A stretch of DNA of 40,061 nucleotides from positions 1 to 40,061 of the forward strand of contig JAUHVL010000030.1 in assembly GCA_030425045.1 (NCBI GenBank). The letters run 5' to 3'. Within the stretch, counting starts at the first letter, position 1. The number at the start of each line of letters is the position of its first letter. The position numbers were made by a program, and so were the translations under genes. The notes beneath the pieces were generated by a model. It had not been told where the DNA came from, did not search any database, and saw nothing but the letters and a program-made list of their open reading frames with translations. Origin of the DNA: a bacterium (GTDB taxonomy: Bacteria > Bdellovibrionota > Bacteriovoracia > Bacteriovoracales > Bacteriovoracaceae). This document shows positions 1 through 40,061 of this stretch, in pieces.

Positions 1-1
1 A

Positions 2-850
2 AATGTTCAGTCGACGATGAGAATGAAACTTCCTTTTGGGATTGCTCAAATCGGAAGGGCCTTTCGAAATGAAATTACCCCCGGGCATTTTATTTTTAGA
101 ATGCGTGAATTTGAGCAAATGGAAATGCAATATTTTTGTAAGCCTGGAGCGCAAAAAGAATTTTTTGAGCAGTGGAAAGAAACTCGTTATCAATGGCATT
201 TAAGTAATGGTCTTAGGGCAGAGAAACTTCGTTTTGAACCACATGGACCTGATGAGCTTGCTCATTATGCAGATGCTGCACTCGATATAGAATTTGAATT
301 TCCTAATGGCTGGGGAGAGATGGAAGGAATTCACTCTCGTACTGATTTTGATCTTTCAAAACACGAAGAGTTTTCAGGTAAATCTCAGAAGTATGTCGAT
401 CAAGCTGATGGTAATAAAAAATATATTCCCTATGTGGTTGAAACATCGGTTGGTTCTGACCGTTGTATTCTGGCCCTAATGTGTGATGCTTATCGAAAAG
501 AGTTTGAAGGGGACAAAGAGAAAGAAAGAGTTGTTCTCAAGTTTGCTCCAGCAATAGCTCCGGTAAAAGTTGCGGTATTACCACTGATGAAAAAAGGTGG
601 GCTTGATGAGCGAGCGCGAGAAATTTTAAAAGATATTCAAAATGATTATCAATGCGAGTTTGATGTCGCAGGTTCAATTGGAAAGAGATATCGAAGACAA
701 GATGAAATCGGAACACCTTATTGTGTTACGGTCGACTACGAAACATTAGAAGATGGAACCGTGACGATACGAAATCGTGATTCAATGGAACAAGAGAGAA
801 TCAACGCTGATAATTTAAAATCATATTTAGCAGATCGTTTGAAAATTTAA
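2..850 (+). CDS. glyQS: glycyl-tRNA synthetase, C-terminal part (5' truncated)
   Basis: Dimeric-type glycine-tRNA ligase, which charges tRNA-Gly in the cytoplasm. The reading frame is open to the left edge: the codons before the internal ATG at 17 read NVQST, which continues naturally into the conserved stretch around [16 protein letters not shown], so the N-terminus lies outside the window. Visible parts are class II motif 2 (FRNEITPG...[11 protein letters not shown]), motif 3 ([14 protein letters not shown]) and the C-terminal anticodon-binding domain (from about [12 protein letters not shown] to [23 protein letters not shown]). About 282 residues are present. The stop lies 9 bp before the next gene, so the two are probably co-transcribed. 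The single-chain alpha2 form is clear from the motif order, and nothing suggests the bacterial alpha2beta2 enzyme. Confidence 0.95.
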
Positions 851-859
851 GGAATCGTC

Positions 860-3490
860 ATGACAAAATGGGTTTACAGTTTTAACCAGTCCGAAACGGA
901 AGGTGGTAGAGAATTACGTGATTTATTAGGCGGAAAAGGTGCCAACCTCGCTGAAATGTGTTCACTAGGATTGCCCGTGCCTCCTGGTTTTACCATTACC
1001 ACAGAAGCTTGTATCGACTATCAAAAACAAGCAGATATTAATAACGATATTAAACTCCAAGTTAAAACGGCCCTTGAAAATATTGAGAAACTTCTAGAGA
1101 AAAAGTTTGGAGATGAGAAAAATCCATTGCTCTTTTCTGTTCGTTCGGGTGCAAGAGTTTCAATGCCGGGAATGATGGATACGGTTTTAAACCTAGGACT
1201 CAATGATAAAACGGTTCTTGGTTTGGCCAAGCTTACTGAAAATGAGAGATTTGCTTGGGATTCTTATCGTCGTTTCATTCAGATGTATTCCAATGTTGTG
1301 CTCGGGGTGAATGGTTCACTATTTGAAGCGACCTTAGAGGACTTAAAAGAAGCGAGGAATGTTAAAGAAGATACTGAGTTAAGTGCAGATGACTTTAAAG
1401 AGCTTGTGGAAGTTTATAAAATAATGCTTGTTCAAGAATCGGGAAAAACCTTTCCTCAAGATCCCTTTGATCAATTATGGCATGCGGTGACAGCTGTTTT
1501 TAAATCTTGGAATAACCCTAGGGCCATTAAGTACAGAGAGTTAAATAATATTGCCGACAGCTGGGGAACGGCTGTTAATGTTCAGTCCATGGTTTTTGGA
1601 AATATGGGAGAAGACTCTGGGACAGGGGTATGCTTTTCTCGGGATCCAAGTACGGGAGCAAAACGATTTTTTGGTGAGTATCTTATGAATGCTCAAGGAG
1701 AAGATGTTGTTGCGGGGATTCGAACTCCAGCGCCTATTAATGAAGATTCTAAAAATATTGGTAACGAAAAATTTAAAACATTAGAAGAAGTGGCGCCCAA
1801 AGTTTTTGCTGAGCTGACAACAGTTTATCAAAACTTAGAAAAGCATTATAAGGATATGCAAGATATTGAGTTTACCATTGAAAAAGGTAAACTTTTTATT
1901 CTTCAAACAAGAAATGGAAAAAGAACGACGGCCGCCGCTATTAAAATTGCTGTCGATCTCGTTAGTGAAGGGCTTCTTACTGAAAAAGAAGCGCTTTTAA
2001 AAATTGATCCAAAAGAAATAAATCAACTGTTGCACCCAAGACTTGATCCGAATGCTTCAAAAACACTTTTAACTAAAGGTTTGTCTGCTTCTCCGGGAGC
2101 AGCGACAGGAAAAATATATTTTAGTTCAGAAGAAGCTGTAAAAAATGAAGGTGAATCTCTTCTCGTTAGACAGGAAACCAGCCCTGAAGATATAGCGGGA
2201 ATGGCCGCTGCTAACGGAATTCTTACGGCAAGGGGAGGAATGACTTCTCACGCTGCTGTTGTGGCCAGAGGGATGGGAAAACCTTGTGTGGCAGGTTGTA
2301 GTCATCTCGACATTAATTATAACGAAAAAAAATTAACCGTTGATGGAAAAACATATTTTGAAGGCGATTACCTGACAATTGATGGGGCCAGTGGCGAAGT
2401 TTATGAAGGAAGAATTGAAACATTAGATCCTGTGATGAGTAAAGAGTTCGAACTCTTTATGACTTGGGCCGACTCTCATCGAAAGCTTGGGATTCGCGCG
2501 AATGCCGATAACCCAAGAGATGCCGAAACAGCGCTCTCTTTTGGAGCAGAGGGAATCGGGCTTTGTCGAACGGAGCATATGTTTTTTGAAGGGGAAAGGA
2601 TTCTTGCCATTAGAGAGATGATTTTTTCTACCGATGCGACGGAGAGAAAAAGAGCTCTCGATAAACTACTTCCTTTTCAAAAAGAAGACTTTGTTGGCTT
2701 ACTAACGGCCATGAGTGGTAAGCCTGTTAATATTAGATTATTGGACCCACCTCTTCATGAGTTTCTCCCTCATACTGAATATGAGAGAAAAGAATTAGCT
2801 GAAGCTCTGGGAGTGGAGATACATATTATCAATTCTAGAATTGATTCTCTTCACGAGTTTAACCCTATGCTTGGCCATAGAGGTTGTAGACTGGGACTAA
2901 GTTATCCCGAAATCTATCGCATGCAAACGAAGGCCATTATGGAAGCGGCTTTGGAATGTAAAAAGAAGGGAATCGAAGTTAACTTAGAAATCATGATTCC
3001 TCTAATTGCTGTTGCCTCTGAATTGAAAGAATTAAGACTTGAATTAGAAGATGAAATTAAAAACATCTTAGGGGAAGAGAAGGTTAATCATAAGATTGGA
3101 ACAATGATAGAGCTACCTCGTGCGGCCATCACTGCCAGTGAAGTTTCAGAATATGCAGACTTCTTTTCTTATGGAACAAATGACTTAACTCAAACGACAC
3201 TCGGTTTATCCCGAGATGACTCTGGAAAGTTTCTCAGCTCTTACGTCGCTAAAGGAATATTAAAGCAAGACCCTTTTGTCAGTATTGACCAAAGTGGTGT
3301 TGGCTTTCTTGTTAAGCATTCTGTTTCTCAGGTACAAAGAGATGGTTTTAGCCATGGCATTTGTGGAGAGCATGGAGGAGATCCGGAGAGTATTCAGTTT
3401 TGCCATGATACGGGGTTGAACTATGTGAGCTGCTCTCCCTTCAGGGTTCCTATTGCCCGGCTAGCAGCTGCACAGGCGGCCATTCGATAA
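860..3490 (+). CDS. ppdK: pyruvate, phosphate dikinase
   Basis: Interconverts pyruvate, ATP and phosphate with phosphoenolpyruvate, AMP and pyrophosphate in the cytoplasm. The 876-residue length is normal for the full-length family. The N-terminal nucleotide-binding domain starts with the typical WVYSFNQSE...LLGGKGANLAEM. The central swivelling phosphohistidine domain has GGMTSHAAVVARGMGKPCVAG-type sequence with the catalytic histidine at about residue 464. The C-terminal PEP/pyruvate TIM barrel ends in GICGEHGGDP with the catalytic cysteine at about residue 835. The ATG at 860 follows GGAA and lies 9 bp after the synthetase gene. No regulatory protein (PPDK kinase/phosphatase) gene is adjacent. 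The reversible reaction would support gluconeogenesis from amino acids, which suits a protein-consuming organism; that last point is inference. Confidence 0.97.
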   Translation: MTKWVYSFNQSETEGGRELRDLLGGKGANLAEMCSLGLPVPPGFTITTEACIDYQKQADINNDIKLQVKTALENIEKLLEKKFGDEKNPLLFSVRSGARVSMPGMMDTVLNLGLNDKTVLGLAKLTENERFAWDSYRRFIQMYSNVVLGVNGSLFEATLEDLKEARNVKEDTELSADDFKELVEVYKIMLVQESGKTFPQDPFDQLWHAVTAVFKSWNNPRAIKYRELNNIADSWGTAVNVQSMVFGNMGEDSGTGVCFSRDPSTGAKRFFGEYLMNAQGEDVVAGIRTPAPINEDSKNIGNEKFKTLEEVAPKVFAELTTVYQNLEKHYKDMQDIEFTIEKGKLFILQTRNGKRTTAAAIKIAVDLVSEGLLTEKEALLKIDPKEINQLLHPRLDPNASKTLLTKGLSASPGAATGKIYFSSEEAVKNEGESLLVRQETSPEDIAGMAAANGILTARGGMTSHAAVVARGMGKPCVAGCSHLDINYNEKKLTVDGKTYFEGDYLTIDGASGEVYEGRIETLDPVMSKEFELFMTWADSHRKLGIRANADNPRDAETALSFGAEGIGLCRTEHMFFEGERILAIREMIFSTDATERKRALDKLLPFQKEDFVGLLTAMSGKPVNIRLLDPPLHEFLPHTEYERKELAEALGVEIHIINSRIDSLHEFNPMLGHRGCRLGLSYPEIYRMQTKAIMEAALECKKKGIEVNLEIMIPLIAVASELKELRLELEDEIKNILGEEKVNHKIGTMIELPRAAITASEVSEYADFFSYGTNDLTQTTLGLSRDDSGKFLSSYVAKGILKQDPFVSIDQSGVGFLVKHSVSQVQRDGFSHGICGEHGGDPESIQFCHDTGLNYVSCSPFRVPIARLAAAQAAIR

Positions 3491-3515
3491 TCAATCAAGT
3501 GTTTAAATTTTAGAC

Positions 3516-3528
3516 GGCCACTATGGCC
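3516..3528. promoter_or_regulatory. short perfect inverted repeat upstream of the sigma-54 promoter
   Basis: GGCCA-CTA-TGGCC is a perfect 5-bp inverted repeat with a 3-bp spacer, centred about 35 bp upstream of the -24 element of the promoter at 3556. It could be an activator-binding half-site pair. It could also be a weak stem after ppdK, but there is no T-run to make it a terminator. Evidence is only the symmetry and position. Confidence 0.3.
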
Positions 3529-3555
3529 CAAATAGGGTGCTAGAGCCTGATTGCT

Positions 3556-3571
3556 TGGCATGGTATTTGCT
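3556..3571 (+). promoter_or_regulatory. sigma-54 (-24/-12) promoter
   Basis: TGGCATG-N4-TTGCT matches the RpoN consensus TGGCACG-N4-TTGCW closely. GG at 3557-3558 and GC at 3569-3570 stand 12 bp apart, as required. Transcription would start near 3582, leaving a leader of about 27 nt before the ATG at 3609. Two sigma-54 activator-like genes lie downstream in the same window (10861 and 15395), but a link to this promoter is only inference. Confidence 0.8.
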
Positions 3572-3608
3572 CCTTTTTAAGAAAAATATATTTTTAAAAA
3601 GGAAGATC

Positions 3609-4406
3609 ATGAAATCTATCGCATTTTTGTTCTCTCTTATTGTCGTCTCATCTGCAGTGGCACAGGAAAAACCCAAAGTTTATTATGTAAAGAAAAATGG
3701 TAAGTACTATAAAGTTACTAAGGTTAAAAAGAAAAAAGCCAAGCCTGTTGCAACGACGTCAAACGTAACCACGAGTACAAAAAAACTCGATACTCCCTCA
3801 GTGAGTGATCGCAATATCTTCATCAATCTGGGAGTTGTCTCGGGAACGTATGAAGATGAATATAGTGATAAAGTTCCCTCTTCAAAAGAAAATCTAAAAG
3901 AAGAAAACTACCTCGGTTTAGAAGCTGAGGCAGGGATGAAATTTCAATTAAGCGAGAGAGTAAACATTTCGCCTAGTTTATTTTTGAGGCGAGTTGATCG
4001 TACAGAGGACCTCGATGATGTTCAAAGTTCGAGTATTGAATACTCTGGAAGATCATTTGATTACGGTTTAAATGCAAACCTTGGATATGATTTTTACTCA
4101 GGTGATACCATTTTAAGACCGATTGTTGGTGCTGGATATTCTTATGGAAACTTAAAGTATGAAATCTCTTCTCGTTTTGGAGAGGCTTCTATGTCTGTCG
4201 ATTATAACCGTCTTCAATATGGGGTAGGTTTTCAAGCACTGTTTAGTAACGGTCTTGCTCCTTTTGGGAAAGTCACTCTTTCTAAGATTAACTTTAAAAG
4301 TATGAAGCAAGAGGATAGTGACGGCACGTCTGAGCAAAATATTGAAAGTGATGAAATTAAACAAGATGCTCGAAGTTTTATTCTTGGACTAGGTATTTGG
4401 TTTTAA
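3609..4406 (+). CDS. predicted outer-membrane beta-barrel protein, paralogue 1
   Basis: A 265-residue secreted protein of unknown exact role. A signal peptide (MKSIAFLFSLIVVSSAVA) precedes a short motif YYVKKNGKYYKV and a lysine-rich stretch with KVKKKKAKP. The remainder has alternating polar/hydrophobic strands with paired tyrosines and glycines, and the protein ends in an aromatic strand (LGLGIWF). A terminal phenylalanine is the usual signal for outer-membrane barrel assembly. The ATG at 3609 is chosen because AAGGAAG precedes it at a good distance and the signal peptide begins there; a longer in-frame upstream extension would start before the predicted transcript. The next gene, 15 bp downstream, is a paralogue. 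Expression is probably from the sigma-54 promoter at 3556. It resembles small porin-like or OmpW/OprF-size barrels in layout only. Confidence 0.85.
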   Translation: MKSIAFLFSLIVVSSAVAQEKPKVYYVKKNGKYYKVTKVKKKKAKPVATTSNVTTSTKKLDTPSVSDRNIFINLGVVSGTYEDEYSDKVPSSKENLKEENYLGLEAEAGMKFQLSERVNISPSLFLRRVDRTEDLDDVQSSSIEYSGRSFDYGLNANLGYDFYSGDTILRPIVGAGYSYGNLKYEISSRFGEASMSVDYNRLQYGVGFQALFSNGLAPFGKVTLSKINFKSMKQEDSDGTSEQNIESDEIKQDARSFILGLGIWF

Positions 4407-4421
4407 AGATAAGGAAGTAAA

Positions 4422-5210
4422 ATGAAGAAAATATTTTGTATCGTTCTTGCTCTCTTTTGTTCAATGACTCTCTTTGCAAAAGATAAAACGATTTATGTTA
4501 AAAAGAACGGAAAGTACTATAAAGTTAAAAAGAAAAAAAGAGTTAAAAGCAAAATTAGAAGATCTATTAACTCAAAAGTTGTTAAAAAAATTAAAAAGAG
4601 CGAAGAAGATAAGCATAAAATCCTTGTTGCTGTCGGTTTGGCAATGGGGGGATCAGAAAACGAGTCGAATTCTGTCGACAATAACGATGATTCTTCAGAC
4701 TTAAATTATGGTTATGATTTTGAAGTTGGGTATCGTTTTGATATCGATGAAAGAATTAAAATTACACCAGGATTATTCCTGAGAAAAATTAGTTACACTA
4801 AAGGGTTAGATGAAACCATAAATAATAGGTCGGTAAATGCTGATGCCAGCTCTTTTGATATTGGGATGACCGGAACATTCGGATACGATTTCTTTCTAGA
4901 TAATAGTAACGCAATTAGACCAATCGCTATTTTAGGTCTTTCTCGTGGGAGAAATAAAGCAGAGTCTACTTTTAGCGGATTGAAGGCGACAACACAATTT
5001 GACTACACAAGAATTCAATACGGTTTTGGAGTTCAAGGAATTATGGCCAATGGTCTAACTCCCTTTGCAAAACTAACTTTTTCTAGTCTGCAGGGTGATT
5101 CTGAAACAACGTTAGAAGATGGAAATGGTGCTGCCCAAGCGGCCAGTGTAATTGATCTTGAAAAAGACAATAATACTGTTGTTGTTATAGGTCTTGGCTA
5201 TTGGTTCTAG
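4422..5210 (+). CDS. predicted outer-membrane beta-barrel protein, paralogue 2
   Basis: A 262-residue paralogue of the preceding gene, which indicates a tandem duplication. It has a signal peptide (MKKIFCIVLALFCSMTLFA), then IYVKKNGKYYKV followed by a stronger basic run (KKKKRVKSKIRR), a linker rich in N, D and S, and a barrel with the same landmarks as paralogue 1: FEVGYRFDIDERIKITPGLFLRK matches MKFQLSERVNISPSLFLRR, and QYGFGVQGIMANGLTPFAKL matches QYGVGFQALFSNGLAPFGKV. It ends in VIGLGYWF. The ATG follows AAGGAAGTAAA. The spacing of 15 bp and lack of a separate promoter suggest co-transcription from the sigma-54 promoter. The shared N-terminal basic motif looks like an attachment or interaction element rather than part of the barrel (inference). 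Confidence 0.85.
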   Translation: MKKIFCIVLALFCSMTLFAKDKTIYVKKNGKYYKVKKKKRVKSKIRRSINSKVVKKIKKSEEDKHKILVAVGLAMGGSENESNSVDNNDDSSDLNYGYDFEVGYRFDIDERIKITPGLFLRKISYTKGLDETINNRSVNADASSFDIGMTGTFGYDFFLDNSNAIRPIAILGLSRGRNKAESTFSGLKATTQFDYTRIQYGFGVQGIMANGLTPFAKLTFSSLQGDSETTLEDGNGAAQAASVIDLEKDNNTVVVIGLGYWF

Positions 5211-5271
5211 CTCGCTTCAATATAATGTAGTGATTCTTGCTTTCCATTTTTTGCCTCGTTAGAATGATTAA

Positions 5272-6135
5272 ATGGGAATGCATGATTTAGATGCCTATAT
5301 TAACAATATCAAACTTGGTCCTTATTTTGATCGTTTAGCGGTTGGGATCATAGACTTCGAAAATAAAGACTATTTTACTTTTAGACATAGAAAATACATT
5401 TTTGACTTAGCAAGTCTCACTAAGCCTCTTGTTTTGGGAGTGGCCTTTTTAAAAAATCCGGATCTTTTTGATAAGGAAGATCTCCTCTTACTTGAGCATA
5501 GAGGAGGGTTACCCTCTTGGGGAATACTTCACCGTGATAACTGGCAAGTCGATTTAGATAGTTATTCTGTTAAAGAAAGTGAAACTCTCTATTCTGATTA
5601 CTCCGCTCTCAAACTCTTGTTAAATTTAAATAAAAAACTAGATGGCCATTTAAAGGATTATATTAGTACTTACTGGGATGAAGGTCTGTTTTATTGGCGA
5701 GATCGAGCGGGTTTTACGGTACATGATCCCAATGCTCAAAATATTCTTGAGTTTACCTCACATGCCGGTTTATTTAGCTCTGTTACTTCACTTTGTTTAA
5801 GTTTGATGAAACTTGATGAGCAAACAGATTTTGTCAGGCGAGTAGGGGAGGAAAAGTCCAAGCGGCCTGATGATCGCTTTATCTGGGGTTGGGACTCTGT
5901 CACTGATCCTGAGCAAACTCTAGCGGGAGTTGGATGTTCTCCAAATACTTTTGGTCATCTTGGTTTTACAGGAACGAGTATTTGGATTGACCCTGAAAGA
6001 AGATGGGGACAAGTGATTTTAAGTAACGTAACAAAATTATATTGGTACGAAAGAACAAATTTAAATGAAATTAGAAGATCAATAGGTAGTAAGATTTGGA
6101 GTCTCGATGTATTGGAACAAGAACGAAGTAAATAA
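5272..6135 (+). CDS. beta-lactamase-fold serine hydrolase, cytoplasmic
   Basis: A 287-residue member of the serine beta-lactamase / DD-peptidase fold (Pfam Beta-lactamase type). The SxxK motif is S48-L-T-K51 in a DLASLTKP context. The second motif is Y107-S-D109 in place of the usual YSN, and the third is H229-L-G-F-T-G, the HxGxTG form seen in class C-like esterases. No signal peptide or membrane anchor is visible, which is unusual since most relatives are exported. The 3' end overlaps the start of mpl by 29 bp, so translation of the two is probably coupled and the enzyme may act on cytoplasmic muropeptides or a related substrate (inference). The ATG at 5272 has no strong ribosome-binding site; ATG 5278 is an alternative. 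Substrate unknown. Confidence 0.82.
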   Translation: MGMHDLDAYINNIKLGPYFDRLAVGIIDFENKDYFTFRHRKYIFDLASLTKPLVLGVAFLKNPDLFDKEDLLLLEHRGGLPSWGILHRDNWQVDLDSYSVKESETLYSDYSALKLLLNLNKKLDGHLKDYISTYWDEGLFYWRDRAGFTVHDPNAQNILEFTSHAGLFSSVTSLCLSLMKLDEQTDFVRRVGEEKSKRPDDRFIWGWDSVTDPEQTLAGVGCSPNTFGHLGFTGTSIWIDPERRWGQVILSNVTKLYWYERTNLNEIRRSIGSKIWSLDVLEQERSK

Positions 6136-7534
6136 AAACAAAGATAAGGTAAAAAAAATCTTTTTCTTTCGTATCTGTGGTACAGGTATGGGAGCTGCCG
6201 CCTGTCTGTTAAGAGAAAAAGGATATGAAGTTGAAGGTGCTGATTTAAACTTTTATCCTCCTATGAGTGATTATCTCGAGCGAATGAAAATTCCTTGTCA
6301 TGATTTAGAAAAAGTAACAAAAGAAACATTAGAGAAGTTTGACTTAGTTGTCGTTGGTAATGTTGTTCCAAAAGGAAGTGAGCACGCAAAGTTGATTGAG
6401 TCATTAGACTGTGCTTATACATCATTTCCTGCCGCTCTTGGGGCCTTAGTATTAAATGAATGTAATGTCGTGGGAATTTCTGGTACTCATGGTAAGACCA
6501 CAACTACTTATTTATGTACTCAAGTTTTTGAAAAACTTGGAGAGAACCCCGGTTATTTTATTGGGGGCGTGATGGATGACCGTCCTAGTTCTCGCTTAGG
6601 AGATGGTAAATATTTTTTCATTGAAAGTGATGAATATGATTGTGCTTATTTTGAGAAGTTTTCAAAATTTGTACAATATGAAATTAATAACCTCGTCATT
6701 ACTTCGCTTGAGTTTGATCATGCTGATATCTTTGATACCCTTGAAGATATTAAAGATCAGTTTCGTAAAGTTATTCCTGAACTCAAAAATCCAATTATTG
6801 CAAATGAAAGTTATCAAGCGATTGTTGATCTTAAAAATGAATATCCTGAAAATAATTGGATTAATTATCGACCCATTATAAAAAAGTCGAACAAAGAGAA
6901 AACACAGTTTGCCCTTCAGATAAAGGGGCAGGAGGTTGACTTTGAAACCAATCTTTTAGGTGAGCATAATATTCTCAATCTTTCTGTGGTTATTACATTT
7001 GCACTGAAAGAAGGGTTTGATTTAGAGAAGATAAAGACAGCTGTAAAAAATCTAAACATGGTAAAGAGAAGACAAGAGTTAAGAGGTTTTTATAAAGGAA
7101 CTGCCGTTATCGATGATTTTGCTCATCATCCCCGGTCTGTGGAGCTGACGATTAAGGCCATAAAGGATCGTTACCCTCATAAAGAAGTTATTGTTGTTTT
7201 TGAACCCAACTCAGCCACAGCAAGAAGTAGTCTCTTCTTTGAAGAGTTTTGTCAGTCTTTGGCCTTCGCTGATCACGTTATATTAGGAAAACCTCAAAGG
7301 AAAAGTTCGATAAAAAATCACGGTGACTTCGATGTCGATCTTGCCGCAAAAAAAATAAATACTGAAGAAGTCGAAGCTGTACATAGTTTACCTGAGCTTT
7401 TGCATAGGTTGGATGAGCTTGCCCATCCAGCAAGAGTCTTTTTGATTCTAAGTAATGGGACCTGTCTTGGTCTTTGGAATTCTAGCTTTGTTCAAGATAT
7501 TGACCGTGTTGAAAGTGGTGAGCAAACTTTGTGA
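6107..7534 (+). CDS. mpl: UDP-N-acetylmuramate:L-alanyl-gamma-D-glutamyl-meso-diaminopimelate ligase (Mpl)
   Basis: Mur ligase family enzyme that reattaches recycled tripeptide to UDP-MurNAc in the cytoplasm. The N-terminal Rossmann part has RICGTGMGAAACLLREKGYEVEGAD, typical of Mpl rather than MurC. The ATP-binding P-loop is GTHGKTTTTY from residue 126. The central domain carries SDEYDCAYFEKFSKF and SLEFDHADIF, and the C-terminal domain has DDFAHHP and FEPNSATARSS. The length of 475 residues is normal. The start at 6107 lies inside the preceding gene and is supported by GGAG followed by TCTCG before ATG. Its presence implies a cell-wall recycling route. In a predator it could also handle prey-derived tripeptide, which is inference. 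Confidence 0.95.
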   Translation: MYWNKNEVNKNKDKVKKIFFFRICGTGMGAAACLLREKGYEVEGADLNFYPPMSDYLERMKIPCHDLEKVTKETLEKFDLVVVGNVVPKGSEHAKLIESLDCAYTSFPAALGALVLNECNVVGISGTHGKTTTTYLCTQVFEKLGENPGYFIGGVMDDRPSSRLGDGKYFFIESDEYDCAYFEKFSKFVQYEINNLVITSLEFDHADIFDTLEDIKDQFRKVIPELKNPIIANESYQAIVDLKNEYPENNWINYRPIIKKSNKEKTQFALQIKGQEVDFETNLLGEHNILNLSVVITFALKEGFDLEKIKTAVKNLNMVKRRQELRGFYKGTAVIDDFAHHPRSVELTIKAIKDRYPHKEVIVVFEPNSATARSSLFFEEFCQSLAFADHVILGKPQRKSSIKNHGDFDVDLAAKKINTEEVEAVHSLPELLHRLDELAHPARVFLILSNGTCLGLWNSSFVQDIDRVESGEQTL

Positions 7535-7536
7535 AG

Positions 7537-7566
7537 TTGATATACCCCTAAGATAGAATGTATACT
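7537..7566 (+). promoter_or_regulatory. sigma-70-type promoter for the secreted protein gene
   Basis: TTGATA at 7537-7542 and TATACT at 7561-7566 are separated by 18 bp, a reasonable housekeeping promoter just after the mpl stop and 27 bp before the next ATG. This predicts that the 7594 gene is transcribed separately from mpl. Confidence 0.5.
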
Positions 7567-7593
7567 TAAAGTTGACTTTAATGATGAGAATAC

Positions 7594-9237
7594 ATGAGGT
7601 ATTTGCTCGGTTTTTTATTTTTCACGATAATACACAATTCTGTTTATTCTCAGGTCCCTGAAGTATTACCATCGCGAGATAGTTTAAGATCTGAATACGT
7701 CGAACTTCATAAAAAATATTTCAAAAAGTTTTGTTCACGCGGAGAAGAACATCGCTTTTGGGAATTATATAAAAAGTATCGCGGTGATGGTCATTACATT
7801 CCTTCACTTGAAGATGACAGTATAGATATTGAGACAATTAAAAAATATCTGCCCGTCATAGAAGAAAAAATTAAATGGCTGGATGAGCAAATTACTTACC
7901 TTGATAGCTTAAAGTATGTTCGAAGAAAAAGACATGTTATCAACGATTACAGAAGAAGAGTTTACCGTTTATTAGAATATAAATATCAATTTGAAAAATT
8001 TAGAAAATTTAGAACAATTGGAAAATCAAAAAAAGAACTAAGAGCACTTTCTAAGGAATTCTCAGAGTTTTTAAAATCGGTTAGATTCCTCCTTCCTTTT
8101 CGATACCCGACTAACTTTTTAGAGTTGCGTGATCGTTACGATCAATTAAAAGAAGTTTCAAAAAAAGAATCTAATGATGTTTATTTCTATAGAAAAATCG
8201 TAGAAGAAGGTGCCCTCAACCCTGAAGAAACAGGATCAGATTTTCATTTAAGAGGACTGCTTGGAAGTTTATTTTTTTCCCTCAACGAAAACCGCAGTTT
8301 TATAAATGAAAATCTTCGTTTTGATTTGATGTCTGTATTTGATTTTTTAGAAAATAGTTTGCAAAGAGGAAAGGTATATCATCTTGCTGCTCTTAAAAGG
8401 TGGAAGAGAAAAACGAGTGAAAGTTTGAACTTTTATCGAAAACTAATAGCGAAAGATTCACTATCTTCCAAAAAGTATTTAGATAAAAAGTATGCTGCTG
8501 AAGAATTAAAAAATTTTGTTAATCAAAATCATTATAAAGTTTATAAATTTTGGTCTGAGCAAAGTGAGGCCATGCAAGCCATCTTCACGCTAGAAACAAT
8601 TCTTTTTAATGAAGTTGGAAACTTTGATGGCCCGGGTAATCCTGAAAGTCATGATGTTGCAAAGGTTGTGAAAAATAGACTTTATCGAACTGAGTACAAT
8701 ACTTTCCTTGATGATGATCCTCTCAAAAAATATATATTAACAAAAGAAAGTGACTTTAAATTTAATAGCAAATGGTTAAATCTCATGTTTAAAAAAGGTG
8801 AATTCTCTTTCACTTTTTTCTATATACCGGGGAACGTTAAAACCTATTGCCCAGATATGTCTCGAGCAGGGAAAAACCTAAGGAAAAGAAATATTGAAAT
8901 TTCACTGGATACGCTCTTTGATAAAGAGAATTCTTTCGAGGGAATTCGTTATTTTTCAAGATCCTCTATGACGGGAAGGATTGATATGGCGAGTCTTTGG
9001 CGTAATTTTTATCCGCTACCAGAAAAGCCTGGTTTAGAAATAAGAAATTACAATAATTTACTGAGAGCTTTTAAGAAAAAACAATTTCGTTACTACTATA
9101 CTTTTACTGACAATAAGAAAAATAAATATGACGTACTTGAATTGAACTCAAAAGTTTATGTTATGCAGCTAGGTACGGGGAAGTTTTATCACTATCGAAA
9201 CCCCCATTTTTTCCGCTTTTTTGCTGATAAAATCTGA
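7594..9237 (+). CDS. secreted protein of unknown function, possible cell-wall-hydrolase-like C-terminal domain
   Basis: 547 residues starting with a signal peptide (MRYLLGFLFFTIIHNSVYSQ). The middle is strongly helical and charged, rich in K, R, E and Y, and looks like an alpha-helical bundle. From about residue 325 there is a different section: TLETILFNEVG (Glu340), AKVVKNRL (Asn361-Arg362), EFSFTFF (Phe404-Ser405) and GIRYFSRSSMTGRIDMASLW. The order of an acidic residue in a NE/EA context, xVVxNRx, xFSx and a YF...W segment is reminiscent of SleB-type cell-wall hydrolases, but the similarity is faint. The gene is monocistronic by spacing, with its own promoter and a weak ribosome-binding site (GATGAGAA). 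I do not recognise the family with confidence. Confidence 0.7.
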   Translation: MRYLLGFLFFTIIHNSVYSQVPEVLPSRDSLRSEYVELHKKYFKKFCSRGEEHRFWELYKKYRGDGHYIPSLEDDSIDIETIKKYLPVIEEKIKWLDEQITYLDSLKYVRRKRHVINDYRRRVYRLLEYKYQFEKFRKFRTIGKSKKELRALSKEFSEFLKSVRFLLPFRYPTNFLELRDRYDQLKEVSKKESNDVYFYRKIVEEGALNPEETGSDFHLRGLLGSLFFSLNENRSFINENLRFDLMSVFDFLENSLQRGKVYHLAALKRWKRKTSESLNFYRKLIAKDSLSSKKYLDKKYAAEELKNFVNQNHYKVYKFWSEQSEAMQAIFTLETILFNEVGNFDGPGNPESHDVAKVVKNRLYRTEYNTFLDDDPLKKYILTKESDFKFNSKWLNLMFKKGEFSFTFFYIPGNVKTYCPDMSRAGKNLRKRNIEISLDTLFDKENSFEGIRYFSRSSMTGRIDMASLWRNFYPLPEKPGLEIRNYNNLLRAFKKKQFRYYYTFTDNKKNKYDVLELNSKVYVMQLGTGKFYHYRNPHFFRFFADKI

Positions 9238-9244
9238 AAAAACA

Positions 9245-9273
9245 TTGTCCTGTTAGTTCTAAAGCATTACTAT
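9245..9273 (+). promoter_or_regulatory. sigma-70-type promoter for metK
   Basis: TTGTCC (9245-9250) and TACTAT (9268-9273) with exactly 17 bp between them lie 37 bp upstream of the metK ATG. The leader is too short for a SAM riboswitch and shows no such structure. Confidence 0.5.
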
Positions 9274-9310
9274 TGCCCATTACTAAATTAATAGAAAAAG
9301 GGGCAGCGCA

Positions 9311-10477
9311 ATGCTTAAAGATTTTGTTTTTACTTCTGAGTCAGTAACTGAAGGTCATCCAGATAAAATGGCAGATGGAATTTCAGATACCATTCTAGAT
9401 GCGATGCTTGCTCAAGATCCCAAGTCTCGAGTTGCTTGTGAAACGATGATTAGTACTGGTTTTGTTACACTTGCTGGTGAAATTACGAGTAATGCTCAAG
9501 TTGATTTTCAAGAGTTAGTGAGAAATAAAATTAAAGATATTGGTTACGATCATTCTGATAAAGGTTTTGATAGTAATACTTGTGCTGTTTTCGTTGCACT
9601 CGATAAACAGTCTCCAGATATTGCTCAAGGAGTGAATGAGAATGATGGTCTTCATGCAGAACAAGGTGCAGGCGACCAAGGTCTTATGTTTGGATATGCG
9701 ACGAACGAAACTCCAGACTATATGCCAATGACTATTGATCTTTCTCATAAGCTTGCTCAAAGGCTAACTGATATTAGAAAAAACGGTCCCGGTACTGAGT
9801 TAAGAGCAGATGGGAAAACGCAAGTTTCTGCAGAGTATGTTGATGGAAAAGTTTCTAGGCTTAGAAATATTGTTATCTCTACTCAGCATTCTGAGAATAT
9901 GAACTTAAAGCAAGTTGAAGAACTTCTTAGAGAAGAAGTTATTAATAAAACAGTTCCTTCTGATCTTATGGACAATAATACTGAAATCTGGATCAACCCA
10001 ACTGGTAAGTTTGTTATCGGTGGACCAATGGGTGACTGTGGTTTAACGGGACGAAAAATTATCGTTGACACCTACGGTGGACATGGAGCTCACGGTGGAG
10101 GAGCTTTCTCTGGGAAAGACCCTTCTAAAGTAGACCGTTCAGCTGCTTACGCTGCTAGACATATTGCTAAACATATTGTTGCAGCTGGTTTTGCTGAAAA
10201 AGCACTCGTTCAGGTTGCCTACGCTATTGGTGTTGCTAAACCAATGTCACTTCTTGTGGATACATTTGGAACAGAGACTGTTGATCACTCAAAATTAACG
10301 GCAGCAATTAATAAAGTCTTTGATATGAGACCAGCAGCTCTTATCGAAAGATTAGATCTTTTAAGACCAATCTATACTCCTACAAGTGCTTATGGGCATT
10401 TTGGAAGAAAAGCTGAAAACGGACTTTTCCCGTGGGAAAATTTAGATTGTTTAGATAAGTTAAAAGCCGAATTTTAA
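9311..10477 (+). CDS. metK: S-adenosylmethionine synthase
   Basis: Makes S-adenosylmethionine from ATP and methionine in the cytoplasm. The 388-residue length is typical. The start matches the family ([16 protein letters not shown]). The ATP/metal loop [12 protein letters not shown] and the glycine-rich signature [19 protein letters not shown], with catalytic lysine and aspartate, are all present. The sequence ends with the expected [11 protein letters not shown] segment. ATG 9311 follows AAAGGGGC at a normal spacing. Flanking genes are unrelated, and a promoter directly upstream suggests a single-gene unit. Confidence 0.98.
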
Positions 10478-10482
10478 TTTAA

Positions 10483-10510
10483 TTAAGATCACTTAAGTTT
10501 TTTTCTCTTT
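10483..10510 (+). terminator. weak intrinsic terminator after metK
   Basis: TTAAG-ATCA-CTTAA (10483-10496) is followed by GTTTTTTT and further T-rich sequence, 5 bp after the metK stop. The stem is short and AT-rich, so efficiency is doubtful. Confidence 0.35.
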
Positions 10511-10528
10511 TTTAAGTATAATGAGTGT

Positions 10529-10765
10529 ATGTGGTTTATGGATATCATATATTTTATGGCCAGATACACTCCTTTTTGGGCCATTCCTTCTTTTATAATT
10601 GCATCCCAATTTTCTTATATCTATTGGCTAAAAGATCTCAAGAAAGTGACTTATTTTCTTTGGATAATTTGTGCGTTCTGCGTTGTAAGTATTCTTTTCT
10701 ATGTTTGGGCAGGTGGGTCTGACCTTACACCTCAAATGATAGAAAAAATGATTAGATATTACTAA
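10529..10765 (+). CDS. small membrane protein of unknown function
   Basis: A 78-residue product with two hydrophobic segments (about residues 17-32 and 41-61), an acidic/amphipathic tail and no recognisable motif. It lies between metK and the response regulator, in the same direction as both. A TATAAT box sits at 10517-10522 with no good -35. If transcription starts there, the ATG at 10529 would be nearly leaderless, so ATG 10538 or 10556 may be used instead. The second hydrophobic hairpin and the normal residue mix argue that it is real, but there is no clear ribosome-binding site. Confidence 0.5.
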   Translation: MWFMDIIYFMARYTPFWAIPSFIIASQFSYIYWLKDLKKVTYFLWIICAFCVVSILFYVWAGGSDLTPQMIEKMIRYY

Positions 10766-10794
10766 TTAGTAAAAACTTCCGTCGTGTTGAAAAA

Positions 10795-10823
10795 TTGACA
10801 CTGCCTAGGCCTTCCGTTACGAT
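10795..10823 (+). promoter_or_regulatory. sigma-70-type promoter for the response regulator
   Basis: TTGACA (10795-10800), the exact -35 consensus, is followed after 17 bp by TACGAT (10818-10823). It lies 38 bp upstream of the TTG start at 10861. It also shows that the longer in-frame extension back to 10795 is not translated. Confidence 0.7.
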
Positions 10824-10828
10824 TTTAT

Positions 10829-10848
10829 ATACCCTTTTGTTAGGGTAT
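10829..10848 (+). promoter_or_regulatory. perfect hairpin in the response-regulator leader
   Basis: ATACCCT-TTTGTT-AGGGTAT is a perfect 7-bp stem with a 6-nt loop that lies between the predicted transcription start and the GGAGG ribosome-binding site at 10852. It could act as an RNA stem controlling translation or stability. As DNA it could be an operator just downstream of the promoter, for example for autoregulation. Confidence 0.45.
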
Positions 10849-10860
10849 TTTGGAGGCGAC

Positions 10861-12423
10861 TTGAAAGATTTCGATTTTTTATTCTCTAGCTTATCTGATG
10901 AAAACCAAGGTGATAAACCACCACAAAACCTTCCTGTACTTTATCTTGTAGAAGATGATCAAGTACTTGGAAAAATAATTCAAAAGTATCTAAAAAAGAG
11001 TTTAGGTTTAGAAGTGGTTTACTATGCTAATCCTACAGAATGTTTAGAGTTCTTAGATAGAAAGTATCTGGGAATCGAGCTAGAAAAAAGAACGCCTTTT
11101 TGTTTAATTTCAGACATCAGTTTTTCTGAAGGTTCAACAGATGGCCTACTCTTAATCGATTTATTAAGAGAAAAGGGTCATCACTTTGTTTCTCTTGTTA
11201 TGACAGGCTTTGCTTCAATTGAAACAGCTATCATGGCAACCAGAAAAGGTGTTTTTCATTACTTAACAAAACCATTTGAATTAGAGGTTCTAAGTGATCT
11301 TGTTGTTAAGGCTTTGACTTTGAAGTTAGGCTATACAGAAGATCAAATTAGAGTTGCCGTCAGTGAGAAAGTTGCAGACTCGAGTTCTCAGGGAAGTAAA
11401 TACAGTCGTTGGGCACTTGAAATCCCTACTGAAAAAGATATTTTTTGTGGAATGATTGGTCGTTCTCAGAAAATGAAAAATGTTTTTGACCGTATTAAGA
11501 AAGTATCAAATTCAGATTCAACAATTATGATTACCGGTGAGTCTGGTACAGGAAAAGAGTTGGTGGCCAAGGCCATTCATAATCTTTCTGCTCGAAAATC
11601 TAATGAGCTTGTTTCAGTGAACTGTGGAGCTATTCCTAGTGAGCTTCTTGAAAGTGAGTTGTTTGGTCACGTAAGAGGTGCTTTTACTGGTGCTATTTCT
11701 GATCGTAAAGGTCGTTTTGAAATGGCAGATAAGGGTAGTATTTTTCTTGATGAAATTGGAGATATGCCACTTTTATTACAAGTGAAACTCTTAAGAGTTT
11801 TACAAAGTAGAGAGATCGAGAGAGTTGGTGGTCGTGGGGTGATCCCCATTGATACGAGAATTATCACAGCGACACATAGAAATTTAGAGGCTTCAGTTTC
11901 TGAAGGTAACTTTAGAGAAGATCTTTTTTATCGATTAAATGTTATTCCTGTAAAACTTCCTTCTTTAAGAGAGCGTAAGGAAGATATACCTCTATTGATT
12001 TCATATTTTCTCTCAAGGTTTATTAGTGCCGATGGAAGAAATAATATTGAATTAGATGATGATGTTTTAGAAACTCTCATTAACTATAGTTGGCCTGGTA
12101 ACGTAAGAGAACTTGAAAACGTGATCGAAAGGTTGGTTATTTTAAAAGGTGGTAATATCGTTAAGATGAACGATTTACCGTCAAAATTTCTTGATGAAAA
12201 AAGTTCAAATATCGACCCTTATTCTGAACTCATTACACTTCCTGAAAATGGAATTGATTTAAAAGCAACCTTGTCAGATATTGAGAACTCTTTGATCTTA
12301 CAGGCACTAACAGTGACTGAGGGTAATAAAAACAGGGCCTCAAAGCTTTTAAGCATGAATAGGACGACTCTTATTGAAAAAATGAAAAAGAAGGGTTTAA
12401 TGAGTCCAGAAGTCACTCTTTAG
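10861..12423 (+). CDS. sigma-54-dependent response regulator (NtrC/FlrC family)
   Basis: A 520-residue transcription activator. The receiver domain (about residues 20-155) has the acidic pocket LVEDD, the phosphoacceptor aspartate at about residue 85 (ISDISFSEG), the threonine switch VMTGFAS and KPFE. The central AAA+ domain has Walker A GESGTGKE, an intact GAFTGA sigma-54 contact loop at residues 273-278, Walker B IFLDEIGD and arginine fingers in FREDLFYRLN. The C-terminal Fis-type helix-turn-helix is NRASKLLSMNRTTLIEKMKKKG. Start TTG 10861 is chosen because GGAGGCGAC immediately precedes it. The position upstream of the flagellar cluster suggests an FlrC-like flagellar role; no histidine kinase is adjacent. 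It is also a candidate activator of the sigma-54 promoter at 3556. Confidence 0.93.
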   Translation: MKDFDFLFSSLSDENQGDKPPQNLPVLYLVEDDQVLGKIIQKYLKKSLGLEVVYYANPTECLEFLDRKYLGIELEKRTPFCLISDISFSEGSTDGLLLIDLLREKGHHFVSLVMTGFASIETAIMATRKGVFHYLTKPFELEVLSDLVVKALTLKLGYTEDQIRVAVSEKVADSSSQGSKYSRWALEIPTEKDIFCGMIGRSQKMKNVFDRIKKVSNSDSTIMITGESGTGKELVAKAIHNLSARKSNELVSVNCGAIPSELLESELFGHVRGAFTGAISDRKGRFEMADKGSIFLDEIGDMPLLLQVKLLRVLQSREIERVGGRGVIPIDTRIITATHRNLEASVSEGNFREDLFYRLNVIPVKLPSLRERKEDIPLLISYFLSRFISADGRNNIELDDDVLETLINYSWPGNVRELENVIERLVILKGGNIVKMNDLPSKFLDEKSSNIDPYSELITLPENGIDLKATLSDIENSLILQALTVTEGNKNRASKLLSMNRTTLIEKMKKKGLMSPEVTL

Positions 12424-12606
12424 GTTCTTTCTAAAAAGTGTCAAATTTTCACCGGAAAAAAAATCCACGAAGAAAAATTTTCCTTCAAAAAAATCAAATC
12501 TAGGATACAATGAGTTAAGCCAAATTTCTCAGGATGAGTTATTTGGATATAGAAAGAGCAGGTTAGCTTTTTTTATCAACGTCTTATGAGACAGGAAGTT
12601 TCATCG

Positions 12607-15354
12607 ATGGAAAAAATTTTTCATATCAAATTTTTGACATTCCTACTGTTGATATCTTTTTCATTCGAAATTTTTTCTGCTGGAATTATTAATCAAGAAA
12701 AGAACGATACCTATCTCCGTTGGACGATTTTTACTGATAAAGAAAATATTGTCATGGAGAAGGAGAGTGGAAAAATTTATCTTAAAACTCTCAATTCTGA
12801 ATTCTTTGAAAATGCAAGAGAGTCGTTTACGAATTTAAGACCAGCGAAAAGTTATATAAAGAACGTTCGTTTTATCCCACCAAGTGATCGTAATAATGTA
12901 TCGCAAATTGAAATTAGTCTTGCTGATGACGAAGTAGAACTATTTAGTTTTTATAAACAAAGAGAAAAGAAATATATTTTTGATTTTTGGAGAGATGAGC
13001 AAAAACCTGATAATAAAATAAGTCAGATTGAAAAGGCAAAGAAGAGGCTCTCAAATAAAAAGAAAGATATTAAGACCACACCAGCAAAAAGCAAGACAGC
13101 TAAAGTTAGAACACCAGCGGAAATAGATCCAAAGAAAGTACCGATGTTTTTGGATAACAAGTCGAAAGTTTCAAAAAGAAAAAAACCAGCATTAAAAGAT
13201 AGAAAAAGGCCAGAGAAGCATATTAGTAGCGATGGTTATCAAGACTTTCGCTATGGAGCATCTTTTATTTGGGATTATGAAGGTTTTGGTCCCAAGCTTG
13301 ATAGAACAATCGATATTATTACAAAGACTCCGGAGTATTTTTATCCAATAGAAAATAGAGATATCTCAAAAGGAGCGGAAGAGTCGCACCTTCAGTTAAG
13401 TATTAATCTCTATAGAAAGAAAAAGTATGGACTTATGTATAAGTCAATCACACTTTTTGATGAGAAATATCCAGATAGTAAATTAACTCATGTAAATGAA
13501 TATTTAAAAGTAAATGCAATTATTAGAAACCACATCGCAGAGGGAAATAGAGAACCTCTTAAAATGTCTATTAATATGCTAAGAAGTTTAGCTGAAAGTA
13601 GCCCTGACTATGACTTAGCAAAGGCCATTATTAAATATTTAATTTCTTATTATGTCGGCAATAAAGAATACGTTGAGGTCCTTAAACAAGCCAAAAGATT
13701 CTACGTGTTAAGTAAAGAAAACTATGATTATGAAGAAAGCTCCTATGCTGCTGAAGCGATCTTTTATAGTTTATCAATGATGAATCAGGTTGAAAGAGTC
13801 GAAGAAGTTTTAAGAGAAAAGACAATTGCTAAGCTCTTACCTCGCCAATTGCAGCTAGCTTATAAAATATTTGTATCTCATCGTTTTGGGGATATGGAAA
13901 AAACAATTAGAAACTATGAAACGAACAAGAAGAGCTTAGTTGGAAAGGTCTACCCTTCGATTCTTTTTAATGTTGGTGAAGCTTATTTTAGAACGGGAAA
14001 ATTCGAGCAGTCAGTGACAATGTTTGATCGTTTCTTATCTCATTATTCGTATCATAAGAAGTCTGACTTTGCTCGATTAAGATTGGCTCTTGCTTATGAA
14101 ATTATGGATAAAAATAAAAAGCAAACGATTCTTCTGTATAAAAATGCAATTAATAGATCAACCGATAAAAATATTCTTTACGAAGCAAAGTTTAGATTAG
14201 CCGCTCTGAGAAGTGTCAGAAAGGTAAACCCTGATAAGTCTGATATGGAAACGAGAATATTATTAACCGTTGGCCCAAAAGAAGTTTTACCTGAAAACCT
14301 AAAGAAACTACTTTGGATTGTAAGGTTGAGATCTTTTATTAGAGATAAACAATATAGAGATGCTCTTCGGTATTTAAGAGCTGTTCCTCTAACAGCATTG
14401 AAACCCTCTGAAAGAAGAGTCTTTGAGGCTGATGGGTCAGAAATAATTTATGGAATTATTCACGAGCATTATTTAAAAGGTGAGTACTCTAATATCGTTA
14501 GAGTATGGAATCTGTATAAAGATAGTTATATCGCAAAAGTGGCCAATGATCCCTATATTAACTTTGTTGTAGGACAGTCGTATTTAAAGCTTGGTCTCTA
14601 TAAAGGTTTTGAAAAGCAGTACGCGAGATTCAAAAAATTAAATGATCAGCCAATTAAAACATTCCCTTATTGGGTGGATCGTGTTGAGCTTGGCAATAAA
14701 ACGGCCATCCTTAAAGAGTTAAGTGTTATTAAGAATATTAGACTTGAAAATTGGGATCTGGCTTATCGTGAGCTGGAGCATCTTAAAAAAGCGAAGATCG
14801 CAAAAGATAGATATGCATACTATATTGGTATTATTCACTTCCAAAAGAAGTCTTATAAGGATGCGATGAATAGCTTTGAGGACTTTTTAAGTTCTCAAAA
14901 AAGAGATATGGAGTTGGATCCTAACGATTTAGCAAATCTTATTCGTTACTACACGGATTCAATCTATGAGCTTGGATTACTTGATAAATATCAGGAAGTA
15001 AGTAAAGCGATCTTGGCCGATACGGAAAGGTTCTCACAAGATAATAAGTACTTAAAAGATGTGCTTGAAAGACTTGAGTATATGAATATCGAAATACTGG
15101 CAGGGAAGTCGGATAAGAGTTCTTACATGGTTGTCGAAAATAAAATTAACCAATTCTTACAAAAATATAAAGAACCAAAAAATTATGGAAGAATTAGATA
15201 CTTGCTTGGACATTCATATGTAAAAAATATGAAGTTAGATGAAGGGCAAGAAGTCTTACAACAACTTTTGGAGGATGAAAAGATTTCAGACTACATAAAG
15301 GAGTTAGCTAAAAGTGAGTTATCACTCATAGCAATTAAAAAACGTACACTTTAA
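12607..15354 (+). CDS. large periplasmic protein: AMIN-like beta domain, basic linker and TPR-type superhelix
   Basis: 915 residues. A signal peptide (MEKIFHIKFLTFLLLISFSFEIFSA) is followed by a beta-rich domain to about residue 115, whose last strands (VSQIEISLADDEVELFSFY...YIFDFW) resemble AMIN domains. A lysine-rich linker covers about 120-205. From about residue 250 to the end there are repeated helical pairs with TPR spacing, for example LFNVGEAYFRTGKFEQSVTMFDRFL and YIGIIHFQKKSYKDAMNSFEDFL. Start ATG 12607 is preferred over 12586 because GGAAG stands 8 nt before it. It lies 40 bp before the activator-like gene and the flagellar operon. The layout recalls the periplasmic motor protein PflA of Campylobacter (beta domain, linker, TPR superhelix), but homology is not shown. 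A general Tol-Pal/YbgF-like wall role is the alternative. Confidence 0.75.
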   Translation: MEKIFHIKFLTFLLLISFSFEIFSAGIINQEKNDTYLRWTIFTDKENIVMEKESGKIYLKTLNSEFFENARESFTNLRPAKSYIKNVRFIPPSDRNNVSQIEISLADDEVELFSFYKQREKKYIFDFWRDEQKPDNKISQIEKAKKRLSNKKKDIKTTPAKSKTAKVRTPAEIDPKKVPMFLDNKSKVSKRKKPALKDRKRPEKHISSDGYQDFRYGASFIWDYEGFGPKLDRTIDIITKTPEYFYPIENRDISKGAEESHLQLSINLYRKKKYGLMYKSITLFDEKYPDSKLTHVNEYLKVNAIIRNHIAEGNREPLKMSINMLRSLAESSPDYDLAKAIIKYLISYYVGNKEYVEVLKQAKRFYVLSKENYDYEESSYAAEAIFYSLSMMNQVERVEEVLREKTIAKLLPRQLQLAYKIFVSHRFGDMEKTIRNYETNKKSLVGKVYPSILFNVGEAYFRTGKFEQSVTMFDRFLSHYSYHKKSDFARLRLALAYEIMDKNKKQTILLYKNAINRSTDKNILYEAKFRLAALRSVRKVNPDKSDMETRILLTVGPKEVLPENLKKLLWIVRLRSFIRDKQYRDALRYLRAVPLTALKPSERRVFEADGSEIIYGIIHEHYLKGEYSNIVRVWNLYKDSYIAKVANDPYINFVVGQSYLKLGLYKGFEKQYARFKKLNDQPIKTFPYWVDRVELGNKTAILKELSVIKNIRLENWDLAYRELEHLKKAKIAKDRYAYYIGIIHFQKKSYKDAMNSFEDFLSSQKRDMELDPNDLANLIRYYTDSIYELGLLDKYQEVSKAILADTERFSQDNKYLKDVLERLEYMNIEILAGKSDKSSYMVVENKINQFLQKYKEPKNYGRIRYLLGHSYVKNMKLDEGQEVLQQLLEDEKISDYIKELAKSELSLIAIKKRTL

Positions 15355-15394
15355 ACCTAATAACCCATGAGGGGTGTTATTGACAGGAGGTCAA

Positions 15395-16312
15395 ATGGAA
15401 GGGGTAAAAGTAGATTATTTCGGGAAAGATCCCAGAGTTCAAAAAGCGATTAATCTATCGCGAAATTTGTCGGTGATGAAAGCGCCAGTACTCATTACTG
15501 GTGAAGTTGGAGTTGGAAAAAGATCATTAGGGATCTATATCCATGAGAATTCTCCTAGAAATGGACAGCCGCTTGAAATTGTTGATTGTTCACAGCCAAG
15601 TGAAGATGTGATTAATCATATTTTAGGTTATCGTGATGATGAAACAGGTAAGTTCTTTAAAGGTGCTCTTGAAAAAGCTAATGGTGGATCTGTTATCTTT
15701 GCAAATATTGAAGGACTTGATGAAGAGTTTCAAAAAAGATTACATACAATCCTCGGTGAATTAGAAGATTATGATATTGATATTCGAGTCATTGCGACAA
15801 CAACGAAAAACTTATCTAAGTTAGTAGGTAGTGGGCGATTTTACCGTGGCCTCTATACAGTATTTTCAAATAATAATATCTCATTACCTCCTCTAAGAGA
15901 AAGAACATCTGACCTTAAGTATTTAGCTCAGAACTTTGTTGACAGTCGTTTTACGATCAATGATGAAGCGATGGATAAAATTCTTTCACATTACTGGACT
16001 CATAATATTCATGAACTAAAAACGGTTCTTGAAAGTAGTATTGAAAACTGTGAGGGCGAGACTCTAAAAGAAGAGGATGTTGAAATTGGTGAAAAGAGAT
16101 CTGTGAACTTCTCAACTGATGAAGATGGTGAAGGGATACGTTTGATGTCTTTGAAAGAAGCGGAAAGACTGCTTATTAAAAAAGCACTCATTCATACCAG
16201 TGAAAACAGAACTCAAGCAGCTAAGATTCTTGGAGTATCGATAAGAACTTTAAGAAATAAAATTAACGAGTATAGAAGCTCTGGAAAGTCGTACTTTGTT
16301 AATTTGAGGTAA
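15395..16312 (+). CDS. degenerate sigma-54 activator-like AAA+ protein with Fis-type DNA-binding domain
   Basis: 305 residues with no receiver domain: the AAA+ domain begins almost at the N-terminus. Walker A is intact (GEVGVGKR, residues 36-43). The Walker B acidic pair is replaced (FLDEI of relatives reads FANIE, with Ala103 and Asn104), the GAFTGA loop is deleted (ILGYRDDETGKFFKGAL), and one arginine of the usual FREDLFYRL segment is lost (FYRGLYTVF). The C-terminal Fis helix-turn-helix is intact (NRTQAAKILGVSIRTLRNKINEY). It therefore probably binds DNA but cannot remodel sigma-54 holoenzyme in the normal way. It may act as a repressor, a partner of another activator, or a sigma-70 regulator as TyrR and HupR do. 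ATG 15395 follows AGGAGG. The gene ends 2 bp before flgB, so it is in the flagellar operon. Confidence 0.88.
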   Translation: MEGVKVDYFGKDPRVQKAINLSRNLSVMKAPVLITGEVGVGKRSLGIYIHENSPRNGQPLEIVDCSQPSEDVINHILGYRDDETGKFFKGALEKANGGSVIFANIEGLDEEFQKRLHTILGELEDYDIDIRVIATTTKNLSKLVGSGRFYRGLYTVFSNNNISLPPLRERTSDLKYLAQNFVDSRFTINDEAMDKILSHYWTHNIHELKTVLESSIENCEGETLKEEDVEIGEKRSVNFSTDEDGEGIRLMSLKEAERLLIKKALIHTSENRTQAAKILGVSIRTLRNKINEYRSSGKSYFVNLR

Positions 16313-16314
16313 GT

Positions 16315-16722
16315 ATGGATGTAAATGACAAGACATTAAAAGCTCTTGCAACAGCAATTAAGTTTAGAGAGATGAGACAAAAAATCATCAGCTCTAATAT
16401 CGCTAACGCGAATACTCCTGGCTTTAAGGCCAAGAGACTTGATTTTGAAAAAGCATTAGCTCGCGCCATCAATGTTGATGGAAACTTGTCAATGAAAGCG
16501 CAGGATCCAGATCATTTTGATGTCGGAAATGGCGGCTTTGATAATTTGGAACCAGATATTTATGAGGAGCCAAGTGATATTGTTTCTTCAGATGGGAATA
16601 CTGTTGATATAGAGGCAGAGATTTCCAGAGAAGCTGAAAATGCAATTATGCATGAAGCAATGGTGAAGATGCTCAACAAGAAACTTGCTTTAAAGAAATA
16701 TCTTATCCAAAGTGAACGATAG
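16315..16722 (+). CDS. flgB: flagellar basal-body rod protein FlgB
   Basis: Proximal rod subunit, exported through the flagellar type III system. 135 residues with the rod-family N-terminal signature (SSNIANANTPGFKAKRLDFEKAL) and the C-terminal helix that packs in the rod (EAMVKMLNKKLALKKYLIQSE). The length is normal. ATG 16315 follows GAGGTAAGT, two bases after the activator-like gene, and 8 bp separate it from flgC. The first structural gene of the operon. Confidence 0.95.
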   Translation: MDVNDKTLKALATAIKFREMRQKIISSNIANANTPGFKAKRLDFEKALARAINVDGNLSMKAQDPDHFDVGNGGFDNLEPDIYEEPSDIVSSDGNTVDIEAEISREAENAIMHEAMVKMLNKKLALKKYLIQSER

Positions 16723-16730
16723 GAGGATAA

Positions 16731-17168
16731 ATGGATTTATTAACCAGTTTAAAAATTAGCTCATCAGCATTAAACGCTAATAAGAAAAAGATTGGTGCTA
16801 TAAACTCAAATATTGCTAATGCTCAAACGACAAGAACGGCAGAAGGTGGACCCTATCGAAGAAAAGAAGTTGTCTTTGGATCTGAACCAGCGAGAGAAAC
16901 CTTTGGTGATATTTTAGAAGGAGAACTAGCAGAGCATGCTCAAACGGTGCACGCGACAGAAGTGATCTCCGATAATAAGCCACCGGTTCTTAAATACGAC
17001 CCCACTCATCCAGATGCTAATGAACAGGGATATGTTGCGTACCCTGATATTAATGTCATGGTTGAAATGGCCGATCTCATCTCTACCCAAAGAAGTAGTG
17101 AAGCAAATATTAATGCAATGAACGTAACTAAAAGAATGGCATTAAAAGCATTAGAGATTGGTAACTAA
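16731..17168 (+). CDS. flgC: flagellar basal-body rod protein FlgC
   Basis: Proximal rod subunit. 145 residues with LKISSSALNANKKKIGAINSNIANAQTTRTAEGGPYRRKEVVF at the N-terminus and the family C-terminal motif YVAYPDINVMVEMADLISTQRSSEANINAMNVTKRMALKALEIGN-type sequence. ATG follows AGGAGGATAA, one of the best ribosome-binding sites here. It is placed as usual between flgB and fliE. Confidence 0.96.
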   Translation: MDLLTSLKISSSALNANKKKIGAINSNIANAQTTRTAEGGPYRRKEVVFGSEPARETFGDILEGELAEHAQTVHATEVISDNKPPVLKYDPTHPDANEQGYVAYPDINVMVEMADLISTQRSSEANINAMNVTKRMALKALEIGN

Positions 17169-17178
17169 GGAATAGGAA

Positions 17179-17547
17179 ATGGCCATACAAACAACATCTA
17201 ATTTACAAAGTATCTTAAAGAACTACGATGCAAAGTCTTGGACTAAAAGCTCTAATCTTAATGAAGTTGAACCCCTCAAGTTTGATATTAAGACACCCCT
17301 CGATAAAATTGGAGCTCCAAAAGAGAATTTGACCTTCGGTGAAGTTTTGGCAAAGAGTATTGGTGATGTAAATAATTTGCAAAAAGAAGCAAATATGGCG
17401 ATTGAAAAATTGGCGACAGGGAAAAGTAAAAACTTATCAGAGACGATGCTCGCGATAGAGAGAGCAGACTTAGCTTTCAAACAAATGAACCAAATTAGGT
17501 TAAAGGTTGTGGAAGCATACAGAGAGATAATGCGCATGCAGGTTTAA
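17179..17547 (+). CDS. fliE: flagellar hook-basal body complex protein FliE
   Basis: Joins the MS ring to the rod and is among the first exported substrates. 122 residues, with the conserved C-terminal part: FGEVLAKSIGDVNNLQKEAN, LATGKSKNLSETMLAIERADLAFKQMNQIRLKVVEAYREIMRMQV. The first 45 residues are a variable lead. ATG 17179 follows AAGGAATAGGAA. A 38-bp gap to fliF holds a short CCTG...CAGG stem and a strong AGGAGGG site for fliF. Confidence 0.95.
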   Translation: MAIQTTSNLQSILKNYDAKSWTKSSNLNEVEPLKFDIKTPLDKIGAPKENLTFGEVLAKSIGDVNNLQKEANMAIEKLATGKSKNLSETMLAIERADLAFKQMNQIRLKVVEAYREIMRMQV

Positions 17548-17585
17548 TGACCTGATCGTTAGTCCAGGCAACTAGGAGGGTTACC

Positions 17586-19274
17586 TTGGAAGATTTTATT
17601 GAAAAGGTGTATCGGAACTTTAAAGACTTCTTTATGAGTCTCGATCACAACAAGAAAATGGGTATGATTGCAGTAACGGTTTTTATTGCAATGATGTTTG
17701 TCGTTGTTGTGATATGGGCCTCGAAAACAAGATACGAAACTCTTTATACCGATTTGAATAGAGAAGACTCTAAAAAGATTGCCGTCTTACTTGAAGAAAA
17801 TAAAATTCCCTATCAAATGTCTAATGACGGTAAAGTTGTTCAGATTCCTCAAGATATGATTAATCAATGGAGACTCAAAATTGCCATGTTAGGTGTAGAT
17901 TTTAGTGGGTCTGTTGGTTACGAAGTTTTTGATAAACAATCATTTGGGACCACGTCATTTGTACAAAAAGTAAATAAGCAAAGAGCTCTTGAAGGAGAGC
18001 TTGTAAAAACGATCAGGCATATAAAAGGTGTTAAAAGAGCTAGAGTTCACTTGGCCATTCCTGAATCAAGTCCTTTTGTCTCGGAGAAAAAACCACCGAC
18101 AGCGTCTGTGGTTATTGAGCTTGATCGAGGTGTTGAGCTGACAACAGGAGAAATAAAAGGGATTGCAAAATTGGTGAGCTCGACCGTGGCGGGCATGAGA
18201 ACTGAAGATGTTGTGATTCTCGATAATAGAGGTAAGAAACTTTCTGAAAATCATGGTGATGAGATGACGGCCCATACTGCGAACCGTGTTGCCCTTGAAC
18301 AGAAAATGAACCGCCGTTACGAGCAACAAATTGAAGAGATATTATCCAAAGTTGTCGGGGCGGGAAAAGTTGTGGCGAAGGTTGCCATTAACTTGGACTT
18401 TACTCAGTCAATAACAACAAAAACAAATTTTGATCAAGAAAATAAGGCCGTCGTGTCTGAAGTGATCAACTCACAAAAGTTAAATGGTAAAAGACCATCT
18501 CCACAAGGAATTACGGGAGCAAGAAGTAACCTGCCTGGAGAAAGTCCACAGCCGGGAATTCCTGAAACAACGAATAATGTAGATAAGGCATTAACGACAA
18601 AAAATTACAACGTTCCTTCTACTGTGACGAGATCAAAAAAGCCAACGGCAACGGTTAAAAATATTACAGCAGCAGTGATGGTTGATGGTAAGCAAGTGCC
18701 TATGCTGGATGCCACAGGAAAACCAGTGTTAGATGAAAATGGACAGCAGAAAATGCAGTATGAGCCATGGAGTGAAGCAGATCTTGCGAATTTCCAAGCG
18801 ATCATTTCTTCAACAATCGGAGTGAATGATAGAAGAGGTGATAAGATCACGATCAAAAATATGGAATTTGTTCAGGAAGATTTAAGAGCAATAGAAGCTC
18901 TTGAGAGAGAAAAGCAAAATAGAGAACTTATTAAGAACCTCTTTAAGTATTTTGTGGTTGGTTTCTCTATAACACTATTCTTCTTCCTCGTGGTAAGACC
19001 TTTTGTTCAATGGGTTACAGATAATACAGTTGAAACAGTTGAGGATTTCTTGCCTAAAACATTAGAGGAACTTGAAAAAGTTCAGGCAAACCAGAAACTT
19101 CCTGGTTTAGAAGATGCTCTTCCTCAAATTGAAGAAAAACTCAATCCTGAGAAAATCGAAGGAAATATGTTGAGAGAGAAAATTATATCTCTTGTTGAGA
19201 GTAACCCTGCTAAGGCAGCGCAGGTTATTCACGAAATGATTCACACGAGTGAGTCTAATAAAGAAATTGCTTAA
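17586..19274 (+). CDS. fliF: flagellar MS-ring protein FliF
   Basis: Inner-membrane ring that anchors the rotor and export gate. 562 residues, normal length. The first transmembrane helix is near residues 24-46 (GMIAVTVFIAMMFVVVVIW). The ring-building motifs follow (ETLYTDLNREDSKKIAVLLEENKIPYQ, RALEGELVKTIRHIKGVKRARVHLAIPE, PTASVVIEL). A long periplasmic loop rich in P, T and N precedes the second helix near 455-475 (FVVGFSITLFFFLVVRPFV). The C-terminal tail ends in AAQVIHEMIHTSE, the FliG-binding end. The start is TTG, fixed by AGGAGGG just upstream. Confidence 0.97.
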   Translation: MEDFIEKVYRNFKDFFMSLDHNKKMGMIAVTVFIAMMFVVVVIWASKTRYETLYTDLNREDSKKIAVLLEENKIPYQMSNDGKVVQIPQDMINQWRLKIAMLGVDFSGSVGYEVFDKQSFGTTSFVQKVNKQRALEGELVKTIRHIKGVKRARVHLAIPESSPFVSEKKPPTASVVIELDRGVELTTGEIKGIAKLVSSTVAGMRTEDVVILDNRGKKLSENHGDEMTAHTANRVALEQKMNRRYEQQIEEILSKVVGAGKVVAKVAINLDFTQSITTKTNFDQENKAVVSEVINSQKLNGKRPSPQGITGARSNLPGESPQPGIPETTNNVDKALTTKNYNVPSTVTRSKKPTATVKNITAAVMVDGKQVPMLDATGKPVLDENGQQKMQYEPWSEADLANFQAIISSTIGVNDRRGDKITIKNMEFVQEDLRAIEALEREKQNRELIKNLFKYFVVGFSITLFFFLVVRPFVQWVTDNTVETVEDFLPKTLEELEKVQANQKLPGLEDALPQIEEKLNPEKIEGNMLREKIISLVESNPAKAAQVIHEMIHTSESNKEIA

Positions 19275-19291
19275 GGCATAAGGAGTCCATT

Positions 19292-20326
19292 GTGGCAGCT
19301 AGTGATTTAGATCCAGATTTAGAATACAGTTTATTATCGGGACAAGATAAATCCGGTATTCTTTTAAGTTCACTCGGTGTTGAAACAACCCAGCTCATTT
19401 TCAGTTACATGAGAGATAACGATGTAAAGAGAATGATCAATGTGATGTCGAATTTAAAGAAAGCTCCTATCTGGATGATTAAAAGAGTTCTCGAAGAATT
19501 TTACTCACAACTCAACGAAGAAGCTGACTTACTCTTTTCTGACAACAAAGGAAGAGATTTTATTGTTAATGCTCTTGGTGAAGAAAGAGCGAAACAACTT
19601 CTCGGTCAGATTGTCGAGGTTGGTGCCTCCAATACGCTTGAATCTCTTGAACTGGTGGATACAAGAACATTGGCAAACTTTCTTATTAATGAACATCCGC
19701 AGACGATTGCTCTCATTATTGCTCACCTAACGGCAGAGAGAAAAGTGGATTGTTTGAGAAGGATGCCAGAGGGACTTCAGGCCGAAGTTGTACTTAGGGT
19801 AGCGAACTTAGATTATGTTTCACCTGAACTTATCGCACAACTTGATGATGTTCTTAAAACAGAACTATCGACACTTGGATCGATCGATATTAATCAGCTT
19901 GGTGGAGTGGAGCCAATTGCAGATATGCTTAACCTTATGGATAAAAACTCTGAGAAAAACGTTATGTCTCGAGTTGAGGAAAAAGATCCTGAACTTGCAG
20001 AAGAAATTAGAAAACTTATGTTTGTTTTTGAGGATATGGTTCATATCGATGATAGTGGTATTCAAAACCTTCTTAAAGAAGTTGATCAGCAGAAACTTGT
20101 TGTCGCTCTTAAGACAGCGAATGAAGAAATCAAGGCGAAATTATTTAAAAATATGTCTAATCGAGCCGCTCAGATGCTAATGGAAGATCTTGAGGCACTT
20201 GGACCAACGAAACTATCTGATGTTGAAAAAGCACAGAGTGAAATTGTCCAAAAAGCTAAGGATCTTGAATCACAAGGTAAGCTATTCATCTCTAGAGGTG
20301 GCGCTGATAGTGACGCTCTAGTTTAA
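19292..20326 (+). CDS. fliG: flagellar motor switch protein FliG
   Basis: Rotor protein that transmits stator torque and binds FliF. 344 residues. The N-terminal FliF-binding part is SGQDKSGILLSSLGVETTQLIFSYM. The middle domain has the EHPQTIALIIAHL signature. The C-terminal torque domain has MFVFEDMVHIDDSGIQNLLKEVDQQKLVVALKTANEEIKAKLFKNMSNRAAQMLMEDLEALGP-type sequence with the charged torque residues. Start GTG 19292 follows AAGGAGTCCATT. The conserved FliF-FliG-FliH order is kept. Confidence 0.97.
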   Translation: MAASDLDPDLEYSLLSGQDKSGILLSSLGVETTQLIFSYMRDNDVKRMINVMSNLKKAPIWMIKRVLEEFYSQLNEEADLLFSDNKGRDFIVNALGEERAKQLLGQIVEVGASNTLESLELVDTRTLANFLINEHPQTIALIIAHLTAERKVDCLRRMPEGLQAEVVLRVANLDYVSPELIAQLDDVLKTELSTLGSIDINQLGGVEPIADMLNLMDKNSEKNVMSRVEEKDPELAEEIRKLMFVFEDMVHIDDSGIQNLLKEVDQQKLVVALKTANEEIKAKLFKNMSNRAAQMLMEDLEALGPTKLSDVEKAQSEIVQKAKDLESQGKLFISRGGADSDALV

Positions 20327-20348
20327 GAGATACTATTAAGGAGTAATT

Positions 20349-21338
20349 TTGAAAGATTTACAAAATATTTTAAAAGATAAGGTCACAAGTTACTCCTTTG
20401 ATACCTTTGATGACAGTGTCATCAAGCCAGTTGGCGAAGAGGAAATCATTGACCTTGATTTAGAGCAATCATTAGATCTTGTGGATGTAGATGAAGAGCT
20501 TGAAGCTGAAATTTTAAGTTTAGAAAAAAGTATTGCGAAAAACAGTGAATTTATTATTTCTCCTATTGTTAAAGAGCATAGAGGCTTTAATAAACAAGAA
20601 TTAGATGAAAAAGAAAGGCGAATTAATAATGAAGTTGAACGACGAATAGAGGTTATTGGAAATAAGGCTTACCGAAAAGGTTATCAGGAAGGACAAGAGC
20701 AAGCGAGAGAAGAAGTTTTTAAACAAACGAGAGCCGCTACAGAAGAAAAGTTAACAACTCTCTCTTCAATTATTTCAGAAGCACTAGAAAATGAAGCGGA
20801 AGTTTTTAATCAGCAAAAGCAAACTCTTTATAAACTTGTTAATAACTTAGTTAAATGGATCACATTACGAGAGTTAAAAAATGATGGTGACTATATTGAA
20901 AGACTCTGTGAGAAATTAATCAGAGAGTTACAAGTTAAGAGTAATATTTTGGTAAAGGTCGACTCCTCGAATTTTGATAAAATGCCTGAAGTTCTTGATC
21001 ATCTGAACCAAAAACTTGGTGAAATTGAAAATGTAAGAGTGGAAGTGGATTATGAAATTGAAGGACCAGGTATCATCATCGAAAGTCAAAATGGAATCAT
21101 TAATGGCACTTTAAAGGAGCAATTCAATAGCTTGGATAAACTGTTTAGAAGTGTTGGTCTAGAAAACGACGAGCATTTCGATGTCAATGCGTTTTTCGCG
21201 GGAGACTATGAGAAGGTTGAAAAGCCTAAAATTGTTGAAGAAAGTAATCCCTTGTTGGGAGAAGAAGAAATATTAGATGACTTAATTGCGAAAGCTGAAA
21301 CAGAAGAAACTGATAGTGAAAGTGATGACGAGGAGTAA
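20349..21338 (+). CDS. fliH: flagellar export ATPase regulator FliH
   Basis: Peripheral stalk of the export apparatus, which dimerises and holds FliI. 329 residues, longer than the usual 220-260. The N-terminus is extended and acidic (VGEEEIIDLDLEQSLDLVDVDEELEAEILSLE). The centre is a coiled coil with the YRKGYQEGQEQAREE type segment found in FliH/HrpE/YscL proteins. The C-terminal domain contains KLVNNLVKWITLRELK and a VEVDYEIEGPGIIIES strand pair. An acidic tail (about 45 residues) ends the protein. TTG start after AAGGAGTAATT. The position between fliG and fliI supports the call. Confidence 0.9.
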   Translation: MKDLQNILKDKVTSYSFDTFDDSVIKPVGEEEIIDLDLEQSLDLVDVDEELEAEILSLEKSIAKNSEFIISPIVKEHRGFNKQELDEKERRINNEVERRIEVIGNKAYRKGYQEGQEQAREEVFKQTRAATEEKLTTLSSIISEALENEAEVFNQQKQTLYKLVNNLVKWITLRELKNDGDYIERLCEKLIRELQVKSNILVKVDSSNFDKMPEVLDHLNQKLGEIENVRVEVDYEIEGPGIIIESQNGIINGTLKEQFNSLDKLFRSVGLENDEHFDVNAFFAGDYEKVEKPKIVEESNPLLGEEEILDDLIAKAETEETDSESDDEE

Positions 21339-21340
21339 GC

Positions 21341-22708
21341 TTGGATATTGCTGATAAAGAATTAGATTTATTTAGAATTCATCGGGCGTATGAACATAAG
21401 TCTCCTTATCAAAGAATTGGAAAGATCATTTCAAGTCAGGGATCAACTTATGAAATCAATTTAGCTCAGGCAATTATTGGAAGTACTGTCGAGTTTGTAA
21501 CAGAGATTGGGACACGTAGTTTTGGTGAGGTTGTTGCGATTAGAGATAATCGGTGTTTGGCCATGCCCTACGATGAAATTCCCGGTATGAATAGTGAAAC
21601 GAGAGTATATCTTCACGATCTTTCTAATATGTTAACGGTATCAGAAGAGATGCTCGGAAGAGTTGTCGATTTTATGGGGAACCCTATCGATAATAAAGGA
21701 CCGATTGAAAATATTGGTGAGCCTATGAGTATTTTTGGTGAATCAATTAATCCTTTAGATCGACCTCCGATAAGAGAGTCGTTGGATACAGGTATTCATG
21801 CTGTGAATACATTTATGACAGTTGGAAAAGGGCAACGACTTGCCATCATGGCGGGATCCGGTGTTGGTAAGTCTGTGACTCTTGGGATGATGGCACAAAA
21901 TACAAAAGCAGATATCAACGTTATTGCCTTGATTGGGGAAAGGGGCCGAGAGGTCCGTGAATTTATTGAACGAGATCTTGGTGAAGAAGGATTAAAACGT
22001 TCGATCGTAGTCGTGGCAACATCAGATCAATCTCCTCTTATAAGAACGAAGGCCGTTTATACCGCTAATACCATTGCAGAATTTTTTAGAAATCAAGGAC
22101 GAGATGTTCTTTTGATGATGGATTCCGTTACCAGATATGCCATGGCCATGAGAGAAATTGGCCTAGGGGCCGGAGAGCCTCCTGGACAAAAAGGTTATAC
22201 TCCTAGCGTCTTTTCGAAGTTACCACAAATCTTAGAGAGAGCGGGACGAACACAAAATGGTGGAAGTATCACTGGGCTCTATACTGTTCTCGTTGAAGGT
22301 GATGATATGGATGAGCCAATTGCCGATGCTATTCGAGCTATTGCAGATGGACATATTGTATTAAGTCGAGAGCTTGCTTCTCGAAATCAATTTCCAGCTA
22401 TTGATATTCTTCAATCGATTTCAAGGGTCATGAATAGTGTTGTTAGCCGTGAGCATAGAATTGTCGCTTCACACTTAAGAGATTTACTTGCAGCTTATAG
22501 AACCAACGAAGACTTGATTAATGTCGGGGCTTATGCTCGAGGATCAAACGTAAAGATTGATAAAGCAATTGCTATATATGATGACCTTATGAGTTTGATG
22601 AAGCAGGAACAAGACCTTAGTGAGTTCTATAGCATTGAAGAGTTATATGATCGAATTGTCGAGCTAGCGAGAAAAGCAGAAAGTGTTACTGTAGGAGAGG
22701 CTAGCTAA
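21341..22708 (+). CDS. fliI: flagellum-specific export ATPase FliI
   Basis: Hexameric cytoplasmic ATPase of the flagellar type III export system, an F1-beta relative. 455 residues with Walker A GSGVGKS at residues 172-178, GERGREVREF, Walker B DVLLMMDSVTRYAMAMREI and the family-specific GEPPGQKGYTPSVFSKLPQILERAGR. Start TTG follows GAGGAGTAAGC, and only 2 bp separate it from the fliH stop. The stop codon overlaps the fliJ start by one base (TAATG), so translation is coupled. Confidence 0.97.
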   Translation: MDIADKELDLFRIHRAYEHKSPYQRIGKIISSQGSTYEINLAQAIIGSTVEFVTEIGTRSFGEVVAIRDNRCLAMPYDEIPGMNSETRVYLHDLSNMLTVSEEMLGRVVDFMGNPIDNKGPIENIGEPMSIFGESINPLDRPPIRESLDTGIHAVNTFMTVGKGQRLAIMAGSGVGKSVTLGMMAQNTKADINVIALIGERGREVREFIERDLGEEGLKRSIVVVATSDQSPLIRTKAVYTANTIAEFFRNQGRDVLLMMDSVTRYAMAMREIGLGAGEPPGQKGYTPSVFSKLPQILERAGRTQNGGSITGLYTVLVEGDDMDEPIADAIRAIADGHIVLSRELASRNQFPAIDILQSISRVMNSVVSREHRIVASHLRDLLAAYRTNEDLINVGAYARGSNVKIDKAIAIYDDLMSLMKQEQDLSEFYSIEELYDRIVELARKAESVTVGEAS

Positions 22709-23163
22709 TGGGACAGAAATTTAAATTTAAGCTTGAAGGTTTGCTGAAGTTAAGAAAATTTCGTGAAGAAGAAATAAAAGTAGAGTTGGGAAAACTTATT
22801 TCTGAAGAACAAATGATCCTTGATCGCTTAGATGAAATCGATCGTGAAGTACAGGTTGGTTATGATATGCAATCAGAAGCGTTTCATGATCAGAGTAAAG
22901 GAAAGGATGCATATTTTTACCCTTATTTTTTTCAAGGAAAGAGAAAGGATAAAGAGCGATGTGAGACAATGCTCTACTCAACGAGAAAAAAGATTGAAGA
23001 AAAGAGAAAGGAGCTTGCTGAGGCAATGGGTAATGTAAAGATTATGGAAAACTTGAAAGATAAAAAAGTTGAAGAATTTAAAAAAGAGAAAAATAAAAAA
23101 GAATTTGCTGACCAAGAAGAAAATATGATTATGAATTTCTCCAAGAAAGAGAGACGAGCATGA
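22708..23163 (+). CDS. fliJ: flagellar export protein FliJ
   Basis: A 151-residue coiled-coil protein in the FliJ slot: FKFKLEGLLKLRKFREEEIKVELGKL at the N-terminus and highly charged heptad-like sequence throughout. FliJ acts as the central stalk in the export ATPase and as an escort for chaperones. The gene starts on the last base of the fliI stop and its own stop overlaps the next start (ATGA). Assignment rests on the opening motif, length, coiled coil and position, since FliJ sequences diverge fast. Confidence 0.87.
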   Translation: MGQKFKFKLEGLLKLRKFREEEIKVELGKLISEEQMILDRLDEIDREVQVGYDMQSEAFHDQSKGKDAYFYPYFFQGKRKDKERCETMLYSTRKKIEEKRKELAEAMGNVKIMENLKDKKVEEFKKEKNKKEFADQEENMIMNFSKKERRA

Positions 23164-23708
23164 AAAAATTTATATTTGTCATTTTAGGATTTTCACTTTT
23201 GACTGTCTTTGCTGAAGAAGAAAAGGTTACAAAAGACGAAAAAGTCTACACTCAAAAAGAGTTTGATGAAAAGCTTGAAAAGTTGTTGTTTGAAAAACTT
23301 AAACGGTTTGGCTCTGAAAATATTGTTAACTTATCTCAAGAGTTACACCAAAAAGAAAAAGCTCTCGCTGATAGAGAAAATGAAATTAAACAAAGAGAAG
23401 AGCAAGTTGCTGTTGTTGAAAATGAGTTGACTAAAAAGATCAAGGAACTTCAAGTTCAAAAAGATAAAATATTAGCTTGTCTCGATCAAAACGATGGTAA
23501 AGAAAAAAAGAGAATTGATCATATGGTTGAAGCCGTTTCTGGAATGAGGCCTCAAAGTGCAGCAGATGTACTCTCTGTACAAGATCCAGATATTAGTGTG
23601 AAAATTTTAGATCGGCTTCCCGCTTCTAAGGTATCGAAAATATTTAACTCAATGAAAAAGGAAATATCTGCCCGACTTCAAAAACAGTACATGAATATGA
23701 AAAAATAG
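23160..23708 (+). CDS. MotE-like flagellar protein (signal peptide, coiled coil, MgtE-N-like end)
   Basis: 182 residues. A signal peptide or N-terminal helix (MKKFIFVILGFSLLTVFA), a long coiled coil (about 55-115, QKEKALADRENEIKQREEQVAVVENELTKKI type) and a C-terminal MgtE-N-like helical module: VEAVSGMRPQSAADVLSVQDPDISVKILDRLPASKVSKIFNSM. MotE in alpha-proteobacteria and FlbB in spirochaetes share this layout and link the stator to motor assembly in the periplasm. The start overlaps the fliJ stop by 4 bp. A function in motor or stator assembly is expected from family and position. Confidence 0.78.
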   Translation: MKKFIFVILGFSLLTVFAEEEKVTKDEKVYTQKEFDEKLEKLLFEKLKRFGSENIVNLSQELHQKEKALADRENEIKQREEQVAVVENELTKKIKELQVQKDKILACLDQNDGKEKKRIDHMVEAVSGMRPQSAADVLSVQDPDISVKILDRLPASKVSKIFNSMKKEISARLQKQYMNMKK

Positions 23709-23745
23709 CTTATGGCGAAAAGCGTCATTGATTTATAGGAATTGA

Positions 23746-25077
23746 ATGCAAGTTAAACCAGAATCTTCACATTTATTAGCAGGGCTTGGGGAAAGTACTC
23801 AAGGTGAAGGTCTCGCTAATTTAAAGATTGGCGGAGGAGAGCAAACTAGTGAGTTTGGAAGCCTCTTAGAGCAAGCTTCTGGTAAACTCATAAATGAAGA
23901 TGCTAATGAGTCTCTCCTTAACTTGATTACGTCAAAAGAAGTAGATGTTTCTAAAATGTCTGGTGATCTTTCAGAAGAAAAAATTATAAAAGCGGATGAA
24001 ATGGGAAAGATCATTAAAAATGATTCACCTCTTTCAGATGAAGAAATTAGTGAAAAGCTTAAAGTTTTTTCTACTGGTAATCCGCTAAAGACAGAGATGC
24101 CAGGTTTCCAGTCACACGAAAAGTTAACAAGCCCAGAGTTGCAGTCACAACTGGCAATGGAAAAAGGGAATGTTAAGAATGTTAAAAATATTAAATCTAA
24201 CGAATCTTTAGAGTTAAAAGATATTTTAAATAAAGAAACGGCTAAGTTAAATCCAGAGTTGAAAGAGCAGGCCATTCATCCACTGAAGAAAGTGAACTCT
24301 CAATCTTCAAGTGACTTTATTAGCCAGCTAAAAACAGCGCAATCTAAGAAAGTATCTGAGGCGAGTACTGAAGATTTAAAACTTGAAAATAAAAAGTCAC
24401 AAGTAAATCTTTATGGAAAGAAGCAGAATGATCTTAGTAAGAACTTAATTTCTTTAAAAGGAGAAATTGAGACTTCTGACTCTGCTTCTGTAAAGCCAAG
24501 TGAAAATAATTCTAATCAGAGTTTTGGAAATATGATTGAGCAAGCGGAGTTGAAGCTGGCGCCAAAAACATCTGCACCAAGACCTGTTTTAGATTTATCT
24601 AATATTGGAACTGAAAACAAAGTAGAACTGATTAATAAAATTAGTAATTATATTGAGCAATCGAATATCGCTAAAACCGAAAATGTCGATGTCTTAGTTC
24701 GTCATGAAGAACTAGGTACATTCCAAATTTCAGCAAAGAAAGGTCAAGTGAACCCTGACATGGTTGATTTGAAAATTAATACACTTTCTGAAAATGGAAG
24801 AAGTTTCTTTGTTGAAAATGAAGGTGAGTTATTAAAAGCATTAAATCAAAATGGTATAAAAGTTGCTGATTTAAAAGTTTCAAGTAGCAAAGACTTTATG
24901 GGGATGGCCGATATGAAAGGTCAAACTTCGGATCGATCTTTTGGAGAGAATTCTTCAAACCAAGGTAATTCTAGTAACCAAAGAAACTTTGGACAAAGCT
25001 CTTCTGGGAATGAAGATTCACAAAGAAGAAGAAACTTGTGGCAACAATTTAGTGAACATCAACAAGCTTACGCATAA
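23746..25077 (+). CDS. fliK: flagellar hook-length control protein FliK
   Basis: 443 residues. The first ~290 residues are low-complexity, rich in S, N, K, E and Q, as expected for the extended ruler part. The C-terminal hook-length domain reads VDVLVRHEELGTFQISAKKGQ...VDLKINTLSENGRSFFVENEGELLKALNQNGIKVADLKVS, the part that switches export specificity. The tail is a Gln/Asn/Ser-rich stretch. ATG 23746 follows AGGAATTGA. It sits directly upstream of flgD, the hook cap gene, as in many bacteria. Confidence 0.88.
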   Translation: MQVKPESSHLLAGLGESTQGEGLANLKIGGGEQTSEFGSLLEQASGKLINEDANESLLNLITSKEVDVSKMSGDLSEEKIIKADEMGKIIKNDSPLSDEEISEKLKVFSTGNPLKTEMPGFQSHEKLTSPELQSQLAMEKGNVKNVKNIKSNESLELKDILNKETAKLNPELKEQAIHPLKKVNSQSSSDFISQLKTAQSKKVSEASTEDLKLENKKSQVNLYGKKQNDLSKNLISLKGEIETSDSASVKPSENNSNQSFGNMIEQAELKLAPKTSAPRPVLDLSNIGTENKVELINKISNYIEQSNIAKTENVDVLVRHEELGTFQISAKKGQVNPDMVDLKINTLSENGRSFFVENEGELLKALNQNGIKVADLKVSSSKDFMGMADMKGQTSDRSFGENSSNQGNSSNQRNFGQSSSGNEDSQRRRNLWQQFSEHQQAYA

Positions 25078-25090
25078 GGAATAAGAAAGT

Positions 25091-25963
25091 ATGCCTGAAA
25101 TAGGTAACCCAAATGCAGCAAGAAATAGATTTCAAAATGTCAAAATGTCGACTAATGCGGCTTCAAAATTAGCGGCACAAAATACAAATAATTCAAATGC
25201 TCCTAAAGATATTGGCAAACAACTCAACAGAATTGCTGGTATCAGAGAAGAGTCACAGTTTGTTAAAGAAAAAGATCATAACAAAATGGATAAGAATGCT
25301 TTTCTTAAGCTCTTATCTAATCAGCTGGCCAACCAAGATCCTTTCAAGCCAGTCGATCAAAAGAAGTTTGCTTCTGACCTCGCTCAATTTTCTCAATTAG
25401 AGCAATTGACGAATATGAACTCTAAATTTGATAAAGCTTTTAATAAAGCTCCCGATCAGCATAAATTTTTAGGAGCTTCGCTGCTTGGAAAAACTGTTCT
25501 AACAGAAGGGACAAGTATAAAAGTTGATGAAGAGTCTTCGGTTGAAAATCTTCCCTTTTATTTAGATAAACCGGCCAAGAAGTTAATGGTGAGAATATTT
25601 GATTCATCAAATAATATGATTCAGCAAATAGATATTGACGGTATGGGAAAAGGAAATCAGTCTGTCATGTGGGATTTAAACTCTCTTGATGGAACGAAGG
25701 CGATGGAAGGAGAGTACCGTTTTCAAGTAACAGGTTGGGATGAAACTTTTAATCAGTTTAAAGGTCAGACCAGAGCAGAGGGACGTGTTACGGGAGTAGA
25801 GTTTGAGGGAGACGAAGTTTTACTCACAGTTGATGGCGGAAAAAAGATGTACTTACGAGATGTTCATAGTTTTAGTGATAAACCTCGCGCTGCGGCAAAA
25901 AACTCGCCATTGAAACAAATGGCCTCTCAGAAATATAATGAAATAAGCGAACAAGCTAGATAG
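25091..25963 (+). CDS. flgD: flagellar hook assembly (cap) protein FlgD
   Basis: Scaffold that caps the growing hook. 290 residues. The conserved N-terminal export and capping part is MDKNAFLKLLSNQLANQDPFKPVDQKKFASDLAQFSQLEQLTNMN, preceded by a variable ~65-residue lead. The C-terminal half holds the FlgD Ig-like fold (LMVRIFDSSNNMIQQIDIDGMGKGNQSVMWDLNSLDGTKAMEGEYRFQVTG type) and a tudor-like segment around VTGVEFEGDEVLLTVDGGKKMYLRDV. ATG 25091, with AAGGAATAAGAAAG before it. Confidence 0.95.
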   Translation: MPEIGNPNAARNRFQNVKMSTNAASKLAAQNTNNSNAPKDIGKQLNRIAGIREESQFVKEKDHNKMDKNAFLKLLSNQLANQDPFKPVDQKKFASDLAQFSQLEQLTNMNSKFDKAFNKAPDQHKFLGASLLGKTVLTEGTSIKVDEESSVENLPFYLDKPAKKLMVRIFDSSNNMIQQIDIDGMGKGNQSVMWDLNSLDGTKAMEGEYRFQVTGWDETFNQFKGQTRAEGRVTGVEFEGDEVLLTVDGGKKMYLRDVHSFSDKPRAAAKNSPLKQMASQKYNEISEQAR

Positions 25964-25970
25964 GAATAAA

Positions 25971-26381
25971 ATGGCTAACAACGGCAAAATTAATAATATG
26001 CTCATACCAAGTGTTTCGAAACTTCCGAAGCACGAAAAGGTGGATGTTAGCAATAAACTTCAGTCTGGTGAAACTTCTGATTTTAAGAAATTACTTCAAG
26101 ACAAAATTGGCTCTGTAAAAAATGATCACGGTATTAATTTAAGTGTTCATGCCGCTAAAAGACTGAGTGAAAGAAATCTCAGTTTAAATAATGAAGACTT
26201 TTTTAAGATTAAAGATGCAATCGGTAAGTTAAAAGAGAAGGGAGGACAAGACTCTCTTATTATAACAGATAAAGCCGCCTATATCGTTGACGTTAACAAT
26301 AATAAAATTGTGACGGCAATTGATAAAGGGAGCTTGTCTGAAAACGTGTTTACGAAAATTGATTCAACAGTAGTAGTCTAG
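25971..26381 (+). CDS. small flagellar-operon protein (TIGR02530-like)
   Basis: 136 residues. The conserved core INLSVHAAKRLSERNLSLNNEDFFKIKDAIGKLKEKGGQDSLIITDKAAYIVDVNNNKIVTAID resembles the 'flagellar operon protein' family usually found between flgD and flgE in Firmicutes and delta-type proteobacteria. The molecular role is not established; a hook-assembly or export-related role is likely by position. ATG 25971 follows AGGAATAAA, 7 bp after flgD. It is the last gene before the 128-bp flgE leader. Confidence 0.83.
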   Translation: MANNGKINNMLIPSVSKLPKHEKVDVSNKLQSGETSDFKKLLQDKIGSVKNDHGINLSVHAAKRLSERNLSLNNEDFFKIKDAIGKLKEKGGQDSLIITDKAAYIVDVNNNKIVTAIDKGSLSENVFTKIDSTVVV

Positions 26382-26457
26382 GGATAAAACAAGGCCGGTC
26401 CTAACGGAAGCCAACTTTCAATCTGTTCGATTAAAGTTCCCTATTCAAATCTACATC

Positions 26458-26485
26458 TGATAATTGGTAATCAGGATGATTATCA
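26458..26485. promoter_or_regulatory. inverted repeat in the flgE upstream region
   Basis: TGATAAT (26458-26464) and ATTATCA (26479-26485) form a perfect 7-bp inverted repeat with 14 bp between, 24 bp before the flgE ATG and upstream of its AAGGAGG site. It could be an operator or a leader stem setting flgE expression apart from the upstream genes. No convincing sigma-54 or sigma-28 promoter was found in the 128-bp gap (26382-26509). Confidence 0.4.
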
Positions 26486-26509
26486 AAGGTTAGTTCTAAG
26501 GAGGGAACG

Positions 26510-27790
26510 ATGGGCATTTTAAGTTCTTTTAACATTGGTGTTTCCGGTTTATCCGCCACTGGTCAAGGTATGGGTGTTGTATCAGATAACATTGCCAATG
26601 CTGGTACGTACGGATTCAAAGCTTCACGAGCAGAGTTTCAAGACATGTTATCTCAATCACTAAAGGGGATTGATGGTGGGGATCAAATTGGTTCCGGTGT
26701 TAAGCTTGCTCACATTAAGCCCATGATGACTCAAGGGGATGTTACACGTACAGACAGTATTACTGACCTTGCAATTAACGGGAATGGATTTTTTAAAGTG
26801 GAAGCTCCTTTTGGTCCTGGTTATACCAGAGATGGTTCACTTCATTTTAATAAAGAAGGTTTTTTAGTAAACTCTGATGGTTATAAAGTTGTTGGCTATA
26901 AATCTAATGAAAAAGGTGAAGTTACAAATGCCATTGAACCGATAAAAATTGGAAATACAACAATTGCTGCTCAAGCGACTACTGAAATAAAAATGAATAT
27001 GAATTTGGATTCAAGAGCTGAAATTAAGCAGTTTGATATTAACAATCCAGAAGATACATCTAACTTTAGTCACTCGGTAACTGTTTACGATAATGTCGGT
27101 ACAGCAAGACTTGTGACTCTTTATTATAATAAGACAGCCGATAACACTTGGACTTATCGTGCAGCGATTGACGGGAAGGATGCAGCTGGTGGTCAGCCTG
27201 GAACAATGGTTGTCATGGGTGAAGGCTCACTTGTTTTTAATGATAAAGGTGTTCTCCAACAAGAAAATGCCGGAAGTAGTGCTTTTAACTTTAATAAAGG
27301 TGCAGCTCCTGGCCAAAATATTAAATTTGATTGGGGTAAGTCAATCACTGAAGGGGGAGAGGGTCTAGATGCCGCTACTCAATACGGTTCAAGCTCGACA
27401 ATCTCGAGGCATACTCAAGATGGTTCTAGTGCCGCTAGTTTAGCCTCGATGTCATTCAATGATGAGGGGATTTTAACCTCTGTTTATGACAATGGTGAAA
27501 CAAGAACGCTAGGTCAAATTGCTGTTGCAAAGTTTGAAAACAACGAAGGACTTTTTAAAGTTGGTAAGAACCTTTTCAAAGAATCGAGAAAATCTGGTGA
27601 ACCAGCGATGGGTAAGCCTGGCCAAGATGGTCGTGGGGAAGTTCTTTCAAAATCAATTGAGCTTTCAAACGTTGATATTGCCAGTGAATTTGTAAACCTG
27701 ATGAATTCTCAGAGAAACTTCTCAGCAAACGCTAAAGCGATTCAAACATCTGATCAGATGTTACAAGAAGTTCTCAATATTAAGAGATAA
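26510..27790 (+). CDS. flgE: flagellar hook protein FlgE
   Basis: 426-residue hook subunit. The N-terminal rod/hook signature is SFNIGVSGLSATGQGMGVVSDNIANAGTYGFKASRAEF. The FlgE-F-G domain has TRTDSITDLAINGNGFFKVEAPFGPGYTRDGSLHFNKEGFLVNSDGY. The hook D2 domain follows, and the C-terminal helix is SNVDIASEFVNLMNSQRNFSANAKAIQTSDQMLQEVLNIKR. ATG follows AAGGAGGGAACG. It is separated from the upstream operon by 128 bp, so it may have its own control, and it ends at a strong terminator. Confidence 0.97.
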   Translation: MGILSSFNIGVSGLSATGQGMGVVSDNIANAGTYGFKASRAEFQDMLSQSLKGIDGGDQIGSGVKLAHIKPMMTQGDVTRTDSITDLAINGNGFFKVEAPFGPGYTRDGSLHFNKEGFLVNSDGYKVVGYKSNEKGEVTNAIEPIKIGNTTIAAQATTEIKMNMNLDSRAEIKQFDINNPEDTSNFSHSVTVYDNVGTARLVTLYYNKTADNTWTYRAAIDGKDAAGGQPGTMVVMGEGSLVFNDKGVLQQENAGSSAFNFNKGAAPGQNIKFDWGKSITEGGEGLDAATQYGSSSTISRHTQDGSSAASLASMSFNDEGILTSVYDNGETRTLGQIAVAKFENNEGLFKVGKNLFKESRKSGEPAMGKPGQDGRGEVLSKSIELSNVDIASEFVNLMNSQRNFSANAKAIQTSDQMLQEVLNIKR

Positions 27791-27813
27791 TCTCTGATGA
27801 ACTAACTAACTTA

Positions 27814-27844
27814 ATAAAAGGAGCTCTTTCGGGCTCCTTTTTTA
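27814..27844. terminator. bidirectional intrinsic terminator between flgE and ferredoxin gene
   Basis: AAAAGGAGC (27816-27824) and GCTCCTTTT (27833-27841) form a 9-bp stem with an 8-nt loop, followed by a T-run on the plus strand and by a T-rich tail on the minus strand. It serves flgE from the left and the ferredoxin gene, whose stop is at 27842-27844, from the right. Confidence 0.9.
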
Positions 27845-28078
27845 TTTGTCACCATCATCTCCAATCGCTTCTACTGGGCAAAGGGAGAGAGCCGTTTTAC
27901 AAAGCTCAAGTTCTTTTTCATTTGTAGGCTGAAGCTTAACGAAGGCATGACCTTCAATATCGTTCATGACAAAAAAACCTGGGGCTTCATGAACACAGGC
28001 ATCACAGGCAATGCAGGAGCGATCCACATAAAATCGTCCTGCAATATTTTCATCCCATTTATCTTTGGGGTCTGCCAT
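27842..28078 (-). CDS. single-cluster [4Fe-4S] ferredoxin
   Basis: 78-residue electron carrier. Cysteines at 22, 25 and 28 (SCIACDACVHEAPGFF) plus Cys67 (SLCPVEAI) bind one 4Fe-4S cluster; Cys60 is an extra, possibly forming a disulfide or structural contact. This matches the small ferredoxins of the CxxCxxC...CP type. The start overlaps the last base of the ppiD stop (TAATG), so it is translated together with that chaperone gene, an odd pairing. It ends inside the shared terminator. Confidence 0.93.
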   Translation of the reverse strand: MADPKDKWDENIAGRFYVDRSCIACDACVHEAPGFFVMNDIEGHAFVKLQPTNEKELELCKTALSLCPVEAIGDDGDK

Positions 28079-29553
28079 TATTGGATTAGATTAGAAAAGA
28101 CTTTAACGTTGATATTTTCTTCAAGGTTTTTAATCATCTCTTGTTGATATTTTCTTCCAAAAGCGTTCGCCAATCCTCTTTGTTCTGTTTCAACTTTTAG
28201 CTCTGCTAAGTTTTTTGCAGGATTGTTTGTAACAAGTGCGATTACCGATTGATCGTCTTTGTCAAAAGTTTTAAGGGCACCAGCTGTGCTTGCAAAAATT
28301 TCTTTAATACCATCACGGCTGATTGAGATTTGAGAAGTCGAGCCATCATATTTACTGATATTAGCGCTCTCTTCGAACTTTAAATTATACTTTTTGGCAA
28401 GGCTTGAAACTTTTTTAATATTATTTTGTTTAAAAGCATTTTCAATATCAAACTTTACACTGGCCATTAACTTTTTAAGTTGGTCTTTTTTCTCTTTTTG
28501 AATAAGTTCTTTCGCTAGCTCATCTCTGTAATCTTTAAAGTTTGCTACCACAGCTGGCTTCTTCGCAGTGGTATAAATGATATGGTAACCAAATTGAGTT
28601 TTTACAGGTTTTGAAATGGTTCCTACTTTTTGTGAGAAAGCTACTTTTTCAAACTCTGGAACCATTCTTCCGCGAGCAAATTCACCAAGAGAGCCGCCAT
28701 TATTTTTACCTGAAGGATCTTCAGTGTGCTCTTTCGCAAGTTTGGCAAAATTGGACTTATTAACTTTTTTGTAGAGATCGTTTGCCTTTTTTTCAGCATC
28801 TTTAGTTTTGCTTGAAATAAGAATGTGGCTGGCCGTTACTTTTTCGGGCTTATCAAAAGAAATACGTCTTTCTTTAAAAAGGTTTTCAACTCTCGCTTTA
28901 TTAACTTCTTTTTTAAGATAATCTTCAATCTCATTTTTTAGTACGGGAACAAACTCTCTCAGGTCTTGTTTTTTTACTTGAACGAGATGAACAACTTTGA
29001 CGTTATTTTTAAAAGTGATGATGTCTTCAACCATAGGATTAGAAAAAGGAATATACTTAAAATAATCCTGAGCTTTATTTCCTAAAATTTCATCTCCAAT
29101 TTGTTTTTCAAAGTCAGCAGGAGAAAGACCATTTGCTGCAAGTAGCGCTTTGTAACGATTAATGTCAAATTGCTTATTTGTTTTGAAATAGGGAAGGTCT
29201 TTGATTCGACTTGTAATTTCATCTTTCGAAGCTGATAAGTCCATACGATCGCCAAGATGTAACATAAGCTTTCTATTGATAAGATTTGAAATAATATTTT
29301 TTTTGATTCCAAATTGCTCAATTTGTTGTGACGTAAGGTTTTTACCACCAGTGATTTGGCGATAAAAATTAATCTGTCTGTCATATTCTGATTTAAACTC
29401 AGAAGCTTTAACCAGCTTTCCACCAACATTGATGACTGTATCAGGAGTTCCTCTCATCGATTCGTAACCAGTAAACATAAAAGAGACAACGATAAATCCA
29501 ATGAGAATCGTTACGAGCATGTTGGAAGTCTTTTTTCTGAAATTAGTGGCCAT
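28078..29553 (-). CDS. ppiD: PpiD/SurA-type membrane-anchored peptidyl-prolyl isomerase
   Basis: 491 residues. A single N-terminal transmembrane anchor (about 12-31, MLVTILIGFIVVSFMFTGY) puts the rest in the periplasm. A SurA-N/PpiD-like chaperone region (about 40-185) contains INFYRQITGGKNLTSQQIEQFG. A parvulin rotamase domain (about 235-330) has TASHILISSKTKDAEKKANDLYKKV, AKEHTEDPSGKNNGGSLGEFARGRMVPEFEKVAFS and VKTQFGYHIIYTTAKKP. A final helical part follows. It assists folding of exported outer-membrane and periplasmic proteins. ATG follows AAAGGACTAATAT. It is divergent from the cell-elongation operon. The symbol is by architecture, with SurA-like paralogues the alternative. Confidence 0.9.
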   Translation of the reverse strand: MATNFRKKTSNMLVTILIGFIVVSFMFTGYESMRGTPDTVINVGGKLVKASEFKSEYDRQINFYRQITGGKNLTSQQIEQFGIKKNIISNLINRKLMLHLGDRMDLSASKDEITSRIKDLPYFKTNKQFDINRYKALLAANGLSPADFEKQIGDEILGNKAQDYFKYIPFSNPMVEDIITFKNNVKVVHLVQVKKQDLREFVPVLKNEIEDYLKKEVNKARVENLFKERRISFDKPEKVTASHILISSKTKDAEKKANDLYKKVNKSNFAKLAKEHTEDPSGKNNGGSLGEFARGRMVPEFEKVAFSQKVGTISKPVKTQFGYHIIYTTAKKPAVVANFKDYRDELAKELIQKEKKDQLKKLMASVKFDIENAFKQNNIKKVSSLAKKYNLKFEESANISKYDGSTSQISISRDGIKEIFASTAGALKTFDKDDQSVIALVTNNPAKNLAELKVETEQRGLANAFGRKYQQEMIKNLEENINVKVFSNLIQ

Positions 29554-29620
29554 ATATTAGTCCTTTATTGTTCACAAAATTGATACGAATGGCTTAAAAT
29601 TTATACTATTACGTTTTAGA

Positions 29621-29639
29621 TCTTCAAGTGTCTTGAAGA
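29621..29639. promoter_or_regulatory. palindromic operator-like site between ppiD and mreC
   Basis: TCTTCAAG-TGT-CTTGAAGA is a perfect 8-bp inverted repeat with a 3-bp spacer, 19 bp overall, in the 184-bp divergent region 29554-29737. It lies 68 bp from the ppiD start and 99 bp from the mreC start. The size and symmetry suit a dimeric regulator. It has no T-run, so it is not a terminator. TATTAT-like boxes near 29701-29707 exist on both strands but no good -35 was found. Confidence 0.55.
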
Positions 29640-29737
29640 CTGTAGCCTAGTATACAAGTGTTTATGAGGATTTCCTAATGAGAAAGTGTATTAAGCGGCG
29701 TATTATAGACGAATCCCTTGAGTAGAGTAGGTTAAGA

Positions 29738-30631
29738 TTGACTCCAATAGAACAGCAGAATAGACGAGTAAAAATAATTATTAACTTTGTCATTTTCCTC
29801 TTTGCTCTCATTAGTTTCTCAAGAAGAGATGATGCAATTGATAAAACAAGCTTTTTCGAGAATATAATGATTGATTCTTTTGCTCCGGTTCAACGCACCG
29901 TATTTTTTGTGCATGACAGAGTAAACTTTTATTTCTCACACTATCTCGCCAATATCGAAGCAAGTAAGAAAAACGTTGAGTTGAAAAGAAATATTGAAGA
30001 TCTCAATGGCCAGCTTTTTAAATATGAAGAAGTGGTTAAAGAAAATAAAAGATTGAAGCAACTTCTAGCCTTTGCTGAAGATTTAAAAGTTGAAAGGGTA
30101 ATGGCACAAGTTGTATCAAGAGATTCTTCAAGTGACTTTAGAGTCATAAGAATTAATAAAGGCTTTTCTGACGGTATTCGCTTGCAATCGCCTGTGGTCA
30201 CAAATAAAGGTCTTGTTGGCTATATATTTAGATTAACGGATCACTTTGCGGATGTAATTACGATTCTCGATCAGAATAATCGTGTTGATGGCCTCGTCGA
30301 AAGAACCAGATCTCATGGCATTATCGAGGGGGATCTTGGAGATGTTTGTTTGATGAAGTATGTCTCGAGAACAGAGCCTGTCATCTTGAATGATAAAATC
30401 ATAACGTCAGGATTAGGGAATGTTTATCCAAAAGGAATTCTCATTGGACATATATCTAAGATTGAACGTGAAGGGTATGGAATTACTCAAAAAATAGAGA
30501 TCACTCCTGGGGTTGATTTTGGAAGACTTGAGGAAGTGATCGTCCTTACATCTAGTTATAGTGATGAAAAGAAAAAAGAATGGCGTGCATTAGATGACCA
30601 AGATGAAAGCGGCCAAAAGGATCTGTTGTGA
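29738..30631 (+). CDS. mreC: rod shape-determining protein MreC
   Basis: 297-residue elongasome scaffold. One N-terminal membrane helix (about 12-27), a coiled coil (ASKKNVELKRNIEDLNGQLFKYEEVVKENKRLKQLL), then the paired beta-barrel domain with AQVVSRDSSSDFRVIRINKGFSDGI, VVTNKGLVGYIFRL, TRSHGIIEGDLGDVCLMKYVS and KIITSGLGNVYPKGILIGHI. Start TTG, weakly supported by GTAGGTTAAGA. mreB is not in the window. The gene is first of a tight mreC-mreD-mrdA-rodA operon. Confidence 0.96.
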   Translation: MTPIEQQNRRVKIIINFVIFLFALISFSRRDDAIDKTSFFENIMIDSFAPVQRTVFFVHDRVNFYFSHYLANIEASKKNVELKRNIEDLNGQLFKYEEVVKENKRLKQLLAFAEDLKVERVMAQVVSRDSSSDFRVIRINKGFSDGIRLQSPVVTNKGLVGYIFRLTDHFADVITILDQNNRVDGLVERTRSHGIIEGDLGDVCLMKYVSRTEPVILNDKIITSGLGNVYPKGILIGHISKIEREGYGITQKIEITPGVDFGRLEEVIVLTSSYSDEKKKEWRALDDQDESGQKDLL

Positions 30632-31161
30632 GAGAAAATATATTTGATATCGTCAGATCACTTATGCTGACTCTTCTTATTCTTTTGTTTCTAGAAGTGA
30701 TTAATACAACCATTATGCCTATGATAGGGCTCAGTCGCTATAATCTCGCATTTAATGTTCTTATTGTTCTCTTTATTGGTTTTAAAGTTAATAGTAGCTA
30801 CCAAGCACTTTATATTTTTATTGTTCAGTACTTCCATAGTTTTTTTACCGTTGAGGGCTGGGAGATCGGAACAATTGCTGGCATTCTTATTTGTATCATT
30901 ATTAGTTATATGAAAGAGATTCTTCATTTTATTAACTTCTTAACGACAATTTTTGTAACATATATTTTTCAACTGGTTTGGTTTTCTGTTGCAGCTGGTT
31001 TGATTTATTTAAAAACTGAAAACTTAAGTTATGTTTCTGATAAATTTTGGCGATTTGTTATCGAGGCCCTCATCATGTCCGTTTTAGCACCATGGTTTTT
31101 CATGTTGTTAGAAAGAATATGGAAAGTTGAGGATGATAGCTCATTAAATAAATCCTTCTAG
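30628..31161 (+). CDS. mreD: rod shape-determining protein MreD
   Basis: 177-residue integral membrane protein with about five hydrophobic helices (LMLTLLILLFLEVI, LAFNVLIVLFIGF, IGTIAGILICIIISYM, FLTTIFVTYIFQLVWFSVAAGLIYL, FVIEALIMSVLAPWFFMLLERI). Sequence is poorly conserved in this family, so the call rests on topology, length and the slot between mreC and PBP2. The GTG start overlaps the mreC stop by 4 bp. Confidence 0.88.
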   Translation: MRENIFDIVRSLMLTLLILLFLEVINTTIMPMIGLSRYNLAFNVLIVLFIGFKVNSSYQALYIFIVQYFHSFFTVEGWEIGTIAGILICIIISYMKEILHFINFLTTIFVTYIFQLVWFSVAAGLIYLKTENLSYVSDKFWRFVIEALIMSVLAPWFFMLLERIWKVEDDSSLNKSF

Positions 31162-31167
31162 GGTAGT

Positions 31168-33153
31168 ATGTTTAACGAAGAAGAAGCGGTCAAAAAATTC
31201 AAATTTAGAACGGATTTTATTGGAAACGTTATCCTTTTTTCTTTCTTTATTATTTTGGCGAGACTTTGGTATTTACAAATTTACCAAGGTGAGAGGTTTT
31301 ATAAATTTTCTCTAGAGAATAGGCTACGTAAAGAAGTGATTAAAGCTCCTCGGGGTATGATTTTTGGTCGAGATAATGAGTTACTGATCAATAATGCTCC
31401 ACGATTTGATGTCGCCATTATTCCTCAATATTTAAAAGAAAGAAAACAAACTTTAGAAAAACTTTCGGCAATTTTAGAAGTTCCCGTAAAAAATATTACA
31501 AGGACGTTGAAAAAAAATAGAGGTCAAGCGAGTTATCGTCCTATTGTGATAAAGAAGAATATTTCTCTACGAGAAGTGGCAATTATCGAAACAGAAAATT
31601 ATAAATTACCGGGAGTAAGAGTTCAGACTTTTATATCTCGTGAATATCAAGACGGTGAAGTTGGTGCTCACTTATTAGGATATATTTCAGAAATTAATCA
31701 AAAGCAGCTCCCCAAATACAAAAAAAGAGATAACTACAATTATAAACTTGGGGATTTTATCGGCCAAGCAGGTATTGAAGAAAAATTTGACCTACTCTTA
31801 AGAGGGGACGATGGCTATGAATTCGTTGAAGTCGATGCGCGAGGAAGAAAAAGAAATGTGAAGTCGAATCTCTTATTTGCTGGGATCAAAAACAAAAAAA
31901 GTAAACCAGGTAATAATATAAGGCTTACCATTGATCGAGATATGCAGATTCAAGCCTATAAATCTCTCGAAGGAAAAGTTGGTAGTGTCGTCTCAGTCGA
32001 TATTCAAACGGGTGAAGTTTTGGCCATGGTTTCGAGACCATCTTTTGATCCTGAAAGTTTTTCAAGAGGGATTAAAGCTGATTATTGGAAATCACTTATT
32101 AATGATAGTCGAAACCCTCTGATCGATCGAACAATTCAAGAGCATTATAACCCGGGCTCTACTTTTAAAACGATAACAGCCATCGCTGCGCTTGAAGAAA
32201 AATTAGTAAAGGCAGAACAAGAATTTCTCTGTGGAGGGACTTTTAGGCTTGGTAGAAGAGTTTATCACGACTGGAAAAGAAATGGTCATGGTTGGACGAA
32301 TGTTTATAAAGCTTTAAAAAGATCTGTTGATGTTTATTTTTATAAAATAGGAACCCAATTAGATATAGATGTCCTCGCAAAGTATGCAAGAATGTTTGGC
32401 CTTGGCTCCAAAACGGGGATCTCTTTATCAAGAGAAATTCCAGGCTTAATTCCCACCAGAGAGTGGAAAAAGAAAAGATTTGGAGAGGCATGGCAAGCTG
32501 GTGAAACACTATCATGTGTTATTGGCCAGTCTTATGTTTTAGCGACTCCTTTACAGTTGGCCATGTCTTATGCTGCCATTGCTAATGAAGGGAAGTTAAT
32601 GAAGCCACTTCTTATTAAAGAAATATTTTCAAATGATGGAGATATTATTGAAACCTTTAAACCTGAAATGGTTTCACAGGCGACAATAAAACCACGTACT
32701 TTAAAAGCAATAACGAAAGGTCTGTACCAAGTTGTTAATGAACCTCGAGGAACAGCTTATTGGGCACGAGGGAAAGGGCTTCTTATGGCGGGAAAGACGG
32801 GAACGTCTCAAGTTAAAAGTATGACTAAAAAAGAGCTCTTCTCTAAATGTAGTGAAATGCCTTATGAAAGTCGTCACCATGCACTTTTTGTGGCGTTTGC
32901 TCCTTACGACAACCCCAAGGTTGCCACTGTTGCTGCAATTGAGCATGGCTGTAGTGGTTCCGGAGCAGCAGCTCCAGTGGTGAGAGATGTGATGACGACT
33001 TATATGAATAAGCATCACCCAGAGTTAGTTAAAAAGAATATGGAAATCGAAAAGCGAAATTTTCTTAGAGAGAAAAGAAAAAGAGAAGAAAGACAACGAT
33101 TAGAAGAAAAGAAAAAAGAACAAGAGCAACAGCAAGTTGAACAACTAGGATAA
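31168..33153 (+). CDS. mrdA: penicillin-binding protein 2 (elongation transpeptidase)
   Basis: Class B PBP that cross-links peptidoglycan during cell elongation together with RodA. 661 residues. N-terminal anchor at about 15-35 (TDFIGNVILFSFFIILARLWYLQIY), PBP dimerisation domain with RKEVIKAPRGMIFGRDNELLINN, then the transpeptidase domain. The SxxK nucleophile is Ser331 (NPGSTFK), SxD is Ser386-Val-Asp388 and KTG is Lys543-Thr-Gly545 (MAGKTGTSQVK). All three motifs are intact. The last ~35 residues form an unusual charged tail (from about MEIEKRNFLREKRKREERQ) dominated by K, R, E and Q. ATG 31168, 6 bp after mreD. Confidence 0.96.
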   Translation: MFNEEEAVKKFKFRTDFIGNVILFSFFIILARLWYLQIYQGERFYKFSLENRLRKEVIKAPRGMIFGRDNELLINNAPRFDVAIIPQYLKERKQTLEKLSAILEVPVKNITRTLKKNRGQASYRPIVIKKNISLREVAIIETENYKLPGVRVQTFISREYQDGEVGAHLLGYISEINQKQLPKYKKRDNYNYKLGDFIGQAGIEEKFDLLLRGDDGYEFVEVDARGRKRNVKSNLLFAGIKNKKSKPGNNIRLTIDRDMQIQAYKSLEGKVGSVVSVDIQTGEVLAMVSRPSFDPESFSRGIKADYWKSLINDSRNPLIDRTIQEHYNPGSTFKTITAIAALEEKLVKAEQEFLCGGTFRLGRRVYHDWKRNGHGWTNVYKALKRSVDVYFYKIGTQLDIDVLAKYARMFGLGSKTGISLSREIPGLIPTREWKKKRFGEAWQAGETLSCVIGQSYVLATPLQLAMSYAAIANEGKLMKPLLIKEIFSNDGDIIETFKPEMVSQATIKPRTLKAITKGLYQVVNEPRGTAYWARGKGLLMAGKTGTSQVKSMTKKELFSKCSEMPYESRHHALFVAFAPYDNPKVATVAAIEHGCSGSGAAAPVVRDVMTTYMNKHHPELVKKNMEIEKRNFLREKRKREERQRLEEKKKEQEQQQVEQLG

Positions 33154-33158
33154 AGTAA

Positions 33159-34274
33159 TTGAACTTAAGATTTTATCTTGAATTATTAAAAAAATACGAT
33201 TTTTCATTTTTTGGAATTTCTGCGGCTATCTTTATCATAGGTGTCTTTAATCTCTATTCGGCTACTCACGCTTCGACAACCTCTTTGAGTACAGCAGGAC
33301 TTTATAAAGTTCAAATCGTTAAATTTTTAATTGGTGTCGGACTTGGTTTTATCGTTAGTTTAATAAGACCAAAAAACTTTTTTCGCTTTTCATACCTCTC
33401 TTACTTTGTTGTTTGTTTTTTACTTGCGCTGGTTTTAGTTCTTGGACAAAAGGGAATGGGCGCCCAACGGTGGTTGATCTTTGGGCCTTTCAGGATTCAA
33501 CCTTCAGAGATTGCAAAGCTTGGGGCTATTTTTGTTTTTGCGAGATGGTATGCCAGAAGTAAACTCGATAATGAGATAGGACTAAAAAAATTAATTATGC
33601 CCTCAATTCTCGCCCTAATTCCGACAGCTCTCATTGTTGCTGAACCAGATCTTGGTACAGGAATCATGATTTTATTAGTATTTTTCTCAATGACATTTTA
33701 CTGTGGTTTAAAGTGGAAAACCATAGGGATCATTGCCGTGATAGGTTTACTCTGTGGTGGAGCAATGTATGAGTTTGGATTGAAGGAGTATCAGAAAAAA
33801 AGAATCACTGCTTTTTTAAATCCAGGAAAAGACGCAAGAGGCTCTGGTTATAATGCAATTCAATCTAAAATCGCTATCGGTTCAGGTAAGTTTATTGGAA
33901 AAGGATTTATGAAATCCTCCCAAGCTTCACTAAACTATTTACCGGAAAACCATACAGACTTTGTATTTTCAATTTTTAATGAAGAGCATGGCTTTGTTGG
34001 CTCTTTAATTCTTCTCAGTCTCTATTTGATTTTACTCTACCGATACTTGTGGCTAGCGAGTGCTGTCCCGCGGGTATTTGATTCCATTGTTGTCATCGGG
34101 ATTATGTCGTTATTTTTCTGGCATACTCTTATTAATATGGGAATGGTGATGGGGCTTATGCCTATCGTTGGATTGCCATTACCCTTTATGTCCTACGGTG
34201 GCTCCAGTCTACTTACGTTTTGTCTTTGTAATGGAGTTGCAACTTCTATAAGTAACTCAAGAAACCTCTTCTAA
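33159..34274 (+). CDS. rodA: rod shape-determining glycosyltransferase RodA
   Basis: SEDS-family peptidoglycan polymerase, partner of PBP2. 371 residues with about ten membrane helices. Family motifs: GAQRWLIFGPFRIQPSEIAKLGAI, VAEPDLGTG (catalytic-site aspartate), LNPGKDARGSGYNAIQSKIAIGSG, LNYLPENHTDFVFSIFNEEHGFVG, and the end GLPLPFMSYGGSSLLTFCLCNGV. Start TTG 33159 with AGGATAAAGTAA before it, 5 bp after PBP2. It closes the elongation operon. Confidence 0.97.
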   Translation: MNLRFYLELLKKYDFSFFGISAAIFIIGVFNLYSATHASTTSLSTAGLYKVQIVKFLIGVGLGFIVSLIRPKNFFRFSYLSYFVVCFLLALVLVLGQKGMGAQRWLIFGPFRIQPSEIAKLGAIFVFARWYARSKLDNEIGLKKLIMPSILALIPTALIVAEPDLGTGIMILLVFFSMTFYCGLKWKTIGIIAVIGLLCGGAMYEFGLKEYQKKRITAFLNPGKDARGSGYNAIQSKIAIGSGKFIGKGFMKSSQASLNYLPENHTDFVFSIFNEEHGFVGSLILLSLYLILLYRYLWLASAVPRVFDSIVVIGIMSLFFWHTLINMGMVMGLMPIVGLPLPFMSYGGSSLLTFCLCNGVATSISNSRNLF

Positions 34275-34329
34275 TCTGGCATTGATCTTGCTCTTTAAAG
34301 TATTAGTAACCTTGATTTGGGGAGATTTT

Positions 34330-34542
34330 ATGAAAATTTTGTTTATTCTTTTTACACTTGTCTACGCTGGCCTTACTTTTGGCAATGAAAACCAAGCCGT
34401 TGAGCAAGTTCGCCTATCTCTTTGGTATCAAGGTGTTGAAAAAGAAGTAAAAAAAGAAGCTTCCAGTGAAGAGGTTACACAGCTTAATTCTGAAAAAATT
34501 GTGATTCCCGAAGAGTTGATCAAGGCCTTAGATCGCGTATAA
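34330..34542 (+). CDS. small secreted protein of unknown function
   Basis: A 70-residue product with a clear signal peptide (MKILFILFTLVYAGLTFG), leaving a mature peptide of about 50 residues that is highly charged, with an amphipathic VKKEASSEEV segment and no cysteine, so it is not a lipoprotein. Start ATG 34330 follows GGGGAG. An upstream in-frame start would add a second hydrophobic stretch and lacks a ribosome-binding site. It is 55 bp downstream of rodA and may be the last gene of that operon. No family recognised. Confidence 0.6.
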   Translation: MKILFILFTLVYAGLTFGNENQAVEQVRLSLWYQGVEKEVKKEASSEEVTQLNSEKIVIPEELIKALDRV

Positions 34543-34545
34543 GTA

Positions 34546-34584
34546 GCTGAATTTATATCAAAAGATATAGATTCAACAATCAGC
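34546..34584 (+). other. stem-loop after the small secreted gene
   Basis: An inner perfect stem TATATC-AAAA-GATATA (34554-34569) lies inside an outer GCTGA/TCAGC pair (34546-34550, 34580-34584). It begins 3 bp after the stop. There is no T-run, so it is more likely an RNA-end or processing structure than an intrinsic terminator. Confidence 0.35.
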
Positions 34585-34629
34585 TTACTAAAACAAATCC
34601 TATTTTCTTTAAAAGCTTGTTTACTCCGT

Positions 34630-34666
34630 CCTAAATTAGTATAGTCTTATTACCATACTAATTAGG
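34630..34666. promoter_or_regulatory. inverted repeat at the MarR gene start, likely operator
   Basis: The arms AATTAGTAT (34634-34642) and ATACTAATT (34655-34663) are perfectly complementary over 9 bp with a 12-bp centre. Outwards, CCTAA and TTAGG continue the match if one A is skipped, so the symmetry covers 34630-34666. The right arm overlaps the AGGAAG ribosome-binding site of the MarR gene, so bound protein would block its expression, as is usual for autoregulated MarR repressors. Confidence 0.6.
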
Positions 34667-34673
34667 AAGTTTC

Positions 34674-35111
34674 GTGAAACGAGTTGGTCAAATCGGAAAA
34701 TTGCTTAAAAAGATCTATCGTATGTATAGCAACGATCTTTTATTGTTATTGCAAGACAAAGGCTTCGTTGACTTAAGACCTTCCTTTTTAGAAATTTTGT
34801 TATTCCTATGCGATCACTCTGGTCCAAGTATTAAAGAAGTTGGAACGTCTTGTGGACTTAAAAAGCAAACAATGACCAGTCACCTTAATGAGCTTGAAAA
34901 AAGAGGATATATTAAGAGAAGACAAAATCCAGATGACAAAAGAGAGCAAAATGTCTTTCTTACCGAGTATGGTGAGAAGTTTAAACTTAGTTTAATGGAA
35001 TCTATCAATAAAATTGAACAAGACTATATTAAATATGTTGGAGATCTCGAACTTGATAGAGTCGAAATGCACTTAAAGAATTTCCACGAGAGAATTAATA
35101 CTAAGAGGTAG
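34674..35111 (+). CDS. MarR-family transcriptional regulator
   Basis: 145-residue winged-helix regulator. N-terminal dimerisation helices, the DNA-binding part FLEILLFLCDHSGPSIKEVGTSCGLKKQTMTSHLNELEKRGYIKRRQNPDDKREQNVFLTEYGEKF with the family's DKR-type wing, and a C-terminal helix. GTG start after AGGAAG. The upstream inverted repeat is a natural autoregulation site. No transporter or enzyme gene is co-directional with it; the convergent gene overlaps its 3' end by 11 bp. Ligand and targets unknown. Confidence 0.92.
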   Translation: MKRVGQIGKLLKKIYRMYSNDLLLLLQDKGFVDLRPSFLEILLFLCDHSGPSIKEVGTSCGLKKQTMTSHLNELEKRGYIKRRQNPDDKREQNVFLTEYGEKFKLSLMESINKIEQDYIKYVGDLELDRVEMHLKNFHERINTKR

Positions 35112-35607
35112 CTTCGGCACCACCGCTAATTTTTCCCCAGAATTGATATCCACCGGCAATATTATTAACGTTGAAATAACCTTTCTTTACCAATAACTCA
35201 CAAGCGGAAATTGATCGTACTCCTTTTTCACTTATAACAAGAATAGGAATAGTTTTGCTGCTAATCTCAGAATAGCGACTTTTTAGCTGTTCTAAGGGAA
35301 TTCGTATAAGGCCATTTAGTTTAAGAGCTGGATTGTACTCATTTCTTGAGACATCTAAGATCATATAACTAGCATTGATATTATTATAAATTTTTAATGC
35401 TTGTTGGGGAGTGAGTTCATTGTAAGGAGCTCCGTATAGAATATTATTGTCACTGATTTCCTCATTATTCTTTATTTTAATCAGTTGGTTTCTAAGAAGA
35501 GCAATTGAAAAATCCATTTTTTCGTCAAGTCTTGCAATATTGCTTTCCATATTAATAAGCCTACTTTCGATGGCCTCTAGCTTTTGAAAAATTCTAAGTA
35601 GTTCCAT
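35101..35607 (-). CDS. rhodanese-like protein lacking the catalytic cysteine
   Basis: 168 residues. The first ~50 residues form an amphipathic coiled coil (QKLEAIESRLINMESNIARLDEKM). A rhodanese domain covers about 60-160: ELTPQQALKIYNNINASYMILDVSRNEYNPALKLNG, IPLEQLKSRYSEI and IAGGYQFWGKI. The active loop, normally CxxGxR, reads S126-E-K-G-V-R131, so the sulfur-carrying cysteine is serine; Cys136 lies outside the loop. Sulfurtransferase activity is therefore unlikely, and a binding or regulatory role is more plausible. ATG follows AAGGAGAAAAAAT. It is the last gene of the minus-strand operon, 11 bp after the membrane protein gene. Confidence 0.88.
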   Translation of the reverse strand: MELLRIFQKLEAIESRLINMESNIARLDEKMDFSIALLRNQLIKIKNNEEISDNNILYGAPYNELTPQQALKIYNNINASYMILDVSRNEYNPALKLNGLIRIPLEQLKSRYSEISSKTIPILVISEKGVRSISACELLVKKGYFNVNNIAGGYQFWGKISGGAEATS

Positions 35608-35618
35608 ATTTTTTCTCC

Positions 35619-36524
35619 TTAAAAAATTGGATAAAAACTTCCAAAGTTAACATTTCCCGTTACCACCGTTGTTAAAAAACACGAGGTGAAAAATAGAATA
35701 CCTTGGTAAATTCCAAACCCTAAGTCTATTTCGTTTACATCATTATTATCATCATCTTCTTTAAATCGTTTTGGCTCCTCAATTTGAAAAAAGAATTTTA
35801 AACCTTTGAGAAAGAGAGGAAGAAACATGAGCGATAAAAGAATTTTTAAGATCACTTGAATGGTATACCATTTAATATCGTTAAGAGGATTGTTAATACT
35901 AGAAGAGATAATAATAGACCAACCAAAGAAAAAACCTAAATAACTAATTCCCAGCGGTATACTTTTTTGAATGAGGAGAGGATTGAAATTTACTTTAGAG
36001 ATATAGTTATATGATTTACTCGCAAAGCCAATAAGAGTCATGGAAAATAACCATAAAAATAAAAGCATCACAAAACTCTCACCGGAGACTTTTAGAACTG
36101 TTTTTAAGATAAGAGCAGTTCCTACTGCATGAGAAAGACAAATGAGAGAGTAAGATAAGTTTCTTCTTTTTAATATCTCACCACTATACTCAAAATTATA
36201 AAGAGCAATACTCTCAATGATAAACAAAGAGAGAAGATAAATGATAAAAGCGAAAACGGCACGAAGAGAAAAATCTAAAAGTGCATAAGAAAAACCTTGA
36301 TCCATTAAAAAAAAGAACTCTGAAAAGATTATTCCCATCCCAAGAATTCGTGAAAATAAATGTAGCGTATCCGCTTCATTTTTACTGGGAAAAAACTTTT
36401 GAAAGATTTGTCTATTGAGTGAAGGATAAATAATACGATGAAGATGCTTATAAGCATAGATTGCTAAAAATATAGTAATGATAAATACAAATCGAAGAAC
36501 TAGTTTATCAAATATCTCGTTCAT
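35619..36524 (-). CDS. 8-TM inner-membrane protein, possibly DUF350-type
   Basis: 301 residues with about eight hydrophobic helices (for example FVFIITIFLAIYAYKHL, LRAVFAFIIYLLSLFIIESIALY, LICLSHAVGTALILKTVL, IPLGISYLGFFFGWSIIIS, GIYQGILFFTSCFLTTVVTG). Two positions (NLSYSLICLSHAVGTAL and DLGFGIYQGILFFTSC) recall the repeated helices of DUF350/YjfL proteins, but this is a faint resemblance. A cytoplasmic acidic loop (KEDDDNNDVNE) precedes the last helix. ATG 36524 is chosen because AAAGG lies 6 nt upstream and the codon overlaps the previous stop (TGATG). It is likely co-translated with the secreted protein upstream. Function unknown. Confidence 0.75.
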   Translation of the reverse strand: MNEIFDKLVLRFVFIITIFLAIYAYKHLHRIIYPSLNRQIFQKFFPSKNEADTLHLFSRILGMGIIFSEFFFLMDQGFSYALLDFSLRAVFAFIIYLLSLFIIESIALYNFEYSGEILKRRNLSYSLICLSHAVGTALILKTVLKVSGESFVMLLFLWLFSMTLIGFASKSYNYISKVNFNPLLIQKSIPLGISYLGFFFGWSIIISSSINNPLNDIKWYTIQVILKILLSLMFLPLFLKGLKFFFQIEEPKRFKEDDDNNDVNEIDLGFGIYQGILFFTSCFLTTVVTGNVNFGSFYPIF

Positions 36525-37204
36525 CAAGTACCTTTGTTATTCCAGCTAGGAACAGCGATATATTTTTTTAAATGTTCTTTAAGTGTAATATGTTTTTGTC
36601 TCGTTTGGTCTATTAAAAGTGATAAAGACTTTTTACTAAGTTCGCCATTAATTCCAAATTCATCATTTAGCCCATGAAAGGGCTCATTGTTTTTAATATA
36701 AACATTCATTACTTTAAGAAACTTTTGAGTTGGTCTAAAGTCTCCCCAAAGAAGTAAGCGAGGATAGTTCCGATAAGCTTTATGAAATTTCCAGACTCTC
36801 TCCCCACTGTCTGCGAAAACCCATTTCCCAAAACCTGAGTGACCGATAAATAATGATCCTGGGGGAAGGGGAAGCATCGACTCTACGAGGTTATTATCCC
36901 TTCTAAAAATAGACATGCCTGTGAAATTTCTAACTTCTTTCCAGTATTGCTTCGTTGTCCGCACAACAATTATTTTTGGTGACTGAAACACTTTAATAAG
37001 TTTAATTTTTAAATAATATGTTTTGATAACCAGTCCCGCTTGAAATGTATCAAGGAGGATGACTGATATTGGCGAGCCTTGAAAGCTGGCCGCAAGGACA
37101 TCACTATTGACGATATATTCATTTTTCTGCTCTGAGGGAGAAAGACCTTTGGATAAGCCTAAATAAAGGAGAACAAGAAAAACATATAATGATATTTTAT
37201 TCAT
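36522..37204 (-). CDS. secreted or periplasmic protein of unknown function
   Basis: 226 residues (the stop codon is at 36524-36526; 36522 marks the overlap with the next start). An N-terminal signal peptide (MNKISLYVFLVLLYLGLSKG) precedes a mixed alpha/beta region. Notable segments are ISVILLDTFQAGLVIKTYYLKIKLIKV, PLPPGSLFIGHSGFGKWVFADSGERVWKFHKAYR and YPRLLLWGDFRPTQKFLKVM. No cysteine is present in the mature part. It is sandwiched between the HD phosphohydrolase gene (40 bp upstream) and the membrane protein, so the latter pair could work as a membrane complex. I do not recognise the family. Confidence 0.7.
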
Positions 37205-37244
37205 GTACTATAAGAATACACCTTAGTGGCAGTTGATTTCTAGT

Positions 37245-38546
37245 CTAGGAATGGATTAGCTTCGTTAAATCCCGAGCGGCAGCCTCTGGTAATTCATCCA
37301 TACGGCAATGAAGGCGATTAATTTCGTGGGCGGTACTAAACTTTTCAAATAAGTCGGTAGATTCATTGATATCACAGTAGGTTTTAGACTCGTCATTGAA
37401 AAGCTTTCGAACAACTTTTAGCGTGTAGGTATCTCTTTTTTCTTGATCATAATACTTTGATAATCTTCCTTTTGAAGAACAACGTATAAACTCGAAATCA
37501 TTCTTTTCTAGGTAAGACTGGATAGAGTCGAGCTTTTTAAGTTGTTCTGGTGAAAAGGACTCATAGATCTTATCTGGAATATTATTATCGATAATGGCCT
37601 TCGCATTTTTATTGCTACTTGCTCTTAAAGATTTAATAAGCATATTATCATCGTGCTCAAGATACTGTTCGATATCAGAAGGGATGAAATACGTATTGTC
37701 TTCTGAACGAAAAAATTTATACATAAGTTGTTCAAGGCATACTGAGCGGTAATGGAAGTAAACCATGACAAACATATGATAGCGACTAAGTAAAAAGTCA
37801 TCAAAGGTTACAACCGCTCTTTCATTTATTCCAAGAAATGCTTTGTCATCAATGATGGCCATCTCAAGGTTGTCGATGAGCCAGTCGAGGTCATAATTTC
37901 CGTAACTAACTCCACAAAAATAACTATCTCTCAAAAGGTAATCCATGCGATCACAATCGAGCTCACTGCTGACAAGTTGATGTAGAATGGGAAAGTAGTT
38001 TATTCCTTCAACGGTGTAAAATTCGGGGTCTTTTGTATCCCCTCGAATGAGGTCAACGATGCGAACTCTTTCAAGTCCATATTTCTGTTCTATATTTTCA
38101 AATGAAAGTGAGAAAGAACTATCTGCTATTGCTTTAATTGTATAATCTTCGTGAGTAGCCTGACGTTTATTGTTGATATCTTCATCAGACAAATATTGAT
38201 TTGGTATTTTTAAACTTGAAAGTTTCGGCATGACCGATTCTGTTGCGTGACTTAGGGGAGCATGGCCAATATCGTGAAGCAAGCAAGAAAGGGTAAAGCA
38301 CTTACGAAGTTTTTGAATATCACCTTGCCAAAGTTTGTCTCTAAAAAGTGAGTCAAAAACTCTTTTGCCATTATTGTAGACTCCAATAGAGTGAATAAAT
38401 CGTGAATGAGTGCCACCAGGAAAAACGTACTCGGACAGACCAAGCTGTTTAATGCCTCTCAATCTTTGAAAAAAATTGTGAGTAATAATAGGTTCGATTT
38501 CTTTTTCAATATGGATTGATCCGTGAACCGGATCTCTAATTTCCAA
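37245..38546 (-). CDS. HD-domain phosphohydrolase (COG1078/dNTPase-like)
   Basis: 433 residues. Opening MEIRDPVHGSIHIEKEIEPII and GTHSRFIHSIGVYNNGKRVF are typical of the SAMHD1/dGTPase-related HD proteins. Metal ligands: the HD pair at His91-Asp92 (LLHDIGHAPLSH) and SSELDCDRMDYLLRDSYFCGVSYG near residue 195. Such enzymes hydrolyse dNTPs or related phosphates in the cytoplasm; the exact substrate is not readable. Start TTG 38546, two bases after the glutaredoxin stop, with AGAAGG seven bases before it. Typical for the family in length. Confidence 0.92.
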   Translation of the reverse strand: MEIRDPVHGSIHIEKEIEPIITHNFFQRLRGIKQLGLSEYVFPGGTHSRFIHSIGVYNNGKRVFDSLFRDKLWQGDIQKLRKCFTLSCLLHDIGHAPLSHATESVMPKLSSLKIPNQYLSDEDINNKRQATHEDYTIKAIADSSFSLSFENIEQKYGLERVRIVDLIRGDTKDPEFYTVEGINYFPILHQLVSSELDCDRMDYLLRDSYFCGVSYGNYDLDWLIDNLEMAIIDDKAFLGINERAVVTFDDFLLSRYHMFVMVYFHYRSVCLEQLMYKFFRSEDNTYFIPSDIEQYLEHDDNMLIKSLRASSNKNAKAIIDNNIPDKIYESFSPEQLKKLDSIQSYLEKNDFEFIRCSSKGRLSKYYDQEKRDTYTLKVVRKLFNDESKTYCDINESTDLFEKFSTAHEINRLHCRMDELPEAAARDLTKLIHS

Positions 38547-38548
38547 CG

Positions 38549-38806
38549 TTAAGCCTTCTCAAGATTAGATTGATTTTCATTCAACCAATTGACGATATCG
38601 CGCGATTCAAACATGGGTTTATTATCAATATATAAACATGGGACAGTTTGCCTGCCTGTATCGTTAAGAAGTCTTTCTCTATCCCCAGCATTGGCAATAA
38701 TATCTCTCATCTCAACTTTGATATTAAGGTTTTCTATTTCATGCATAACCAGCTGGCAGTAAGGACAGCTATCAAATTTGAAAAGCTCCAAATAGGGGTA
38801 GGTCAT
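38549..38806 (-). CDS. glutaredoxin
   Basis: 85-residue thioredoxin-fold disulfide reductase. Dithiol active site C14-P-Y-C17 (DSCPYCQLV), the cis-proline TVPCLYID motif and the GSH-site-like FESRDIVNWL helix. It reduces protein or glutathione disulfides in the cytoplasm. The ATG shares one base with the stop of the lysine-repeat gene (TAATG) and the stop is 2 bp before the HD gene, so all three are translationally coupled. A GST N-terminal-like fold is a weaker alternative because of length. Confidence 0.94.
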   Translation of the reverse strand: MTYPYLELFKFDSCPYCQLVMHEIENLNIKVEMRDIIANAGDRERLLNDTGRQTVPCLYIDNKPMFESRDIVNWLNENQSNLEKA

Positions 38807-39636
38807 TATGATTCCTCTTTTTTATCCATACCTTTGGCATAAAGCTCGTCTTCATCTGTTGGATCAAACTGATCTTCTTGATCGTCAGGGTTGTCAAAAG
38901 CATTGCTATAACCCCAACCATAACTATAGTCTCCCTCTGTTTGTTCGAGAGCTTCGGTATCGTTTGGATCATATTCTTCATTTAACTTAGGAGATGAAGG
39001 AGGTTCTTGCTCTGCTGGTGGAGTGAAGCTTTTTTCGATAACAGCTTCATCTTCTTCACTTTCTTCAATCGCGACAACTTCAGGTGTGGTCTCTTCGGCT
39101 TCAGTGTCAGTGATGTCGATAGCGCTATTTAACTCTTCTGCATGCGCTTCTTTATATTTCTTGATGGCCTCTTCTCTTGAGAGTTTCCCATCATTTTCAT
39201 CTTTTGTTTCTTTTTTTGTAGCGTTCTTCTTAGTCGTTTTTTTTGCCGCTTTTTTCTTTGTCGTTTTCTTTTTAGTGACCTTTTTCTTGGCCGCTTTCTT
39301 TTTCGTAGCCTTTTTCTTCGTCGCTTTCTTTTTCGTAGCTTTTTTCTTGGTGGCTTTCTTTTTCGTTGTCTTTTTCTTCGTCGCTTTCTTTTTTGTTGCC
39401 TTTTTCTTGGTGGCTTTCTTTTTCGTTACCTTTTTCTTCGTCGCTTTCTTTTTTGTTACCTTTTTCTTCGTCGCTTTCTTTTTTGTTACCTTTTTCTTCG
39501 TCGCTTTCTTTTTGGTGACTTTTTTCTTAGCCGTTTTCTTTTTCGTAGCTTTTTTTGCAACCTTCTTTTTTGTCACTTTTTTAGTCGTTTTCTTGGTTGC
39601 TTTTTTAGTTGTTTTTTTCTTAGTTTTTTTTGCCAC
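38806..39636 (-). CDS. histone-H1-like lysine-repeat protein with acidic C-terminal tail
   Basis: 276 residues. Residues 1 to about 145 are almost only Lys, Ala, Thr and Val in a five-residue period (KKKAT, KKKVT), giving a very high positive charge, as in histone-H1-like proteins such as AlgP or Hc2. Residues 146-276 are the opposite: acidic, with DENDG, EESEEDEAVIE, a proline patch and GDYSYGWGYSNAFDNPDDQEDQFDP. The start is taken as GTG 39636 (MAKKTKKK), with AAGGA seven bases before. An ATG ten codons upstream lies within about 6 nt of the predicted transcript start and lacks a binding site. It probably compacts or bridges DNA (inference). First gene of the operon. Confidence 0.85.
   Translation of the reverse strand: MAKKTKKKTTKKATKKTTKKVTKKKVAKKATKKKTAKKKVTKKKATKKKVTKKKATKKKVTKKKATKKKVTKKKATKKKATKKKATKKKTTKKKATKKKATKKKATKKKATKKKAAKKKVTKKKTTKKKAAKKTTKKNATKKETKDENDGKLSREEAIKKYKEAHAEELNSAIDITDTEAEETTPEVVAIEESEEDEAVIEKSFTPPAEQEPPSSPKLNEEYDPNDTEALEQTEGDYSYGWGYSNAFDNPDDQEDQFDPTDEDELYAKGMDKKEES
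39431..39520. repeat. 30-bp tandem repeat inside the lysine-repeat gene
   Basis: Identical 30-bp units stand at 39431-39460 and 39461-39490, with a third at 39491-39520 that diverges at its end. Looser copies continue to about 39250-39540. Each unit encodes two five-residue Lys modules (VTKKKATKKK) on the minus strand. Perfect units favour slippage or recombination, so length variation between strains is likely. Confidence 0.9.
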
Positions 39637-39678
39637 GATGAGATCCTTGTTAAGGGAATAATTCATAAATTTTTCTTG

Positions 39679-39708
39679 AGTATAGCTAAAGAAAACAGGT
39701 CAAATCAA
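39679..39708 (-). promoter_or_regulatory. sigma-70-type promoter of the minus-strand six-gene operon
   Basis: On the minus strand, TTGATT (39708-39703) and TATACT (39684-39679) are separated by 18 bp. The predicted transcript starts near 39672, giving a leader of about 35 nt to the GTG at 39636. This supports the GTG start and a new transcript beginning after the 39733 gene. Confidence 0.55.
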
Positions 39709-39732
39709 GAGTTTTAATCTGGCATATTATTG

Positions 39733-40061
39733 CTAGAAGTCAAGCTGGGTACCAAACTCTGAGAGCTGACCGGGGCTGAGATAATTCACAACCTCTCGAT
39801 CACCTTCGATAACTTGATCGGCTTCAAAAGTAGAGCCAGAGTTCCCCTCAATATACAAAGCCGGAACATCAAAATTATTGGCACTGCTAGTTAATACCTT
39901 ATCCATGGCAAATAGCTTCGTAGAATAGAAATTTCTTTTTGAAGATAAGGTTCCCCCACCAGGTCTTGTCACATCACCGTTGGGAAACGCGCCTTGTCTT
40001 GGACCCGGTGTAAATCCCGTCATCAATTGATCTGCAGGTGGGCGATTGGCATTTACTGAGT
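39733..40061 (-). CDS. C-terminal end of an unrecognised protein (5' truncated by the window)
   Basis: The frame is open from the right window edge to a TAG stop at 39733-39735, so about 108 C-terminal residues are visible, starting SVNANRPPADQLMTGFTPGPRQG. The segment is rich in G, P, S and N, with FDVPALYIEGNSGSTFEADQVIEGDREVVNYLSPGQLSEFGTQLDF at the end. The normal residue mix and steady frame suggest a real gene, perhaps an exported or surface protein. The N-terminus is needed for any identification. Confidence 0.6.
   Translation of the reverse strand, partial: SVNANRPPADQLMTGFTPGPRQGAFPNGDVTRPGGGTLSSKRNFYSTKLFAMDKVLTSSANNFDVPALYIEGNSGSTFEADQVIEGDREVVNYLSPGQLSEFGTQLDF

Follow-up and report, generated by a model that had tools for sequence, protein, structure and literature searches.

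An open reading frame on the forward strand at 15395..16312 of the window, the whole 40,061-nucleotide stretch of DNA analysed here, encodes a degenerate, receiverless bEBP of 305 aa, identified by its Pfam matches and by the conservation of its orthologues. On balance, this protein is likely to be an ATP-binding, non-hydrolysing DNA-binding regulator, formerly a sigma-54 activator, that would now act at promoters of sigma-70 type, probably that of its own operon. The operon begins, on the same strand, with a TPR-repeat protein gene at 12607..15354 (start probable), assigned from its open reading frame, Pfam and gene maps; the bEBP gene follows 40 bp after the TPR stop at 15354, and flagellar genes (flgB flgC fliE fliF fliG fliH fliI ... 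fliK flgD flgE) extend downstream over 16315..27790 (+). It is ahead of the TPR gene that the conserved promoter is found. An earlier note on this DNA had placed the bEBP gene first in the operon and proposed a feedback loop; the gene is in fact second. Feedback of the protein on its own operon is plausible.

Pfam recognises Sigma54_activat (7e-21), an AAA lid (residues 168–230) and HTH_8 (9e-10), the last a Fis-type HTH at residues 253–293, followed by a conserved C-terminal tail that ends in NLR. The predicted fold matches the AAA+ domains of NtrC1 and FlrC; the FlrC structures 6lua and 6luf rank with the best hits. As the earlier note had read from the sequence, Walker A (residues 36–42; GEVGVGKR) and the Fis domain are retained, and the GAFTGA loop, both Walker B acids and the receiver are missing. 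The GAFTGA position reads GYRDDETGKF and is shorter, the Walker B DE has become A103–N104, and Pfam finds no Response_reg match in the protein, whose reading frame opens just ahead of the AAA+ domain. The losses go further: the arginine-finger segment FREDLFYR is replaced by FYRGLYTV, so that both arginine fingers are gone, the sensor II Arg is H206, and the switch Asn (N64 of PspF) is D64. Measured against the bEBP class (PF00158), the protein thus has the homologous AAA+ domain with Walker A and lacks the loop that contacts sigma-54, the hydrolysis set of Walker B DE, arginine fingers and sensor II and, as far as its own operon is concerned, a -24/-12 target promoter. It scores 144 bits against the FlbD equivalog NF050807, far below the cut-off of 750. 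Judged from its sequence, the protein is unable to act as a canonical sigma-54 activator.

These losses are a fixed property of the window's own family (f1, Bacteriovoracaceae type), which comprises predatory bacteria. Across 89 distinct f1 orthologues, with pairwise identity down to 48%, the same residues are gone throughout (GAFTGA from every orthologue, the Walker B acids, both arginine fingers and sensor II), a conserved loss for which the earlier note had proposed to look. In the same 89 sequences, the GxGxGK of Walker A is invariant and nearly all HTH residues from 250 to 294 are unchanged, and the gene was found in 41 of 41 near-complete f1 genomes. For 18 close f1 pairs, dN/dS is 0.014–0.089 over the whole protein and 0.016–0.094 over the AAA+ part, ratios that are rough because dS is close to 1 or exceeds it in many of the comparisons. 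The low values in the AAA+ part, together with the invariant Walker A, indicate that the dead ATPase domain is actively maintained. The residues at positions 64 and 103–104 change together: N64 with DE in 48 of 48 intact relatives, D64 with xN in 86 of the 89 f1 rows. The Asn–Glu pair is the published 'glutamate switch' of bEBPs (PMC7175178), and the comparison of N64/DE with D64/N104 shows that it has been reciprocally exchanged.

The ancestral form of the protein is still visible elsewhere in the phylum. Profile searches and gene maps revealed the order TPR gene, receiverless bEBP, flgB, flgC, fliE, fliF, fliG in many Bdellovibrionota families, and outside f1 the bEBP at this orthologous locus is usually intact, with GAFTGA, DE, FREDLFYRL and GNVREL. 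The intact proteins (L151–L183 and others) resemble the f1 copy in position, sequence, neighbours, Walker A and HTH; they differ in having these four motifs and in standing in an operon behind a sigma-54 promoter. The earlier note held that orthologues with intact motifs would point to sequencing error or isolated decay. Such orthologues do occur, but they are confined to families of the phylum other than f1 and represent the ancestral state there, and error or isolated decay is ruled out by the 89 orthologues that share the losses and by the low dN/dS. In the tree, f1, f11, f19 and f22 each form one clade, and the intact and degenerate labels require five changes, at least four of them forced by supported branches, which implies that the motor was lost several times, about five. 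The lineage f11 is a second, independently degenerated one. GxGK and the recognition helix SIRTLRNK survive in all degenerate copies, and the set of catalytic parts lost varies by lineage. The protein descends from a receiverless sigma-54 activator of FlrC/FlbD type that is still intact at the same flagellar-operon place in most of the phylum. In the f1 ancestor it would have given up sigma-54 contact and ATP hydrolysis, retaining DNA binding through the Fis HTH and, presumably, ATP binding through Walker A.

The promoter of the operon mostly differs between the two states of the protein. An automatic scan of the region ahead of the TPR gene located TGGCAY-N6-TGCW in 38 of the 40 intact loci with usable sequence, and L177, where a broken TPR frame had misplaced the scan, raises the count to 39; the remaining locus, L180, has an intact bEBP, no sigma-54 box and carries TGCTACAAT instead. 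Ahead of the operon, the box was found in none of 70 f1 loci, where the best matrix score (8.9) was no better than that of shuffled sequence, and in none of five f11 loci. In 12 f1 loci, apparent boxes some 190 bp ahead of the bEBP fall within the TPR coding sequence and are probably conserved codons, and no convincing sigma-54 promoter emerged in or upstream of the f1 operon. No box precedes the downstream flagellar genes in intact or f1 loci, so the upstream box of the intact loci probably serves the whole operon; among the window's flagellar genes, the sole near-match is a weak one inside fliK, TGGTATAAAAGTTGCT. The degenerate copies of f19, f22 and G132 have kept the box (L163, L171, L172, L176, L186), and protein loss and promoter loss are therefore not strictly associated; together with the intact, boxless L180, these loci count against the main reading.

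Sigma-54 itself is widespread in these bacteria. RpoN was found in 26 of 27 genomes tested, degenerate lineages included, and TGGCAYN6TGCT occurs 23 times in the window's genome compared with three occurrences of a reversed control. Judged by eye from the sequences, these sites mostly precede genes for exported-looking proteins and not flagellar genes. Within the window, one box (3556–3571) lies ahead of an exported-looking protein gene that starts at about 3609, and another (34277–34292) precedes a region that includes a gene for a MarR-like regulator (34674). In genome G000 (L197, C69:3137-3152), a near-perfect sigma-54 promoter is followed by no open reading frame and, about 100 bases on, by a terminator-like hairpin with a T-run; it is a candidate source of a sigma-54-dependent small RNA. 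In f11 (L187–L189, L202, L203), a conserved GGCAGATTCTGCCACAATAGG ahead of the TPR gene resembles a sigma-54 box shortened by two bases (GG-N8-GC) and now holding an extended -10-like TGCCACAAT. It is possible that this element, alongside TGCTACAAT of L180, represents an intermediate in a promoter switch.

In place of the sigma-54 box, the f1 operon has a conserved sigma-70-like promoter. Its -10, TACAAT at 12506..12511 (+) in the conserved alignment, stands at a fixed distance from an upstream box (TTTTCCTT-N20-TANAAT), with identical spacing in 36 of 39 f1 loci, and a good -35 is absent. Relative to an inferred transcription start near 12518, the most conserved element, the dyad GAAGAAAAATTTTCCTTC at 12469..12486 (+), is centred at about -41, and a second dyad, GGAAAAAAAATCC at 12454..12466 (+), at about -58. 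A pair of dyads around -41 and -60, combined with a missing -35, is typical of activator-requiring sigma-70 promoters. The earlier note's suggestion of a sigma-70 role is favoured by the loss of the sigma-54 box from the f1 operon promoter; the protein may be an activator, a repressor, an ATP sensor or a hetero-oligomer partner. On the main reading, the sigma-54 promoter was swapped for a sigma-70-like one, at which the ATP-bound bEBP would probably sit on the two dyads through its HTH and activate (or repress) sigma-70 RNA polymerase, here and at other promoters, although the dyads could also be occupied by another factor. That the protein is instead a repressor, bound at flagellar or other promoters to block RNA polymerase in an oligomeric state governed by ATP binding, is a possibility we think unlikely yet worth weighing: the dyad near -41 overlaps the -35 position and could equally block polymerase, and GAFTGA-less bEBPs also repress, as Caulobacter NtrC does at sciP and hvyA, but the missing -35 better suits an activator-dependent promoter.

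Several other palindromes were considered as binding sites. GAAAC-N5-GTTTC proved to be a Shine-Dalgarno hairpin. GTCAA-N4-TTGAC, initially chosen by eye, ranked third in outgroups and ninth in f1 when 13,312 palindromes were enumerated blindly with up to two mismatches; it lies upstream of the dyads, is shared with the outgroups, and in the window is present as a degenerate copy (12440..12453, +) with only its left half intact. It corresponds to the published FleQ box (consensus GTCAAT-N2-ATTGAC; PMC10723142) and was rejected as a site of the degenerate bEBP in favour of the FleQ-type neighbour. GGCAA-N3-TTGCC occurs in outgroups and f1 as a possible common site, with scattered positions in the outgroups. 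A literature search on FlbD ftr sites gave no hit.

This neighbour, the full sigma-54 response regulator that the earlier note had seen 3 kb upstream of the degenerate bEBP, is borne out at 10861..12423 (+) as an intact FleQ-type protein with receiver, GAFTGA, Walker B DE and the HTH RTTLIEKMKKKG. Its best solved-structure match is FleQ, and orthologues bearing RTTLVEK occur across the phylum. It may be the operon's real activator in both states, which weighs against the main reading. The degenerate bEBP might alternatively join the rings of this regulator as a hetero-oligomer partner or anti-activator and damp or tune its ATPase and sigma-54 output. In many f1 loci, those of the fliG-less genus g33 among them, the regulator and the degenerate bEBP are close together (metK, regulator, TPR gene, degenerate bEBP); this and the strong purifying selection on the AAA+ part fit such a partnership. 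However, with its arginine fingers lost, the protein cannot serve the active site of an adjacent subunit as would be usual, it retains an invariant HTH of its own, a sigma-54 box is missing from the operon's own promoter, and f11 keeps a degenerate copy even though the signature RTTLVEK HTH of the FleQ-type orthologue is absent from its best matches. We regard this alternative as quite unlikely.

The protein has also persisted where part of the flagellar gene set is missing, which the earlier note had not foreseen. No fliG match was found in four f1 members (G032, G125, G167, G028; 91–99% complete), and the degenerate bEBP is retained in all four despite this, so its role is not purely flagellar. 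To go by fliG and local context, these bacteria seem to have lost their flagella. The g33 locus runs from metK through the FleQ-type regulator, a truncated TPR gene and the bEBP to an open reading frame with a partial YscJ/FliF match, and it retains similar promoter dyads, -10 and Shine-Dalgarno hairpin. At L311, L312 and L313 (g33) and at L316 (G028), the TPR gene, the degenerate bEBP and a divergent FliF-like frame are clustered, possibly as a relic of the flagellar operon that has found another use. Separately, the assembly at L090 (10226-11927, same genome as G009) shows two open frames in place of one fliF, through a stop or a sequencing error. A neutral relic, in which nothing but the HTH or the reading frame counts, for instance for translational coupling to flgB through the possible Shine-Dalgarno sequence at the bEBP's end, is very improbable given AAA+ dN/dS values of 0.02–0.09, the invariant Walker A and retention in the fliG-less lineages. 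That end, TTG AGG TAA (window 16304–16317, with conserved L304 and R305), stands where flgB starts three bases past the stop position of the bEBP.

The start of the bEBP gene carries a possible control element of a different kind. Its ATG is backed by a Shine-Dalgarno sequence, GACAGGAGGTC, which lies beside it in almost every f1 locus listed, and in these loci this sequence sits in the loop of a CsrA-site-like hairpin, GAC-AGGAG-GTC (15382..15392, +). The stem is GAC/GTC in f1 and one f19 locus versus GCC-A-AGGAG-GGC in 21 outgroup loci, a compensatory change. A similar CsrA-site-like hairpin, GAGAC-AGGAA-GTTTC (12588..12602, +), surrounds the Shine-Dalgarno sequence of the TPR gene, and its stems covary in relatives (AAGA/TCTT, GAAA/TTTC). 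The csrA gene was found in 9 of 9 genomes tested, and CsrA may set the level of the degenerate bEBP post-transcriptionally by acting on its translation at this hairpin.

Sigma-70 regulators without GAFTGA are already known, such as R. capsulatus NtrC and VspR. By analogy, the closest precedent is R. capsulatus NtrC, which activates sigma-70 promoters through ATP binding and not hydrolysis (PMC10274813). Like this protein, Caulobacter NtrC and Vibrio VspR, the f1 bEBP combines the bEBP fold and a Fis HTH with the absence of GAFTGA and a probable link to a sigma-70-type promoter; unlike them, it has also lost the receiver, both Walker B acids, both arginine fingers and sensor II, its switch pair is swapped, and its gene lies in a flagellar operon. 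With FlrC/FleR and FlbD the f1 protein shares the AAA+ fold and the flagellar operon position, and the HTH RTLRNK matches that of the intact phylum orthologues, but the f1 protein has no N-terminal receiver, sigma-54 contact loop or hydrolysis residues. FleQ of Pseudomonas, which is able to control sigma-70 promoters with no hydrolysis of ATP (PMC10723142), resembles the neighbour, and the degenerate bEBP differs from it by its HTH and missing receiver. No published description of a disarmed flagellar-operon bEBP was found in the literature searched. Its catalytic loss is unusually complete and conserved for a GAFTGA-less bEBP, and the novelty lies in a switch pair that is fixed in its reciprocally swapped state and in the link to promoter switching.

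A broader history can be proposed tentatively: once in the f1 ancestor, and separately elsewhere, a flagellar sigma-54 activator would have become a nucleotide-locked, non-hydrolysing, DNA-binding activator, its switch pair going from Asn–Glu to Asp–Asn and its promoter to a sigma-70 one with its dyads near -41, and in some lineages it would have outlived the flagellum, controlling a relic operon with a FliF-like protein. The intact, partly lost and fully lost loci form a natural series from an enhancer-dependent promoter with its AAA+ activator to an ordinary sigma-70 regulatory pair, in which ATP binding would be separated from hydrolysis in a selectively kept protein, and offer an entry point to flagellar control in predatory Bdellovibrionota.
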